Part shown: positions 1 to 64,000 of the stretch, in pieces
How the letters are laid out: every line of letters starts with the position of its first letter
Numbering within the stretch: the stretch's first letter is position 1
NCBI GenBank assembly: GCA_947650365.1
Contig: CANTAL010000024.1
Location: 1,578,501-1,642,500, forward strand
Direction of reading: 5' to 3'
Length of the DNA stretch: 64,000 nucleotides
From: Chamaelirium japonicum
Taxonomy: Eukaryota > Streptophyta > Magnoliopsida > Liliales > Melanthiaceae
Notes under the pieces: generated by a model
Told to the model about the DNA's origin: nothing
What the model saw: only the letters and a program-made list of their open reading frames with translations
The model's database searches: none
Position numbers and translations under genes: made by a program

Positions 1-914
1 TGTTCTGCCTCCACTTATGACCGTTAACAAGGAACCTTCAATGGCCCATATAACAGAACTTGCCTCCATTTTTTAACTGTTATATATCTGTCTCCTTATT
101 GCATGTAGGGCATGCCAATTTTCCTTTAGTACTTTACCCAAATAAGTTGGCATATGCAGGAAAACCGTTGATGGTCTATAGAAGTGCTGTATGCATCCGA
201 AAATTCTGGTGCAACGAGACATCATATGTTTCGGCTCCAACTTCCCACAACTCGTTCAACTCCTCAGTCAACGGTTGCAAGTAAACGTCAATATCATTAC
301 CAAGTGACTTGGGTCCGGGAATAAGCAAGGAGAGCATTATGTATGGCTTTTTTGAGCATATCCAGGGAGGCAAATTATATAAAACTATGATAGCTGGCCA
401 AATGTTGTACGACACACTCATATTCCCAAAGGGATTGAAGCCATCGCTAGCAAGCCCTAACCTGAAGTTGCGAACTTCATATGTGAATTCAGGATAGGTC
501 TAATCAAAATCTTTCCAAGTCAAAGAGTTAGCCGGATGTCTCATAACCCCATCATCTATACGTTCTCGTGTATGCCACCTTATGTGCCTAGCAGTCTTCA
601 ATGACATAAATAACCTCTGAAGCCTTTTCCTAAGTGGGAAGTATAGGAGAACCTTTGCAGATATATTTTTCTTCCTTTGATTGGTACTAGATTTGGTATC
701 TATCTTTTTATATATCGTTGCTTCGCATATGTGGCATGACTACATATGTTCGTACTCCTTCTGGTACAACATACAATCATTCACACATGCATTAATTTTG
801 TCATAACCAAGCCCGTGATCTTTAATTGTCTTCTTTGCCTTGTAGAATGATTTTTATACTGTCTCACCTATAGAAAAAGCCTCTTTCTATAACTCTATCA
901 ACATATTAAATAAA
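1..914 (-). pseudogene. Truncated CACTA (En/Spm) TNP2-like transposase fragment
   Basis: Read on the minus strand this stretch matches the middle of the transposase gene of the complete CACTA element in this window, roughly nucleotides 9440-10357 there. Recognisable protein segments include NLPPW, SLLIPGP and ELNELWEVGAETYD of the TNP2 (Transposase_21) core. The piece is cut by the window edge on the left. On the right it ends near 914, just past the part matching KSFNILVELLKEAF, and runs directly into the purine-rich array. The frame is interrupted and both gene ends are missing, so it is dead. It differs from the complete copy at many positions and lies in the opposite orientation, so it derives from a separate insertion. 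The call is secure for family; the boundary is good to about 10 bp. Confidence 0.9.
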
Positions 915-3445
915 GATAGAAGATAGAAGATAGAAGAAGTCCTATTCTAGTAAGATAGAATCTAAATTCAAAAACTCCACTTCTCAATAATATAATAAGA
1001 CTTCTTTTATCTTCTATCTTTATTTATTTCTTTATTCTCTTCTCTCTCTTTTGTTTTCATTTCTCTCTTTGTTTTATTGCGACTGATCAGTTGGGCTCGA
1101 CATGTCTGTGCTGATAATGTATTATGAGATGGGAGAAAGAAAGAACTATCAAACATGCCCCACCCTAAAGGGGTCGTATATTATTTATAGGATATGCTTA
1201 CTTAGTGCCTAAGTAATCTATGGGAAATCCTAATCCATTACAACTGTTATGAGATCGTTCGATTGGATGTCAATGAACTGCAGTAGGACTTTTCTCTCTT
1301 CTATCTTTGTTTATCTCTCCATTATCTTCTCTCTCTTTTGTGGCTCGACATATTCGTACTGATAACATCTTGTGAGATGGGAGAAAGAGAGAGTCGTCAA
1401 ATATGCCCCACCCTAAAGGGGTTGTATATTATTTATAGGATAAAGTTACTTAGGGCCTAAGCAATCTATGGGATACCCTAATCCATTACCACTATTATAA
1501 GATCGTTCGATCGGAGGGCAATGGACTGGAGTAGGACTCCTTCTCTATTCTACCCTCGTTTATCTTTCTGTTCTCTTCTCTTTTCTTCTCTCTTATGTCT
1601 TTGTTTCTCTCTCTATTTTTTTGTGACTGGTCAGCTATGCTCAACATGTTCGTACTGATAACGTGTTGTGAGATTGGAGAAAGGGAGAGTCGTCAAACAT
1701 GCCCCACCATAAAGGGGTTGTATATTATTTATAAGGTAAGCTTACTTAGGGCTTAAATAATCTATAGGAAACCCTAATCCATGGTAGAAGAGGGAAGAGA
1801 ATGGAGAGATTTATTTAAATATTTAAAAGAAGAGAGAAGAAGTCCTGCTCCAGTCTATTGGCCATGGGTTGTGAGATAGGAGATTATTTATTTATTTTAT
1901 TTTAACTAATTATAAAGCAATGGACTAGTGCAGGACTTCTTCCCTCTAAATAACCAAAGATAGAAGAGAGTGAATAAAGAGAGAAGAAGTCCTGCTCTTA
2001 ATATATTAAAATAGTTAAATAATTATTTAAATATTAATAAATTTTATACAACCCTATTAGGGTAGGGCATGTTTGACGGCTCTCTCTTTCTCCCTTCTCA
2101 CAATATGTTCTCAGCACAAACATATTGAGCCCAGCCGACCAGTCACAAGAAAACGGAGAGAGAAACGAAGACAGAAGAGAGAGAAGAAGATAGAAAAGAG
2201 AAAATAAGAGAGAAGAGAATGGAAAGATAAACGAATAGAGAAGAGAAATGAAGTCCTGCTCCAGTCCATTGGCCATGGGTATAGATGTAAAGTAAAAAGG
2301 AATCTAAATTTCAAAACTCCACTTCTTAATATTTATACGACCCCTTTAGAGTGGGGCACATTTAACGGTTCTCCCTTTCTTCCATCTTACAACACATTAT
2401 CAGCACGAACATATCGAGCCCAGTCCACCAATCATAAGGAAATAAAGAGAAAAACAAAGATATAAGAGAGAGAAGAAGACAGAAGAGAATGGAGAGATAA
2501 ACGAAGATAGAAGAAGTCCTACTCCAATACATTAGTCACGGGTATAGGTGTGAAGTAAGAAGGAATCTAAATTCCAAAACTCTACTTCTCAAAAATATAA
2601 TTAAATCTTTCTGTTCTTTTCTCTTTTCTCCCATAGATTAGGGTTTCCTATAGATTGTTTAGGCCCTAAATAATCTTATCCTATAAATAATATAGATAAA
2701 CGAAAAAGGAGAAACTATTGAGAGAAGAACTCAACTTCTAACTTATTAAATTATCTATGGGACTGGAGGAGGACTTCTTCTCTGTTTATCTTCTCTCTTC
2801 ATTTATCTCTCCGTTCTCTTCTTTCTTCTTCTCTTCTTAATTATTTAATATTTAATTTTATGGCTCTCTCTTTCTCCCATCTTATAATACATTTTTAGCA
2901 CAAATATGTCAAGCCCTGCCGACCAGTCACAAGAAAAGAGAGAGAGAAACAAAGACTGAAGAGAGAAAAGAAGAGAGAAAAGAACCGAGAAATAAACGAA
3001 TAGAGAAGAGAGAAAAAGTCCTGCTCCAGCCCATTGGCCACATGTATATGTATGAAGTAAGAATGAATGTAAATTCTAAAACTCCACTTATTTCTTTGTT
3101 TCTCTCTTTGTTTTCTTGTGACTGGTCAGCTAGGCTCGACATGTTCGTGCTGATAACGTGTTGTGAGATGAGAGATTGCTTATTTATTTTATTTATTTCA
3201 AATAATATTTCTTTAAATATTATAAAGTATATTGTTTCTTTAAATATTTAAATAGTATCATCTCAATGTTATTATTTAAATATTTAATTATAAAACATTA
3301 CAACTATTATGAGATCGTTCGATCGGATAGCTATCCACCGTCGGATCTTGTCTACCATCGGATTTCTCCCTTGGATTAGGGTTTCCTATAGATTACTTAA
3401 GCCCTAAGTAAGATTACCTAATAAATAATATATGACCCCTTTAGC
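915..3445. repeat. LTR-family array, block A (mixed orientation)
   Basis: No gene. The block consists of pieces of the 168-bp-LTR family: LTR middles with the TATAAATA box and the CCCTAAAGGGG palindrome, primer-site-like sequence, GAGA/TCTC tracts, and the conserved block ending in CCAAAACTCCACTTCT. About 1230-1490 and 1490-1770 look like a tandem pair of minus-oriented chimeric units. Each carries LTR sequence joined at 'CCTAATCCATTAC' to the LTR start and then directly to the conserved block. Around 2030-2600 and 2870-3170 the pieces lie in the plus orientation. An LTR start (TATTATGAGATCG at 3305) continues to about 3455 and then breaks into AT-rich spacer. All short open frames here read through repeat sequence. 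Confidence 0.75.
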
Positions 3446-4065
3446 GTGGGGCATGTTTGACGATTAAACAATTAAATAGTTATATAATTTAATTATTTAA
3501 TAATATAATAATTAATTAATTAATTAAATAACTAGATAAATTAATTAATTAATTAATTAATTATTTTACCAAAAACTTAAATATTAAATTATTTAAATTA
3601 TAGTAATATTAATATAATAATTATTATTTATTTATTTCTTTATTTAAATATTTATTCAATTTATTAACTAATTAGTTATTTAAGTCATCTTATCGTTATT
3701 ATGATTATAAATAAATATTTTTTAATTAAATTATTTATTTATTTAAGTAAATAATCTTTTTTATATATATTTCTTCACTAAATAATTTTTTAAATATTTA
3801 AATAATTAATTAATTATTTAAATAATTAAAAATAAAATAAAAATAAAAAAATAACTAATAAAATAAATTATATAATTAAATCATTATTTTTTTATTTAAT
3901 AATTAAAATAATGAAATAGTTACCTAATTTAAATATTTACTAAAAACTTAATTAATAAATTATTTAATTTACTAAATTATTTAATAATTAAATAAATAAT
4001 TAATTTAATTAAAAAAATTATAGTAATATTACTATCATTATCATAATCACGTTGAGATGATACTA
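3446..4065. repeat. AT-rich spacer of the array
   Basis: Almost pure A/T sequence of TTAAT, AAATAATT and ATTTAAATA words. The right end carries the conserved spacer edge 'ACTATCATTATCATAATCA', then 'GTTGAGATGATACTA', and then the conserved block. The same spacer type recurs about twenty times in the array. Together with the unit to its right it resembles 61480-62170. No gene is present. Confidence 0.7.
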
Positions 4066-4923
4066 CTAAGAAGTGGAGTTTTGGAATTTAGATTCCTTCT
4101 TACTTCACTCCTATAACTATGGCCAATGGACTGAAGCAAGACTTTTTCTCTCTTCTTTCTTCATTTATCTCTTTATTCTCTTCTTCTTTCTATTTTTTCT
4201 TCGTTTCTTTCTCCGTTTTCTTGTAACTGGTCGACTGGGCTCAACATGTTCGTACAGATAGTGTGTTGTGAGAAGAAAGAAGAGAACGGAGAAATAAACG
4301 AAGAGAGAAGAGAGAAGAAGTCATGCTCTAGTCCATTCGCCAAGGGTATAGGTGTGAAGTAAGAAGGAATCTAAATTCCAAAATTCTACTTCTCAATAAT
4401 ATAATTAAATCTCTCCTTTCTCTTTTCTCTTTTTCTATGGATAAGGATTTTCCATAGATTGCTTAGGCCCTAAGTAAACTTGCCCTATAAATAACATACG
4501 ACCCCCTTAGGATAGGGCATGTTTGATGGCTCTCCCTTTATCCCATCTCATAACACATTATCAGTACGAATATGTCGAGCCCAGCCAACCAGTTGCAAGA
4601 AAATAGAGAGAGAAACGAAGAGAAAAGTAGAGTTTTGGAATTTAGTTTCCTTCTTACTTCGTACCTATACTCGTGGTCTATGGACTGGAGCAGGACTTCT
4701 TCTCTCTTCTCTCTTCGTTTATCTCTCCGTTCTCTTCTCTCTTCTTCTCTCTCTTTTGTCTTCCTTTCTCTCTCCTTTTTTGTGACTGGTTGGCTGGGCT
4801 TGACATGTTCGTGCTGATAACGTGTTCTGAGATGGGAGAAAAAAAGAGCCATCAAACGTACCCCACTCAAAAGGGGTCATATAAATATTAATTAAAATGG
4901 GTGTAAATTTAAAATATTACAAC

Positions 4924-5061
4924 TATTATGAGATCGTTCGATAGGATGGCTATCCACCATCGGATCTCTTCTGTGGATTAGGGTTTCCCATAGATTGCTT
5001 AGGCCGACCCCTTTAGGGTGGGGCATATTTGATGGCTCTCTTTTTCTTCTCTCTCACAACA
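4924..5061 (+). mobile_element. Shortened LTR of the 168-bp family
   Basis: Starts TATTATGAGATCG and ends CTCACAACA, as the complete 168-bp LTRs do, but is about 30 bp shorter in the middle, where the others carry the TATA region. It is a fossil copy. It is preceded by the family's usual 'AAAATATTACAAC' and followed by a diverged primer-site-like sequence. Confidence 0.65.
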
Positions 5062-5446
5062 TATTATCAGCAGGAACATGTCGAGCCCATCTGACCAATT
5101 ATAAAAAAACAAAGAGAGAAACAAAGACAGAAGAGAGAGAAGAATAGAGAAGGGAAGAGATAGATAAACGAAGATATAAGAGAGAAGAAGTCCAGCTTCA
5201 GTCCATTGACCAAGGGTATAGGTGTGAAGTAAAATAATTAAATTAAAATAACTAAATAATTATTTAATAACTAATTAGGGCCGACCAGTCATTTGATCTG
5301 ATCGTTATCTACCGTCGTAACTCTCCCATGGATTTGGGTTTCCTATAGATTCCTTAGGACCTAAGTAAGCTTACCATATTAATAATATACGACCACTTTA
5401 AGGTAGCACACATTTGTCAACTCTCTTTTTTTCTCATCTCACGACA

Positions 5447-5460
5447 CGTTATCAGCACGA
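5447..5460 (+). other. Primer-binding-like site next to LTR end
   Basis: The 14 bases CGTTATCAGCACGA directly follow an LTR end (..ACGACA). The same sequence, with small changes, follows nearly every LTR end in the window on either strand. It is complementary to the anticodon arm of plant tRNA-Ile(AAU), with C facing position 34, which is inosine in the mature tRNA. The role as a reverse-transcription primer site is inference. Confidence 0.5.
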
Positions 5461-6467
5461 ACATATCAAGCCCAGCCGACCAGTCGCAAGAAAACTGATA
5501 GAGATACAGAGACAAAAGAAAGAGAAGAAGAGAGAAGAGAATAGAGAGATAAATGAAGATATAAAAGAGAAGAAGTCCCACTCCAGTCCATTGGCCAAAG
5601 GTATAGATATGAAGTAAAATAATTAAATTAAAATAACTAATTAATTATTTAATAACTAATTAGGGTTGACCAGTCGTTCGATTGGATGGCTGTCCACCGT
5701 CGGATCTCTCCTATGGATTAGGGTTTCTTATTGATTGCTTAGGCCCTAAGTAAGCTTACCCTATAAATAATATACGACCCCTTTAGAGTGAGGCACGTTT
5801 GACGGAGAGAGAAACGAAAACAGAAGAGAGAGAAGAAGATATAAGAGAGTGGAGAGATAAATGAAGAAAGAAGAGAGAAGAATTCCTACTCTAGTCCATT
5901 TCTCATGGGTATAAGTGTGAAGTAAGAAAGAATCTAAATTTCAAAACTCCACTTCTCAATATTTATAAATAAATCTCTCCGTTCTCTTCTCTCTCTTCCT
6001 ATATGTTAGGGTTTCCCATAGATATTTAGGCCCTAAGTAAACTTACCCTATAAATAATAAATGACCCATTTAGGGTGGGGCACGTTTGATGACTCTTTCT
6101 TTCTCCCATCTCATAACACATTATCAGTATGGATATATCAAGCCCAGCCGACCAATCGTATAAAAACGGACAGAAAAACGATAACAGAAGTGGAGTTTTG
6201 GAATTTATATTCTTTCTTACTTCACACCTATACCCGTAGCCAATGGACTGTACCAAGACTTTTTCTTTCTTGTCTCTTCGTTTATGTATCCATTCTTTTC
6301 TCTCTTTTTTTCCTATCTCATAAGAAAGCACAGACAGAAACGAAGATAAAAGATAGAGAAGAAGAGAGATAAAAATGGAAAGATAAACGAATAAAGAAGA
6401 GAGAAGAAGTCCTGCTCCAGTCTATTGGCCACGGGTATAGGTGTGAAGTAAAAAAGGAATCTAAATT

Positions 6468-6496
6468 CACTACAAGAAATAGGTTATTTACCGACA
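6468..6496 (+). repeat. Left terminal inverted repeat of the CACTA element
   Basis: Begins CACTACAAGAAATA, then GGTTATTTACCGACAG. It pairs with the right end, which read inwards begins CACTACAAAAAAAA, then CAGTTATTACTGACGG. About the first 13 bases agree closely and the following ones imperfectly. Confidence 0.95.
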
Positions 6497-6848
6497 GACA
6501 TTTTCATTCCCTTCGGTAATAATATACTTTTTACCGACGGTGACAATAATTTCCGTCGGTATTATAACTTCGATTTTTTTAATTTTTTTTGCACAGTTAT
6601 TACCGACGATCATATATAATCCGTCGATACAATGTTTTATACCTACGGAACATATATTTCCATCGGTATAATAAGTTTATACCGACAGAAAAATAATATC
6701 TGTCGGTATAAAGTCACGACGTTACTTTATACCGACAAAACTATGTCCGTCGGTAAAAAGTATCGATTTTTACCGATGGATATGTAATTGCTGTCGGCAT
6801 AATGGCTTTATACCGACGAACAAATAACGTCCGTTGGTAATATATCAG

Positions 6849-6905
6849 GATGAAACTCAGGGTAAAAACCGGGTCTCTGGAAAAAATGGAACCCTGAGTT
6901 TCGTC
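6849..6905 (+). repeat. Hairpin cassette 1 in the left subterminal region
   Basis: Arm GATGAAACTCAGGGT (6849-6863) faces ACCCTGAGTTTCGTC (6891-6905), matching at 14 of 15 positions around a 27-base loop. The loop contains GGGTCTCTGG. It lies between TACCGACGG motifs and shares no sequence with them. Confidence 0.85.
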
Positions 6906-6993
6906 GTGACATTTTACTGACGGACGTTATTTGTCCGTCGGTATAAAGCCATTATGCTGACGGAAATTAAATGTCCGTCGGTAAAAAGGTCAT

Positions 6994-7050
6994 GATGAAA
7001 CTCAGGGTAAAAATCGAGTCTCTGGAAAAAATAGAACCCTGAGTTTTGTC
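6994..7050 (+). repeat. Hairpin cassette 2, duplicate of cassette 1
   Basis: Same 57-base structure 145 bases downstream of the first, with arms at 6994-7008 and 7036-7050 and only a few substitutions. It is a direct duplicate of cassette 1, so the cassette was copied within the subterminal region. Confidence 0.85.
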
Positions 7051-7130
7051 GTTGGTTCTTACCGACGGATATTATTTTTCCGTCGGTAAAAAGGTTATTT
7101 TTACCAACGGAAGTAAAAAGTTCCGTCGGT

Positions 7131-7358
7131 AAAAAGCCTGCGATAAATTAGTTTTAGCGATCCCCTATTCTGTTCTATTTCGATCTGATCTCTCCCCGCC
7201 CCTCTCTCTCTCTCTCTCTCTAAATCTCCCCCCCTCCCCGACCTCCCTCAATCCCTCCTCGGCCTCCCCCTTCCCCGACCTCCCTCGCGTCCCTCCGGCC
7301 GACCGATCGACCGGCGGCGAGCTCCTCCTCCTCCTCGTGGGCTCCGACCGGTGAGATC

Positions 7359-7391
<33 letters not shown>

Positions 7392-8911
7392 TAAAAAGAA
7401 AAAAGTTTCAAAAGTTGCCGAGATCCTTTCTTGATCCTTTGGAAAAAAATTAAAAATTTTGGCCCGGCTCTTCCAAAATTTTAAATTTTACAGTTCTTGG
7501 GTCCGCCACTGCTCTTAGGAAAGATGCTCTAACAGGATTAGCAAGTGGACGTTGCAGTGTGTAGGGTTATTAATGGGCTCAGGCCAGCCTGAGGCCATCA
7601 TATTTTTGGTATGAGTGTGTGCAACTCTATTATACCCCAAAGCCAAACTTAGTTCCAAACATTTTTTTTCCCTTGTATATAGTATGAAACTAGTAAGAAA
7701 CCTGGGTAATGCCGGATGATCTTGATGCATGTAACTTGGCACAAACGACATCACAGCCGTCCGAAGAAGTACGCAATCTGGAATGAGTGTGATTAACTCG
7801 TCCCGCTTAGAGTGAAGCATGGCCTTACTCCAATAAGCTTGGTCCATGCTTGGGCTCAGGATTATCCAAATGGCATCCAGTCCACTTGCTAGGGCAAACT
7901 ACGATTCACCTATTAGGGTTGCCTACCATAAGTCGGCTAGGATTCCTTTCGAGAATCATGGATCTCTATTGCAGAGAACCGAAGGAAGCTTGTATTAGAG
8001 AGGAGTTGAATACAAGTGGAATGCATGTAGCAATGCCCATAGGAATGTTTATTAAACTTTAAGACATTAGAAATTTATATAGCTTAACACTAAAAATTTA
8101 TGCCCGAGACCTAGTGGAAACTAAGGACACTGAGAGCATCTCCAGCAGTCTCCCTATTATTTTCCTATTATTTGGTGATAGATGGCCCACCCTAAATAAG
8201 AAAGTCACTTTTTCGATGCTTTCCCTCCTTTTTCGAATGACCAAAACCCCTTTGCCATCCCATCATATTACCAAATGACCATACCACTATATTCAAATTG
8301 GATTTGATGCCAACTTGACTGACATCAAGGAGTCATTAGGCAGTGGGCGCCCTCGGATATATAGCGAGCATTAGCCTGCTCGCTAATGTAAAAGGTGATT
8401 TAGCGTAAATTCAAAATAGCAAACCCTCCAGTGAGCCTATTGGAGGGGCGAAATTCGGACTCTGGCTCCCTACTGTAGAGAAGGGAGCCGAGTAGGGCGC
8501 CTAAGATTGCCCACGATGTTTGGGCACCTCCTCCGATCGGCTTGTTACTATCCACTTTCGTCGTGGGAGCAAAGTCATCGAAGGGGGGACGGGACTATCT
8601 TATGGCCCCCAAAAGGAGCCAAGTATTGCCCTATCAACACTTTGACACATTACCTATGGGGAGAAGGTTGCTCCACATAGGTGTGGAGCCAAAGTATTGA
8701 TGTTCAACAAGTGTTTATAATATAGACCAAACCAGACGAAGTGAAAACAAGAGCTAGTCCGTTGGCCGGTCACTAGCTCCACTAATGGCCTGAGTCTGGC
8801 CATGCGAGAGAGAGAGAGAGATTAGTCTTTTAAAAAACATAGAGAATTTGTGCGGAGTCTTATAACATTGTTTGAAATTACTTCAGGTGTTATATAGCCA
8901 GATAGACGAAG
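7131..8911 (+). other. Leader region upstream of the transposase gene
   Basis: 7131-7500 contains a strikingly C-rich stretch: a CT run (about 7203-7221), CCCGACCTCC-type repeats, GGCCGACCGATCGACCGGC and CTCCTC runs. It resembles a 5' untranslated exon, and CCGACCG followed by GTGAGATCC near 7350 looks like a splice donor. 7500-8800 is unique-looking sequence without a convincing coding frame. It contains a GAGCATCTCCAGCAG motif near 8133, of a kind seen at ends of small plant transposons. It also contains a palindrome AGCGAGCA..TGCTCGCT near 8362-8384 and a GA run at 8807-8820. CTTCAG at about 8881-8886, just before the start codon, could be the matching acceptor of a leader intron. All of this is inference from motifs. 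Confidence 0.45.
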
Positions 8912-11900
8912 ATGTCTTCGATCGATAAAAGTTGGATACGTAATTCGAATCGCATGAGCCAAGAGTACAGACAAGGAGTCAGGAAATTTCTGGATTTTGC
9001 ATTTGAGCGTCTTGCACCGCTTGATGGAAAAATTGTGTGTCCCTGTATAGACTACGAAAGGGTGACTAGAAAGGTTCAAGAGGAATATGAGGTTGATCTG
9101 GTAATACGTGGCATTGACATTAGCTATACCCGTTGGTTCTCGCACGGTAAGGAGCTAGATGCAGTCCCCATGGCAGCTCATGGTGAAACTGCAAGCACAG
9201 TGATCGCTGATGATAATATTAATACAGACGATGACGATGACATGCAGGGTATGATACATGATTTGCAAGGTGGAATAGGCATGGAAACACCGTCAGGTGA
9301 TCAGCCCAATATTAAAGCGGACAAGTTCTACAGATTGCTTAAAGATGCCGAACAACCTCTATACCCGGGGTGTGAGAAGTTTTCAAAACTCTCTTTTACT
9401 GTAAAGCTTCTTTATTTGAAGTGCCTCAATGGTTGGAGTAATAAGTCATTTAATATATTGGTAGAGTTGCTGAAAGAGGCTTTTCCTATGGGTGAGACAG
9501 TACCGAAATCATTCTACGAGGCGAATAAGACAATTAAAGATCTCGGTCTGGGTTATGAGAAAATTGATGCATGCGTGAACGATTGTATGTTGTACCGGAA
9601 AGAGTACGAACATGCGCGGTTATGCCACATATGCGGAGCAACGAGATATAAAGAGACGGATACCGAGTCTAGTACCAATCGAAGGAAGAAAAATATATCT
9701 GCAAAGGTTCTCCTATACTTCCCGCTTAGGGACAGGCTTCAGAGGTTGTTTATGTCATCGAAGACTGCTGAGCACATGAGGTGGCATGCACGAGAACATA
9801 CAGATGACGGGATTATGAGACATCCGGCTGACTCTTTGATGTGGAAAGATTTTGATCATACCTATCCTGAATTCGCATGTGAAGTTCGCAACGTCAGGTT
9901 AGGGCTTACTAGCGATGGCTTCAATCCCTTTGGGAATATGAGTGTGTCGTACAGCATTTGGCCAGTTGTCCTAGTTCCATATAATTTGCCTCCCTGGATG
10001 TGCTTAAAAAAGCCATACACAATGCTCTCCTTGCTCATTCCCGGACCCATGTCGCCTGGTAATGATATTGACATTTACTTGCAGCCGTTAATTGAGGAGT
10101 TGAACGAGTTATGGGAAGTTGGGGCCGATACGTATGATGCCTCGTTGCGCCAGAATTTTTGGATGCATGTGGCACTACTATGGACGATCAACGATTTTCC
10201 TGCATATGCCAACTTATTCGGGTGGAGTACTAAAGGAAAATTGGCGTGCCCTACATGCAATAAGGAGACAGATTCATTACGGTTGAAGAACGGAGGCAAG
10301 TTCTGTTATATGGGCCATCGAAGATTCCTTATTGACGGCCATAAGTGGAGGCAGAACAAAAGAGTGTTCAACGGCAAGAAGGAACTTGCAAAGGCCCCGG
10401 AGCAGCTTTCGGGGGTAGAAGTCTTGTGCGAATTGGATCAGCTTGATGCCGTGACACTTGGGAAAGGTAAAAAGAAGAGAACGTATGAAGATTCTACGCG
10501 TGAGCATAACTTGAAGAAGAAGAGTATTTTCTTTAAACTACCGTACTGGAGCAGCCTACTCTTGAGGCATAACTTGGATGTCATACATATCGAGAAAAAT
10601 GTGTGTGACAACATTATAGGAACATTGCTGAATCTCGACGGTAAGATGAAGGATAATCTTAAATCTTGTCTCGATCTTAAGGAGTTGGGCATCCGAAAAT
10701 CACTTCATCCCCAAGAGATTGGGGATAAGTATGTGTTGCCAGTTGCATGCTACACCATGAGCTCACAGCAAAAGGTAGCCTTATGTGTATTCCTACGGTC
10801 TGTGAAAACGCTAGACGGTTATTCTTCGAATATCACACGATACGTGCAAGAGAACGGCCGAAAGTTGTTTGGATTAAAGAGCCACGATTATCATATTCTT
10901 ATGCAGCAATTGTTATCTCTTGCTATACATAGGAATTTAACCGAACAGGTGTCCGGACCGTTAATTGAGCTCAGCACTTTTTTCAGACAGTTGTGCTCGA
11001 AGGTACTTAGAGTGGACCAATTTGATCAGATGGAGAGGGATATTGCGATCACATTGTGTAAGCTAGAGATGATATTTCCACCTTCCTTCTTTGATGTCAT
11101 GGTGCATTTGACCGTTCACTTAGCAATTGAGGCCAAACTCGATGGCCTAGTTCATTACCGCTGGATGTATTTTATCGAGAGGTAATCGTCTCGTCTCATT
11201 CGCACAATGTATTTGATCGTTCTTGATATATTCATCAAAATATTTTTTTCTCAAATTAGATACTTGCGAATATTGAAATCATATGTTCGTAATAAAAGTC
11301 GTCCGGAGGGATCAATTGCTGAAGGATACCTAGCAGAAGAATGTCTAAAATTCTACTCAAGATACCTACATGGTATAGACACACGATTCAATCAACTTGA
11401 GCGGAACTATGATGGTGGTCCAATAGACTTCAATGGGGGTCTGTCTATATTTGCCGAAATGGGTACACCTGTAGGAGGAGGCAAAACCCGTCGATTGTCT
11501 GTAGATGAGATTCAACAGGCACATATGTATGTATTGCGCCAATGTGATGAAGTGTGGCCATTCATTGAGTAAGCATTTTATGATTATTTACTTATTCTTT
11601 TAGTCTATTCATTAAGTATATGTGCTAATTATAATCTAATTCATAACCTGTAAAACAGAAAGCATAAAGCCATCATTAATAATCGAGGTACTCAAAATGC
11701 TCCCCAAATTCATGATCGTGAATTCCCATCGTGGTTCGAGAAACACGTAAGTATTCACATCATTACTGAATTTTATTGACATCCATTACCGAATAATAAT
11801 TATGTGTTCATATCATGAATGTCATGTGGTTATTATAGGCACAAGAGCTACACGACAACCACGATCCGCTGATGAATGAGGATCTCTGGCGCTTATCTTG

Positions 11901-12513
11901 TAGTCCTTTGCAAGACGCAATATCGTACGATGGTTATATCATGAACGGTTATAGATTTCGGACGAAAGATAGTGAAAAATCACGAAGAACCCAAAATAGT
12001 GGGGTTATCGTCAACGGTGAGCAAGAAGAATTAGGAAATATTGACTTCTACGGCGTCCTCAACAAGATTCTCGAGAATAAATTCCTTGGCCAAAATCGGA
12101 TCGTATTATTCAAATGCGATTGGTATGATATTAATAATCGCGGGACTGGTTATAATGTCGACAAATATGGTTTTATCAGCATCAACACTGGCAAGAGATT
12201 GAATACCCAATATCAAGATCCATTCATTCTTGCCTCTCAAGCGGAACAGATATTTTATGCACCGGATAATACCTCTCCAGGTTGGCAAATTGTAGTCAGG
12301 TCACCACCTAGAGATTTTTATGACATGGGAGACAAGGATGCGGGGGTCGTCGATGATAATTTGGATGCATACCAGAATGATGAGATAATCATTGTCGATG
12401 CAGTGCACGACGAAAATAAAGATGTCGACAATATAAACTGGACAACGAATGCAGATCAAATGATAGAAGAGGGATGCGATGAGAGTGATAGAGATGAGAC
12501 AGAAAATGACTAG
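8912..12513 (+). CDS. CACTA transposase, TNP2-like (TNPD), four exons
   Basis: This is the large transposase that excises and inserts CACTA elements. Exons inferred from GT/AG sites and reading phase are 8912-11181, 11260-11568, 11659-11746 and 11839-12513, giving an open frame of 1113 residues, within the usual family range. The N-terminus (residues about 5-80, from DKSWIRNS to YTRWFSHG) is the transposase-associated domain with a CPC motif. The TNP2/Transposase_21 core spans about residues 325-475. It includes GLTSDGFNPFG with D335, TINDFPAY with D428 and a CPTC pair. HNLDVIHIEKN with D556 and E561 follows. The acidic residues in these conserved blocks probably form the catalytic set. A DUF4218-like region runs across the first splice (YLRILKSYVRNKSRPEGSIA) and a DUF4216-like domain lies at about 955-1030. 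The C-terminus is acidic. I chose the ATG at 8912 because it directly precedes the first domain. No stop or frameshift is seen. Confidence 0.92.
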
Positions 12514-12519
12514 ACCGTA

Positions 12520-12775
12520 TGTAAATCAAATTGTTTCATATTTAAATCAAATTGTTTCATATATAAATCATATTATTTCATATGTATATCATATTAATTT
12601 ATACTGTTTCATTTGTAAATCAAACTGTTTCATATATAAATCATACCGTTTCATATGTAAATCAAATTGTTTTATATTGTTTCATAAATCATACTGTTTC
12701 ATATATAAATCAAACTGTTTTATATTGTTTTATATATAAACCTTACTATTTCATATATAAATTAAACTGTTTCAG
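12520..12775 (+). repeat. About 21-bp AT-rich minisatellite between the two CACTA genes
   Basis: Degenerate tandem copies of a word like TGTTTCATATATAAATCAAA fill the gap between the transposase stop codon and the second gene. The last copy ends CTGTTTCAG directly before ATGGCATCATGG, making a good splice acceptor at the start of the second gene. This would fit alternative splicing from a shared upstream promoter, as known for the En/Spm tnpA and tnpD transcripts; here it is inference. Confidence 0.8.
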
Positions 12776-14469
12776 ATGGCATCATGGTTGAGGGTTCGTA
12801 GAGGCAGGGGTGGGGTAGCTCGGAGCGCTCCGGCTACCACCCCAGGGTCCGAGGTCAAGCCGTCCGGATCTGGTAGTGCTGTTCCTCTCTCCACACCAGC
12901 TTCTGATATGGTCACAGCCTCTAGAGCTTCGAGCAGTGCTCAGCACTCGGCTACAGCGTCTACGCCCACAGGTAATGTTTAGATCTAAAGTTTTATACAT
13001 ATTGTAAATACTTCTTCAGTACTGATATATATTTTATTTGCAGGGTCGAGGATCACCAGGCACGTAGGCGACCGGGGCGTGACAACGGCCCGACGCTTGT
13101 CGACCTTACGCGAGCCGCTTTCCCTACAGTAGAGCGGCAGGACCTTTGTGGGCGAGCACGCTTCTAACGCCGCCACGTGGGGTCGGTATTATAGTACGGG
13201 AGGAGGGGAATGCCCCGATTGTGGGGTTAAGGGGGTGGAAGAACATTGATGCATCCTATAAGGAGAGGATGTATCAGCAGTTTTTGGTACGTTAGTTTCA
13301 TTAAAGTATTTTAGAATAATATCGTACTTCTTTATAATTTGATTTGATAAAATGACTTGTTTCTAAATTGATTTACAGGAGAAATTTAAATAGGAGAACA
13401 TGGAAACCGACACCCATCGGGAGGACTTGTGGAAGATAATGGGTGAGCGGTACAGGAATTACCATCATGAGCTCTACCAGCTCTATGGTTAATTGGTCGG
13501 CCAGCCGGCTGAGGAGGTACAGGCTGCGGCCGGGATGAGAGACGCGCCACCGCTACACGTTCTACAGTTTTTGGTCGCTCACTGGGCCACCCCTCACTTT
13601 CAGGTATAATTATAATTTTGTTGATTCGTACTTGTTTTAATATTATACTAAAAATTTGTATTGATGTTTCAAAATTTAATCGATTGACACAGGCGAGTTC
13701 ACGTAAAGGCAAGCAGAATAGAAGTGCCTCGACGACACCTGCTCCAGTAAAGGGGAGGACCTCCATGCCCTAGCTTGCCCAGCAGCTGGTAAATGATACA
13801 AATATTGTTATTATTTAAAGCTCTATACATGTTATATTAACTCATCTATTTATTTTATATATCCAACAGACACAGTCCTTGGGCCACGAGCCTAATAGGA
13901 TTGACCTTTTTGAGGCCTCTAGGAGGTGGCGTACCGATGGGATATTTCTGGATGACAGGGTTGCCTCGCAAGTGGTAAGTAATTAAATTACTGTTAATAT
14001 ATTCTTATACGTATGCCATAAAATATCATTGAATATCATTGGTTGTTTTCATATAGGAGAGGATGCGACTTCTGGTGACCCCGTCGGGCGAGCCCGGCTC
14101 CTCCTCCAGCTCAGTATCTATCGACTCAGCGATGGATACTGTGCTCAGACCTGCCACGCACGGCCGTGTCCTCTGTACGGGCCTTGGAGTCATGCCCTCC
14201 TCCTACTTTGGAAGAGAGGGTATGTGCTCGAGGGCACGGGATACCCAGACCGGTGCTCTCACTCAGTTGCAGTCTGCGCTAGACACGGAGCGAGAGTAGA
14301 GGCAGGCCCTCGAGTAGAGGGTTGAGGCAGAGCGGGAGCAGAGCCAGGCCCTCGAGCAGAGGGTTGAGGCGGAGAAGAAGGCCCTCGATAAGGAAAGAGA
14401 AGCTCGTAGGGAACTGGAGCGTCGGCTTAATGACTTCATAAGTCGGTCTAGCGGTGGCTCATACTCATG
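12776..14469 (+). pseudogene. Second CACTA gene, Transposase_24/TNP1-like, with in-frame stops
   Basis: Likely exons from GT/AG sites are 12776-12971, 13044-13286, 13379-13603, 13693-13788, 13870-13974 and 14057-14469. The last four keep one continuous phase. The product begins MASWLRVRRGRGG and a Ser/Thr/Ala-rich stretch. Later come segments typical of the plant Ptta/En/Spm family: GWKNIDASYKERM, THREDLWKIMGERYRNYH, ASSRKGKQNRSAS and DLFEASRRWRTDGIFLDD. A Glu/Arg-rich coiled-coil tail follows (AEREQSQALEQRVEAEKK). In En/Spm the smaller protein binds subterminal motifs. At least five stops interrupt the frame (13391 TAG, about 13490 TAA, about 13771 TAG, 14297 TAG, 14312 TAG), each one C-to-T step from a Gln codon. 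The second exon is also out of frame in part. The gene appears dead unless the exon model is wrong. Confidence 0.75.
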
Positions 14470-14474
14470 ATCAG

Positions 14475-17400
14475 GTACTTACTAATCTTTATAATATTAG
14501 TAAAAAATATGAATCTTACTAATTTGAGTTTAGATCATATTATCACACTTATGATTTTCCAACACTTAGATTCTAAATCGGTGAATCGGATCGTAAATTG
14601 GTCAAATATCCAACTAGAACTCGCTCGCAAATCCAAAATATGGAATAATTCCAAGTTTGAATTATCAGATGCCGATCCGATGACGATCCGATCGAATCCA
14701 AACCTATTTCAAATCCGAAACATGCTAACTTATGATTTTCCAACACTTAGACTCTAAATCGGTGAATCGGATCGTAAATTGGTTAAATATCCAAATAGAA
14801 CTCGCTTGCAAGTCCGAAATACAAAATAATTCCAAGTTCGAATTATCGGATGCCAATCCGATGACGATCCGATCGAATCCAAACCTATTTCAAATCCGAA
14901 ACATGCTAACTTATGATTTTCCAACACTTAGACTCTAAATCGGTGAATCGGATCGTAAATTGGTCAAATATCCAATTAGAACTCGCTCGCATGTCCGAAA
15001 TATGGAATAATTCCAAGTTTGAATTATCGAATGCTGATCCGATGATGATCCGATCGAATCCAAACGTATTTCATATCCGAAACACGCTAACTTATGATTT
15101 TCCAACACTTAGACTCTAAATCGGTGAATAGGAGCGTAAATTGTTCAAATATCCATTTAGAACTCGCTCGCAAGTCCGAAATACGGAATAATTCCAAGTT
15201 TGAATTATCGGATGCCGATCCGATGACGATCCAATCGAATCCAAACCTATTTCAAATCCGAAACACGCTAACTTATGATTTTCCAATACTTAGACTCTAA
15301 ATCGGTGAATCGGATCGTAAATTGGTCAAATATCCAATTAGAACTCGCTCACAAGTCCGAAATACGGAATAATTCCAAGTTCGAATTATCGGATGCCGAT
15401 CCGATGATGATCCGATTGAATCCAAACCTATTTCAAATCCGAAACATGCTAACTTATGATTTTCCAACACTTAGACTCTAAATCGGTGAATTGGATCATA
15501 AATTGGTCAAATATCCAATTAGAACTCGCTCGCAAGTCCGAAATACGGAATAATTCCAAGTTCAAATTATCGGATGCCGATCCGATGACGATCCGATCGA
15601 ATCCAAACCAATTTCATATCCGAAACATGCTAACTTATAATTTTTCAACACTTAGACTCTAAATCGGTGAATCAGAGCGTAAATTGTTCAAATATCCAAT
15701 TAGAACTCGCTCGCAAGTCCGAAATACGGAATAATTCCAAGTTTGAATTATCGGATGCCGATCCGATGATGATCCGATCGAATCCAAACCTATTTCAAAT
15801 CCGAAATACGCTAACTTAAGATTTTCCAACTCTTAGACTCTAAATCAGTGAATCGGATCGTAAATTGGTTAAATATCCAATTAGAACTCACTCGCAAATC
15901 CAAAATACGGAATAATTCCAAGTTTGAATTATCGGATGCCGATCCGATGACGATCCGATCGAATCCAAACCTATTTCATATCCGAAACATGATAACTTAT
16001 GATTTTCCAACACTTAGACTCTAAATCGGTGAATCGGAGCGTAAATTGTTCAAATATCCATTTAGAACTCGTTCGCAAGTCTAAAATATGGAATAATTCC
16101 AAATTCGAATTATCGGATACCGATCCGATGACGATCCGATCGAATCCAAACCTATTTCATATCCGAAACACGCTAACTTATGATTTTCCAACACTTAGAC
16201 TCTAAATCGGTGAATCGCAGCATAAATTGTTCAAATATCCAATTAGAACTCGCTCGCAAGTCAGAAATACAGAATAATTCCAAGTACGAATTATCGGATG
16301 ACGATCCGATCGAATCCAAACCTATTTCAAATCCGAAACACGCTAACTTATGATTTTCCAACACTTAGATTCTAAATCGGTGAATCGGATCGTAAATTGG
16401 TCAAATATCCAATTAGAACTCGCTCGCAAGTCTGAAATACGGAATAATTCCAAGTTCAAATTATCGGATGTCGATCCAATGACGATCCGATCGAATCCAA
16501 ACCTATTTCAAATCTGAAACACGCAAACTTATGATTTTCCAACACTTAGACTCTAAATCAGTGAATCGGATCGTAAATTGGTCAAATATCCTATTAGAAC
16601 TCGCTCGTAAGTCCGAAATACTGAATAATTCCAATTTCAAATTATCGGATGCCGATCCGATGACGATCCGATCGAATCCAAACCTATTTTATATCCGAAA
16701 CACGCTAACTTATGATTTTCCAACACTTAGACTCTAAATCGGTGAATCGGAGCATAAATTGGTCAAATATCCAATTAGAACTCGCTCGCAAATCCGAAAT
16801 ACGGAATAATTCCAACTACGAATTATCAGATGCCTATCCGATGATGATCCGATCGAATCCAAACCTATTTCATATCCGAAACATGCTAACTTATGATTTT
16901 CCAACACTTAGACTCTAAATCGGTGAATCGGAGCGTAAATTATTCAAATATCCATTTAGAACTCGCTTTTAAGTCCGAAATACTGAATAATTCCAAGTTC
17001 GAATTATCAAATGCCGATCCGATGCCGATCCGATCGAACCCAAACCTATTTCAAATCCGAAACATGCTAACTTATGATTTTCCAACACTTAGACTCTAAA
17101 TCGGTGAATCGGATCGTAAATTGGTTAAATATCCAATTAGAACTCGCTCGCACGTCCGAAATACGAAATAATTCCAAGTTTGAATTATCGGATGCTGATT
17201 TGATGACGATCCGATCGAATCCAAACCTATTTCATATCTGAAACACGCTAACTTATGATTTTCCAACACTTAGACTCTAAATCGGTGAATCGGAGCGTAA
17301 ATTGTTCAAATATCCAATTAGAACTCACTCGCAAGTCCGAAATACGGAATAATTCGAAGTACGAATTATCGGATGCCGATCCGATGACGATCCGATCGAA

Positions 17401-18037
17401 TCCAAACCTATTTCAAATCCGAAACACGCTAATTTATGATTTTCCAACACTTAGACTCTAAATCGGTGAATCAAAGCGTAAATTATTCAAATATCCAATT
17501 TGAACTCGCTCGCAAGTCTAAAATTCGGAATAATTCCAAGTACAAATTATCGGATGCCGATCCGATGACGATCCGATCGAATCCAAACCTATTTTAAATC
17601 CGAAACATGCTAACTTATGATTTTCCAACACTTAGACTCTAAATCGGTGAATCGGATCATAATTTGGTCAAATATCCAATTAGAACTCGCTCGCAAGTCC
17701 GAAATACTGAATAATTCCAAGTTCGAATTATCGGATGCCGATCCAATGACGATCCGATCGAATCCAAACCTATTTCAAATCCGAAACACACTAACTTATG
17801 ATTTTCCAACACTTAGACTCTAAATCGGTGAATCGGATCGTAAATTGGTCAAATATCCAATTAGAACTCGCTCGCAAGTCCGAAATATGGAATAATTCCA
17901 AGTTCGAATTATTGGATGCCGATCTGATCAAATCCAAACCTATTTCAAAGCCGAAACACGCTAACTTATGATTTTTTAACGTTTAGACTCAGTTATAGAT
18001 ATAAACCATTTTTTTAATAATTACATGTTAATTGCAG
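14475..18037 (+). other. Intron-like interval holding the 181-bp array
   Basis: A donor-like CAG followed by GTACTT (GT at 14475) and an acceptor-like AATTGCAG (AG at 18036-18037) enclose the tandem array and about 120 bp of unique flank. The second gene's frame already ends at TGA 14467-14469. The interval is therefore either an intron in the 3' untranslated part or simply the 3' flank of that gene. Confidence 0.4.
14545..17990 (+). repeat. Tandem array of 19 copies of a 181-bp unit inside the CACTA element
   Basis: Unit starts (ATGATTTTCCAACACTTAG or close variants) lie at 14551, 14732, 14913, 15094, 15275, 15456, 15637, 15818, 15999, 16180, 16350, 16531, 16712, 16893, 17074, 17255, 17436, 17617 and 17798, with a decayed start at 17968. 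The spacing is 181 bp except for two 170-bp units (starting 16180 and 17798). Both lack 11 bp in the internal GATCCGAT-rich segment. Most units carry an open frame of 68 codons, but 181 is not a multiple of three, so the frame shifts between units. No protein is indicated. Units differ from each other by several percent. Confidence 0.97.
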
Positions 18038-18195
18038 GAGCAGGGCGGCGTCCGGGGATCGATGAGAGCACCAGCATTGGTGGCGGGCCGCGTGGGGTGG
18101 TTGAGATAGGGCATGCATCATCTCTCGGTTTTGGATTGTGTAAATATTATTTTGTAATATGTGGTTATTTTTTGTTCTTATCTATAATTGTTGGG
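18038..18195 (+). other. GC-richer block 3' of the array, possible last exon
   Basis: GAGCAGGGCGGCGTCCGGG and the following 70 bases are much richer in G and C than their surroundings and resemble the coding parts of the second gene. The frame continuing the coiled-coil tail reads EQGGVRGSMRAPALVAGRV and stops at about 18109. It may be the last exon or 3' untranslated exon of the TNP1-like gene; support is weak. Confidence 0.35.
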
Positions 18196-18345
18196 TATTG
18201 TGGTAATATTTGATAATTTACTGTAATATTTTATCAATTTAGGTAATATTTGATAATTTGCGGTAATAAAATTTTATAAATTATGGTAATATTTGATAAA
18301 TTGTGGTAATATTTGATAAATTGTGGTAATATATGGTGGTATTAT
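18196..18345 (+). repeat. About 20-bp minisatellite near the right CACTA end
   Basis: Degenerate tandem copies of a word like GGTAATATTTGATAAATTGT, the last two nearly identical. It lies between the possible last exon and the right subterminal repeats. Confidence 0.8.
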
Positions 18346-18399
18346 TGTAAATCATAGGAATTAAATAACATTATTTAGGTAATTTTATTAAAAAAAACA

Positions 18400-18856
18400 T
18401 ACTTATTACCGATGGAAATTAAATATTTTGTCGGTAATAAAGTTTTTATTTTTTTTTTTAAATTATTAATAAATTGCCGACGGACTATATATATCCGTCG
18501 GTAATATATATATTATTACCGACAGTAAGATAGATATCCGTCGGTCATATATATATAAATCCCGACGGTAAATATTATAACTGTCGTTAAAATGCTTATA
18601 TATTGCCGACGGATTATTATCTTCTGTCGGCAATAACATATTATATTTATTTTTAATTGTTTAAAGATTACCGACGGCTTTAATATTATCGTCGGTATTA
18701 AGTATTATTACCGACGGTAATATTTAGTCCGTCGCATTTTTTCCCGACACCTTTTTTCTTGACAGACCAGCGACGAAAATTTCTTCCGTCACTATAAAAT
18801 ATTACCAACGGAAAATTAATATTACCGACGGATATTTGCCGTCAGTAATAACTGTT
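18400..18856 (+). repeat. Right subterminal TACCGACGG repeats
   Basis: The same motif as on the left, again mostly in facing pairs separated by 10-25 bases, for example ATTGCCGACGG..CTGTCGGCAAT around 18601-18634. Probable binding sites for the element's own proteins, by analogy with En/Spm. Confidence 0.9.
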
Positions 18857-18868
18857 TTTTTTGTAGTG
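18840..18868 (-). repeat. Right terminal inverted repeat of the CACTA element
   Basis: Ends TTTTTTTTGTAGTG. It is followed by the target duplication ATT and then CCAAAACTCCACTTCT, the continuation of the array segment interrupted at 6467. Confidence 0.95.
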
Positions 18869-19530
18869 ATTCCAAAACTCCACTTCTCAATAATATTTTA
18901 TTATTTATAAATTCAAACAATTAACTAATTATTTAAATAATAAGTAAATAGTTATTAAATTATTATTTTATTTTATTACTTATTTAAATAATTAAATTTT
19001 TTATTTAGTTCAATATTTTAAAATTTAATAAAATATTTCTTTAAATATTTAATTATATAATAATTTATTTAATTTATTATTTATTTAACTATAAAATCAT
19101 TTAATAATTTAATTATTTATTTATTTAAATAAATAATATATTTAATATATTTCTTCACTAATTAAGTTTTTAAATATTTAAATAATAAACAAATTATTTA
19201 ATTATTTAAAAATAAAATATTAATTTAAAAAATAACTAATAAAATAAATTAATAAATAAATTATATCATTAAATTATTATTTCTTTATTTTAAAATTTAA
19301 ATAATTAAATAGTTACCAAATTTAATTATATAATAATATAATCATAATAAATAAATATTATAAGAAATTTAATTTAATAATTAAATTAATTAATTATTTT
19401 ACTAAAAACTTAATTATTAAATTATTTAAATTATTAAATAATATAATAATTAAATAAACATAATTTAAATAAAAAAATTATATTAACATTACTATGATAA
19501 TCATAATAATATTGATATGATATTATTAAG
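18869..19530. repeat. End of the interrupted conserved block, then AT-rich spacer
   Basis: The first 25 bases complete the array's conserved block. The rest is AT-rich spacer with the usual words (AAATAATT, TTAATTA). It ends with the conserved edge 'ACTATGATAATCATAATAA', then 'TATTGATATGATA', at about 19490-19525. No gene. Confidence 0.8.
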
Positions 19531-20385
19531 AAGTGGAGTTTTAGAATTTAGCTTCATTCTTACTTCACATCTATACCCTTGGTGAATGGACTAAAGCAGG
19601 ACTACTTCTCTTTTCTCTCTTTGTTTATCTCTCCGTTCTCTTCTCTTTTCTTCTCTCTCTTATGTCTTCGTTTTTCTCTCTATTTTTTTATGACTAGTGG
19701 GCTGGGCTAGACATGTTCGTGCTGATAACGTATTGTGAGATAGGAGAAAGAGAGAGCCATCAAATATGCCCCAATCGTATAAATATTAAGAAGTGGAGTT
19801 TTGGAATTTAGATTCCATCTTACTCACACCTATACCCGTGGCCAATGGACTGGAGTTGGACTTCTTTTCTCTAGTCTCTTCGTTTATCTCTTCGTTCTCT
19901 TCTCTCTTCTTCTCTCTTTTCTTCTCTCTCTTCTGTCTTTGTTTCTTTCTTCGTTTTCTTGTGACTGGTTGGCTGGGCTCAACATGTTCATCTTGATAAC
20001 GTGTTGTGAGATGGGAGAAAGAAAGAGCCATCAAATGTGCCATAAGCTAAAGGGATTGTATATTATTTATAGGGTAAACTTACATAAGCCTAAGCAATCT
20101 ATAGGAAACCCTAATCCATGGGAGAGATCCGACGATGGACAGCTATCCGATCGAATGACTGGTCGGTCCTAATTAGTTATTAAAAAATTAATTAGTTATT
20201 TTAATTTAATTATTTTACTTTATATCTATACTCGTGGCCAATGGAGTGGAGCTGGAGTTCTTCTCTCTTCTCTTTTCGTTTCTCTCTCCGTTCTTTTCTA
20301 TCTTCTTCTCTCTCTTCAGCCTTTGTTTCTCTTACTGTTTTCTTGCGACTAGATGACTGGGATCGACATGTTCGTGCTGATAATG
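19531..20385 (-). repeat. LTR-family array, block C (mostly minus orientation)
   Basis: No gene. Three units in series, each running conserved block, pyrimidine tract, primer-site complement and LTR part. The first, at 19530-19775, ends in a join at GTATAAATATT to the next conserved block. The second, at 19776-20160, ends in 'GATCGAATGACTGGTCGG' followed by an AT spacer of about 65 bp. The third leads into the complete LTR at 20386. The succession 19780-20460 resembles 62540-63200 in the same orientation. Confidence 0.75.
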
Positions 20386-20553
20386 TGTTATGAGATGGGA
20401 GAAAGAGAGAGCCATCAAACATGATCCACTCTAAAGGGGTCATATATTATTTATTGGGTAAACTTACTTAGGGCCTAAGCAATCTATGGGAAACCCTAAT
20501 CTATAGGAGAAATCCGACGGTGGACAGCCATCCGATCGAACGATCTCATAAAA
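20386..20553 (-). mobile_element. Complete 168-bp LTR
   Basis: Read on the minus strand it runs from the LTR start (here slightly changed from TGTTATGAGATCG) to the AACA-type end, 168 bp, followed by a primer-site-like sequence. Palindrome CTTAGGCCCTAAG and TATA region as in the other copies. A fossil without coding sequence. Confidence 0.75.
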
Positions 20554-20860
20554 GTTGTAATATTTTATAATTAGATATTTTTTAAATTATTTAATTATTT
20601 TAAATCATTATTTCTTTATTTAATAATTTAAATAATTAAATAGTTACCTAATTTAAGTATTAAATAATATAATAATAATAAATACATAAAATAATAAATT
20701 TAATTAAATAACTAGATAATTAAATAATTAAATTAATTAATAATTTTACTAAAAAATTAATTACTAAATTATTTAATAAATGATTTATTTAATTAAAAAA
20801 TTATAGTAATATTACTATGATAATCATAATAATATTGAGATGATACTATTAAAAAGTAAA
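20554..20860. repeat. AT-rich spacer
   Basis: AT-rich spacer beginning with the family's pre-LTR sequence (complement of AAAATATTACAAC) and ending with the conserved ACTATGATAATCATAATAA edge. No gene. Confidence 0.7.
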
Positions 20861-23800
20861 GTTTTGGGGCACGTTTAACGTCTCTCTCTTTTTCTCCCAT
20901 CTCATAATACGGTATCAGTACAAACATGTCAAGCCTAGCTAACCAGTCATAAGAAAATGGAGAGAGAAACAAAGACAGAAGAGAGAGAATAAGAGAAAAG
21001 AGAACGAAGAGATAAATGACGAGAGAAGAGAGAAGAAGTCATGCTCCAGTCCATTGGCCATGGTTATAGGTTTGAAGTAAGAAGGAATTTAAATTCCAAA
21101 ACTCTACTTCTTAATAATATAATTAAATCTCTCCATTTTTTTCTCTCTTCTCCCATGGATTAGGGTTTCCCATAGATAGCTTAGGTCCTAAGTAAGCTTA
21201 CCCTATAAATAATATACGACCCCTTTAGGGTGGGGCATGTTTGATGGCTCTCTCTTTTTTCCATCTCATAACACGTTATCAGCACGAACATATCGAGCAG
21301 AGCCGACCAGTCATAAGAAAATGGAGAGAGAAACAAGGACAGGAGAGATAGAAGAAGAAAAAAGAGAATGGAAAGATAAACAAAGAGAAAAGAGAAAAGA
21401 AGTCATGCTCCAGTCCATTGGCCATGGGTATAGGTGTGAAATAAAAAGGAATCTAAATGCCAAAACTCCATTTCTAAATAATATAATTAAATCTCTCCAT
21501 TCTCTTGTTTTTTCTCCCATAGATTAGGGTTTTCCATAGATTGCTTAGGCCCTAAGTAAGCTTACCCTATAAATAATATACGACTCCTTTAGGGTGGGGT
21601 ACATTTGATGGCTCTTTATTTCTCCCATTTTACAGCACGTTATCAGCATGAACATATCGAGACCAACTGACTAGTCATAAAAAAATAGAGAGAGAATCGA
21701 AGATAGAAGTGGAGTTTTTGAATTTAGATTCTTTCTTACTTCACACCTATACCCGTGGCCAATGGACTTGAGCAGGACTTCTTTTCTCGTCTTCCTTCGT
21801 TTGATACTTGTTTCCTTCTCTCTTCTTCTCTCTCTTCTATCTTTGTTTCTCTCTCCGTTTTTTTGCGACTGGTCGACTAGTCTCGATATGTTCGTGTTGT
21901 TAACGTGTTGTGAGATAGGAGAAATAGAGAGCCGTTAAATGTGCCCCACTCTAAAGGAGTCGTATATTATTTATAGGGTAAGCTTACTTAGGGCCTAATC
22001 AATCTATGGAAAACCCTAATCCATGGGAGAAAAGAGAAAAGAACAAAGAGATTTAATTATATTATTTAGAAATGGAATTTTAGAATTTAGATTCCTTCTT
22101 ACTTCTCACCTATACCTGTGGCCAATGGACTGGAGCATGACTTCTTCTATCTTCTCTCTTCGTTTATCTTTCTATTCTTTTCACTCTTCTTCTCTATCTT
22201 TTGTCTTTGTTTCTCTCTCCGTTTTCTTGTGATTGGTCGGCTGGGCTCGACTTGTTTGTGCTGATAACATGTTATGAGATAGGAGAAAAAGAGAGCCATC
22301 AAATATGCCCCACCCTAAAGGGGTCATATAAATATTGAGAAGTGGAGTTTTGGAATTTAGATTACTTTTTACTTCACACCTATACTTATAGCGAATAGAC
22401 GGGAGCAGGACTTCTTCTATCTTCTCTCTATATTTCTCTCTCCATTCTCTTCTTTATTCTTCTCTCATCTCAAATACGTTACCTGTACGAACATATCGAG
22501 CCCAGCCGACTAGTAGTAAAAAAACAGAGAGAGAAATAAAGACTAAAGAGAGAAGAAGAGAAAAGAGAACGGAGAGCTAAACAATGATAGAAGAGTGAAG
22601 AAGTCCTGCTCTAGTCCATTGGCCACGGGTATAGGTGTGAAGTAAAAAGGAATCTAAATTCTAAAACTCCACTTCTCAATAATATAATTAAATCTCTCCG
22701 TTCTTTTCAATCTTCTACCATGCATTAGGGTTTTCCATAGATTCATTAGGCCCTAAGTAAACTTATCCTATAAATAATATACGACCCTTTTACGGTGGGG
22801 CACGTTTGACAGCTCTCTCTTTCTTCCATCTCACAATATGTTATCAGCACGAACATATCGAGCCCAGTCGACCAGTCATAAGAAAATAGAGAGGGAAACA
22901 AAGATAGAAGAGAGAGAAAAAGAAAGAAGAGAAAAGAGAACGGCGAGATAAACGAAGAGAGAAGAGAGAAGAAGTCCTGCTCGAGTCCAATGGCTACGGG
23001 TATAGGTGTGAAGTAAGAAGAAATCTAAATTCCAAAACTCTACTTCTCAATAGTATCATCTCAAAGTTATTATGATTATCATAATAATATTACTTTAATT
23101 TTTTTAAACTAATTAATCATTTAATTAAAACAAAGAGAGAAGAGAATTTACTATAATAATCAAAATAACGTTGAGATGATACTATTGAGAAGTGGAGTTT
23201 TGGAATTTAGATTCCTTATTACTTCACGCCTATACCCATCACGAATGGACTGGAGCAGGACTTCTTCTCTCTTCTCTCTCTTCTATCTTCGTTTAAATAA
23301 TTTAATAATTTAAATAATTTAATAATTAAGTTTTTAGTAAAATAATTTTTTTATTTAATTATTTAATTATCTAGTTGTTTAATTTTTTTTAATATTAATA
23401 ATATAAAATAAACTAATTAAGTAAATATTGAGAGAGAAGAGAGAAGAAGTCCATCTCTAGTCTATTCACCACGGGTATAGGTATAAAGTAAGAAGGAATC
23501 TAGATTCCAAAACTCCACTTTTTAAAAGTATCTTCATTTATCTTTCCGTTCTCTTCTTTTCTCTTCTCTCTCTTTTATAGAGTTTTGGAATTTAAATTCC
23601 TTCTTACTTCACACCAATACCCATGGCCAATGAACTGGAGTAGGACTTCTTCTCTTTTCTCTCTTCGAAGTCCTGCTCCAGTCCATTGGCCATGGGTATT
23701 GATCTGAATTAAGAAGGAATCTAAATTCTAAACCTCCACTTCTTAATATTTATACGACCCCTTTAGACTCTCTCTTTCTCCCATCTCACAACACGTTATC

Positions 23801-26800
23801 AATACAAACATGTCTAGCCCAGCTGACCAGTGACAAGAAAACAGAGAGAGAAACGAAGACAGAAGAGAGAAAAGAACAGAAAAGAGAACGAAGAGATAAA
23901 CGAAGAGAGAAGAAAGAAGAAGTCCTGCTTCACTCCATTGGCCACGGGTATAGGTGTAAAGTAAGAAGGAATCTTAATTCTAAAACTCCACTTCTCAATA
24001 TTATAATTAAATCTCTCTGTTCTCTTCTCTCTTCTCCTAAGGATTAGAGTTTTCCATAGATTACTTAGGCCCTAAGTAAGCTTACCCTATAAATAATATA
24101 CGATCTCTTTAGGGTGGGGCACGTTTGACTGCTCTGCCTTTCTCCCATCTCACAATATATTATCAGTACGAACATGTTGAGCCTAGCCGACCAGTTACAA
24201 GAAAACAAAGAGAGAAATAAAGATAGAAGAGAGAAAAAAAAGAGCCGTCAAACGTGCCCTACCCTAAAGGGGTCGTATAAATATTGAAAAGTTAAGTTTT
24301 GAAATTTAGATTCCTTCTTACTTCATACCTATACCCATGACCAATGGACAGGAGCATGACTTCTTCTCTCTTCTCTCTTTAATTATCTCTCTATCTTTTC
24401 TCTCTTCTTCTCTCTATTCTGTGGAGTTTTAGAATTTAGATTCCTTCTAAGTTCACACCGATACCCGTGTGAGAAAATAGAAGAAGAGAGAAGACAATGG
24501 AGAGATAAACAAAGAGAGAAGATAGAAGAAGTCCAGCTCCAGTCTATTCGCTATGGGTATAGGTGTGAAGTAAGAAGGAATCTAAATTCCAAAACTCTAC
24601 TTCTCAATAATATAATTAAATCTCTCCATTCTCTTCTTTTTTCTCATATGGATTAGGGTTTCCCATAGTTTGTTTAGGCCCTAAGTAAGGTTACCCTATA
24701 AATAATATACGACCCCTTTAGGGTGGGGCACCTTTAACGGTTCTCTCTTTCTACATTCTCAAAGCACATTATCTGCACGAACATATCAGCCCAGCCGACC
24801 AGTCACAAGAAAATAGAGAGAAAAATAATAACAGAAGAGAGAAAAGAACAGAGAAGAGAATAGATAGATAAACGAATAGAGAAGAGAGAAGTTCTGCTCC
24901 AGTCCACTGGCCACGGGTATAGGTATGAAGTAAGAAGGAATCTAAATTCCAAAACTATACTTCTTAATATTTATACGACCCTTTTAGGATGAGGCACGTT
25001 TGACGGCTCTCTCTTTCTCCTATCTCATAACACGTTATCAGCACGAACTTGTCAAGCCCAGCTGACCAGTCGCAAGGAAATAGAGAAAGAAATAAATACA
25101 GAAGAGAGAAGAAGAGTGAAGAGAACGGAGAGATAAAAGAAGTGGGAAGAAGTCCTGCTCCAGTCCATTCGCCACGGGTATAGGTGTGAAGTATGAAGGA
25201 ATCTAAATTTTAAAACTCCACTTTTGTCTTCGTTTCACTCTCTGTTTTCTTGTGACTGGTCGGCTGGGCTCGATATGCTCGTGCTAATAACGTGTTATGA
25301 GATCGAAGAAAGGGAGAGCCATCAAACGTGTCCCACCCTAAAGGGGTCATATATTATTTATAAGGTAATCTTACTTAGGGCCTAAGCAATCTATAGGAAA
25401 CCCTAATCCATGGGATAGATCCGATGGCGGACAGCTATTCTTCTTACTTCGTACCTATACCCGTGGCCAATGGACTAGGGCATAAAAAGATAATTGAAGA
25501 GAATAGAAAGAAAAGTCTTGCTCCAGTCCATTGACTACGGGTATAGGTGTGAAGTAAAAAGGAATCTAAATTTCAAACCTCTACTTTTGAATTCGTTTCT
25601 CACTCCGTTTTCTTATGACTGGTCGTCTAGGCTTGACATGTTCGTGCTGATAACGTGTTGTGGTTGGGAGAAAGAGAGCATTATCAAACGTTCCCCACCC
25701 TAAAGGGGTCATATAAATATTAGGAAGTGGAGTTTTGGAATTTATATTCCTTCTTACTTCACACCTATATCCATGGCCAATGGACTTGAGTAGGACTTAT
25801 TCTCTCTTTATTTATCTCTCTATTCTCTTCTCTCTTCTTCGTCCCTTCTGTGGAGTTTTGGAATTTACATTCCTTCTTACTTCACACTTATACTCGTGTG
25901 AGAAGAAATAAGAGAACGAAAAGATAAACGAAAAGAGAAAAGGGAAGAAGTCCTGCTCCAGTCCATTCGCCATAGGTATAGGTGTGAAGTAAAATGGAAT
26001 CTAAATTCCAAAACTCCACTTCTACATATTTATATGTCCCCTTCAGGGTGGGGCATGTTTGACAGCTCTCTCTTTTTCCCATCTCACAACCCATTATCAG
26101 TACGAACATATCAAGCCCAGCCAACCAGTTGTAAGGAAATGGAGAGAGAAACAAAGACAAAAGAGAGAGAAGAAGAGAACGGAGAGATAAACAAAGATAA
26201 AAGAGAGAATAAGTCATGCTCCAATCCATTGGCCACGGGTATAGGTATGATATAAGAAGAAATCTAAATTCTAAAACTCTACTTCTTAATAATATAATTT
26301 CTCCCATCTCACAACACATTATCAGCACGAATATGTCTAGTCCAACCATCCAATCGCATGAAAACGGAGAGAGAAATAAAGACGGAAGTGGAGTTTTGGA
26401 ATTTAGATTTCTTCTTAATTCATGCCTATACCCGTGGGCAATGGACTGAAGTAGGACTTCTTTTCTCCTCTCTGTGTTTATCTCTCTGTTATCTTCTCTT
26501 TTCTTCTCTCTACTCACAACACGATGTTGGACATCTATATTTGTGGCGAATGGACTAGAGTATAACTTCTTCTCTCTTCTCTGTTTATCTATCTCTCCAT
26601 TCTCTTTTCTCTTCTTCTCTCTTTTATGTCTTTGTTTCTCTTTTTGTTTTCTTTTCTCTTCTTCTCTCCTTTATGTGGAGTTTTGGAATTTAGATTTCTT
26701 CTTACTTCACACCTATATCCATGGCCAATGGACCAGAGCAAGACTTCTTCTCTCTTCTCTCTTCATTTATCTCTCATTTCTCCTATCTCTTCTTCTCTAT

Positions 26801-28420
26801 CTTCTATGGAGTTTTGGAATTTAGATTCCTTCTTACTTAACACCTATACCTATGGCTAATGGACTGGAGATGGACTTCTTTTTTATTTCTCTTTGTTTAT
26901 CTCTGCGTTCTCTTCTCTCTTCTTCTCTGTTTTATCTTCATTTTTCTCTTCGTTTTCTTGCGACTGGTCGGCTAGGCTCAATATATTCGTGCTGATAACA
27001 TATTGTGAGATGGGAGAAGTAGAGAGCCATCAAACGTGCCCTATTTTAAATGAGTCATATATTATTTATAGGGTAAGCTTACTTCGGGCATAAGCAATCT
27101 ATGGGAAATCTTTTTACCCTTTTTCTCTCTTTTGTGGAGTTTTAGAATTTAGATTCCTTCTTACTTCACACCTATACCCATGGCCAATGGACTAGAGCAG
27201 GACGTCTTATCTCTTATCTCTTATCTCTTCTCTCTTCGTTTATCTTTCCATTTTTTTCTCTCTTCTTCTCTCTCATTTGTCTTCGTTTCTCTCTCCGTTT
27301 TCTTATGACTGGTCGGCTGGGCTTGACATGTTCGTACTGATAACGTGTTGTGAGATAGGAGAAAGAGAAAGCTGTCAAATGTGTCCCACCCTAAAGTGGT
27401 CGTATATTATTTATACGGTAAGCTTACTTAGGGCCTAAGCAATCTATAGGAAATCCTAATCAATGGGGGAGATCCGACGGTGGATAGCCATCCTTTTTAC
27501 ATCACACCTATACCCGTGGCCAATGGACTGGAGCATGGAGAGATAAATAAAGAGAGAAGAAAGAAGAAGTCTTGCTCCAATCTATTGGCTACGGGTATAG
27601 ATGTGAAGTAAGAAGAAATCTAAATTCCAAAACACTACTTCTGTATTTGTTTCTCTCTCTGTTTCTTTATAACAGGTCGGCTAGGCTTGACATGTTCGTG
27701 CTGATAACATATTGTGAGATGGGAGAAAGAGATACGTCAAACATGCCCCACCCTAAAGGGGTCGTATAAATATTAGGAAGTGGAGTTTTGGAATTTAGAT
27801 TCCTACTTACTTCAAACCTATACCCGTGGCCAATGGACTGGAGCAGGACTTCTTCACTCTTCTTTCTTTGTTTATCTCTCTGTTCTCTTCTCTCTTCTTC
27901 TTTCTCTTCTGTCTTCGTTTCTTTCTCTTTGTTTTGTTGTGGCTGGTCGGTTGGGCTCGACTTGTTCGTGCTGATAATGTGTTATGAGATGGAGAAAGAT
28001 AGAGCCGTCAAACATGCCCCACCCTAAAGGGGTCGTATATTATTCTTAAGGTATGCTTACTTAGGTCCTAAGCAATCTAGGAGAAACCCTAATCCATAGG
28101 AGAAGAGAGAAAAGAACAGAGAGATTTAGTTATATTATTGAGAAGTGGAGTAGAGCCATCAAACGTGCCCCACCCTGAAGGGGTCGTATATTATTTATAA
28201 GGTAAGCTTACTTAGGGCCTAAGAAATCTTTGAAAAAACCTAATCTATGGGAGAAGAGAGAAGACAACGGAGAGATTTAATTATATTATTGAGAAGTGGA
28301 GTTTTGGAATTTAGATTCCTTCTTACGTCACACCTATACCCGTGGCCAGTGGATTGTAACAGGACTTCTTCTCTCTTCTCTCTTTATTTATCTCTCCGTT
28401 CTCTTTTCTCTTCTTTACTA
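20570..28420. repeat. Higher-order tandem unit, copy 1 (about 7.8 kb)
   Basis: No gene. An ordered series of some 25 LTR-family pieces. The same order, with the same uncommon joins, repeats from about 28420. Matching landmarks (copy 1/copy 2) are 22020/30410, 22980/31340 (CTCGAGTCCAATG), 23040/31400, 24190/32650, 25220/33660, 26290/34735 and 27530/35370 (GAGCATGGAGAGATAAATAA). Further ones are 28040/35885 and 28330/36170 (the end of the series before AATTCAATAACTATTTACT). Sampled stretches differ by roughly one base in seven to ten. The unit holds short AT spacers at about 23080-23160 and 23290-23440 but no complete LTR. Confidence 0.8.
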
Positions 28421-31400
28421 ATTAGTTTAAATTCAATAACTATTTACTTATTATTTAAATAATTAGTTAATAATTTGAATATAATAATAATAAATAAATA
28501 AAATAATAAATTTAAATAAATAACAAGATAATTAAATAAATTAATTATTTTACTAAAAACTTAATTATTAAATTATTTAAATAATAAAATATTTAATAAC
28601 TAAATAAAAAATTAATTTAATTTAAAAAATTATAGTAATATTACTATAATAATCATAATAATGTTTAGATGATACTATTAAGAAGTAGAGTTTTGGTAAA
28701 TGTTTGATTGCTCTCTCTTTCTCCCATCTTATAATACGTTATCAGCATGAATATGTCGAGCCCAGCCGACCAGTCATAAGAAAATAGAGAGAGAAACAAA
28801 GACATAAGAGAGAGAATTAGAGAGATAAGAACGGAGTAATAAATGAAGAGAGAAGAGAGAAGAAGTACTACTCTAGTCCATTGGCCACAGGTATAGATGT
28901 GAAGTAAGAAGGAATTTAAATTGCAAAACTCTACTTCTCAATAATATAATTAAATATATACGTTCTCTTCTCTCTTCTCCTATGGATTAAAATTTCCTAT
29001 AGATTTCTTAGGCTCTAAGTAAGCTTACTATATAAATAATATATGACCCCTTTAGGGTGGGGCACGTTTGACGGCTCTCTCTTTCTCCCATCTCACAATA
29101 CGTTATCAGCACAAACATATCGAGCCCAGTCGACCAGTCAAAAGAAAACGAAAAGAGAAACGAAGACAAAAAAGATAGAAGAAGAGAAAAGAAAACGGAG
29201 AGATAAACAAAGAGAAAAGAGAGAAAAAGTCTTGCTCCAGTCCATTGGCCATCAGTATAGGTGTGAAGTAAGAAGGAATCTAAATTCTAAAACTCCACTT
29301 CTGTCTTTATTTCTCTCTCTGTTTTCTTGCTAATAGAATGGAGTAGAACTTCTTCTCTCTTCTCTCTTCGTTTATCTCTATGTTCTTCTCTTTTGTCTTT
29401 GTTTCACTCTCTGTTTTCTTGTGATTGGTCGGCGGGACTCGACATGTTCATACTGATAACGTATTATGAAATGGAAGAAGAAAGAGAAAGCCATCAAACG
29501 TGCCCCACCCTAAAGGGATCGTATAAATATTGAGAAGTGGAGTTTTCGAATTTAGATTCCTTCTTACTTCACACCTATACCCGTGGCCAATGGACTGGAG
29601 CAGGACTTTTTCTCTTTTCTCTCTTCATTTATCTCTTCGTTATCTTCTCTCAACTTCTTTCTCTTCTGTCTTTATTTCTTTTATTGTTTTCATATGACTG
29701 GTCGGCTGGGTTTGACATGTTCGTACTGATAACGTGTTATGAGATGAGAGAAAGAGAGAGCCGCCAAATGTGCCCCACTCTAAAGGGGTCGTATAGTATT
29801 TATAGGGCAAGCTTACTTAGGGGCTATTCAGTTTATAGGAAACCCTAATCTATGGGAGAAGAGAGAAGAGAATGGAGAGATTTAATTGTATTATTGAGAA
29901 GTAGAGTTTTGGAATTTAGATTCGTTCTTACCTTATACCTATAACCATGGCGAATAGACTAGAGCAGAATATATTATCTCTTCTCTCTTCATTTATCTCT
30001 CCGTTCTCTTCTTCCTTCTTCCAACACATTATCAGTACGAACATGTCGAGCCCAGCCGACCAGTCATAAGAAAATAGAGAGAGAAACAAAGACAGAAGTA
30101 GAGTTTTTGAATTTAGATTCCTTCTTACTTCACACCTATACCCATGGCCAATGAACTAGAGCTGGACTTCTTCTCTCTTCTCTTTTCGTTTATATTTTCG
30201 TTCTCTTCTCTCTTCTTTTCTCTCTTTTGTCTTTGTTTCTCTCTCCGTTTACTTGCAACTGGTCGGCTGGTCTCGACATATTCGTACTGATAACATATTG
30301 TGAGATGGAAGAAAGAGTCATCAAATATGCCCAAACCTAAAGGGGTCGTATATTATTTATCGGGTAAGCTTACTAAAGGCCTAAGCAATCTATCAAAAAC
30401 CCTAATCCATGGGAGAAAAGAGAAGAGAATGGATAGATTTAATTATATTATTTAGAAATAAAGTTTTAGAATTTAGATTCCTTCTTACTTCTCACCTGTA
30501 CCCGTGGTCAATGGACTGGAGCAGGATTTCTCTTCTCTCTTCGTTTATCTCTCCGTTCTCTTCTTTCTTCTTCTCTTTTCTGTCTTTGTTTCTCTCTCCA
30601 TTTTTTTGTGACTGGTTGGCTGGGTTCGACATGTTCGTACTAATAATGTGTTGTGAGATTGGAGAAAGAAAGAGCCATCAAACATGCCCTACCCAAAAGA
30701 GGTCGTATAAATATTGAGGAGTGGAGTTTTGGAACTTAGATTCCTTTTTACTTCATACCTATACCCGTGGTGAATGGACGGGAGCATGACTTCTTCTCTC
30801 TTTATTTATCTCTCTGTTCTCTTTTCTCTTCTTCTCTCATATCACAACATGTTATCAGCATGAACATGTCAAGCCCAACCGACCAGTCGCAAGAAAACTG
30901 CGAGAGAAACGAAGAAAGAGAAAAAGAAAGAAGAAAACAGAAATATTAACGATGATAGAAGAAAGAAGAAGTCATGCTCTAGTCCATTGGCCACGGGTAT
31001 AGGTATGACGTAAGAAGGAATCTAAATTCTAAAACTCCACTTCTCAATAATATAATTAAATCTCTCCATTCTTTTCTCTCTTCTCCCTTGGATTAGGGTT
31101 TTCTATAGATTGCATAGTCTCTAATTAAGCTTACCCTATCAATAATATACGACCCCTTTAGGATGGGGCACATTTGACGATTCTTACATTCTCCCATCTC
31201 ACAATATGTTATCAGTACGTACATATCGAGCCCAACCGACCAGTCACAAGAAAACTGAGAGAGAAACAAAGGCAGAATAGAGAGAAGAAGAGAGAAGAAA
31301 GAAGAGAATAGAGAGATAAACGAAAAGTAAAGAAGTCCTACTCGAGTCCAATGACCACGGGTATAGGTGTGAAGTAAGAAGGAATCTAAATTCCAAAACT

Positions 31401-34400
31401 CTACTTCTCAAATATATCATCTCAATGTTATTATGATTATCATAGTAATGTTGCTATAAATTTTTTAATTAAATTAATTATTTAATTAAAACAAAGAGAG
31501 AAAAGAATTTACTATGATAATCAAAATAACGTTGAGATAATACTATTGAGAAGTGGAGTTTTGGAATTTAGATTCCTTCTTACTTCACACCTATGCCCGT
31601 CGAGAATGGACGAGAGCAGGACTTCTTCTCTCTTCTCTCTTCTATCTTCGTTTAAATTATTTAATACTTTAAATAATTAAGTTTTTAGTAAAATAACTAA
31701 TTTATTTAATTATTTAGTTATCTAGTTATTTAATTATTTTTTTAATATAAATAATATAAAGTAAACTAATTAAATAAATATTGAGAGAGAAGAAAGTAGA
31801 ATTCCTTCTCCAGTCCATTAGCCACGGGTATAGGTGTGAAGTAAGAAAGAATCTAGATTCCAAAACTCCACTTCTTAATAGTATCTTTATCTCCCCGTTC
31901 TTTTCTTTCTTCTTCTCTCTCTTTTGTAGAGTTTTGGAATTTAGATTCCTTCTTACTTCACACCTATACCTGTGGCCAATGGACTAGAGCATGACTTCTT
32001 CTCTTTTCTCTCTTTGTTTATCTTTCCGATTTATTCTCTCTTCTTCTCTTTCTTCTGTGTTCGTTTCTCTCTCCGTTTTCTTATTAAGTAAAGTTTAACG
32101 ATCAGATAAATATTTAGAGAGAAGAAGTCATGCTCCAGTCCATTGGCTACGGGTATAAGTGTGAAGTAGGAAGGAAACTAAAATCCAAAACTCTACTTCT
32201 CAATATTTATTTGACCCTTTTAGGGTGGGGCATGTTTGACGGCTCTCTTTATCTAATGTCACAACACGTTATCAGCACGAACATGTCTAGCCCAGCCGAC
32301 CAGTCATAAGAAAATGGAGAGTGAAACGAAAATAGAAGAGAGAGAAGAGAACGGAGAGATAAACGAAGAGAGAAGAAGTCCTGCTCCAGTCCATTGGCCA
32401 CGGGTAAAGGTGTAAATTAAGAAGGAATCTAAATTCCAAAACTCCACTTCTCCATAATATAATTAAAACTCTCCATTCTCTTCTCTCTTCTCCCATGGAT
32501 TAGGGTTTCCCATAGATTGCTTAAGCCCTAAGTAAGCTTACCCAATAAATATATACGACACCTTTGGGGTAGGGCATATTTGACTGCTCTCTCTTTCTCC
32601 TATCTCATAATACATTATCAGTAAGAACATGTCGAGCCCAGCCAACCTGTCACAAAAAAATAGAGAGAGAAACAAAGACAGAAGAGAGAGAAAGATAGAA
32701 CCGTCAAACATGCCTTACCCTAAAGGGGTCGTATAAATAATGAGAAGTGGAGTTTTCGAATTTAGATTTCTACTTACTTCATACCTATACCCATGACCAA
32801 TGGACTAGAGCAGGACTTCTTCTCTCTTCTCTCACCATTTATATCTCTGTTCTCTTCTCTCTTCTTTCTATATTCTGTGGAGTTTTGGAATTTAGATTCC
32901 TTCTTATTACACACCTATATACGTGTGAGAAGAGAGAAGAAAACGAATAGATAAACGAAGAGAGAAAAGAGAATAAGTCTTGCTCCAGTCCATTCGTCAT
33001 GGGTATAGGTATGAAGTAAGAATTAATCTAAATTCCAAAACTCCACTACTCAATAATATAATTAAATCTCTTATTTCTCAACTCTCTCTTCTCCTATAGA
33101 TTAGGGTTTTCCATCGATTGCTTAGGCCCTAAGTAAGCTTATCCTATAAATAATATACAACCCCTATACGGTAGGGCACGTTTGACGGCTCTCTCTTTCT
33201 CCCTTCTCATAACACGTTATCAGCATGAACATGTCGAGCCCACCCGACCAATCATAGGAAAACAGAAAGAGAAGAGAGAGAAGAAGAGAGAAGAGAATGG
33301 AGAGATAAATAAAGAGAGAAGAGAGAAGTCCTGCTCTAGTACATTAACCACGGGTATAGGTGTGAAGTAAGAAGGAATCTAAATTCCAAAACTCTACTTC
33401 TCAATATTTATATGACCCTTTTAGGGTGGGGCACGTTTGACGGCTCTCTCTTTCTCTCATCTCCTAATACGTTATCAGTACGAACATGTCGAGCCCAGCC
33501 GACCAGTCGTAAGAAAATGAAGAGAGAAATAAAGACAGAAAAGAGAGAAGAAGAGAGAAGAGAACGGAGAGATAAATGAAGAGGAAAGAAGTCCTACTCC
33601 AGTCCATTCACCACGGGTATAGGTGTGAAGTATAAAGGAATCAAAATTCCTAAACTCCACTTCTGTCTTCGTTTCCCTCTTTATTTTCTTTTGACTGTTC
33701 GGTTGGGTTCGACATGTTCGTGCTGATAACGTGTTGTAAGATAGGAGAAAGGGAGAGCTGTCAAATATGCCCCACCCTAAAGGGGTCATATATTATTTAT
33801 AGGGTAAGCTTACTTAGGACCAAAGCAATCTATAGAAAACCCTAATGCATAGGAGATATCCGACGATGGACAGCCATCTTTCTTACTTCACACCTATACC
33901 CATGACCAATGGACTAGAGCACAGAGAGATAAATAAAGAGAGAACAAAGAAGAAGTCCTGCTCCAGTCCATTGGCTATGGGTATAGGTGTGAAGTAAAAT
34001 GGAATCTAAATTCTAAAACTCTACTTCTGTATTTGTTTCTCTCTATTTTCTTATGACTGATTGGCTGGGCTCGACATGTTTGTGCTGATAACGTGTTGTG
34101 AGATGGGAGAAAGAGAGAGCCATCAAATGTGCCCCACCCTAAAGGTTCGTATAAATATTGGGAAGTAGAGTTTTGGATTTTAGATTCCTTCTTACTTCTT
34201 ACCTATATTCATAGCCAATGGACTGGAGCAAGACTTCTTCTCTCTTCTCTCTTTATTTATCTCTCCATTCTTTTCAATCTTCTTCTTTCTCTTCTGTGGA
34301 GTTTTTGAATTTAGATTCCTTCTTACTTCACACCTATACCCGTGTAAGAAGAGAGAAAAAGAAAGAAGAGAACGGAGAGATAAACGAAGAGAGAAGAGAG

Positions 34401-36265
34401 AAGAAGTCCTGCTCCAGTCAATTCACCACGGGTATAGGTATAAAGTAAGAAGGAATTTAAATTCTAAAACTCTACTTTTTAATATTTATATGACCCCTTT
34501 ACGGTGGGGCATGTTTGACGGCTCTTTCTTTTTCCTATCTCACAACACGTTATTAGCACAAACATCTCGAGCCTAGCTGACCTGTCATAAGAAAACAGAG
34601 AGAGAAATGAAGACAGGAGAGAGAAAAGAATGGAGAGATAAAAGAGGGAATAAGTCCTGCTCTAGTCCATTGATGACAGGTATAGGTATGAAGTAAGAAG
34701 GAATCTAAATTCCAAAACTCCACTTCTCAATAATATAATTTCTCCTATCTCACAATACGTTATCAGCAGGAACATGTCGAGCCCAGCCATCCGGTCGTAA
34801 GAAAATAGAGAAAGAAACAAAGACAGAAGTAGAGTTTTGAAATTTAGATTCCTTCTTACTTCACACCTACACCCGTGGCCAATGGACTTGAGTAGAATTT
34901 CTTCTCTCTAAAAGGGTCGTATATTACTTATAGGGTAAGCATACTTAGGGCCTAAGCAATCCATGGGAAATCTCTTCTCTCTGCTTCTCTTTCTTTTGTG
35001 GAGTTTTGGAATTTAGATTCCTTCTTACTTCACACCTATACCCGTGGCCAATGGACTGGAGTAGGAATTCTTCTCTCTTCGTTTATCTCTTTGTTCTCTT
35101 CTCTCTTATTGTCTCTCTTCTGTCTTTTTTTCTCTCTCTGTTTTCTTATAACTGGTCGGATGGGCTCGACATGTTCATGCTGATGACATATTATGAGATG
35201 GGAGAAAGAGAGAGCCATCAAATGTGCTTCACCCTAAATGGGTCGCATATTATTTATCGAGTAAGCTTACTTAAGGCCTAAGCAATTTATAGGAAACCCT
35301 AATCCATAGGATCCGACGGTGGATAGTCATCCTTCTTACTTCTCACCTATACCCGTGGCTAATGGACTAGAGCATGGAGAGATAAATAAAGAGAAAAGAA
35401 AGAAGAAGTCCTGCTCCAGTCCATTGGCTATGGGTATAGGTGTGAAGTAAGAAGGAATCTAAATTCCAAAACTCCACTTCTGTATTCATTTCTTTCTCTG
35501 TTTTCTTATGACTGGTCGGTTGGGATCGACATGTTCGTGCAGATAACGTGTTGTGAGATGGAAGAAAGAGAGAGCCATCAAACGTACCCCACCCTAATGG
35601 GGCTGTATAAATATTAGGAAGTGGAGTTTTGGAATTTAGATTTCTTCTTACTTCACATATATACTCATGGCCAATGGACTGGAGCAGGAATTCTTATTTC
35701 TTATCTCTTTGTTTAACTTTCTGTTCTCTTCTCTCTCTTCTATCTTTGTTTCTTTCTCTCTGTTTTCTTATGACTAGTCGGCTGGGCTCGACATGTTCGT
35801 GCTGATAACATGTTGTGAGATGGGAGAAAGAGAGAGCCGTCAAATATGCCCCACCCTAAAGGGGTCGTATATTATTCATAGGGTATGATTACTTAGATCC
35901 TAAGCTATCTAGAGGAATCCCTAATCCATGGGAGAAGATAGAAGAGAAAAGAGAGATTTAATTATATTACTGAGAAGTGAAGTAGAGCCATTAAACGTGC
36001 CCCTCCCTAAAAGGGTCGTATATTATTTATAGGATAAGCTTACTTAGGGTCTAAGCAATATATGGGAAACTCTAATATATGGGAGAAGAGAGAAGCGAAC
36101 GAAGAGATTTAATTATATTATTGAAAAGTGGAGCTTTTGAATTTACATTCCTTCTTATTTCATACCTATACCTGTCGCCAATGGACTGTATCAGAACTTC
36201 TTCTCTCTTCTTTCTTCGGTTATCTCTCCGTTCTCTTCTCTCTTCTTTACCAATTAATTTAAATT
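28420..36265. repeat. Higher-order tandem unit, copy 2 (about 7.8 kb)
   Basis: Direct tandem copy of the preceding 7.8 kb, with the same succession of array pieces. It starts with an AT spacer (28420-28680), has short AT spacers at 31420-31530 and 31660-31780, and ends just before the AT spacer at 36266. Local offsets vary between about 7.83 and 8.46 kb because single pieces were gained or lost; for example, extra pieces at 26500-26900 in copy 1 have no counterpart near 34900. No gene; all open frames are repeat read-through. Confidence 0.8.
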
Positions 36266-36605
36266 CAATAACTATTTACTTATTATTTAAATAACTAGTT
36301 AATTATTTGAATATATAAATAATAAAGTATTTTTTTAAATAAATTAATATTTTTTTAAATAATCAAATGAATATTTATTTATTTTAATATTTTAATAATA
36401 AATAAATTATTTAAAAAGTTTTAATTATTTAATTATATAGATAATTAAATATTTATTTAATTATTTATTTATTTAACTATTTAATTTATTAAAAAAATAA
36501 ATTAAATAAATAATATGAAGTAAAGAAGTAAGATGTGGTACATACGAATTTTTTGGTTTAAAAATATTTTATATTTTTTATAAAAAAAAATTAAAACATT
36601 ACAAC
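36266..36605 (+). repeat. AT-rich spacer and pre-LTR segment
   Basis: AT-rich spacer followed by the family's internal 3' segment: a short richer stretch GAAGTAAGATGTGGTACATA (36522-36541), then TTTTTTGGTTTAAAAATA and AAAACATTACAAC directly before the LTR start. This pre-LTR segment recurs before the LTRs at 40958, 42243 and 43695, and in inverted form at 50323, 61480 and 63728. Confidence 0.7.
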
Positions 36606-36773
36606 TGTTATGAGATCGTTCGATCGGATAACTGTCCACCGTCGGATCTCTCCCATGGATTAGAGTTTCCTATAGATTATTTTGGCCCTAAGTAAGCTTA
36701 CCCTATAAATAATATACGACTCTTTTAGGGTGGGGCACGTTTGACGGTTCTATCTTTCTTCTATCTCACGACA
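36606..36773 (+). mobile_element. Complete 168-bp LTR
   Basis: Starts TGTTATGAGATCGTTCGATC and ends in ACA. A TATAAATA box lies at 36704-36711 (LTR position 99) and is followed by the CCTTTTAGGGTGGGGC palindromic stretch. Primer-site-like CGTTATTAGCACAA follows at 36774. A fossil copy. Confidence 0.8.
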
Positions 36774-38990
36774 CGTTATTAGCACAAACATGTCGAGCCC
36801 AGCCAACCAGTCACAAGAAAACGGAGAGCGAAACAAAGACATAAAATAGAGAAAAAGAGAGAAAAGAACGGAGAGATAAACGAATAGAAAAGAGAGAAGA
36901 AGTCCTGCTCTAGTCCATTAGCCATGGGTATAGGTATGAAGTAAAAAGGAATCTAAATTCCACAGAAGAAAGAGAAGAAGAGATAAAAGAATGGAGAGAT
37001 AAATAAAGAGAGAAGGGGTCTGGCTCCAGTCCATTGACCACGGGTATAGGTGTGAAGTAAGAAAGAATCTTAATTCTAAAACTCTATTTTTTTTTCGTTT
37101 CTCTCTATGTTTTCTTATGACTGGTCGACTTGGCTCGATATATTCGTGCTAATAACATGGTATAAAATGGGAGAAAGAGAGAGCTGTCAAATATGCCCTG
37201 CCCTAAAGGGGTCGTATATTATTTATTGGGTAAGCTTACTTAGGGCTTAAGCAATCTATGGAAAACCCTAATCTATAGGAGAGATCCGACAGTGGATAGC
37301 CATCCAATCTAATAAATTATTTAGGTAGAATAAAGAAGAGAATGGAGAGATAAACAAAGAAAGAAGAGAGAAGAGGTCCTGCTCTAGTCCATTAGCTACG
37401 GGTATAGGTGTGAAGTAAGAAGGAATCTAAATTCCAAAACTCTACAGAAGAGAAAGAAGTAGAGAGAAGAGAATGGAGAAATAAATGAAGAGAGAAGAAG
37501 TCTTCTTTTCTCTTCTCTCTTTGTTTATCTATCCATTCTCTTCTCTCTTCTTCTCTATCTTTTGTAGAGTTTTGGAATTTAGATTCCTTCTTACTTCACA
37601 CCTATACCCGTGGCAAAGGGACAAGAGCAGGATTTCTTCTCTCTAAATTCCAAACCTCTATTTCTCAATAGTATCATCTTAACATTATTATGATTATCAT
37701 AGTAAATTCCAAAACTCCACTTCTCAATAGTATCATCTCAACGTATTATAATTATTATAGTATATTTATATTTAATTAAATTATTTAATTAATTATTTAT
37801 TTATTAAAATAATTAATTTGGATTCCTTCTTACTTCATATGTTATTTTAAAACTCCACTTCTTCTTTCTTCTCCATTCTCTTCTCTCTTCTCTCTTTATT
37901 TAATTGTAAAACATTACAACTGTTATAAGATCGTTCGATCGGATGGCTGTCTACCATCGAATCTCTCCTATGGATTAGGGTTTCCCACAGATTGCTTAGG
38001 CCCTAAGTAAGATTACTCTATAAATAATATATGAGCCTTTTATGGTGGGGCATGTTTGACGTTGAGATGATAGAAAAGAGAGAAGAAGAGAGAAGAGAAG
38101 GGAGAGATAAACGAAGAGAAAAGAGAGAAATAATCTAACTTTGGTCCATTGGCCACATGTATATGTGTGAAATAAGAAGGAATCTAAATTCCAAAACTCC
38201 ACATCTTAATAGTATGATCTCAACGTTATTATTATTATCATAGTAATGTTACTATAATTTTTTTAATAAAATTAATTATTTATTTAATTATTTAATTAAG
38301 TAATTATTTAATTATCAAGTTATTTAACGTGTTGTGAGAATAGAGAAAGAGAGAGTCGTCAAACGTGCCCCACCCTAAAAGAGTCTTATATTATTTATAA
38401 GGTAAGCTTACTTAGGACCTAAGAAATTTATAGAAAACCCTCATCTATAGGAGAAGAGAGAAGAGAATAGAGAGATTTAATTATATTATTAAGAAGTAAA
38501 GTTTTGGAATTTAGTTTCGTTCTTACTTCACACGTTATCAACACGAACATATCGAGCCCAGCCGACCAGTCATAAAAAAACAGAGAAATAAATAAAGACA
38601 GAAGAGAGAGAAGAAGAGAGAAGAGAACAGAGAGATAAATAAAGAGAGAAGAAGAAGCAGTCCTGCTCTAGTCCATTCACGGGTATAAGTGTGAAGTAAG
38701 AAGGAATCTAAATTCCAAAACTCCACTTCTCAATATTTATACGACCCCTTTAGGTTGGGGCATATTTGATGGTTCTTTCTTTTTCCCATCTCATAACATA
38801 TTATCAGCACAAACATATCAAGCCCAACCGACCAGTCATAAGAAAACGAAGAGAGAGAAGAAGAGCGTCAAGAACACAGAGATAAATGAAGAGAGAAGAG
38901 AGAAGAAGTCTTGCTCTAGTCTATTAGACACGGGTATAGGTTTGAAGTAAAAATGAATCTAAATTCTAAAACTACACAGAAGAGAGAAAA
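36774..38990. repeat. LTR-family array, block G
   Basis: No gene. Pieces in both orientations, including facing conserved blocks around 36960-37100 and 37440-37600. There is a minus-oriented LTR part at about 37150-37300, plus-oriented LTR parts at 37920-38060 and 38735-38810, and a minus part at 38335-38460. Short AT spacers lie at about 37680-37830 and 38215-38330. Confidence 0.7.
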
Positions 38991-39330
38991 GAATAGAGAA
39001 ATAATTTAAATTATTTAATTATTTTATAATTAAATAAATAATTAATTTAAATAAAAAAATTATAGTAAATGGTATAATTAAATAACTAATCTATTTCAAT
39101 TAATATTTCATAAATTAATAAAATAATTATTTAATTATATAATAATTTATTTAAATTATTATTTATTTAATAATAAAATTATTTAATAATTAAATTATTT
39201 ATTTGTTTAAGTAAATAATTTATTTAATATATTTTTTTACTAAATAAGTTTTTAAGTAGGGTATAAAATAATTTATTTGTTTAAGTAAATAATCTATTTA
39301 ATAAGAAATAACTAATAAGTAAAGTGAGAA
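38991..39330. repeat. AT-rich spacer
   Basis: AT-rich spacer with the usual TTTAATTATT and AAATAATT words. No gene and no recognisable family end at either border. Confidence 0.6.
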
Positions 39331-39840
39331 AATTATTTATAGAGTAAGCTTACTTCGGGCCTAAGCAATCCTAATCCATGAGAAAGATCTAACGATGAAC
39401 AGCCATCCGATAGAACGATCGACTTATCAATAATATAATTAAATTTCTTCATTCTCTTCTCTCTCTTCTATCTTTGTTTCTCTCTTTATTTTTTTATGAC
39501 TGATCGGCTGGGCTCGATATGTTCATACTGATAACGTGTTGTAAGATAGGAGAAAGTGAGAGCCGTTAAATATGCCCTACCCTAAATAGGTCGTATATGT
39601 TTTATAGCGTAAGTATTGTGAGATGGGAGAAAGGGAGAGCCATCAAACATGCTCTACTCTAAAGGGGTTATATAAATATAAATTTAAATTAGATTTATAT
39701 TCGTGTTGTGATAAGAGAGAAGAAGAGAGAAAAGAATAGAGAAATAAACAAAGAGAAAAGAAAGAAGAAGTCTTGCTCCAGTCCATTGGCCATAGGTATA
39801 GGTGTGAAGTAAGATAGAATCTAAATTTCAAAACAAAGTT
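39331..39840. repeat. Small island of array pieces
   Basis: No gene. Minus-oriented LTR parts at about 39340-39420 and 39520-39620, then a plus conserved block ending near 39835. The pieces are more worn than most in the window. Confidence 0.6.
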
Positions 39841-40957
39841 TCTTCTCTCTTCTCTCTCAATAAAAATTAATTATTTAATTAAATATTAAAATAAAATAAT
39901 AATTCAATAGCTATTTACTTATTATTTAAATAATAAAAGAGATTTAAATTTTAATAATATAAGAGAGATTTAGATTCTAAAACAATAATTTAATAACTAT
40001 TTATTTATTATTTAAATAATAAGAGAGATTTAAATTTAAATAATATTAGAGAGAAGAAGTTCTGCTCTAGTTCATTAAGTAAGAAGCAATATAAATAATA
40101 AAGTATTTAATTTAATAATTTAATAATATTTATTAACATCTCTTTTAAATTATTATTTAATTATTTTATTTAACTATAAATAATTTAATAATAATATTTT
40201 AGGTAAAATAATTATTTTATTTAATTATTTTATTAACTTGTTACTTAATAAAATTTATTATGTTATCTATTTATTATTATTATTATATTAAATATTTAAA
40301 TTAGGTAACTATTTAACTGTTTAAATTATTAAATAAAGAAAAAATAATTTAATTATATAATTATTTTCTTATTTTATTTTATTATTTATTTATTTATTAT
40401 TTTTTTAAATCATTAAATAATTAGTCAATTATTTAAATATTAAAAAATTATTTAGTAAAGAAATATATTAAATATATTATTTCATTAAATAAATAAATTA
40501 TTTATTTATTAAATAATTTCTTAGTTAAATAAATATTATTTTAAATATTTTATTATATAATTAAATTTATAAAAAATTATTTTATTGAATTATGATATAT
40601 TCATTGAAATAAATTAAGATTTTAATTATTTTATTAAGTAATAAAATAAAATAATAATTCAATAACTATTTCCTTATAAATAATAAAATATTTTTTTATG
40701 TAATATAATATTTTTTTAAATAATTAAATAAATATATAATTATTTTAAAATTTAAATAATAGATAAATTATTAAAAATTTTAATTATATAGATTATTAAA
40801 TATTTATTTAATTATATAATTATTTAAATATTTTATTTATTAAAATAATTAAATTAATTAAATAATAGGAAGCAAAGAAGGAAGATAAGGTACGCCCGAA
40901 TTTTTTGGTTTAAAAATAATTTACATTTTTCTATAAAAAAATTTAAAACATTACAAC
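39841..40957 (+). repeat. Long AT-rich spacer and pre-LTR segment
   Basis: More than 1 kb of AT-rich sequence with a few purine-rich insertions (GAGAGATTTAGATTC near 39965). It closes with the pre-LTR segment GGAAGCAAAGAAGGAAGATA and then TTTAAAACATTACAAC. No gene. Confidence 0.75.
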
Positions 40958-42410
40958 TATTATGAGATCGTTCGATCGGATGGCTGTCCACCATCGGATC
41001 TATCCCATGGATTAGGGTTTCCTATAGATTGGTTAATCCCTAAGTAAGCTTACCCTATAAATATGATACGACCCTTTTAGGGCAGGGCACATTTGACATC
41101 TCTCTCTTTCTCCCATCTCACAACACGTTATCAGCATGAATATGTCGAGCCCAACCGACTAGTCGCAAGAAAATGGTACAATAAATGAAGATAAAAGAGA
41201 TAGAAGAAGAGAGAAGAGAACGGAGAAATAAACGAAGATAGAAGAGAGAAGAAGTCCCACTCCAATCCATTTTCCACGGATATAGGTGTGAAGTAAGAAG
41301 AAATCTAAATTCCAAAACTCCACTTCTCAATAGTATCATCTCAATATTTTTATGATTATTATAGTAATATTATTATAATTTTTTTAATTAAATCAATCAT
41401 TTATTTAATTATTAAATAATTTAATAATTAAGTTTTTTATAAAATACTTAATTTATTTAATTATTTAATGATCTAGTTATTTATTTAAATTTATTATTTA
41501 ATTTATTTATTTATTATTATATTATTAAATAATTAAATTAGGTAAATATTTAATTATTTAAATTATTAAATAAAAACTAATGATTTAATTATATAATTAA
41601 TTTATTAATTAATTTTATTAGTTATTTTTCTAATTATTACTTTATTTTTAAATAATTAAATAATTTGTCAATTATTTAAATATTTTAAAACTTATTTAGT
41701 GAAGAAATATATTTAATAGATTATTTACTTAAATAAATAAATAATTTAATTATTAAAAGATTTTATAGTTAAATATAAAATAATTTAAATAAATTATTAT
41801 ATAATGAAATAATTAAAAAATTATTTTATTAAATTATTAAATATTAATTATAATAAATAAATAAACTTAATTATTTAATTAAATAATAAAATAAAATAAT
41901 AATTCAATAAATATTTACTTATTATTTAAATAATTAGTTAATTATTTGAATATATAAATAATAAAATATTTTTTTAAATAATATAATATTTTTAAATAAT
42001 CAAATAAATATATATTTATTTTAATATTTGAATAATAAATAAATTATTTAAAAAATTTAATTCTTTTATAATATATATAGGTAAATATTTATTTAATTAT
42101 TTAATTATTTACCTATATAATTTATTAAACTAATTAAATTAATTAAATAATAGGAAGTAAAGAAAGAAGATGACACACACAAAAAAATTTTGCTTTAAAT
42201 ATAATTTATATTTTTCTTTAAAAAAATATAAAACATTACAACTGTTATGAGATCGTTCGATCGGATAGCTATCCACCGTCAGATCTCTCCCATGGATTAG
42301 GGTTTCCCATAGATTGCTTAGGCCCTAAGTAAGCTTACCCTATAAATAATATACGACCCCTTTAGGGTGGGGCACGTTTGATGGCTCTCTTTTTTTTCCA
42401 TCTCACAACA
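40958..42410 (+). mobile_element. Complete short LTR retroelement (TRIM-like), 1.45 kb
   Basis: This is the clearest complete unit of the family. The 5' LTR is 40958-41125 and the 3' LTR 42243-42410, both exactly 168 bp, with TATAAATA near LTR position 99. After the 5' LTR come the primer-site-like CGTTATCAGCATGA (41126-41139), a purine-rich GAGA stretch, the conserved block ending CCAAAACTCCACTTCT at about 41323, an AT-rich spacer of about 900 bp, and the pre-LTR segment. There is no coding capacity, so it is non-autonomous. Its size and structure fit a terminal-repeat retrotransposon in miniature. The two LTRs differ at roughly 15% of positions by eye, so it is old, perhaps around ten million years at a grass-like rate. 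The 3' LTR is shared with the next unit. Confidence 0.75.
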
Positions 42411-43862
42411 TATTATCAACAAGAATATGTCGAGCTCAGCCGACCAGTCGCAAGAAAACGGAGAGAAAAACATAGACAGAAGAGAAAGAAGAGAATAGAG
42501 AGATAAAAGAAGATAGAAGAGAGAAGAAGTCCTGCTCTAGTCCATTGGTCAAGGATATAGGTGTGAAGTAAGAAGGAATCAAAATTCCAAAACTCTACTT
42601 CTCAATAATATAATTAAATCTCCCTATTCTCTTCTCTCTTCTCTCATGGATTAGGATTTCCCATAGATTACTTAGGCCCTAAGTAAGCTTACCCTATAAA
42701 TAATATATGACCCCTTTAGGGTGGGGCATATTTGATAGTGCTTTCTTTCTCCCATATCACAATACGTTATTAGTACGAACATGTCGAGCCCAGCCGACCA
42801 GTCACAAGAAAACAGAGAGAGAAACGAAGACATAAGAGAAAAAAGAAGAGAGAAGAGAACGGAGAGATAAACAAAGAGAGAAGAGAGAAGAAGTCCTACT
42901 CCAATCCATTGGCCACGGGTATAGGTATAAAGTAAGAAGGAATCTAAATTCCCAAACTCCACTTCTCAATAGTATCATCTCAACGTTATTATGATTATCA
43001 TAGAAATGTTACTATAATTTTTTTAATTAAAATTATTATCTATTTAATTATTAAAAAATTTAAATAATTAAATAATTTAACTAATTTAATAATTAAGTTT
43101 ATAGTAAAATAATTAATTTATTTAATTATTTAATTATCTAGTTATTTAATTAAATTTATTATTTAATTTTATTTATTATTATTATATTATTTAATATTTA
43201 AATTAGGTAACTATTTAATTATTTAAATTATTAAATAATTAATTAATGATTTAAAAATTTTAAATAATTTAAAAATAATTAATTATTATTTAAAAAATAC
43301 TTAATTATAAAACATTAAAGCTATCGAGCCCAGCCGACCAGTCGTAAAAAAACAGAGAGAGAAATGAAGATAGAAGAAAGAATAAGAGAGAAGAGAACGA
43401 AAAGATAAACGAAGATAGAAGAGAGAAGTAGTCCTGCTCTTAGTCCATTGGCCTCGGGTATAGGTGTGAAGTAAGATGGAATAAAAATTCCAAAACTCCA
43501 CTTCTAAATAATATAATTAAAATTTTGAATAATTTAAAAAATATTTAATTATTTAATTATTTATCTATTTAATTTATTAAACTAATTAAATTAATTAAAT
43601 AATAAGAAGTAAAGAAGGAAGATGAGGCATACCCGAAATTTTTGCTTTAAAAATAATTTATATTTTTCTTTAAAAAAATTTAAAATATTACAACTGTTAT
43701 GAGATCATTCGATCGGATGGCTGTCCACCGTCGGATCTCTCCCATAGATTAGGGTTTCCCATTGATTGTTTAGGCTTTATGTAAGTTTACCTTATAAATA
43801 ATATACAACCCCTTTAGAGTGGGGCACGTTTGATGACTCTCTCTTGCTCCTACCTCACAACA
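42243..43862 (+). mobile_element. Second LTR retroelement unit chained to the first
   Basis: LTRs at 42243-42410 and 43695-43862, each 168 bp. The unit shares its left LTR with the preceding element, so the order is LTR-internal-LTR-internal-LTR. The interior is compound. A conserved block at about 42510-42605 is joined to a second partial LTR (42650-42770), followed by another conserved block (to 42965), AT spacer, a further partial unit at 43320-43505, and the pre-LTR segment. No coding capacity; an old fossil. Confidence 0.7.
42341..42348 (+). promoter_or_regulatory. TATA box in LTR
   Basis: TATAAATA at LTR position 99, preceded by the palindrome CTTAGGCCCTAAG and GTAAGCTTACCC. Nearly every LTR part in the array keeps this context. 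It is the probable promoter of the ancestral element; activity today is unknown. Confidence 0.6.
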
Positions 43863-46800
43863 CGTTATCAGCAAGAATATATCGAGCCCAGTACACCAGT
43901 CGCAAGAAAACAGTGAGAGAAACGAAGACAGAAGAGAGAGAGAAGAAGAAAGAAGAGTATGGAGAGATAAACGAAGATAGAAGAGAGAAGAAGACCTGCT
44001 CCAGTCCATTGGCCATGGATATAGGTGTGAAATAAGATGGAATCTAAATTCAAAAACTCTACTTCTAAATAATATAATTAAATCTCTCCGTTCTTTTCTC
44101 TCTTCTCCTATGGATTAGGGTTTCCCATAGAGAAAGAAAGAGTCATTTTCATTTATCTCTCCATTCTTATCTCTCTTCTCCTATGGTTTAGGATTTTCGA
44201 TAGATTGCTTAGGATCTATGTAAGCTTACCCAAAAAATAATATATGACCCTTTTAGGGTGGGGATCATTTGATGACTCTCTTTCTCCCATCTCACAACAC
44301 ATTATCAGCACGAACAAGTCGAGCCTATCTGACAAGTAACAAGAAAACGGAGAAAAAAACGAAGAGAGAAGAGTGAGAAGAAAACGGAGAGATAAACAAA
44401 GATATAAAAGAGAAGAAGTCCTGCTCTAGTCCATTATCCACGGGTATAGGTGTGAAGTAAAATAATTAAATTATTATAACTAATTAATTATTTAATAACT
44501 AATTAGGTCTGACCAGTCATTCGATCGGATGGCTATCCACCGTCGGATCATTTCTATAGTTTAGGGTTTCCCATAGATTGCTTAGGCCCTAAGTAAACTT
44601 ACCCTATAAATAATATACGACCCCTTTAGGGTAGGGCATATTTGACGGCTCTCTCTTTCTCCCATCTCACAACACGTTATCAGTATGAACATGTCGAGCC
44701 CAGCCGACCAGTCACTAGAAAACGGAGAGAAAAATGAAGACAGAAGAGAGAAAATAAAAGAGAAAAGAGTGGAGAAATAAATGAAAAGAGAAAAGAGAAG
44801 AAGTCCTGCTGCAGTCCATGGCCACAGGTATAGGTATGAAGCAAGAAGGAATCTAAATTCCAAAACTCCACATCTCAATATTTATAATTAAATCTCTACG
44901 TTCTCTTCTCTCTTCTACCATTGATTAGGATTTCTCATAGATTGCTTAGGCCCTAAGTAAGCTTACCCTATAAATAATATACGACCCCTTTAGAGTGGGG
45001 CACGTTTGACGGCCACGGGTATAGCTGTGAAGTAAGAAGGAATCTTAATTCCAAAACTCCATTTCTTAAGTATCATCTCAACGTTATTATGATTATCATA
45101 GTAATATTACTATAATTTTTTTAATTAAATTAATTATTTATTTAATTATTAAATAATTTAAATAATTTAATCATTTAAATAATTTAATAATTAATTTTTT
45201 TTAATAAATAATTAATTTATTTAATTATTTAATTATATAGTTATTTAATTTTATTTATTATTATTATTTATATTATTAAATAATTAAATTAGGTAACTAA
45301 TTAATTTTTTAAATTATTAATTAAATAAATAATGATTTAATTATATAATTAATTTATTTTATTAGTTATTTCTTTAATTATTATTTTATTTTTAAATAAT
45401 TAAATAATTAGTTAATTATTTAAACAAATAGAGAGAATGGAGAGATAAATAATAATGCCCTATCCAAAAAAAGAATTGTAATAATATTAATTATTTCATG
45501 TTCATACTTAAAAAAGAGAGAGCCGTCAAACGTTCCCCACTCTAAAGGGGTCATATATTATTTATTGAGAAGTGGAGTTTTCGAATTAGATTCCTTCTTA
45601 CTTCACACTACTTTACACCTATACCCGTAGCCAATAGACTGAATCAATACTTTTTCTCTTTTCATTTATCCTCCATTCTCTTCTCCCTTTATTTATCTCT
45701 GTGTTCTCTTCTTTCTTCTTCTCTCTCTCTTCTGTCTTTGTTTCTCTCTCTGTTTTCTTGTGACTGGTCGGTTGGGCTCAATATATTCGTGTGGATACCG
45801 TATTATGAGATAGAAGAAAAAGAGAGCCATTAAATATATCCCATACTAATTAGATTCTTTCTTACTTTACACCTATATCCATGGCTAATAAACCAGTGCA
45901 GAACTTCTTCTATCTTCTCTTTTTATTTATCTCTCTGTTCTTTTCTCTCTCTTCTATAGAGTCTTGGAATTTAGATTCCTTCATACTTCATACCTATACC
46001 TGTGGCCAATGAACAGGATCAGAACTTCTTCTCTCTTCTCTCTTTGTTTATCTCTCCGTTCTCTTCTCTCTTCTTCTTTCTCTTCTGTCTTCATTTCTCT
46101 CTCCGTTTTCTTGTGATTGGTCAGCTGGACTCAATATGTTCATACTGATAACGTGTTGTGAGATTGGAGAAAGAGAGAGCCATCAAACGTACCCCACCCT
46201 AATGGGATAATATATTATTTATAGGATAAGATTACTTAGGGCCTAAGCAATCTATGGGAAATACTAATCCATGGGAGAGATCCGACAGTGGACAACCATC
46301 CTTCTTACTTCACACCTATACCCATGGCGAATAGACAGGTGCAGGACTTCTTCTCTCTTCTATCTTCTTCTCTCTCTAATTATCGGATAGCTGTCCACCG
46401 TTGGATCTCTCCCATGGATTAGTGTTTCCCATAGATTGCTTAGGCCCTAAGTAAGCTTACCTTTTAAATAATTAGGGCTAATCAGTCATCTCAACGTTAT
46501 TATGATTATCATAGTAATGTTACTAAATTTTTTTTAATTAAATTAAACATTTATTTAATTATTAAATAATTTAATAATTAAGCTTTTAAGAAAATAATTA
46601 ATTTATTTAATTAAATTTATTATTTTATTTCTTTTTATGATTATATTATTAAATAATCAAATTGGGTAAATATTTAATTTTTTAAATTATTAAATAAAGA
46701 AATAATGATTTAATTATTTTATTAATTATTATTATTATTTTTAATTAATTAAATAATTAGTTAATTATTTAAATTTTAAAAACCTATTTAGTGAAGAAAT

Positions 46801-49205
46801 ATATTAAATAGATTACTTACTTAAAAAATAATTAATTAAATTAAAAAAATATTTATTTATAATCATAATAATGTTGGGATGACTTAAATAACTAATTAGT
46901 TAATAAATTGAATAAATATTTAAATAAATAAATAATTAAAGAAATAATGATTATTATTCTAATGTTACTATAATTTAAAAAAATTAAACTATGATAATTT
47001 AATAAATAGGTTTTCTATAATATTTCTTTGTATATTATTTAAATTAATCATCTATTCAATATAAAATAAATTATTTATTTTACTAAAAATATAATAATTA
47101 AATTATTTAAATTATTAAATTATTAAATAAATTATTAATTTAATTATAAAAAATATAGTAAAATTACTATGATAATCATAATAATATTGAGATGATACTT
47201 TTTTAATTAAATATAAATGAAGAAAGAAGAGAGAAGAAGTCATGCTCTATTCTATTTATACGGTAAGCTTACTAATTGAGAGAATTGATTATATAAATTT
47301 ATTTAAAGAAATATTAACTAAAATAAATATAATAAATAAGCAATCTTCCATCTCATTACACGTTATCAGCATGAACATGTCGAGCCTAATCGACCAGTCA
47401 CAAGAAAACAAAGAAAGAAACAAAGACAGAAGAGAGAGAAGATAAGAGAAAAGAACAAAGAGATAAACGAAGATAGAAGAGAGAAGAAGTCATGCTCCAG
47501 TCCATTGGCCATGGGTATAAATATGAAGTAAGAAAGAATCTAAATTCCAAAACTCCATTTCTCAATAGTATCATCTTAAAGTAATTATGATTATCATCGT
47601 AAATTCTCTTCTTTCTTTATTTTAATTAAACGATTAATTTTTAAAAAATAATTATAGTAACATTACTATGATATATGATTATTTAACTAATTATAACGTT
47701 AAGTTAAATAAAGAGAAGTGGAAGAAAAAAGACCTATATTTAATTGATTGCAGGTAGAAAATATTTAAATATGGATTAGGTGTGAATGTCATTTATAAGA
47801 GAGAATTAAATTTTGATTAATTGATTGTAGGACTTCTTCTTTCTTCTCTCTTCTCTCTTCAATATGTTCGTGGTGATAACGTGTTGTGAAATAATTTAAT
47901 ATTTAACAATTCTCTCTTTGTTTATCTCTCTATTTTTTTCTTTTTTTCTCCCATCTCACAATACATTATCAGTACGAACATATCGAGCATAGCCGACCAG
48001 TCATGAGAAAACGAAGAAAGAAACAAAGATAGAAAAAGATAAAAAGAGAGGAAAACAGAGAGATAAACGAAGACATAAGAGAGAAGAAGACAAAAGAGAA
48101 TGAAGAGATAAACAAATATAGAAGAGAGAAGAAGTCCTACTCAGTCCATTCGCCAAGGGTATAAGTGTGAAGTAAGAAGGATGGAACACTTTATCAGTAT
48201 GAACATATCGAGCACAGCCAACCAGTCACAAGAAAACAGAGAGAGAAACAAAGACAGAAGAGGGAGAAAAAGAGAGAAAAGGACGGAGAGATAAACGAAG
48301 ACATCAGAGAGAGAAGAAGACAGAAGAGAACGGAGAGATAAACGAAGATAGAAGAGAGAAGAAGTCCTATTCCAGTCCATTCGCCACGGGTATAGGTATG
48401 AAGTAAGAAGAATGGCTGTCTATCATCGGATCACTCCCAAGGATTAGGGTTTCCAATAGATTACTTAGGCCCTAAGTAAGCTTACCCTATAAATAATATA
48501 CGACCCCTTTAGGGTGGGGCATGTTTGATGACTTTCTCTTTCTCCTATCTTATAACACGTTATCAGTACGAATATATCGAGCCCAGTCGACCAGTCACAA
48601 GAAAACAGAAAAAGAAACAAAGACAGAAGTAGATTTTTAGAATTTAGATTCCTTCTTACTTCACACTTATACTTCACACGGGTATAGGTGTTAAGTAAAA
48701 TGGAATCTAAATTTCAAAACTCCAAAGAAAAGAAAGAAGAAAAGAGAAGAGAGAATAGAGAGAGAAACGAAGATAGAAGAAAGAGAATAAGATAGAAGAG
48801 AGAACGGAGAGAGAAACAAAGACATAAGAGAGAGAAGAAAAGAGAAGTGAACATAGAGATAAATGTAGATAGAAGGGAGAAGAAGTCTTGTTCCGGTCCA
48901 TTGGCTACAGGTATAGATGTGAAGTAAGAAAAAATCTAAATTCTAATACTCCACTTCTGTCTTCGTTTCTCTCTCCGTTTTCTTATGACTGGTCGGCTAG
49001 GCTCGATATGTTCATGCTGATAATGTGTTATGAGATAGGAGAAAGAGAGAAGAGAACGAAGAGATAAATATTCCAAGCTTAAATTAAAAAAAAATATTAA
49101 ACATATTATTAATAATTTAATTTAATAAATAATATAAAGGAGATTTAAATAATTTAAATTTATTTAATAATTTAATTATCTAGTTATTTAATTATTTTAC
49201 TAAAA
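43567..49205 (+). repeat. Left arm of a large inverted duplication
   Basis: No gene. Read backwards, this arm follows the same order of pieces as 55600-63858, including rare joins. Examples (left/right) are AAGCAATAAG-type worn LTR 44110-44230/63200-63300, the hybrid join near 44875/62545, TTACTTCACACTACTTTACA 45600/59240, and AAGAATTGTAATAATATTAA 45475/59375. Others are TGCCCTATCC 45456/59395, the long AT spacer 46480-47240/57600-58350, the unusual segment 47690-47850/56985-57130, GGATGGAACACTTTATCAG 48179/56595, and TTCCAAGCTTAAATT 49070/55725. AT spacers lie at 45061-45520, 46481-47240, 47560-47900 and 49061-49205. At about 45013 the arm lacks some 2.6 kb present in the right arm. Confidence 0.8.
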
Positions 49206-50154
49206 ACTTAATTATTAAATTTATTAAATATTTAAATTATTTAATAATTAAATAAATAATTATAGTAATATTACCATGATAATTATAAAAACGTTGAGAT
49301 GACACTATTGAGAAGTAAAGCTTTGGAATTTAGATTCCTTCTTACTTCACACCTATACCTGTGGTGAATAGACTAGAGCAAAACTTCTTCTCTCTTCTCT
49401 CTTCATTTATCTCTCCATTCTCTTATTTCTTCTTCTCTCTCTTCTGTCTTCGTTTCTCTCTTTATTTTCTTCTCTCTTCTATTTTCGATTCTCTCTTTCA
49501 TAAATTGCTTAGGCCCTAAGTAAGCTTACCCTATAAATAATATACCACCCCTTTAGGGTGGGTCATGTTTGATGACTCTCTCTTTTTCCTATTTTATAAT
49601 ACGTTATCAGCATGAATATGTAGAGCCCAGCCGATCAGTCACAAGAAAACAGAGAGAGAAACAAAGACATAAGAGAGAGAAGAAGAGAGAAGAGAACGGA
49701 GAGATAAACGAAGAGAGAATAGAGAAGAATAGAGAAGGGAACAGAGAGATAAAAGAAGAGAGAGGAGAGAAGAAGTCCTGCTCAATTCCATTGGCCACGG
49801 GTATAGGTGTGAAGTAAGAAGGAATCTAAATTCCAAAACTCCACTTCTCAATATTTATACGACCCCTTTAGAATAGGACACGTTTGACGGCTCTCATTTT
49901 CTCCCATCTCACAATATATTATCTCTCTGTGCCTCACCCTAAAGGGGTCGTATAAATATTAGGAAGTAGAGTTTTGGAATTTAGATTTTTTCTTACTTTA
50001 CACCTATACTCGTGTCGAATGGATTGGAGCAGGACTTCTTCTCTCTTCGTTTATCTCTCCGTTCTCTTCCATTTTCTTCTCTCTCTTATATTTTCATATC
50101 TCTTTGTTTTCTTGTGATTGGTCGGCTGGGCTTGATATGTTCGTGCTGATAACG
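49206..50154. repeat. LTR-family array in the centre of the inverted duplication, part 1
   Basis: No gene. AT spacer to 49310 with the conserved TTACCATGATAATTATAA edge, then a minus conserved block with pyrimidine tract (49315-49500). Next is a plus LTR part (49500-49600) with a long GAGA tract (to about 49770) and conserved block. A short piece and a minus unit lead into the LTR at 50155. Confidence 0.7.
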
Positions 50155-50322
50155 TATTATGAAATAGGAGAAAGAGAGAGTCGTTAAATATGTTCCACCC
50201 TAAAGAAGTCGTATATTATTTATAGGGTAAGTTTACTTAGGGCATAAGCAATCTATAGGAAACCCTAATCCATATAAGAGATCCGATAGTGGACAGCCGT
50301 CCGATCGAACGATCTCATAACA
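50155..50322 (-). mobile_element. Complete 168-bp LTR (3' LTR of a minus-strand element)
   Basis: 168 bp between the primer-site complement TCGTGCTGATAACG at 50141-50154 and the pre-LTR segment to its right. With the LTR at 52547-52714 it bounds a minus-strand element whose 5' LTR is the right-hand one. Fossil. Confidence 0.75.
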
Positions 50323-51190
50323 GTTATAATTGTTTAAATTTTTTTAAAGAAAAATATAAATTATTTTTAAAGCAAAAAATTCGACTATACCTCATCTTCC
50401 TTCTTTACTTCCTATTATTTATTTAATTTAATTAGTTTAATAATTTAAATAGCTAAATAATTAAATAAATATTTATTTATCTATATAATTAAACTATTTA
50501 AATAATTTATTTATTTTTTGAATATTAAAATAAAAAATATTTATTTAATTATTTAAAATATATTAAGGTATTTAATAAAAAATTTTATTATTTATATATT
50601 CAAAAACATAACTAATATTTAAATAATAAGTAAATAGTTATTGAATTATTATTTTATTTTAGGATATAATTAAATAATTAATTATTTTATTTATTTTAAT
50701 TAATATTTTATAATTTTATAAAATAATTTTTTTATTATTTAATTATATAATTATTTCTTTAAATAATTATTTATTTAAATATAAAATCATTTAAAAATAA
50801 AATTATTTATTTTTTTATTAAATATTCTATTTAATATATTTCTTCACTAAATCAGTTTTTAAATATTTAAATAATTAATTAATTATTTAATTATTTAAAA
50901 ATAAAATAATAATTAAAGAAATAACTAATAAATTTAATTATATAATAAAATCATTATTTTTTAATTTAATAATTTAAACAATTAAATAGTTATCTAATTT
51001 AATTATTTAATAATATAATAATAATAAATTAATTAAATAATAAATTTAATTAAATAACTAGATAATTAAATTAATTAATTATTTTACTAAAAACTTAATT
51101 ATTAAATTATTTAATAATTAAATAAATGATTAATTTAATTAAAAAAATTATAGTGACATTACTATGATAATCATAATAATATTACTAAAT
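50323..51190 (-). repeat. Long AT-rich spacer with both conserved edges
   Basis: In minus sense it runs from the conserved edge (complement of ACTATGATAATCATAATAA, right end) to the pre-LTR segment with GAAGATGAGGTATAGTCGAA (left end). It is one of the best full-length spacers, comparable with 41330-42242. No gene. Confidence 0.75.
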
Positions 51191-52546
51191 TCCAAAACAC
51201 TACTTCTATCTTCGTTTCTCTCTTCGTTTTCTTCTCACAACACATTATCAGCACGAACATGTCGAGCCCAACCGACCAGTTACAAGCAAACGGAGAGAGA
51301 AACGAAGACAGAAGTAGAGTTTTGGAATTTAGATTCCTTCTTACTTTACACCTATACCCTTGGCTAATGGACTGGAGTAGGACTTCTCTACTTTTCTCTT
51401 TTTATTTATCTCTCTGTTCTTTTCTTTCTTCTTCTCACTCTTCAGTGGAGTCTTGGAATTTTGATTCCTTCTTACTTCACACCTATATCTGTGGCTAATA
51501 GACTGGAGCAGGACTTCTTCTCTCTTCTCTCTTTGTTTATCTCTTTATTCTCTTCTCTCTCTTCTGTTTTCGTTTCTCTCTCTGTTTTCTTATGACTGGT
51601 CGGCTGGGCTCGATATGTTCATACTGATAATGTATTGTGAGATGGGAGAAAGAAAGAGCTATCAAACATGCCCCACCCTAAAGGGGTCAAATATTATTTA
51701 AATATAAAGTAAAATGGCTCTCTATATTTAAAAAATTGATAGCTCTCTCTAGTCTAATTAATTATTGATGGCTCTCTCTTTCTTCTATCTCATAACACAT
51801 TAAATAACCAGATAATAGAATAATTACTTAATTAAATTATTTTAATTAATTAATTAATTTAATTAAAAAAATCATAGTAATATTTCTATGATAATCATTA
51901 TAACGTTGAGATGATACTATTGAGAAGTAGAGTTTTGGAATGTAGATTCCTTCTTACTGCACACCTATACCCGTGGCTAATGGATTGGAGTTGAACTTCT
52001 TCTTTCTTCTCTTTTTATTTAACTCTTCGTTCTCTAATTTCTTCTTGTATCTCTTCTATGGAGTTTTGGAATTTAGATTCCTTCTTACTTCACACCTATA
52101 CCTGTGGCGAATGGATTGGAGCAGTACTTCTTCTCTCTTCTATCTCAATATATATTTAATTAGTTTACTTTATATTATTAATATTAAAAAAATAATTAAA
52201 TAATTAAATAATTTATTTATTTTACAAAAAATTATTTATTTAATTATTTAATAATTAAATAATTAAATAAAAAATTAATTTAATTAAAAAAATTATAGTA
52301 ACATTACTATGATAATCATAATAATATTGAGATAATACTATATAGAAGTAGAGTTTTGGAATTTAGATTCCTTCTTACTTTACACCTATACTCATGGAGA
52401 ATGGACTAGAGCAGGACTTTTTCTTTCTTCTCTCTTCGTTTATCTCTCCGTTCTCTTCTCTTTTCTTCTCTCTCTTCTGTCTTCGTTTCTTCTCTCTGTT
52501 TTCTTATTACTGGTTAGCTGGGCTCGACATGTTCATACTGATAACA

Positions 52547-52714
52547 TATTGTGAGAAAGGAGAAAGAGAGAGTCATCAAACATGCCCCACCCTAAAGGGA
52601 TCGTATATTATTTATATGGTAAGCTTACTTAGGGCCTAAGCAATCTATAGGAAACCCTAATCGATGTAAGAGATTCGACGGTAGACAACCATCCAATCGA
52701 ACGATCTCATAACA
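52547..52714 (-). mobile_element. Complete 168-bp LTR (5' LTR of a minus-strand element)
   Basis: 168 bp, starting on the minus strand at 52714 with TGTTATGAGATCG. Followed to the right by the pre-LTR motif GTTGTAATATTTTATAATTA and a short variant spacer. Fossil copy. Confidence 0.78.
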
Positions 52715-55599
52715 GTTGTAATATTTTATAATTAAATATTTAAATAATAATATTAAGATGATACTATTTAAATATTTAAAAAAATAATATACTTTATAAT
52801 ATTTAAAGAAATATTAATTTAAATAAATAAAATAAATAAGCAATCTCCAATCTCACAACACGTTATTAGCATGAATATGTCGAGCCCAACCAACTAGTCA
52901 CAAGAAAACAGAGAGAGAAATGAAGACAGACGAGAGAAGAGAACGGAGAGATAAACAAAAAGAGAATAGAGAAGAAGTCCTGCTCCAGTCCATTCGCTAC
53001 GTCTATAGGTATGAACTAAGAAGGAATCTAAATTTCAAAACTCCACTTCTCTATAATATAATTAAATCTCTCCGTTCTCTTCTCTCATCTACAATGGATT
53101 AGGGTTTCCCATAGATTTCTTAGAGAAGAAGTCTTACTCTAGTCCATTCACCACGGGTATAGGTGTTAAGTAAGAAGGAATCTAAATTCCAAAACTCTAC
53201 TTCTGTTTTTATTTCTCTCTTTATTTTCTAATAACTGGTCGGCTGGGCTCGATATATTCGTACTAATAACGTATTGTGAAATGGGAGAAAGAGAGTTGTC
53301 AGACGTGCCCCACCCTACTTAGGGTCATATAAATATTGAGAAGTAGAGTTTAGGAATTTAGATTCCTTCTTAATTCACACCTATACCCGTGGCTAATAGA
53401 CTAGAGCAGGACTTTTTTTCTCTTCTCTCTTCGTTTATCTCTCCGTTCTCTTCTATCTTTTTCTCTCTATTTTGTCTTCGTTTCTTTCTCCGTTTTACTA
53501 TTTTTATATTCAAATAATTAAATTATTTTTAAAATAATATATAAATAGTTATTAAATTATTTTTTTACTTTATTATTTAATTAAATAATTTATTTATATT
53601 TTTTTATTTTAATTAATATTTCTTAATTTAATAAAATAATTTTTTAATTATTTATTTATATAATAATTAATTTAAATTATTATTTATTTTAAATAAATTA
53701 TAATATAATTAAATAATTAAAAAATATATTTAATTATAAAATATTAGTTAAAATAAATATAAAAATTAATTATTTAATTAAGTAATAAAATAAAACAATA
53801 ATTTAATAACTATTTACTTATTATTTAAGTGATTAGTTAATTATTTGAATATATAAATAAGAAAATAGAGAGAAAAATGAAAATAGAAGAGAGAGAGAAG
53901 AGAACGGAGAAATAAACGAAAAGAGAAGAAGTCTTGCTCTAGTCCATTGGCCACGAGTATAGGTGTGAAGTAAGAAGAAATCTAAATTCCAAAATTTCAC
54001 TTCTCATTATTTATACGACCCCTTTAGGTTGAGGCACAAAGAGATAACATGTTATGAGATGGAACAAAGAGAGAGTCGTCAAATATGCCCCACCCTAAAG
54101 GGGTCATATAAACATTGAGAAGTGGAGTTTTGGAATTTAGATTCCTTCTTACTTCAAACCTATACCCATGGCTAATAGACTAGAGTAAGACTTCTTTTCT
54201 CTTCTCTCTTTATTTATCTCTCTGTTCCCTTCTTTCTTCTTCTCTATTCTCTTTTTATTTATCTCTTCATTCTCCTCTCTCTTCTTCTCTCTATTCTATC
54301 TTTGTTTCTCTCTCCATTTTCTTGTGACTTATCGGTTGGGCTCGACATATTCGTACTGATAACATGTTATGAGATGGGAGAAAGAGAGAGTCATTAAACA
54401 TGACCCACCCTAAAGGCGTCGTATATTATTTATAGGATAAGCTTACTTAGGGCCTAAGTAATCTACGGGAGAGAGACAAAGAGAGAAGAAAACAAAAAGA
54501 GAAACGAAGACAAAAGATAAAGAAGAAAAGAGAAGAAAATGGAGAGATAATTATTTATGATTATCATAGTAATGTTATTATAATCATTTATTTAATTATT
54601 AAATATTTTAAGTATTTAATAATTTTAATAATTTACTAATTAAGTTTTTAGTAAAGTAATTAATTTATTTAAATATTTATATCTCTAGTTATCAGTTATT
54701 TTTTTAATATTAATAATATAAAATAAACTAATTAAATAAATATTAAGAGAGAAGAGAGAAAAAGTCCTACTCTAGTCTATTCGCCATGGGTATTGGTATA
54801 AAGTAAGAAGGAATCTAAATTCCAAAACTCTACAGAAGAGAGAGAAGATGTGAGAAGAGAACGAAGAGATAAATAAAGAGAGAATAAGTCCTTCTCTAGC
54901 CCATTGGCTATGGGTATAAGTGTGAAGTAAAAAGCAATCTAAATTCCTAAAACTAAACTTCGTAATAGTTCATTTTATTTAAATAATTTAATAACTATTT
55001 ATACTATAATAATTTTATTTAATTAACTATTTTACTAAAAACTTAATTATTAAATTATTTAAATTATTTAAATATAAATAAATGATTAATTTTATTAAAA
55101 AAATTATAGTAATATTACTATGATAATCATAATAACGTTAAGATGATACTATTATGAAGTGGAGTTTTGGAATTTAGATTCCATCTTACTCCACACCTAT
55201 ACCCATGACTAATAGGTTGGAGCAGGATTTATTCTCTCTTTATTTATCTATTCATTCTCTTCTCTTTTCTTCTTTCTCTTCTGTCTTCGTTTCTCTCTCC
55301 GTTTTCTTCTCTCTTCTTCTCTCTCTTCTATGGAGTTTTGGAATTTAGAGTTCTTTTTACTTCACACCGATACCCGTGGCCAATGTACTGGAGCAAGACT
55401 TCTTCTCTCTTCTCTATTTATTTATCTCTTCGTTCTCTTCACTCTTCTTATCTATCTTCTGTGGAGTTTTGGAATTTAGATTCCTTCTTACTTCACACCT
55501 ATATCCATAGCGAATAGACTGGAGCAGGACTTGTTTTCTCTTCTCTCTCAATATTTATTTAATTACTTTACTTTATATTATTAATATTAAAAAATAATT
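52715..55599. repeat. LTR-family array in the centre of the inverted duplication, part 2
   Basis: No gene. Short variant spacer (52715-52830), then plus pieces to about 53100. Facing blocks follow at about 53125-53220, then a minus unit to 53500. Next are an AT spacer (53500-53870), mixed pieces to 54550, AT spacers at 54550-54740 and 54960-55150, and two minus blocks to 55550. 52715-52850 resembles the inverted sequence at 3165-3310. The stretch 55110-55600 resembles 51880-52230 in the same orientation. Confidence 0.7.
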
Positions 55600-57429
55600 A
55601 AATAATTAGATAATTAAATTATTAAATAAATTCAAATTATTTAAATCTCTCTTATATTATTTATTAAATTAATTATTAATAATATATTTAATAAATTTTA
55701 TTTAATTTAAGCTTGGTATATTTATCTCTCCATTATCTTCTCTTTTTCTCCTATCTCAACATATTATCAGCACGAACATGTCGAGCCCAGCCGACCAGTC
55801 ATAAGAAAAAGGAAAGAGAAACAAAGACAGAAGTGGAGTTTTGGAATTTAAATTCCTTCTTACTTCACACCTATACCCGTAGTCAATAGACTAGAGCAAG
55901 ACTTATTCTCTCTTCTATCTTCGTTTATCTCTCTATTTGTTTTTCTCTTCTTCTCTCTCTTATGTCTTCGTTTCTCTCTCTGTTCTCTATTCTTTCTTCT
56001 TCTCTCTTTTTTGTCTTTGTTTCTCTCTCCATTCTCTCTTCTCTTTTCTTTTTTCTCTTCTGTGGAGTTTTGAAATTTAGTATCTGTATTACTTAATACC
56101 TATACCCGTATGAATTATAGGTGTGAAGTAAGAAGGAAACTAAATTCTAAAACTCCAATTCTATCTTAGTTTCTCTTTCCGTTTTCTTATGACTGGTCGA
56201 CTGGGCTCGATATGTTTGTATTGATGTGTTATAAGATGGGAGAAAAAAAGAGCCGTCAAACATGCCCCACCATAAAGGGGTCATATATTATTTATAGGGT
56301 AAGCTTACTTAGGGCCTAAGCAATCTATGGGAAACCCTAATCCTTGGGAGAGATCTGATGGTGGACAGCCATCCTTCTTACTTCATACCTATACCCATGG
56401 CGAATGGACTGGAGTAGGACTTCTTCTCTCTTTTATTTCTATTTATCTCTCTATTCTCTTCTATCTTCTTCTCTCTCTTATGTCTTCGTTTATCTCTTCA
56501 TTCTCTTCTCTCTTTTTCTCTCTCTTCTGTCTTCGTATCTCTCTCTGTTTTCTTGTGACTAGTCGGCTGTGCTTGACATGTTCGTGCTGATAATGTGTTT
56601 CATCCTTTTTACTTCACACCTATATCCATGGCGAATGGACTAGAACAGGACTTCTTCTTTCTTCTATCTTTGTTTATCTATCTGTTCACTTCTGTCTTCT
56701 CTCTCTTATGTCTTAGTTTATCTCTCTGTTCTCTTCTATCTTTTTCTCACTTTTTCTTTCTCTTTTTCTCTCTCTTCTATCTTTGTTTCTCTTACCTTTT
56801 TCTTATGACTGGTCGGCTGTGCTCGACATATTCATATTGATAATGTGTTATGAGGTAGGAGAAAGAGAAAAAAGAATAAAGAGATAAACAAAGAGAGAAT
56901 TGTTAAATATTAAATTATCTCACAATACATTATCAGTATGAATATGTCGAAGAGAGAAGAGAGAAGAAGTCCTGTAATCAATTTATCAGAATTTAAATCT
57001 CTCTTATAAATAATGTTCACACCTAATCCATATTTAAATCTCTTCTACTTGTAATCAATTAAATATAGGCCTTTTTTCTTCCACTTCTCATCATTTAACT
57101 TAACGTTATAATTAGTTAAATAATTATATATCATAGTAATATTACTATAAATTTTTAATTAAATTAATCGTTTAATTAAAATAAAGAGAGAAGAGAATTT
57201 ACAATGATAATTATAATAATATTAAGATGATACTATTGAAAAGTGGAGTTTTGGAATTTAGATTCCTTTTTACTTTACACCTATACCCGTGGGCAATGAA
57301 CTGAAACATGACTTCTTCTCTCTTCGTTTATCTCTCCGTTCTCTTCTCTCTTCTTCTCTCTCATCTGTTTTTGTTTCTCTTTTCATTTTCTTGTGACTGT
57401 TCGGTTGGGCTTGACATGTTCGTGCAGAT

Positions 57430-58350
57430 AACATGTTTTGAGCTGGGAGATTACTTATTTATTTTATTTATTTTAGTTAATATTTCTTTAAATAAATTTA
57501 TATAATAAATTCTCTTAATTAGTAAGCTTACTTTATAAATAGAATGAAGCAAGACTTCTCCTCTTTTCTCTTTTCATTTATATTTAATTAAAAAAGTATT
57601 ATCTCAACGTTATTATGATTATCATAGTAATATTACTATAATTTTTATTAATTAAATTAATAATATATTTAACAATTTAATAATTTAAATAATTTAATTA
57701 TTATATTTTTAGTAATATAATTATTTATTTTATATAAATAGATGATTAAATTAAATAATATATGAAGAAATATTATAGAAACCCTATTTATTAAATTATC
57801 ATAGTTTATAAAATTATAGTAACATTACAATGATAATCATTATTTCTTTAATCATTTATTTTTTTTAAATATTTATTCAAATTATTAACTAATTAGTTAG
57901 TTAAGTCATTTCAACGTTATTATGATTATAAATAAATATTTTTTTAATTAAATTATTTATTTGTTTAAGTAAATAATCTATTTAATATATTTCTTCACTA
58001 AATAAGTTTTTAAATATTTGAATAATTGACTAATTATTTAATTAATTAAAAATAAATTATTAATTAATAAAATAATTAATTATATAATTAAATCATTATT
58101 TCTTTATTTAATAATTTAAATAATTAAATAGTTACCTAATTTGATTATTTAATAATATAATCATAAAATAGAAATATAATAATAAATATAATTTAATAAC
58201 TAGATAATTAAATAATTAAATAAATTAATTATTTTAATAAAAACTTAATTATTAAAATTATTAAAATTATTTAATAATTAAATAAATAGTTAATTTAATT
58301 AAAATAATTATATTAATATTACTATGATAATCATAATAACGTTGAGAGGA
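57430..58350. repeat. Long AT-rich spacer in the right arm
   Basis: AT-rich sequence with three separate copies of the conserved edge (near 57605, 57900 and 58320). It is therefore a chain of spacer pieces. No gene. Confidence 0.75.
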
Positions 58351-59770
58351 CTGGTGACCCTAATTATTTAGAGGGTAAGCTTGCTTAGGGCCTAAGCAAT
58401 CTTTGGGAAACCATAATCCATGGGAAAGATCCGACGGTGGATAGCTATTAGAGAGAGAAGAAGAGAGAAGAGAGAAGAAGTCCTGCTCTAGTCCATTAGC
58501 CACGGGTATAGGTGTGAACTAAGAAAGATGGTTGTCTATCGTCAGATCTCTCCCATGGATTAGGGTTTCCTATAGATTACTTAGGCCCTATGTAATCTTA
58601 CCCTATAAATAATATATTATCCCTTTATGATGGGGCACATTTGACGACTCTTTTTTTCTCCAATCTCACAACACGTTATTAGCATGAACATGTCAAGCCC
58701 AGCCGACCAGTCGTAAGAAAATGAAGAGAGAAACGAAGACAGAAGAGAGAAAAGAAGAGAGAAAAGAAGAGAGAAAAGAACGGAGAGATAATCAAAGAGA
58801 GAAAAAAGAAGAAGTTCTGCTCCTGTACATTGGCTATGGGTATAGGTATGAAGTATGAAGAAATCTAAATTCCAAAACTCTATAGAAGAGAGAGAATAAG
58901 AGAAAAGAGAATGGAGAGATAAATAAAGAGAGAAGAGAGAAGAAATCCTGCTCCAGTCCATTAACCACGGGTATAGGTGTGAAGTAAGAAGGAATCTAAT
59001 TAGGGTGGGGCATATTTGATGGCTCTCTCTTTTTCCCATCTCACAACACATTATCAACACGAACATATCGAGCCTAGCCGACTAGTCACAAGAAAATGGA
59101 GAGAGAAACAAAGACAAAAGAGAGAGAGAAGAAGAGAGAAGAGAACGGAGAGATAAACAAAGGGAGAAGAGAATAAAGAGATAAACAAAGAGAGAATAAG
59201 TAATGCTCCAGTCCATTGGCCACGAGTATAGGTGTGAAGTAGTATAAAGTAAAAAGGAATCTAAATTTCAAAACTTCACTTCCCAATAAATAATATACGA
59301 CCCCTTTAGGGTGGGGCATATTTGACGGCTCTCTCTTTTTTAAGTATGAACATGAAATAATCAATGTTATTATAAATTTTCTTTAGGATGGGGCATTATT
59401 ATTTATTTCTCCGTTCTCTCACTTCGTTTAAATAATTAACTAAATATTTAAGTATTTAAAAATAAAACAATAATTAAAGAAAAAATTAATAAATTAAATT
59501 AAAAATAAATAATATAATTAAATCATAATTTCTTTATTTAATAATTTAAAAAATTAATTAGATACCTAATTTAATTATTTAATAATATAATAATAATTAA
59601 ATTAAATTAAATAACTATATAATTAAATAATTAAATAAATTAATTATTTTATTAAAAACTTAATTATTAAATTATTTAAATTATTTAATAATTAAATAAA
59701 TGATTAATTTAATTAAAAAAATTATAGTAACATTACTATGATAACTATAATAATATTGAGATAATACTAT

Positions 59771-61479
59771 TGAGAAGTAGAGTTTTGGAATTTAGATTCC
59801 TTTTTACTTCACACCTATACCCGTGGCCAATGGCCGGGAGCAGGACATCCTCTTACTTAGGGCCTAAGCAATCTATGGGAAACCCTAATTTATGAGAGAG
59901 ATCCGATAGTGGATAGCTATCCGATAATTAAAGAGAGGAGAAGAGAGAAGAAAGAAGAAGTCCTGCTCCAATCAACTCGCCACAGGTATAGGTGTGAAGT
60001 AAGAAAAATGGTTATCCACCATCGGATCTCTCCCATGGATTAGGGTTTTCCATAGATTAATTGCTTAGGCCATAAATAAGCTTACCCTATAAATAATGTA
60101 TTATCCCTATAGGGTGGGGCATATTTGACGGCTTTCTGTTTCTCTCATCTCACAATACGTTATCAGCACGAACATGTTGAACCCAACTGACCAATCGCAA
60201 GAAAACGAAGAGAGAAATGAAGATAGAAGAAAAGAGAAGATAATGGAGAGATAAATAAAGAGATAAGAAAACCTGCTCGAGTTTATTGGCCACGGGTATA
60301 GGTGTGAGGAAAGAAAGAATCTAAATTTCAAAACTTCGCAGAAGTGAGAGAAGAAGAGATAATAGAACGGAGAGATAAATACAGAGAGAAGAGAACGGAG
60401 AGATAAATAAAGAGAGAAGAGAGAAAAAAACCTGCTTGAGTTTATTGGCCACGGGTATAGGTGTGAGGAAAGAAAGAATCTAAATTCCATAACTCCACAG
60501 AAGAGAGAGAGGAAGAGAGAATAGAATGAAAAGATAAATGAAGAGAGAAGAGAGAAAAAGTCCTACTCCAGTCCATTGGCCCTGGGTATAGGGGTAAAGT
60601 ATCAAGGAATCTAAATTCCAAAACTCCATAAAAAAAGAGACAAAAAGAGAGATTAAATATGGAGTAGGATTAAAAATAATATTAGTTAAATAATCTCTCC
60701 TATTCTGCACGAACATATCGAGCCCAGCCGGCCAGTCATAAAAAAACGGAGAGAGAATCAAAGACAAAAAAGAGAAAAGAACGGAGAGATAAACGAAAAG
60801 ATAAGAGAAAAGAAGTCTTACTCCAGTCCATTCATTATGGGAATAGGTGTGAAGTATAAAGGAATCTAAATTCCAAAACTCCACTTCTTAATAATATAAA
60901 TAATCTCTCTGTTCTCTTATCTCTTCTTCTCTCTCTTCTGTCTTCTCTTCTCTCTATTTTCTTATGACTGGTCGGCTGTGCTCGACAGAAGTGGAGTTTT
61001 AGAATTTAAATTCCTTCTTACTTCACACCTATACCCGTGGCCAATGGACTAGAGCAAGACTTCTTCTCTCTTCTCTCTTTTTCTCTCTCTTTTGTCTACG
61101 TTTCTCTCTCTGTTTTCTTATGACTGGTCGGCTGGGCTCGACATGTTCGTGCTGATAACGTGTTGTGAGATGGGAGAAAAAGAGAGCCATCAAACGTGCC
61201 CCACCTTGAAGAGGTCGTATATTATTTATAGGGTAAGCTTACTTAGGGCCTAAGCAATCTATAGAAAATCATAATCCATGGGGGAAGAGAGAAGAGAACG
61301 AAGATATTTAATTATATTACTGAGAAGTGGACTAGAGTCGTCAAACGTGCCCCACTGTAAAGGGGTCTTATATTATTTATAGGGTAAGTTTACTTAGGGC
61401 CTAAGCAATCTATGAAAAACCCTAATACATGGGAGAGATCCGACAGTAAACAGCCATCCGATCGAACGATCTCATAACA
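59771..61479. repeat. Right-arm array block with closely repeated pieces
   Basis: No gene. Between about 60240 and 60500 two nearly identical pieces (CCTGCTCGAGTTTATTGGCC and CCTGCTTGAGTTTATTGGCC, each followed by GGTGTGAGGAAAGAAAGAAT) stand about 180 bp apart in tandem, a local duplication more recent than most. Minus units at 60980-61280 and 61330-61479 follow, the latter a partial LTR ending in the LTR start. Confidence 0.7.
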
Positions 61480-63559
61480 GTTAAAATATTTTAAATTTTT
61501 TTAAAGAAAAATTTAAATTTTTTTTAAAGCAAAAAATGTGGTTGTGCCGCATCTTTCTTCTTTACTTCCTATTATTTAATTTGTTTAATAAATTAAATAG
61601 TTACCTAATTTAATTATTTAATTATATAATCAAAATAAATAAATAAAATAATAAATTTAATTAAATAACTAGATAATTAAATAAATTAATTATTTTACTA
61701 AAAACTTAATTATTAATTTATTTAAATTATTTACTAATTAAATAAATAATTAATTTAATTAAAAAAATTATAGTAAATTACTATGATAATCATAATAACC
61801 TTGAGATGATACTTGAGAAGTTGAGGTTTGGAATTTAGATTCCTTCTTACTTCACACCTATACCCGTGGCCAATAGATTGGAGCAAGACTTCTTCTCTTT
61901 TCTCTCTTTATTTATCTTTCCGTTCTCTTCTCTCTTCTTCTCCCTCTTCTCTCTTCTTCTCTCTCTTCTCTCCTCTTGTCTCACTTCGTTTTCTTATGAC
62001 TGGTTGTCTGGGCTCGATATGTTTGTGCTGATAATGTGTAGTGAGAAGACAGAAGACGAGAGAAGAGAATGGAGAGATAAATAAAGAGAGAAGAGAGAAG
62101 AACTCCTGCTCCAGTCCGTTAGCCACGGGTATGGGTTTGAAGTAAGAAAGAATCTAAATTCCAAAACTCCACAAAAGAAAGAGAAGAAGAGTGAAGAGAA
62201 TTGAGAGATAAATAAAGATAAAAGAGAGAAGAAGTTATACTCCAGTCCATTGGCCACGGGTATAGGTGTGTAGTAAGAAGGAATCTAAATTCCAAAACTT
62301 TACTTCTGTCTTTGTTTCTCTCTCCATTTTCTTGCGACTTGTCGGCTGGGCTCGATATGTTCGTGCTGATAACGTATTATGAGATGGGAGAAAAAGAGAG
62401 TCGTCAAACGTGCCCCACATTAAAGGGGTCATATTTTATTTATAGGATAAGCTTACTTAGGGTCTAAGTAATCCATGGGAAACCCTAATCCATGGGAAAA
62501 GAGAGAAGAGAATGGAGAGATTTAATTATAAATATTAAGATGTGGACTTTTGGAATTTAGATTCCTTCTTACTTCACACCCATGCTTGTGGCCAATGGAC
62601 TAGAGGACTTCTTCTCTCTTCTCTCTTCAATTATCTCTCCATTCTCTTCTATTTTTTTTCTCTTTGTTCTGTCTTCATTTTTCTCTCCATTTTCTTGTGA
62701 CTGGTCGGCTGGGCTCGACATGTTCATGCTGATAACGTGTTGTGAGATGGGAGAAAGAGAGGGCCATCAAACGTGCCCCAAACTAAAGGGGTCGTTTATT
62801 ATTTATAGGGTAAGCTTACTTAGGGCCTAAGCTATCTTTGAGAAACCCTAATCCATGGGATAGATCCGACGGTGGACAGCCATCCAATCGAATGACTGGT
62901 CGGTCCTAATTAGTTATTAAATAATTAATTAGTTATTTTAATTTAATTATTTTACTTTACATCTATACCTGTGGGCAATGAATTAGAGCAGGACTTCTTC
63001 TCTTTTATATCTTTGTTTATCTCTATATTCTGTTCTTTCTTCTTCTCTCTATTCTATCTTCGTTTCTCTCTCCGTTTTGTTGTGACTTGTCGGTTGGGCT
63101 CGACATGTTCATGCTGATAATGTGAGGTGAGATGGGAGAAAGAGAGAGCCGTCAAACGTGCCCCACCCTAAAGGGGTTGTATATTATTTATTGGGTAAGC
63201 TTACATAGAGCCTAAGCAATCTATGGGAAATCCTAATCCATAGGAAAAGCAATAAGAGAACGAAGAGAAAAACAAAGACGGTTCTCTCTTTCTATATGGA
63301 AAATCCTAATCCATGGGAGAAGAAAGAAAAGAACGGAGAGATTTAATTTTATTATTGAGAAGTGGAGTTTTCGAATTTAGATTTTTTCTTATTTCACACC
63401 TATACTCGTGGCCAATGGACTGGAGTAGGACTTCTTCTCTCTTCTATCCTTGTTTATCTCTCTATTCTCTTATTTCTTCTTCTCTTTCTTCTATCTTCGT
63501 TTCTCTCTCCGTTTTCTTACGACTGGTCTGTTGGGATCGACATGTTCTTGCTGATAATA

Positions 63560-63727
63560 TATTGTGAGATAGGAGAAAGAAAGAGTCGTTAAACGTGCCC
63601 CACCCTAAAGGGGTCGTGTATTATTTATAGGATAAGCTTACTTAAGGCCTAAGCAATCTATAGAAAACCCTAATTCATGGGAGAGATCTGACGGTGGACA
63701 GCCATCCGAACGAATGATCTTATAACA
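63560..63727 (-). mobile_element. Complete 168-bp LTR nearest the telomere-like DNA
   Basis: 168 bp between a primer-site complement on the left and the pre-LTR segment (63728-63858) on the right. It corresponds to the LTR at 43695-43862 in the inverted arm. Fossil copy. Confidence 0.78.
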
Positions 63728-63858
63728 GTTATAATGTTTTAAATTTTTTTAAAGAAAAATATAAATTATTTTTAAAGCAAAAAATTCGGGTGGGCCTCAT
63801 CTTCCTTCTTTACTTCTTATTATTTAATTAATTTAATTAGTTTAATAAATTAAATATA

Positions 63859-64000
63859 GGGTTTTAGGGTTTAGGGTTTTGGGTTTTGGGGTTTAGGGTT
63901 TAGGGTTTTTAGGGTTTTTAGGGGTTTAGGGTTTAAGGGGTTTAGGGTTTATGATCTAGGGTTTTGGGTTTTGGGTTTAAGGTTTAGGGTTTAGGGTTTT
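63859..64000 (+). repeat. Degenerate telomere-like TTTAGGG repeats
   Basis: Runs of TTTAGGG with variants TTTTAGGG, TTTTGGG and TTTTTAGGG, interrupted by ATGATCTAGGG, fill the window to its edge. The G-rich strand points rightwards, the orientation expected if the chromosome end lies to the right. The degeneracy indicates a proximal or interstitial tract rather than the active terminus. It begins directly after the pre-LTR/AT spacer sequence of the right arm. Confidence 0.93.

What the first reader, a model, noticed from the sequence alone, without database searches (positions are those of the whole stretch)
43567..63858. Large imperfect inverted duplication abutting telomere-like repeats
About 5.6 kb (43567-49205) recurs in opposite orientation at 55600-63858, with the order of array pieces kept and many rare joins shared. 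Examples are TTACTTCACACTACTTTACA against its complement near 59240, the AAGCTTAAATT spacer join, and GGATGGAACACTTTATCAG. The centre of about 6.4 kb is not mirrored. The right arm ends exactly where telomere-like DNA starts. An inverted duplication ending in telomeric sequence is what fold-back or breakage-fusion-bridge repair followed by telomere capture can leave. The arms differ at roughly one base in seven to ten, so the event looks old.
Basis: seen in the sequence. Interest (0 to 1): 0.8.

Follow-up and report, generated by a model that had tools for sequence, protein, structure and literature searches.

The report
Old mirrored duplication beside buried telomere
A plant-like genome carries, at several chromosome ends, the same long block holding an old mirrored duplication of about 10 kb that stops at a short, worn, telomere-like tract; it resembles the duplicated blocks of human chromosome ends more than one recent repair event.

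Summary
The mirrored duplication is real and larger than reported: right arm 53859-63856 (10.0 kb) mirrors left arm 43566-50113 (6.5 kb) around a 3.7 kb spacer, 88.8% identical without gaps over 5611 columns. The right arm's extra 2.57 kb is a left-arm deletion shared by 6 loci; 11 others keep the piece.

The telomere reading needs revision. The array/TAGGG join recurs without mismatch at 16 places. The telomere-like tract is 715-755 bp in three readable copies, about half perfect TTTAGGG, then gives way to other DNA; this contig runs 424 kb further. It is an interstitial tract inside a subtelomeric duplicon, as described in human subtelomeres.

The arms are about as far from each other (0.10-0.15) as from two unlinked copies (0.10-0.15). 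At the inner tip the left/right split predates dispersal; for the outer arms this is unresolved. Three unlinked right arms end elsewhere, so 63856 need not be the original end.

Order, spacer and tract direction fit an old fold-back healed by a telomere, but do not prove it. Boldest reading: a short inverted tip was later extended and capped.

The parts
43566..50113 (+). left (proximal) arm; 43566-49230 and 49407-50113 align with the right arm; lacks 2573 bp at 45010/45011 and about 829 bp near 49230-49407
50114..53858 (.). spacer between the arms, not mirrored as a whole (about 3.7 kb); it holds part of a weaker inverted stretch around 53661 (53122-54200, 74%)
53859..63856 (-). right (distal) arm, 10.0 kb, inverted copy
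59829..62402 (-). piece of the right arm missing from the left arm here and at 5 other loci, kept in the left arm at 11 loci
63794..63856 (.). last 63 bp of the right arm, identical to the left arm, flush against the telomere-like tract
63857..64000 (+). start of the degenerate telomere-like (TTTAGGG) tract, which continues beyond the window; 715-755 bp long in three paralogous copies
43100..43565 (+). array flank outside the mirrored part; contiguous with the left arm at 16 family loci and 24 other places among 40 scored
7400..8800 (+). marker of the proximal side of the duplicon; found full length at 17 places, 15 of them also with the telomere-like join, 56-68 kb from it

Best explanation
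The window holds part of a subtelomeric duplicon of more than 75 kb of a plant-like genome. Inside it lies an old inverted duplication of an AT-rich, retroelement-like repeat array (arms about 10 kb, spacer about 3.7 kb), abutting a worn interstitial telomere-like tract of about 0.75 kb whose G-rich strand runs outward. SHOWN: anatomy, copy number of the join, interstitial position, later left-arm deletions, arm divergence. INFERRED: a broken array end folded back on itself, copied the array outward and was at some time capped by telomeric repeats at 63856; later other DNA was joined beyond the tract, so that the old end was buried, and the whole block spread between chromosome ends by ectopic exchange or tip translocation. 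The block has no gene-like role that I could see; its effect would be on recombination between chromosome ends.
For: Inverted arms. Same join at 16 of 16 pattern matches with 0 mismatches, reversed-pattern control 0. Centre found at 17 places at 96-100%; left arm at the same 17. Locus C12 is colinear with the window at 99.0% over 50,164 columns and at 98.3% over 17,400 columns distal to the tract. The CACTA-like piece 7400-8800 lies at 17 places, 15 of them join loci. From contig lengths, the G-rich strand points to the nearer contig end in 15 of 16 joins, in 14 of them 90-433 kb from it; the end of contig C32 is a regular telomere (28 TTTAGGG in 200 bp), 122.6 kb beyond its join. Internal TTAGGG-like tracts up to 823 bp, oriented to the telomere, occur at human subtelomeric duplicon boundaries (PMC2323237, passages).
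Against: The fold-back step is not shown: arm-arm distance equals arm-unlinked distance, and over 60600-61500 the right arm is closer to unlinked copies (87-88%, gapped) than to the 11 full left arms (82-83%). Right arms of unlinked copies end at other places (C37 at 55421, C7 at 55503, C4 at 59743), so the join may be a later truncation. In the loci read, both sides of the tract are shared, so the tract is not the edge of the block as it stands. One join (C80) points to the farther contig end and one (C5) is 9.4 Mb from the end. C41 has centre, left arm and right arm but no join within 3 mismatches. Eight of the 16 joins are on contigs of 0.8-3.3 Mb that may be alternate haplotypes, so independent ends may be as few as 8 or fewer.
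Confidence: 0.72

Rival explanations
2. Breakage-fusion-bridge by sister-chromatid fusion, then telomere capture at this chromosome end.
For: Inverted arms ending flush at telomere-like DNA in the outward orientation.
Against: A 3.7 kb spacer, whereas U-type sister fusion predicts none (PMC3907307, passages). The join is shared by 16 places and the tract is interstitial.
Confidence: 0.07
3. The telomere-like tract was inserted into an existing palindrome during break repair (as described for short ITSs of primates, rodents and horse), and was never a chromosome end.
For: Interstitial today, flanked on both sides by shared DNA. ITS insertion at double-strand breaks is known (PMC7215372, abstract start in search listing).
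Against: The tract is long and worn (715-755 bp, 46-52% in perfect units); the array does not resume beyond it within the nearest few kb of the three readable copies (a related array copy lies about 18-20 kb out). 15 of 16 tracts point to the nearer contig end.
Confidence: 0.2
4. A giant fold-back transposon with terminal inverted repeats, its ends at 43566 and 63856.
For: Mirrored ends at both coordinates.
Against: 43566 is no element end: 43100-44100 is contiguous at 24 unlinked places at 88-91% and at 16 family loci. The right end differs among copies.
Confidence: 0.02
5. Assembly artefact (palindromic misjoin).
For: The genome is an assembly with 3253 contigs; no reads were available.
Against: The same arrangement at 17 places, in two subfamilies about 4% apart with a subfamily-specific deletion; the arms are 11-15% diverged.
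Confidence: 0.02

Closest known systems
Human subtelomeric duplicons with internal (TTAGGG)n-like tracts (PMC2323237, passages seen)
   Same: Multi-kb blocks shared by many chromosome ends; worn telomere-like islands (there up to 823 bp, here 715-755 bp in three copies) mostly oriented to the telomere.
   Different: Plant-type TTTAGGG; the array beside the tract is an inverted duplication; in the loci read here the tract is inside the shared block, not at its edge.
Subtelomeric ITS dividing proximal and distal subtelomere domains in yeast and human (PMC6410037, passages seen)
   Same: A degenerate telomere-like tract separates an array-rich proximal part from a different distal part.
   Different: The distal part is 90-433 kb long in 14 of 16 joins by contig coordinates; adjacent ARS not tested.
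Terminal inverted duplications formed by fold-back in human genomes (PMC3907307, passages seen)
   Same: Two inverted copies, a short spacer (median 3428 bp there, about 3.7 kb here), and an inversion-telomere join.
   Different: Those are recent Mb-scale events; here the arms are 11-15% diverged, the telomere-like tract is buried, and the arms are not closer to each other than to unlinked copies.

Membership tests
Subtelomeric duplicon with internal telomere-like tract | block shared by several chromosome ends | tested here: met
   centre at 17 places 96-100%; join at 16 places, 8 of them on five contigs of 70-100 Mb; the other 8 contigs may be alternate haplotypes
Subtelomeric duplicon with internal telomere-like tract | lies close to chromosome ends | tested here: met
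   14 of 16 joins lie 90-433 kb from a contig end; regular telomere shown at the end of C32 and at the left end of C3. Exceptions: C5 at 9.4 Mb, and C80
Subtelomeric duplicon with internal telomere-like tract | tract oriented toward the telomere | tested here: met
   15 of 16 point to the nearer contig end; C80 does not
Subtelomeric duplicon with internal telomere-like tract | tract at a duplicon boundary | tested here: inconclusive
   it is the boundary between array and other DNA, but both sides are shared in C12, C3 right end and C32
Fold-back inverted duplication with telomere healing | inverted arms around a single-copy spacer | tested here: met
   spacer 50114-53858; copy number of the spacer before the event not testable
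Fold-back inverted duplication with telomere healing | right arm is a copy of the left arm of the same locus | tested here: inconclusive
   L-R about equal to L-unlinked; quartet sites with outgroup D 12:12:3; speaks against it
Fold-back inverted duplication with telomere healing | ends in a telomere | tested here: not met
   interstitial worn tract; whether it once was terminal is not testable here
Breakage-fusion-bridge sister fusion | no spacer at the fusion point | tested here: not met
   3.7 kb spacer; criterion from PMC3907307 passages
Fold-back (TIR) transposon | both ends fixed among copies, with target-site duplication | tested here: not met
   left end continuous with array at 24 unlinked places; right ends differ

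The most novel reading that the evidence does not exclude
A fossil series of a two-step fold-back at a plant chromosome end: the copies on C37 and C7 show the state before (left arm plus a short inverted tip, right arm stopping at 55421-55503); in one lineage a broken end annealed through that tip to its own left arm, copied it outward for about 8.3 kb and was healed by telomerase at 63856; the healed end was later buried under 90-430 kb of distal DNA and seeded many chromosome ends. Fits: the tip L/R split is older than dispersal, and the inner segment is more diverged (0.144) than the main outer segment (0.115). Against: the outer arms show no excess of L-R sharing (12:12), and favours unlinked copies.
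Probability: 0.2. Interest if true: 0.65.

Novelty: new member of a known kind. Interest (0 to 1): 0.4.

Why it matters
It shows that the duplicon-plus-internal-telomere layout known from human subtelomeres also exists in a plant-like genome, with one join copied to many ends. Because copies with short, intermediate and long right arms survive in one genome, the order of fold-back, truncation, telomere healing and spread could be tested with related species.

Tried and rejected
Rfam scan of the window at gathering thresholds: 0 matches. Open frames of 130 aa or more in the arms (for example 58617-59081, 60107-60562) look like translated CT-rich repeat; I did not search them further. A giant transposon was rejected because 43566 is not an end. 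Sister fusion was rejected as the simplest model because of the spacer. The right-arm 'insertion' of 2.57 kb was re-read as a left-arm deletion. I tried to resolve whether the outer right arm was copied from its own left arm: tree without outgroup and quartet counts with the distal copy D leave it open; the placement of D had support 52 only. One alignment row (C44, only its outer 2.2 kb held) and short overlaps (75-214 sites) give unreliable distances and I did not use them. The host species was not identified. Paper searches (listings) showed no report of this arrangement in a plant; one search returned 0 papers; subscription journals are mostly not held.
Full report
WHERE IT LIES. The window is G000:C36:1578501-1642500 of a 1.52 Gb, 3253-contig assembly; contig C36 is 2,067,022 bases long. 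The TTTAGGG repeats and a CACTA-type transposase (Transposase_21, DUF4218, Transpos_assoc, DUF4216) point to a plant; the species was not identified. Window 18-64 kb is mainly a complex array: one 181 bp stretch of it used as probe matched at 81 places of the window in both orientations.

OBSERVATION. Two colinear inverted matches, 45011-49230/59828-55556 (85.1%) and 43566-45011/63856-62402 (86.8%), are the strongest of 2523 inverted matches. Without gaps the identity is 88.8% over 5611 columns. The inner parts 49407-50113/54550-53859 (84.2%) continue the mirror, so the arms reach to a spacer of about 3.7 kb. Shuffled pieces give top inverted matches of at most 1790 bp in 20 shuffles. In 37 of 42 left-arm tiles the mirrored place is the best match in the window; 5 are not.

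THE ARMS WERE ONCE EQUAL. A query across 45010/45011 matches without a break at 6 loci (C36, C41, C3 left, C12, C14, C80; 98-100%) and broken at 11 (C157, C47, C7 left, C7 right, C6, C32, C5 left, C5 at 83.8 Mb, C77, C44, C3 right). In C3 right, C32 and C44 the DNA at the break matches the mirrored right-arm piece. So the left arm lost 2.57 kb in one subfamily. A further loss of about 829 bp near 49230-49407 is shared by the window, C3 right and C32, while the C7 copy has that stretch.

THE TELOMERE-LIKE TRACT IS BURIED AND SHARED. The join pattern occurs 16 times with 0 mismatches; the reversed-pattern control occurs 0 times. In C12, C3 right and C32 the tract is 755, 715 and 741 bp, with 46-52% in perfect TTTAGGG units, 4.5-9.1% apart, and is followed by non-telomeric DNA. 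Its far edge, TTTAGGG|CAGTTTTATCAGAACCGG, is found at 15 of the 16 join loci (13 exact; the window's own copy could not be read) and, with 2-3 mismatches, at six other places without the join, as if a dispersed element starts there (a hAT-like family is recalled, not tested). C32 ends in regular telomere repeats. Exceptions are C80 (points to the farther end) and C5 (9.4 Mb from the end).

THE BLOCK. C12 is colinear with the window at 99.0% over 50 kb, and at 98.3% over 17 kb distal to the tract; C3 right and C32 are at about 94-97% with insertions. The piece 7400-8800 is present full length at 17 places at 97-100%, 15 of them join loci, at 56-68 kb from the join. The loci fall into two subfamilies, about 1% apart within the one tested pair and about 4% between. 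Eight joins lie on five contigs of 70-100 Mb and eight on contigs of 0.8-3.3 Mb that may be alternate haplotypes.

AGE AND RELATION OF THE ARMS. Over 4.0-4.2 kb, left-right distance is 0.115-0.122, left-unlinked (C37, C7 at 79.99 Mb) 0.115-0.121, right-unlinked 0.111-0.117. By segment (pairs with more than 500 sites): left-right 0.10-0.15, left-unlinked 0.10-0.13, right-unlinked 0.11-0.15; the left-right distance is larger than left-unlinked in the outermost, the 61100-59829 and the innermost segments, and about equal in the others. Over 60600-61500 the right arm is 87-88% to unlinked copies but 82-83% to the 11 complete left arms (gapped). So nothing marks the arms as a private pair. At the inner tip, which C37 and C7 also carry in inverted form, left groups with left and right with right (support 99; 5:1:0 sites), so that part of the palindrome is older than the dispersal. 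For the outer arms, sites with the distal copy D as outgroup are 12 for left+right, 12 for left+unlinked and 3 for right+unlinked; gap columns are 18, 27 and 6: unresolved. C4's right arm is closer to the window's right arm (0.080) than to unlinked copies (0.093-0.102) or the left arm (0.122).

WHERE RIGHT ARMS END. The right arm runs to 63856 at the 16 join loci, to 59743 in C4, then other DNA, to 55421 in C37, to 55503 in C7, and at least to 55900 in C11. So the left arm is the ordinary form of the array, and the right arm is the labile part. This fits both progressive truncation of an old palindrome and stepwise extension.

MECHANISM. Shown: old inverted duplication; later losses; shared buried tract; spread of a large block. 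Inferred: fold-back at a broken end (a spacer of 3.7 kb fits the 766-70466 bp, median 3428, of human cases; sister fusion would leave none; PMC3907307, passages), telomere addition at 63856 (flush join, 63 identical bases up to it), burial, and spread. The alternative that two family members met head to head, with the tract added separately, remains open (0.3).

COMPARISON. Human subtelomeric duplicons have internal TTAGGG-like islands of up to 823 bp, usually oriented to the telomere and nearly always at duplicon boundaries (PMC2323237, passages); [quoted passage not shown] The present case works like these. It differs by the plant-type repeat, by the mirrored array next to the tract, and in that both sides of the tract are shared in the loci read. 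I therefore file it as a new member of a known kind, with an unusual inverted neighbour.

LIMITS. No reads, no related species, no names. The genome search scored at most 40 candidates per DNA query, so family sizes are lower bounds.

Noticed in passing
14547-17990: About 19 copies of a 181 bp tandem satellite, 91% matches.
   Followed up: no
8906-11185 and 11839-12513: CACTA-type transposase pieces (Transposase_21, DUF4218, Transpos_assoc, DUF4216); 1-911 is an inverted copy of 9448-10358 at 88.6%.
   Followed up: partly
21620-28624 and 30009-36467: Direct duplication of about 6.5-7 kb of array in three colinear pieces, 82-84% identical.
   Followed up: no
G000:C5:83832722: A join with its block lies 9.4 Mb from the end of a 93 Mb contig: an internalised subtelomere or a misjoin.
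   Followed up: no
G000:C41, around 1.94-1.96 Mb: Centre, left arm and right arm present but no join within 3 mismatches.
   Followed up: partly
L010 (C36, about 18-20 kb beyond the join): A further array copy in right-arm orientation distal to the tract, about 13% from the arms (row D).
   Followed up: partly
L015 (C3 right end): An insertion of about 10 kb sits inside the left arm of this copy.
   Followed up: no
array units, for example 48480-48600: Units hold TATAAATAATATACGACCCC and CACAACACGTTATCAGCACGA-like stretches, which recall a Copia LTR and primer site (recalled, not tested).
   Followed up: no
L047 (end of C12): Last 200 bases of this contig are degenerate TTTAGGG-like repeats, not regular ones.
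   Followed up: no
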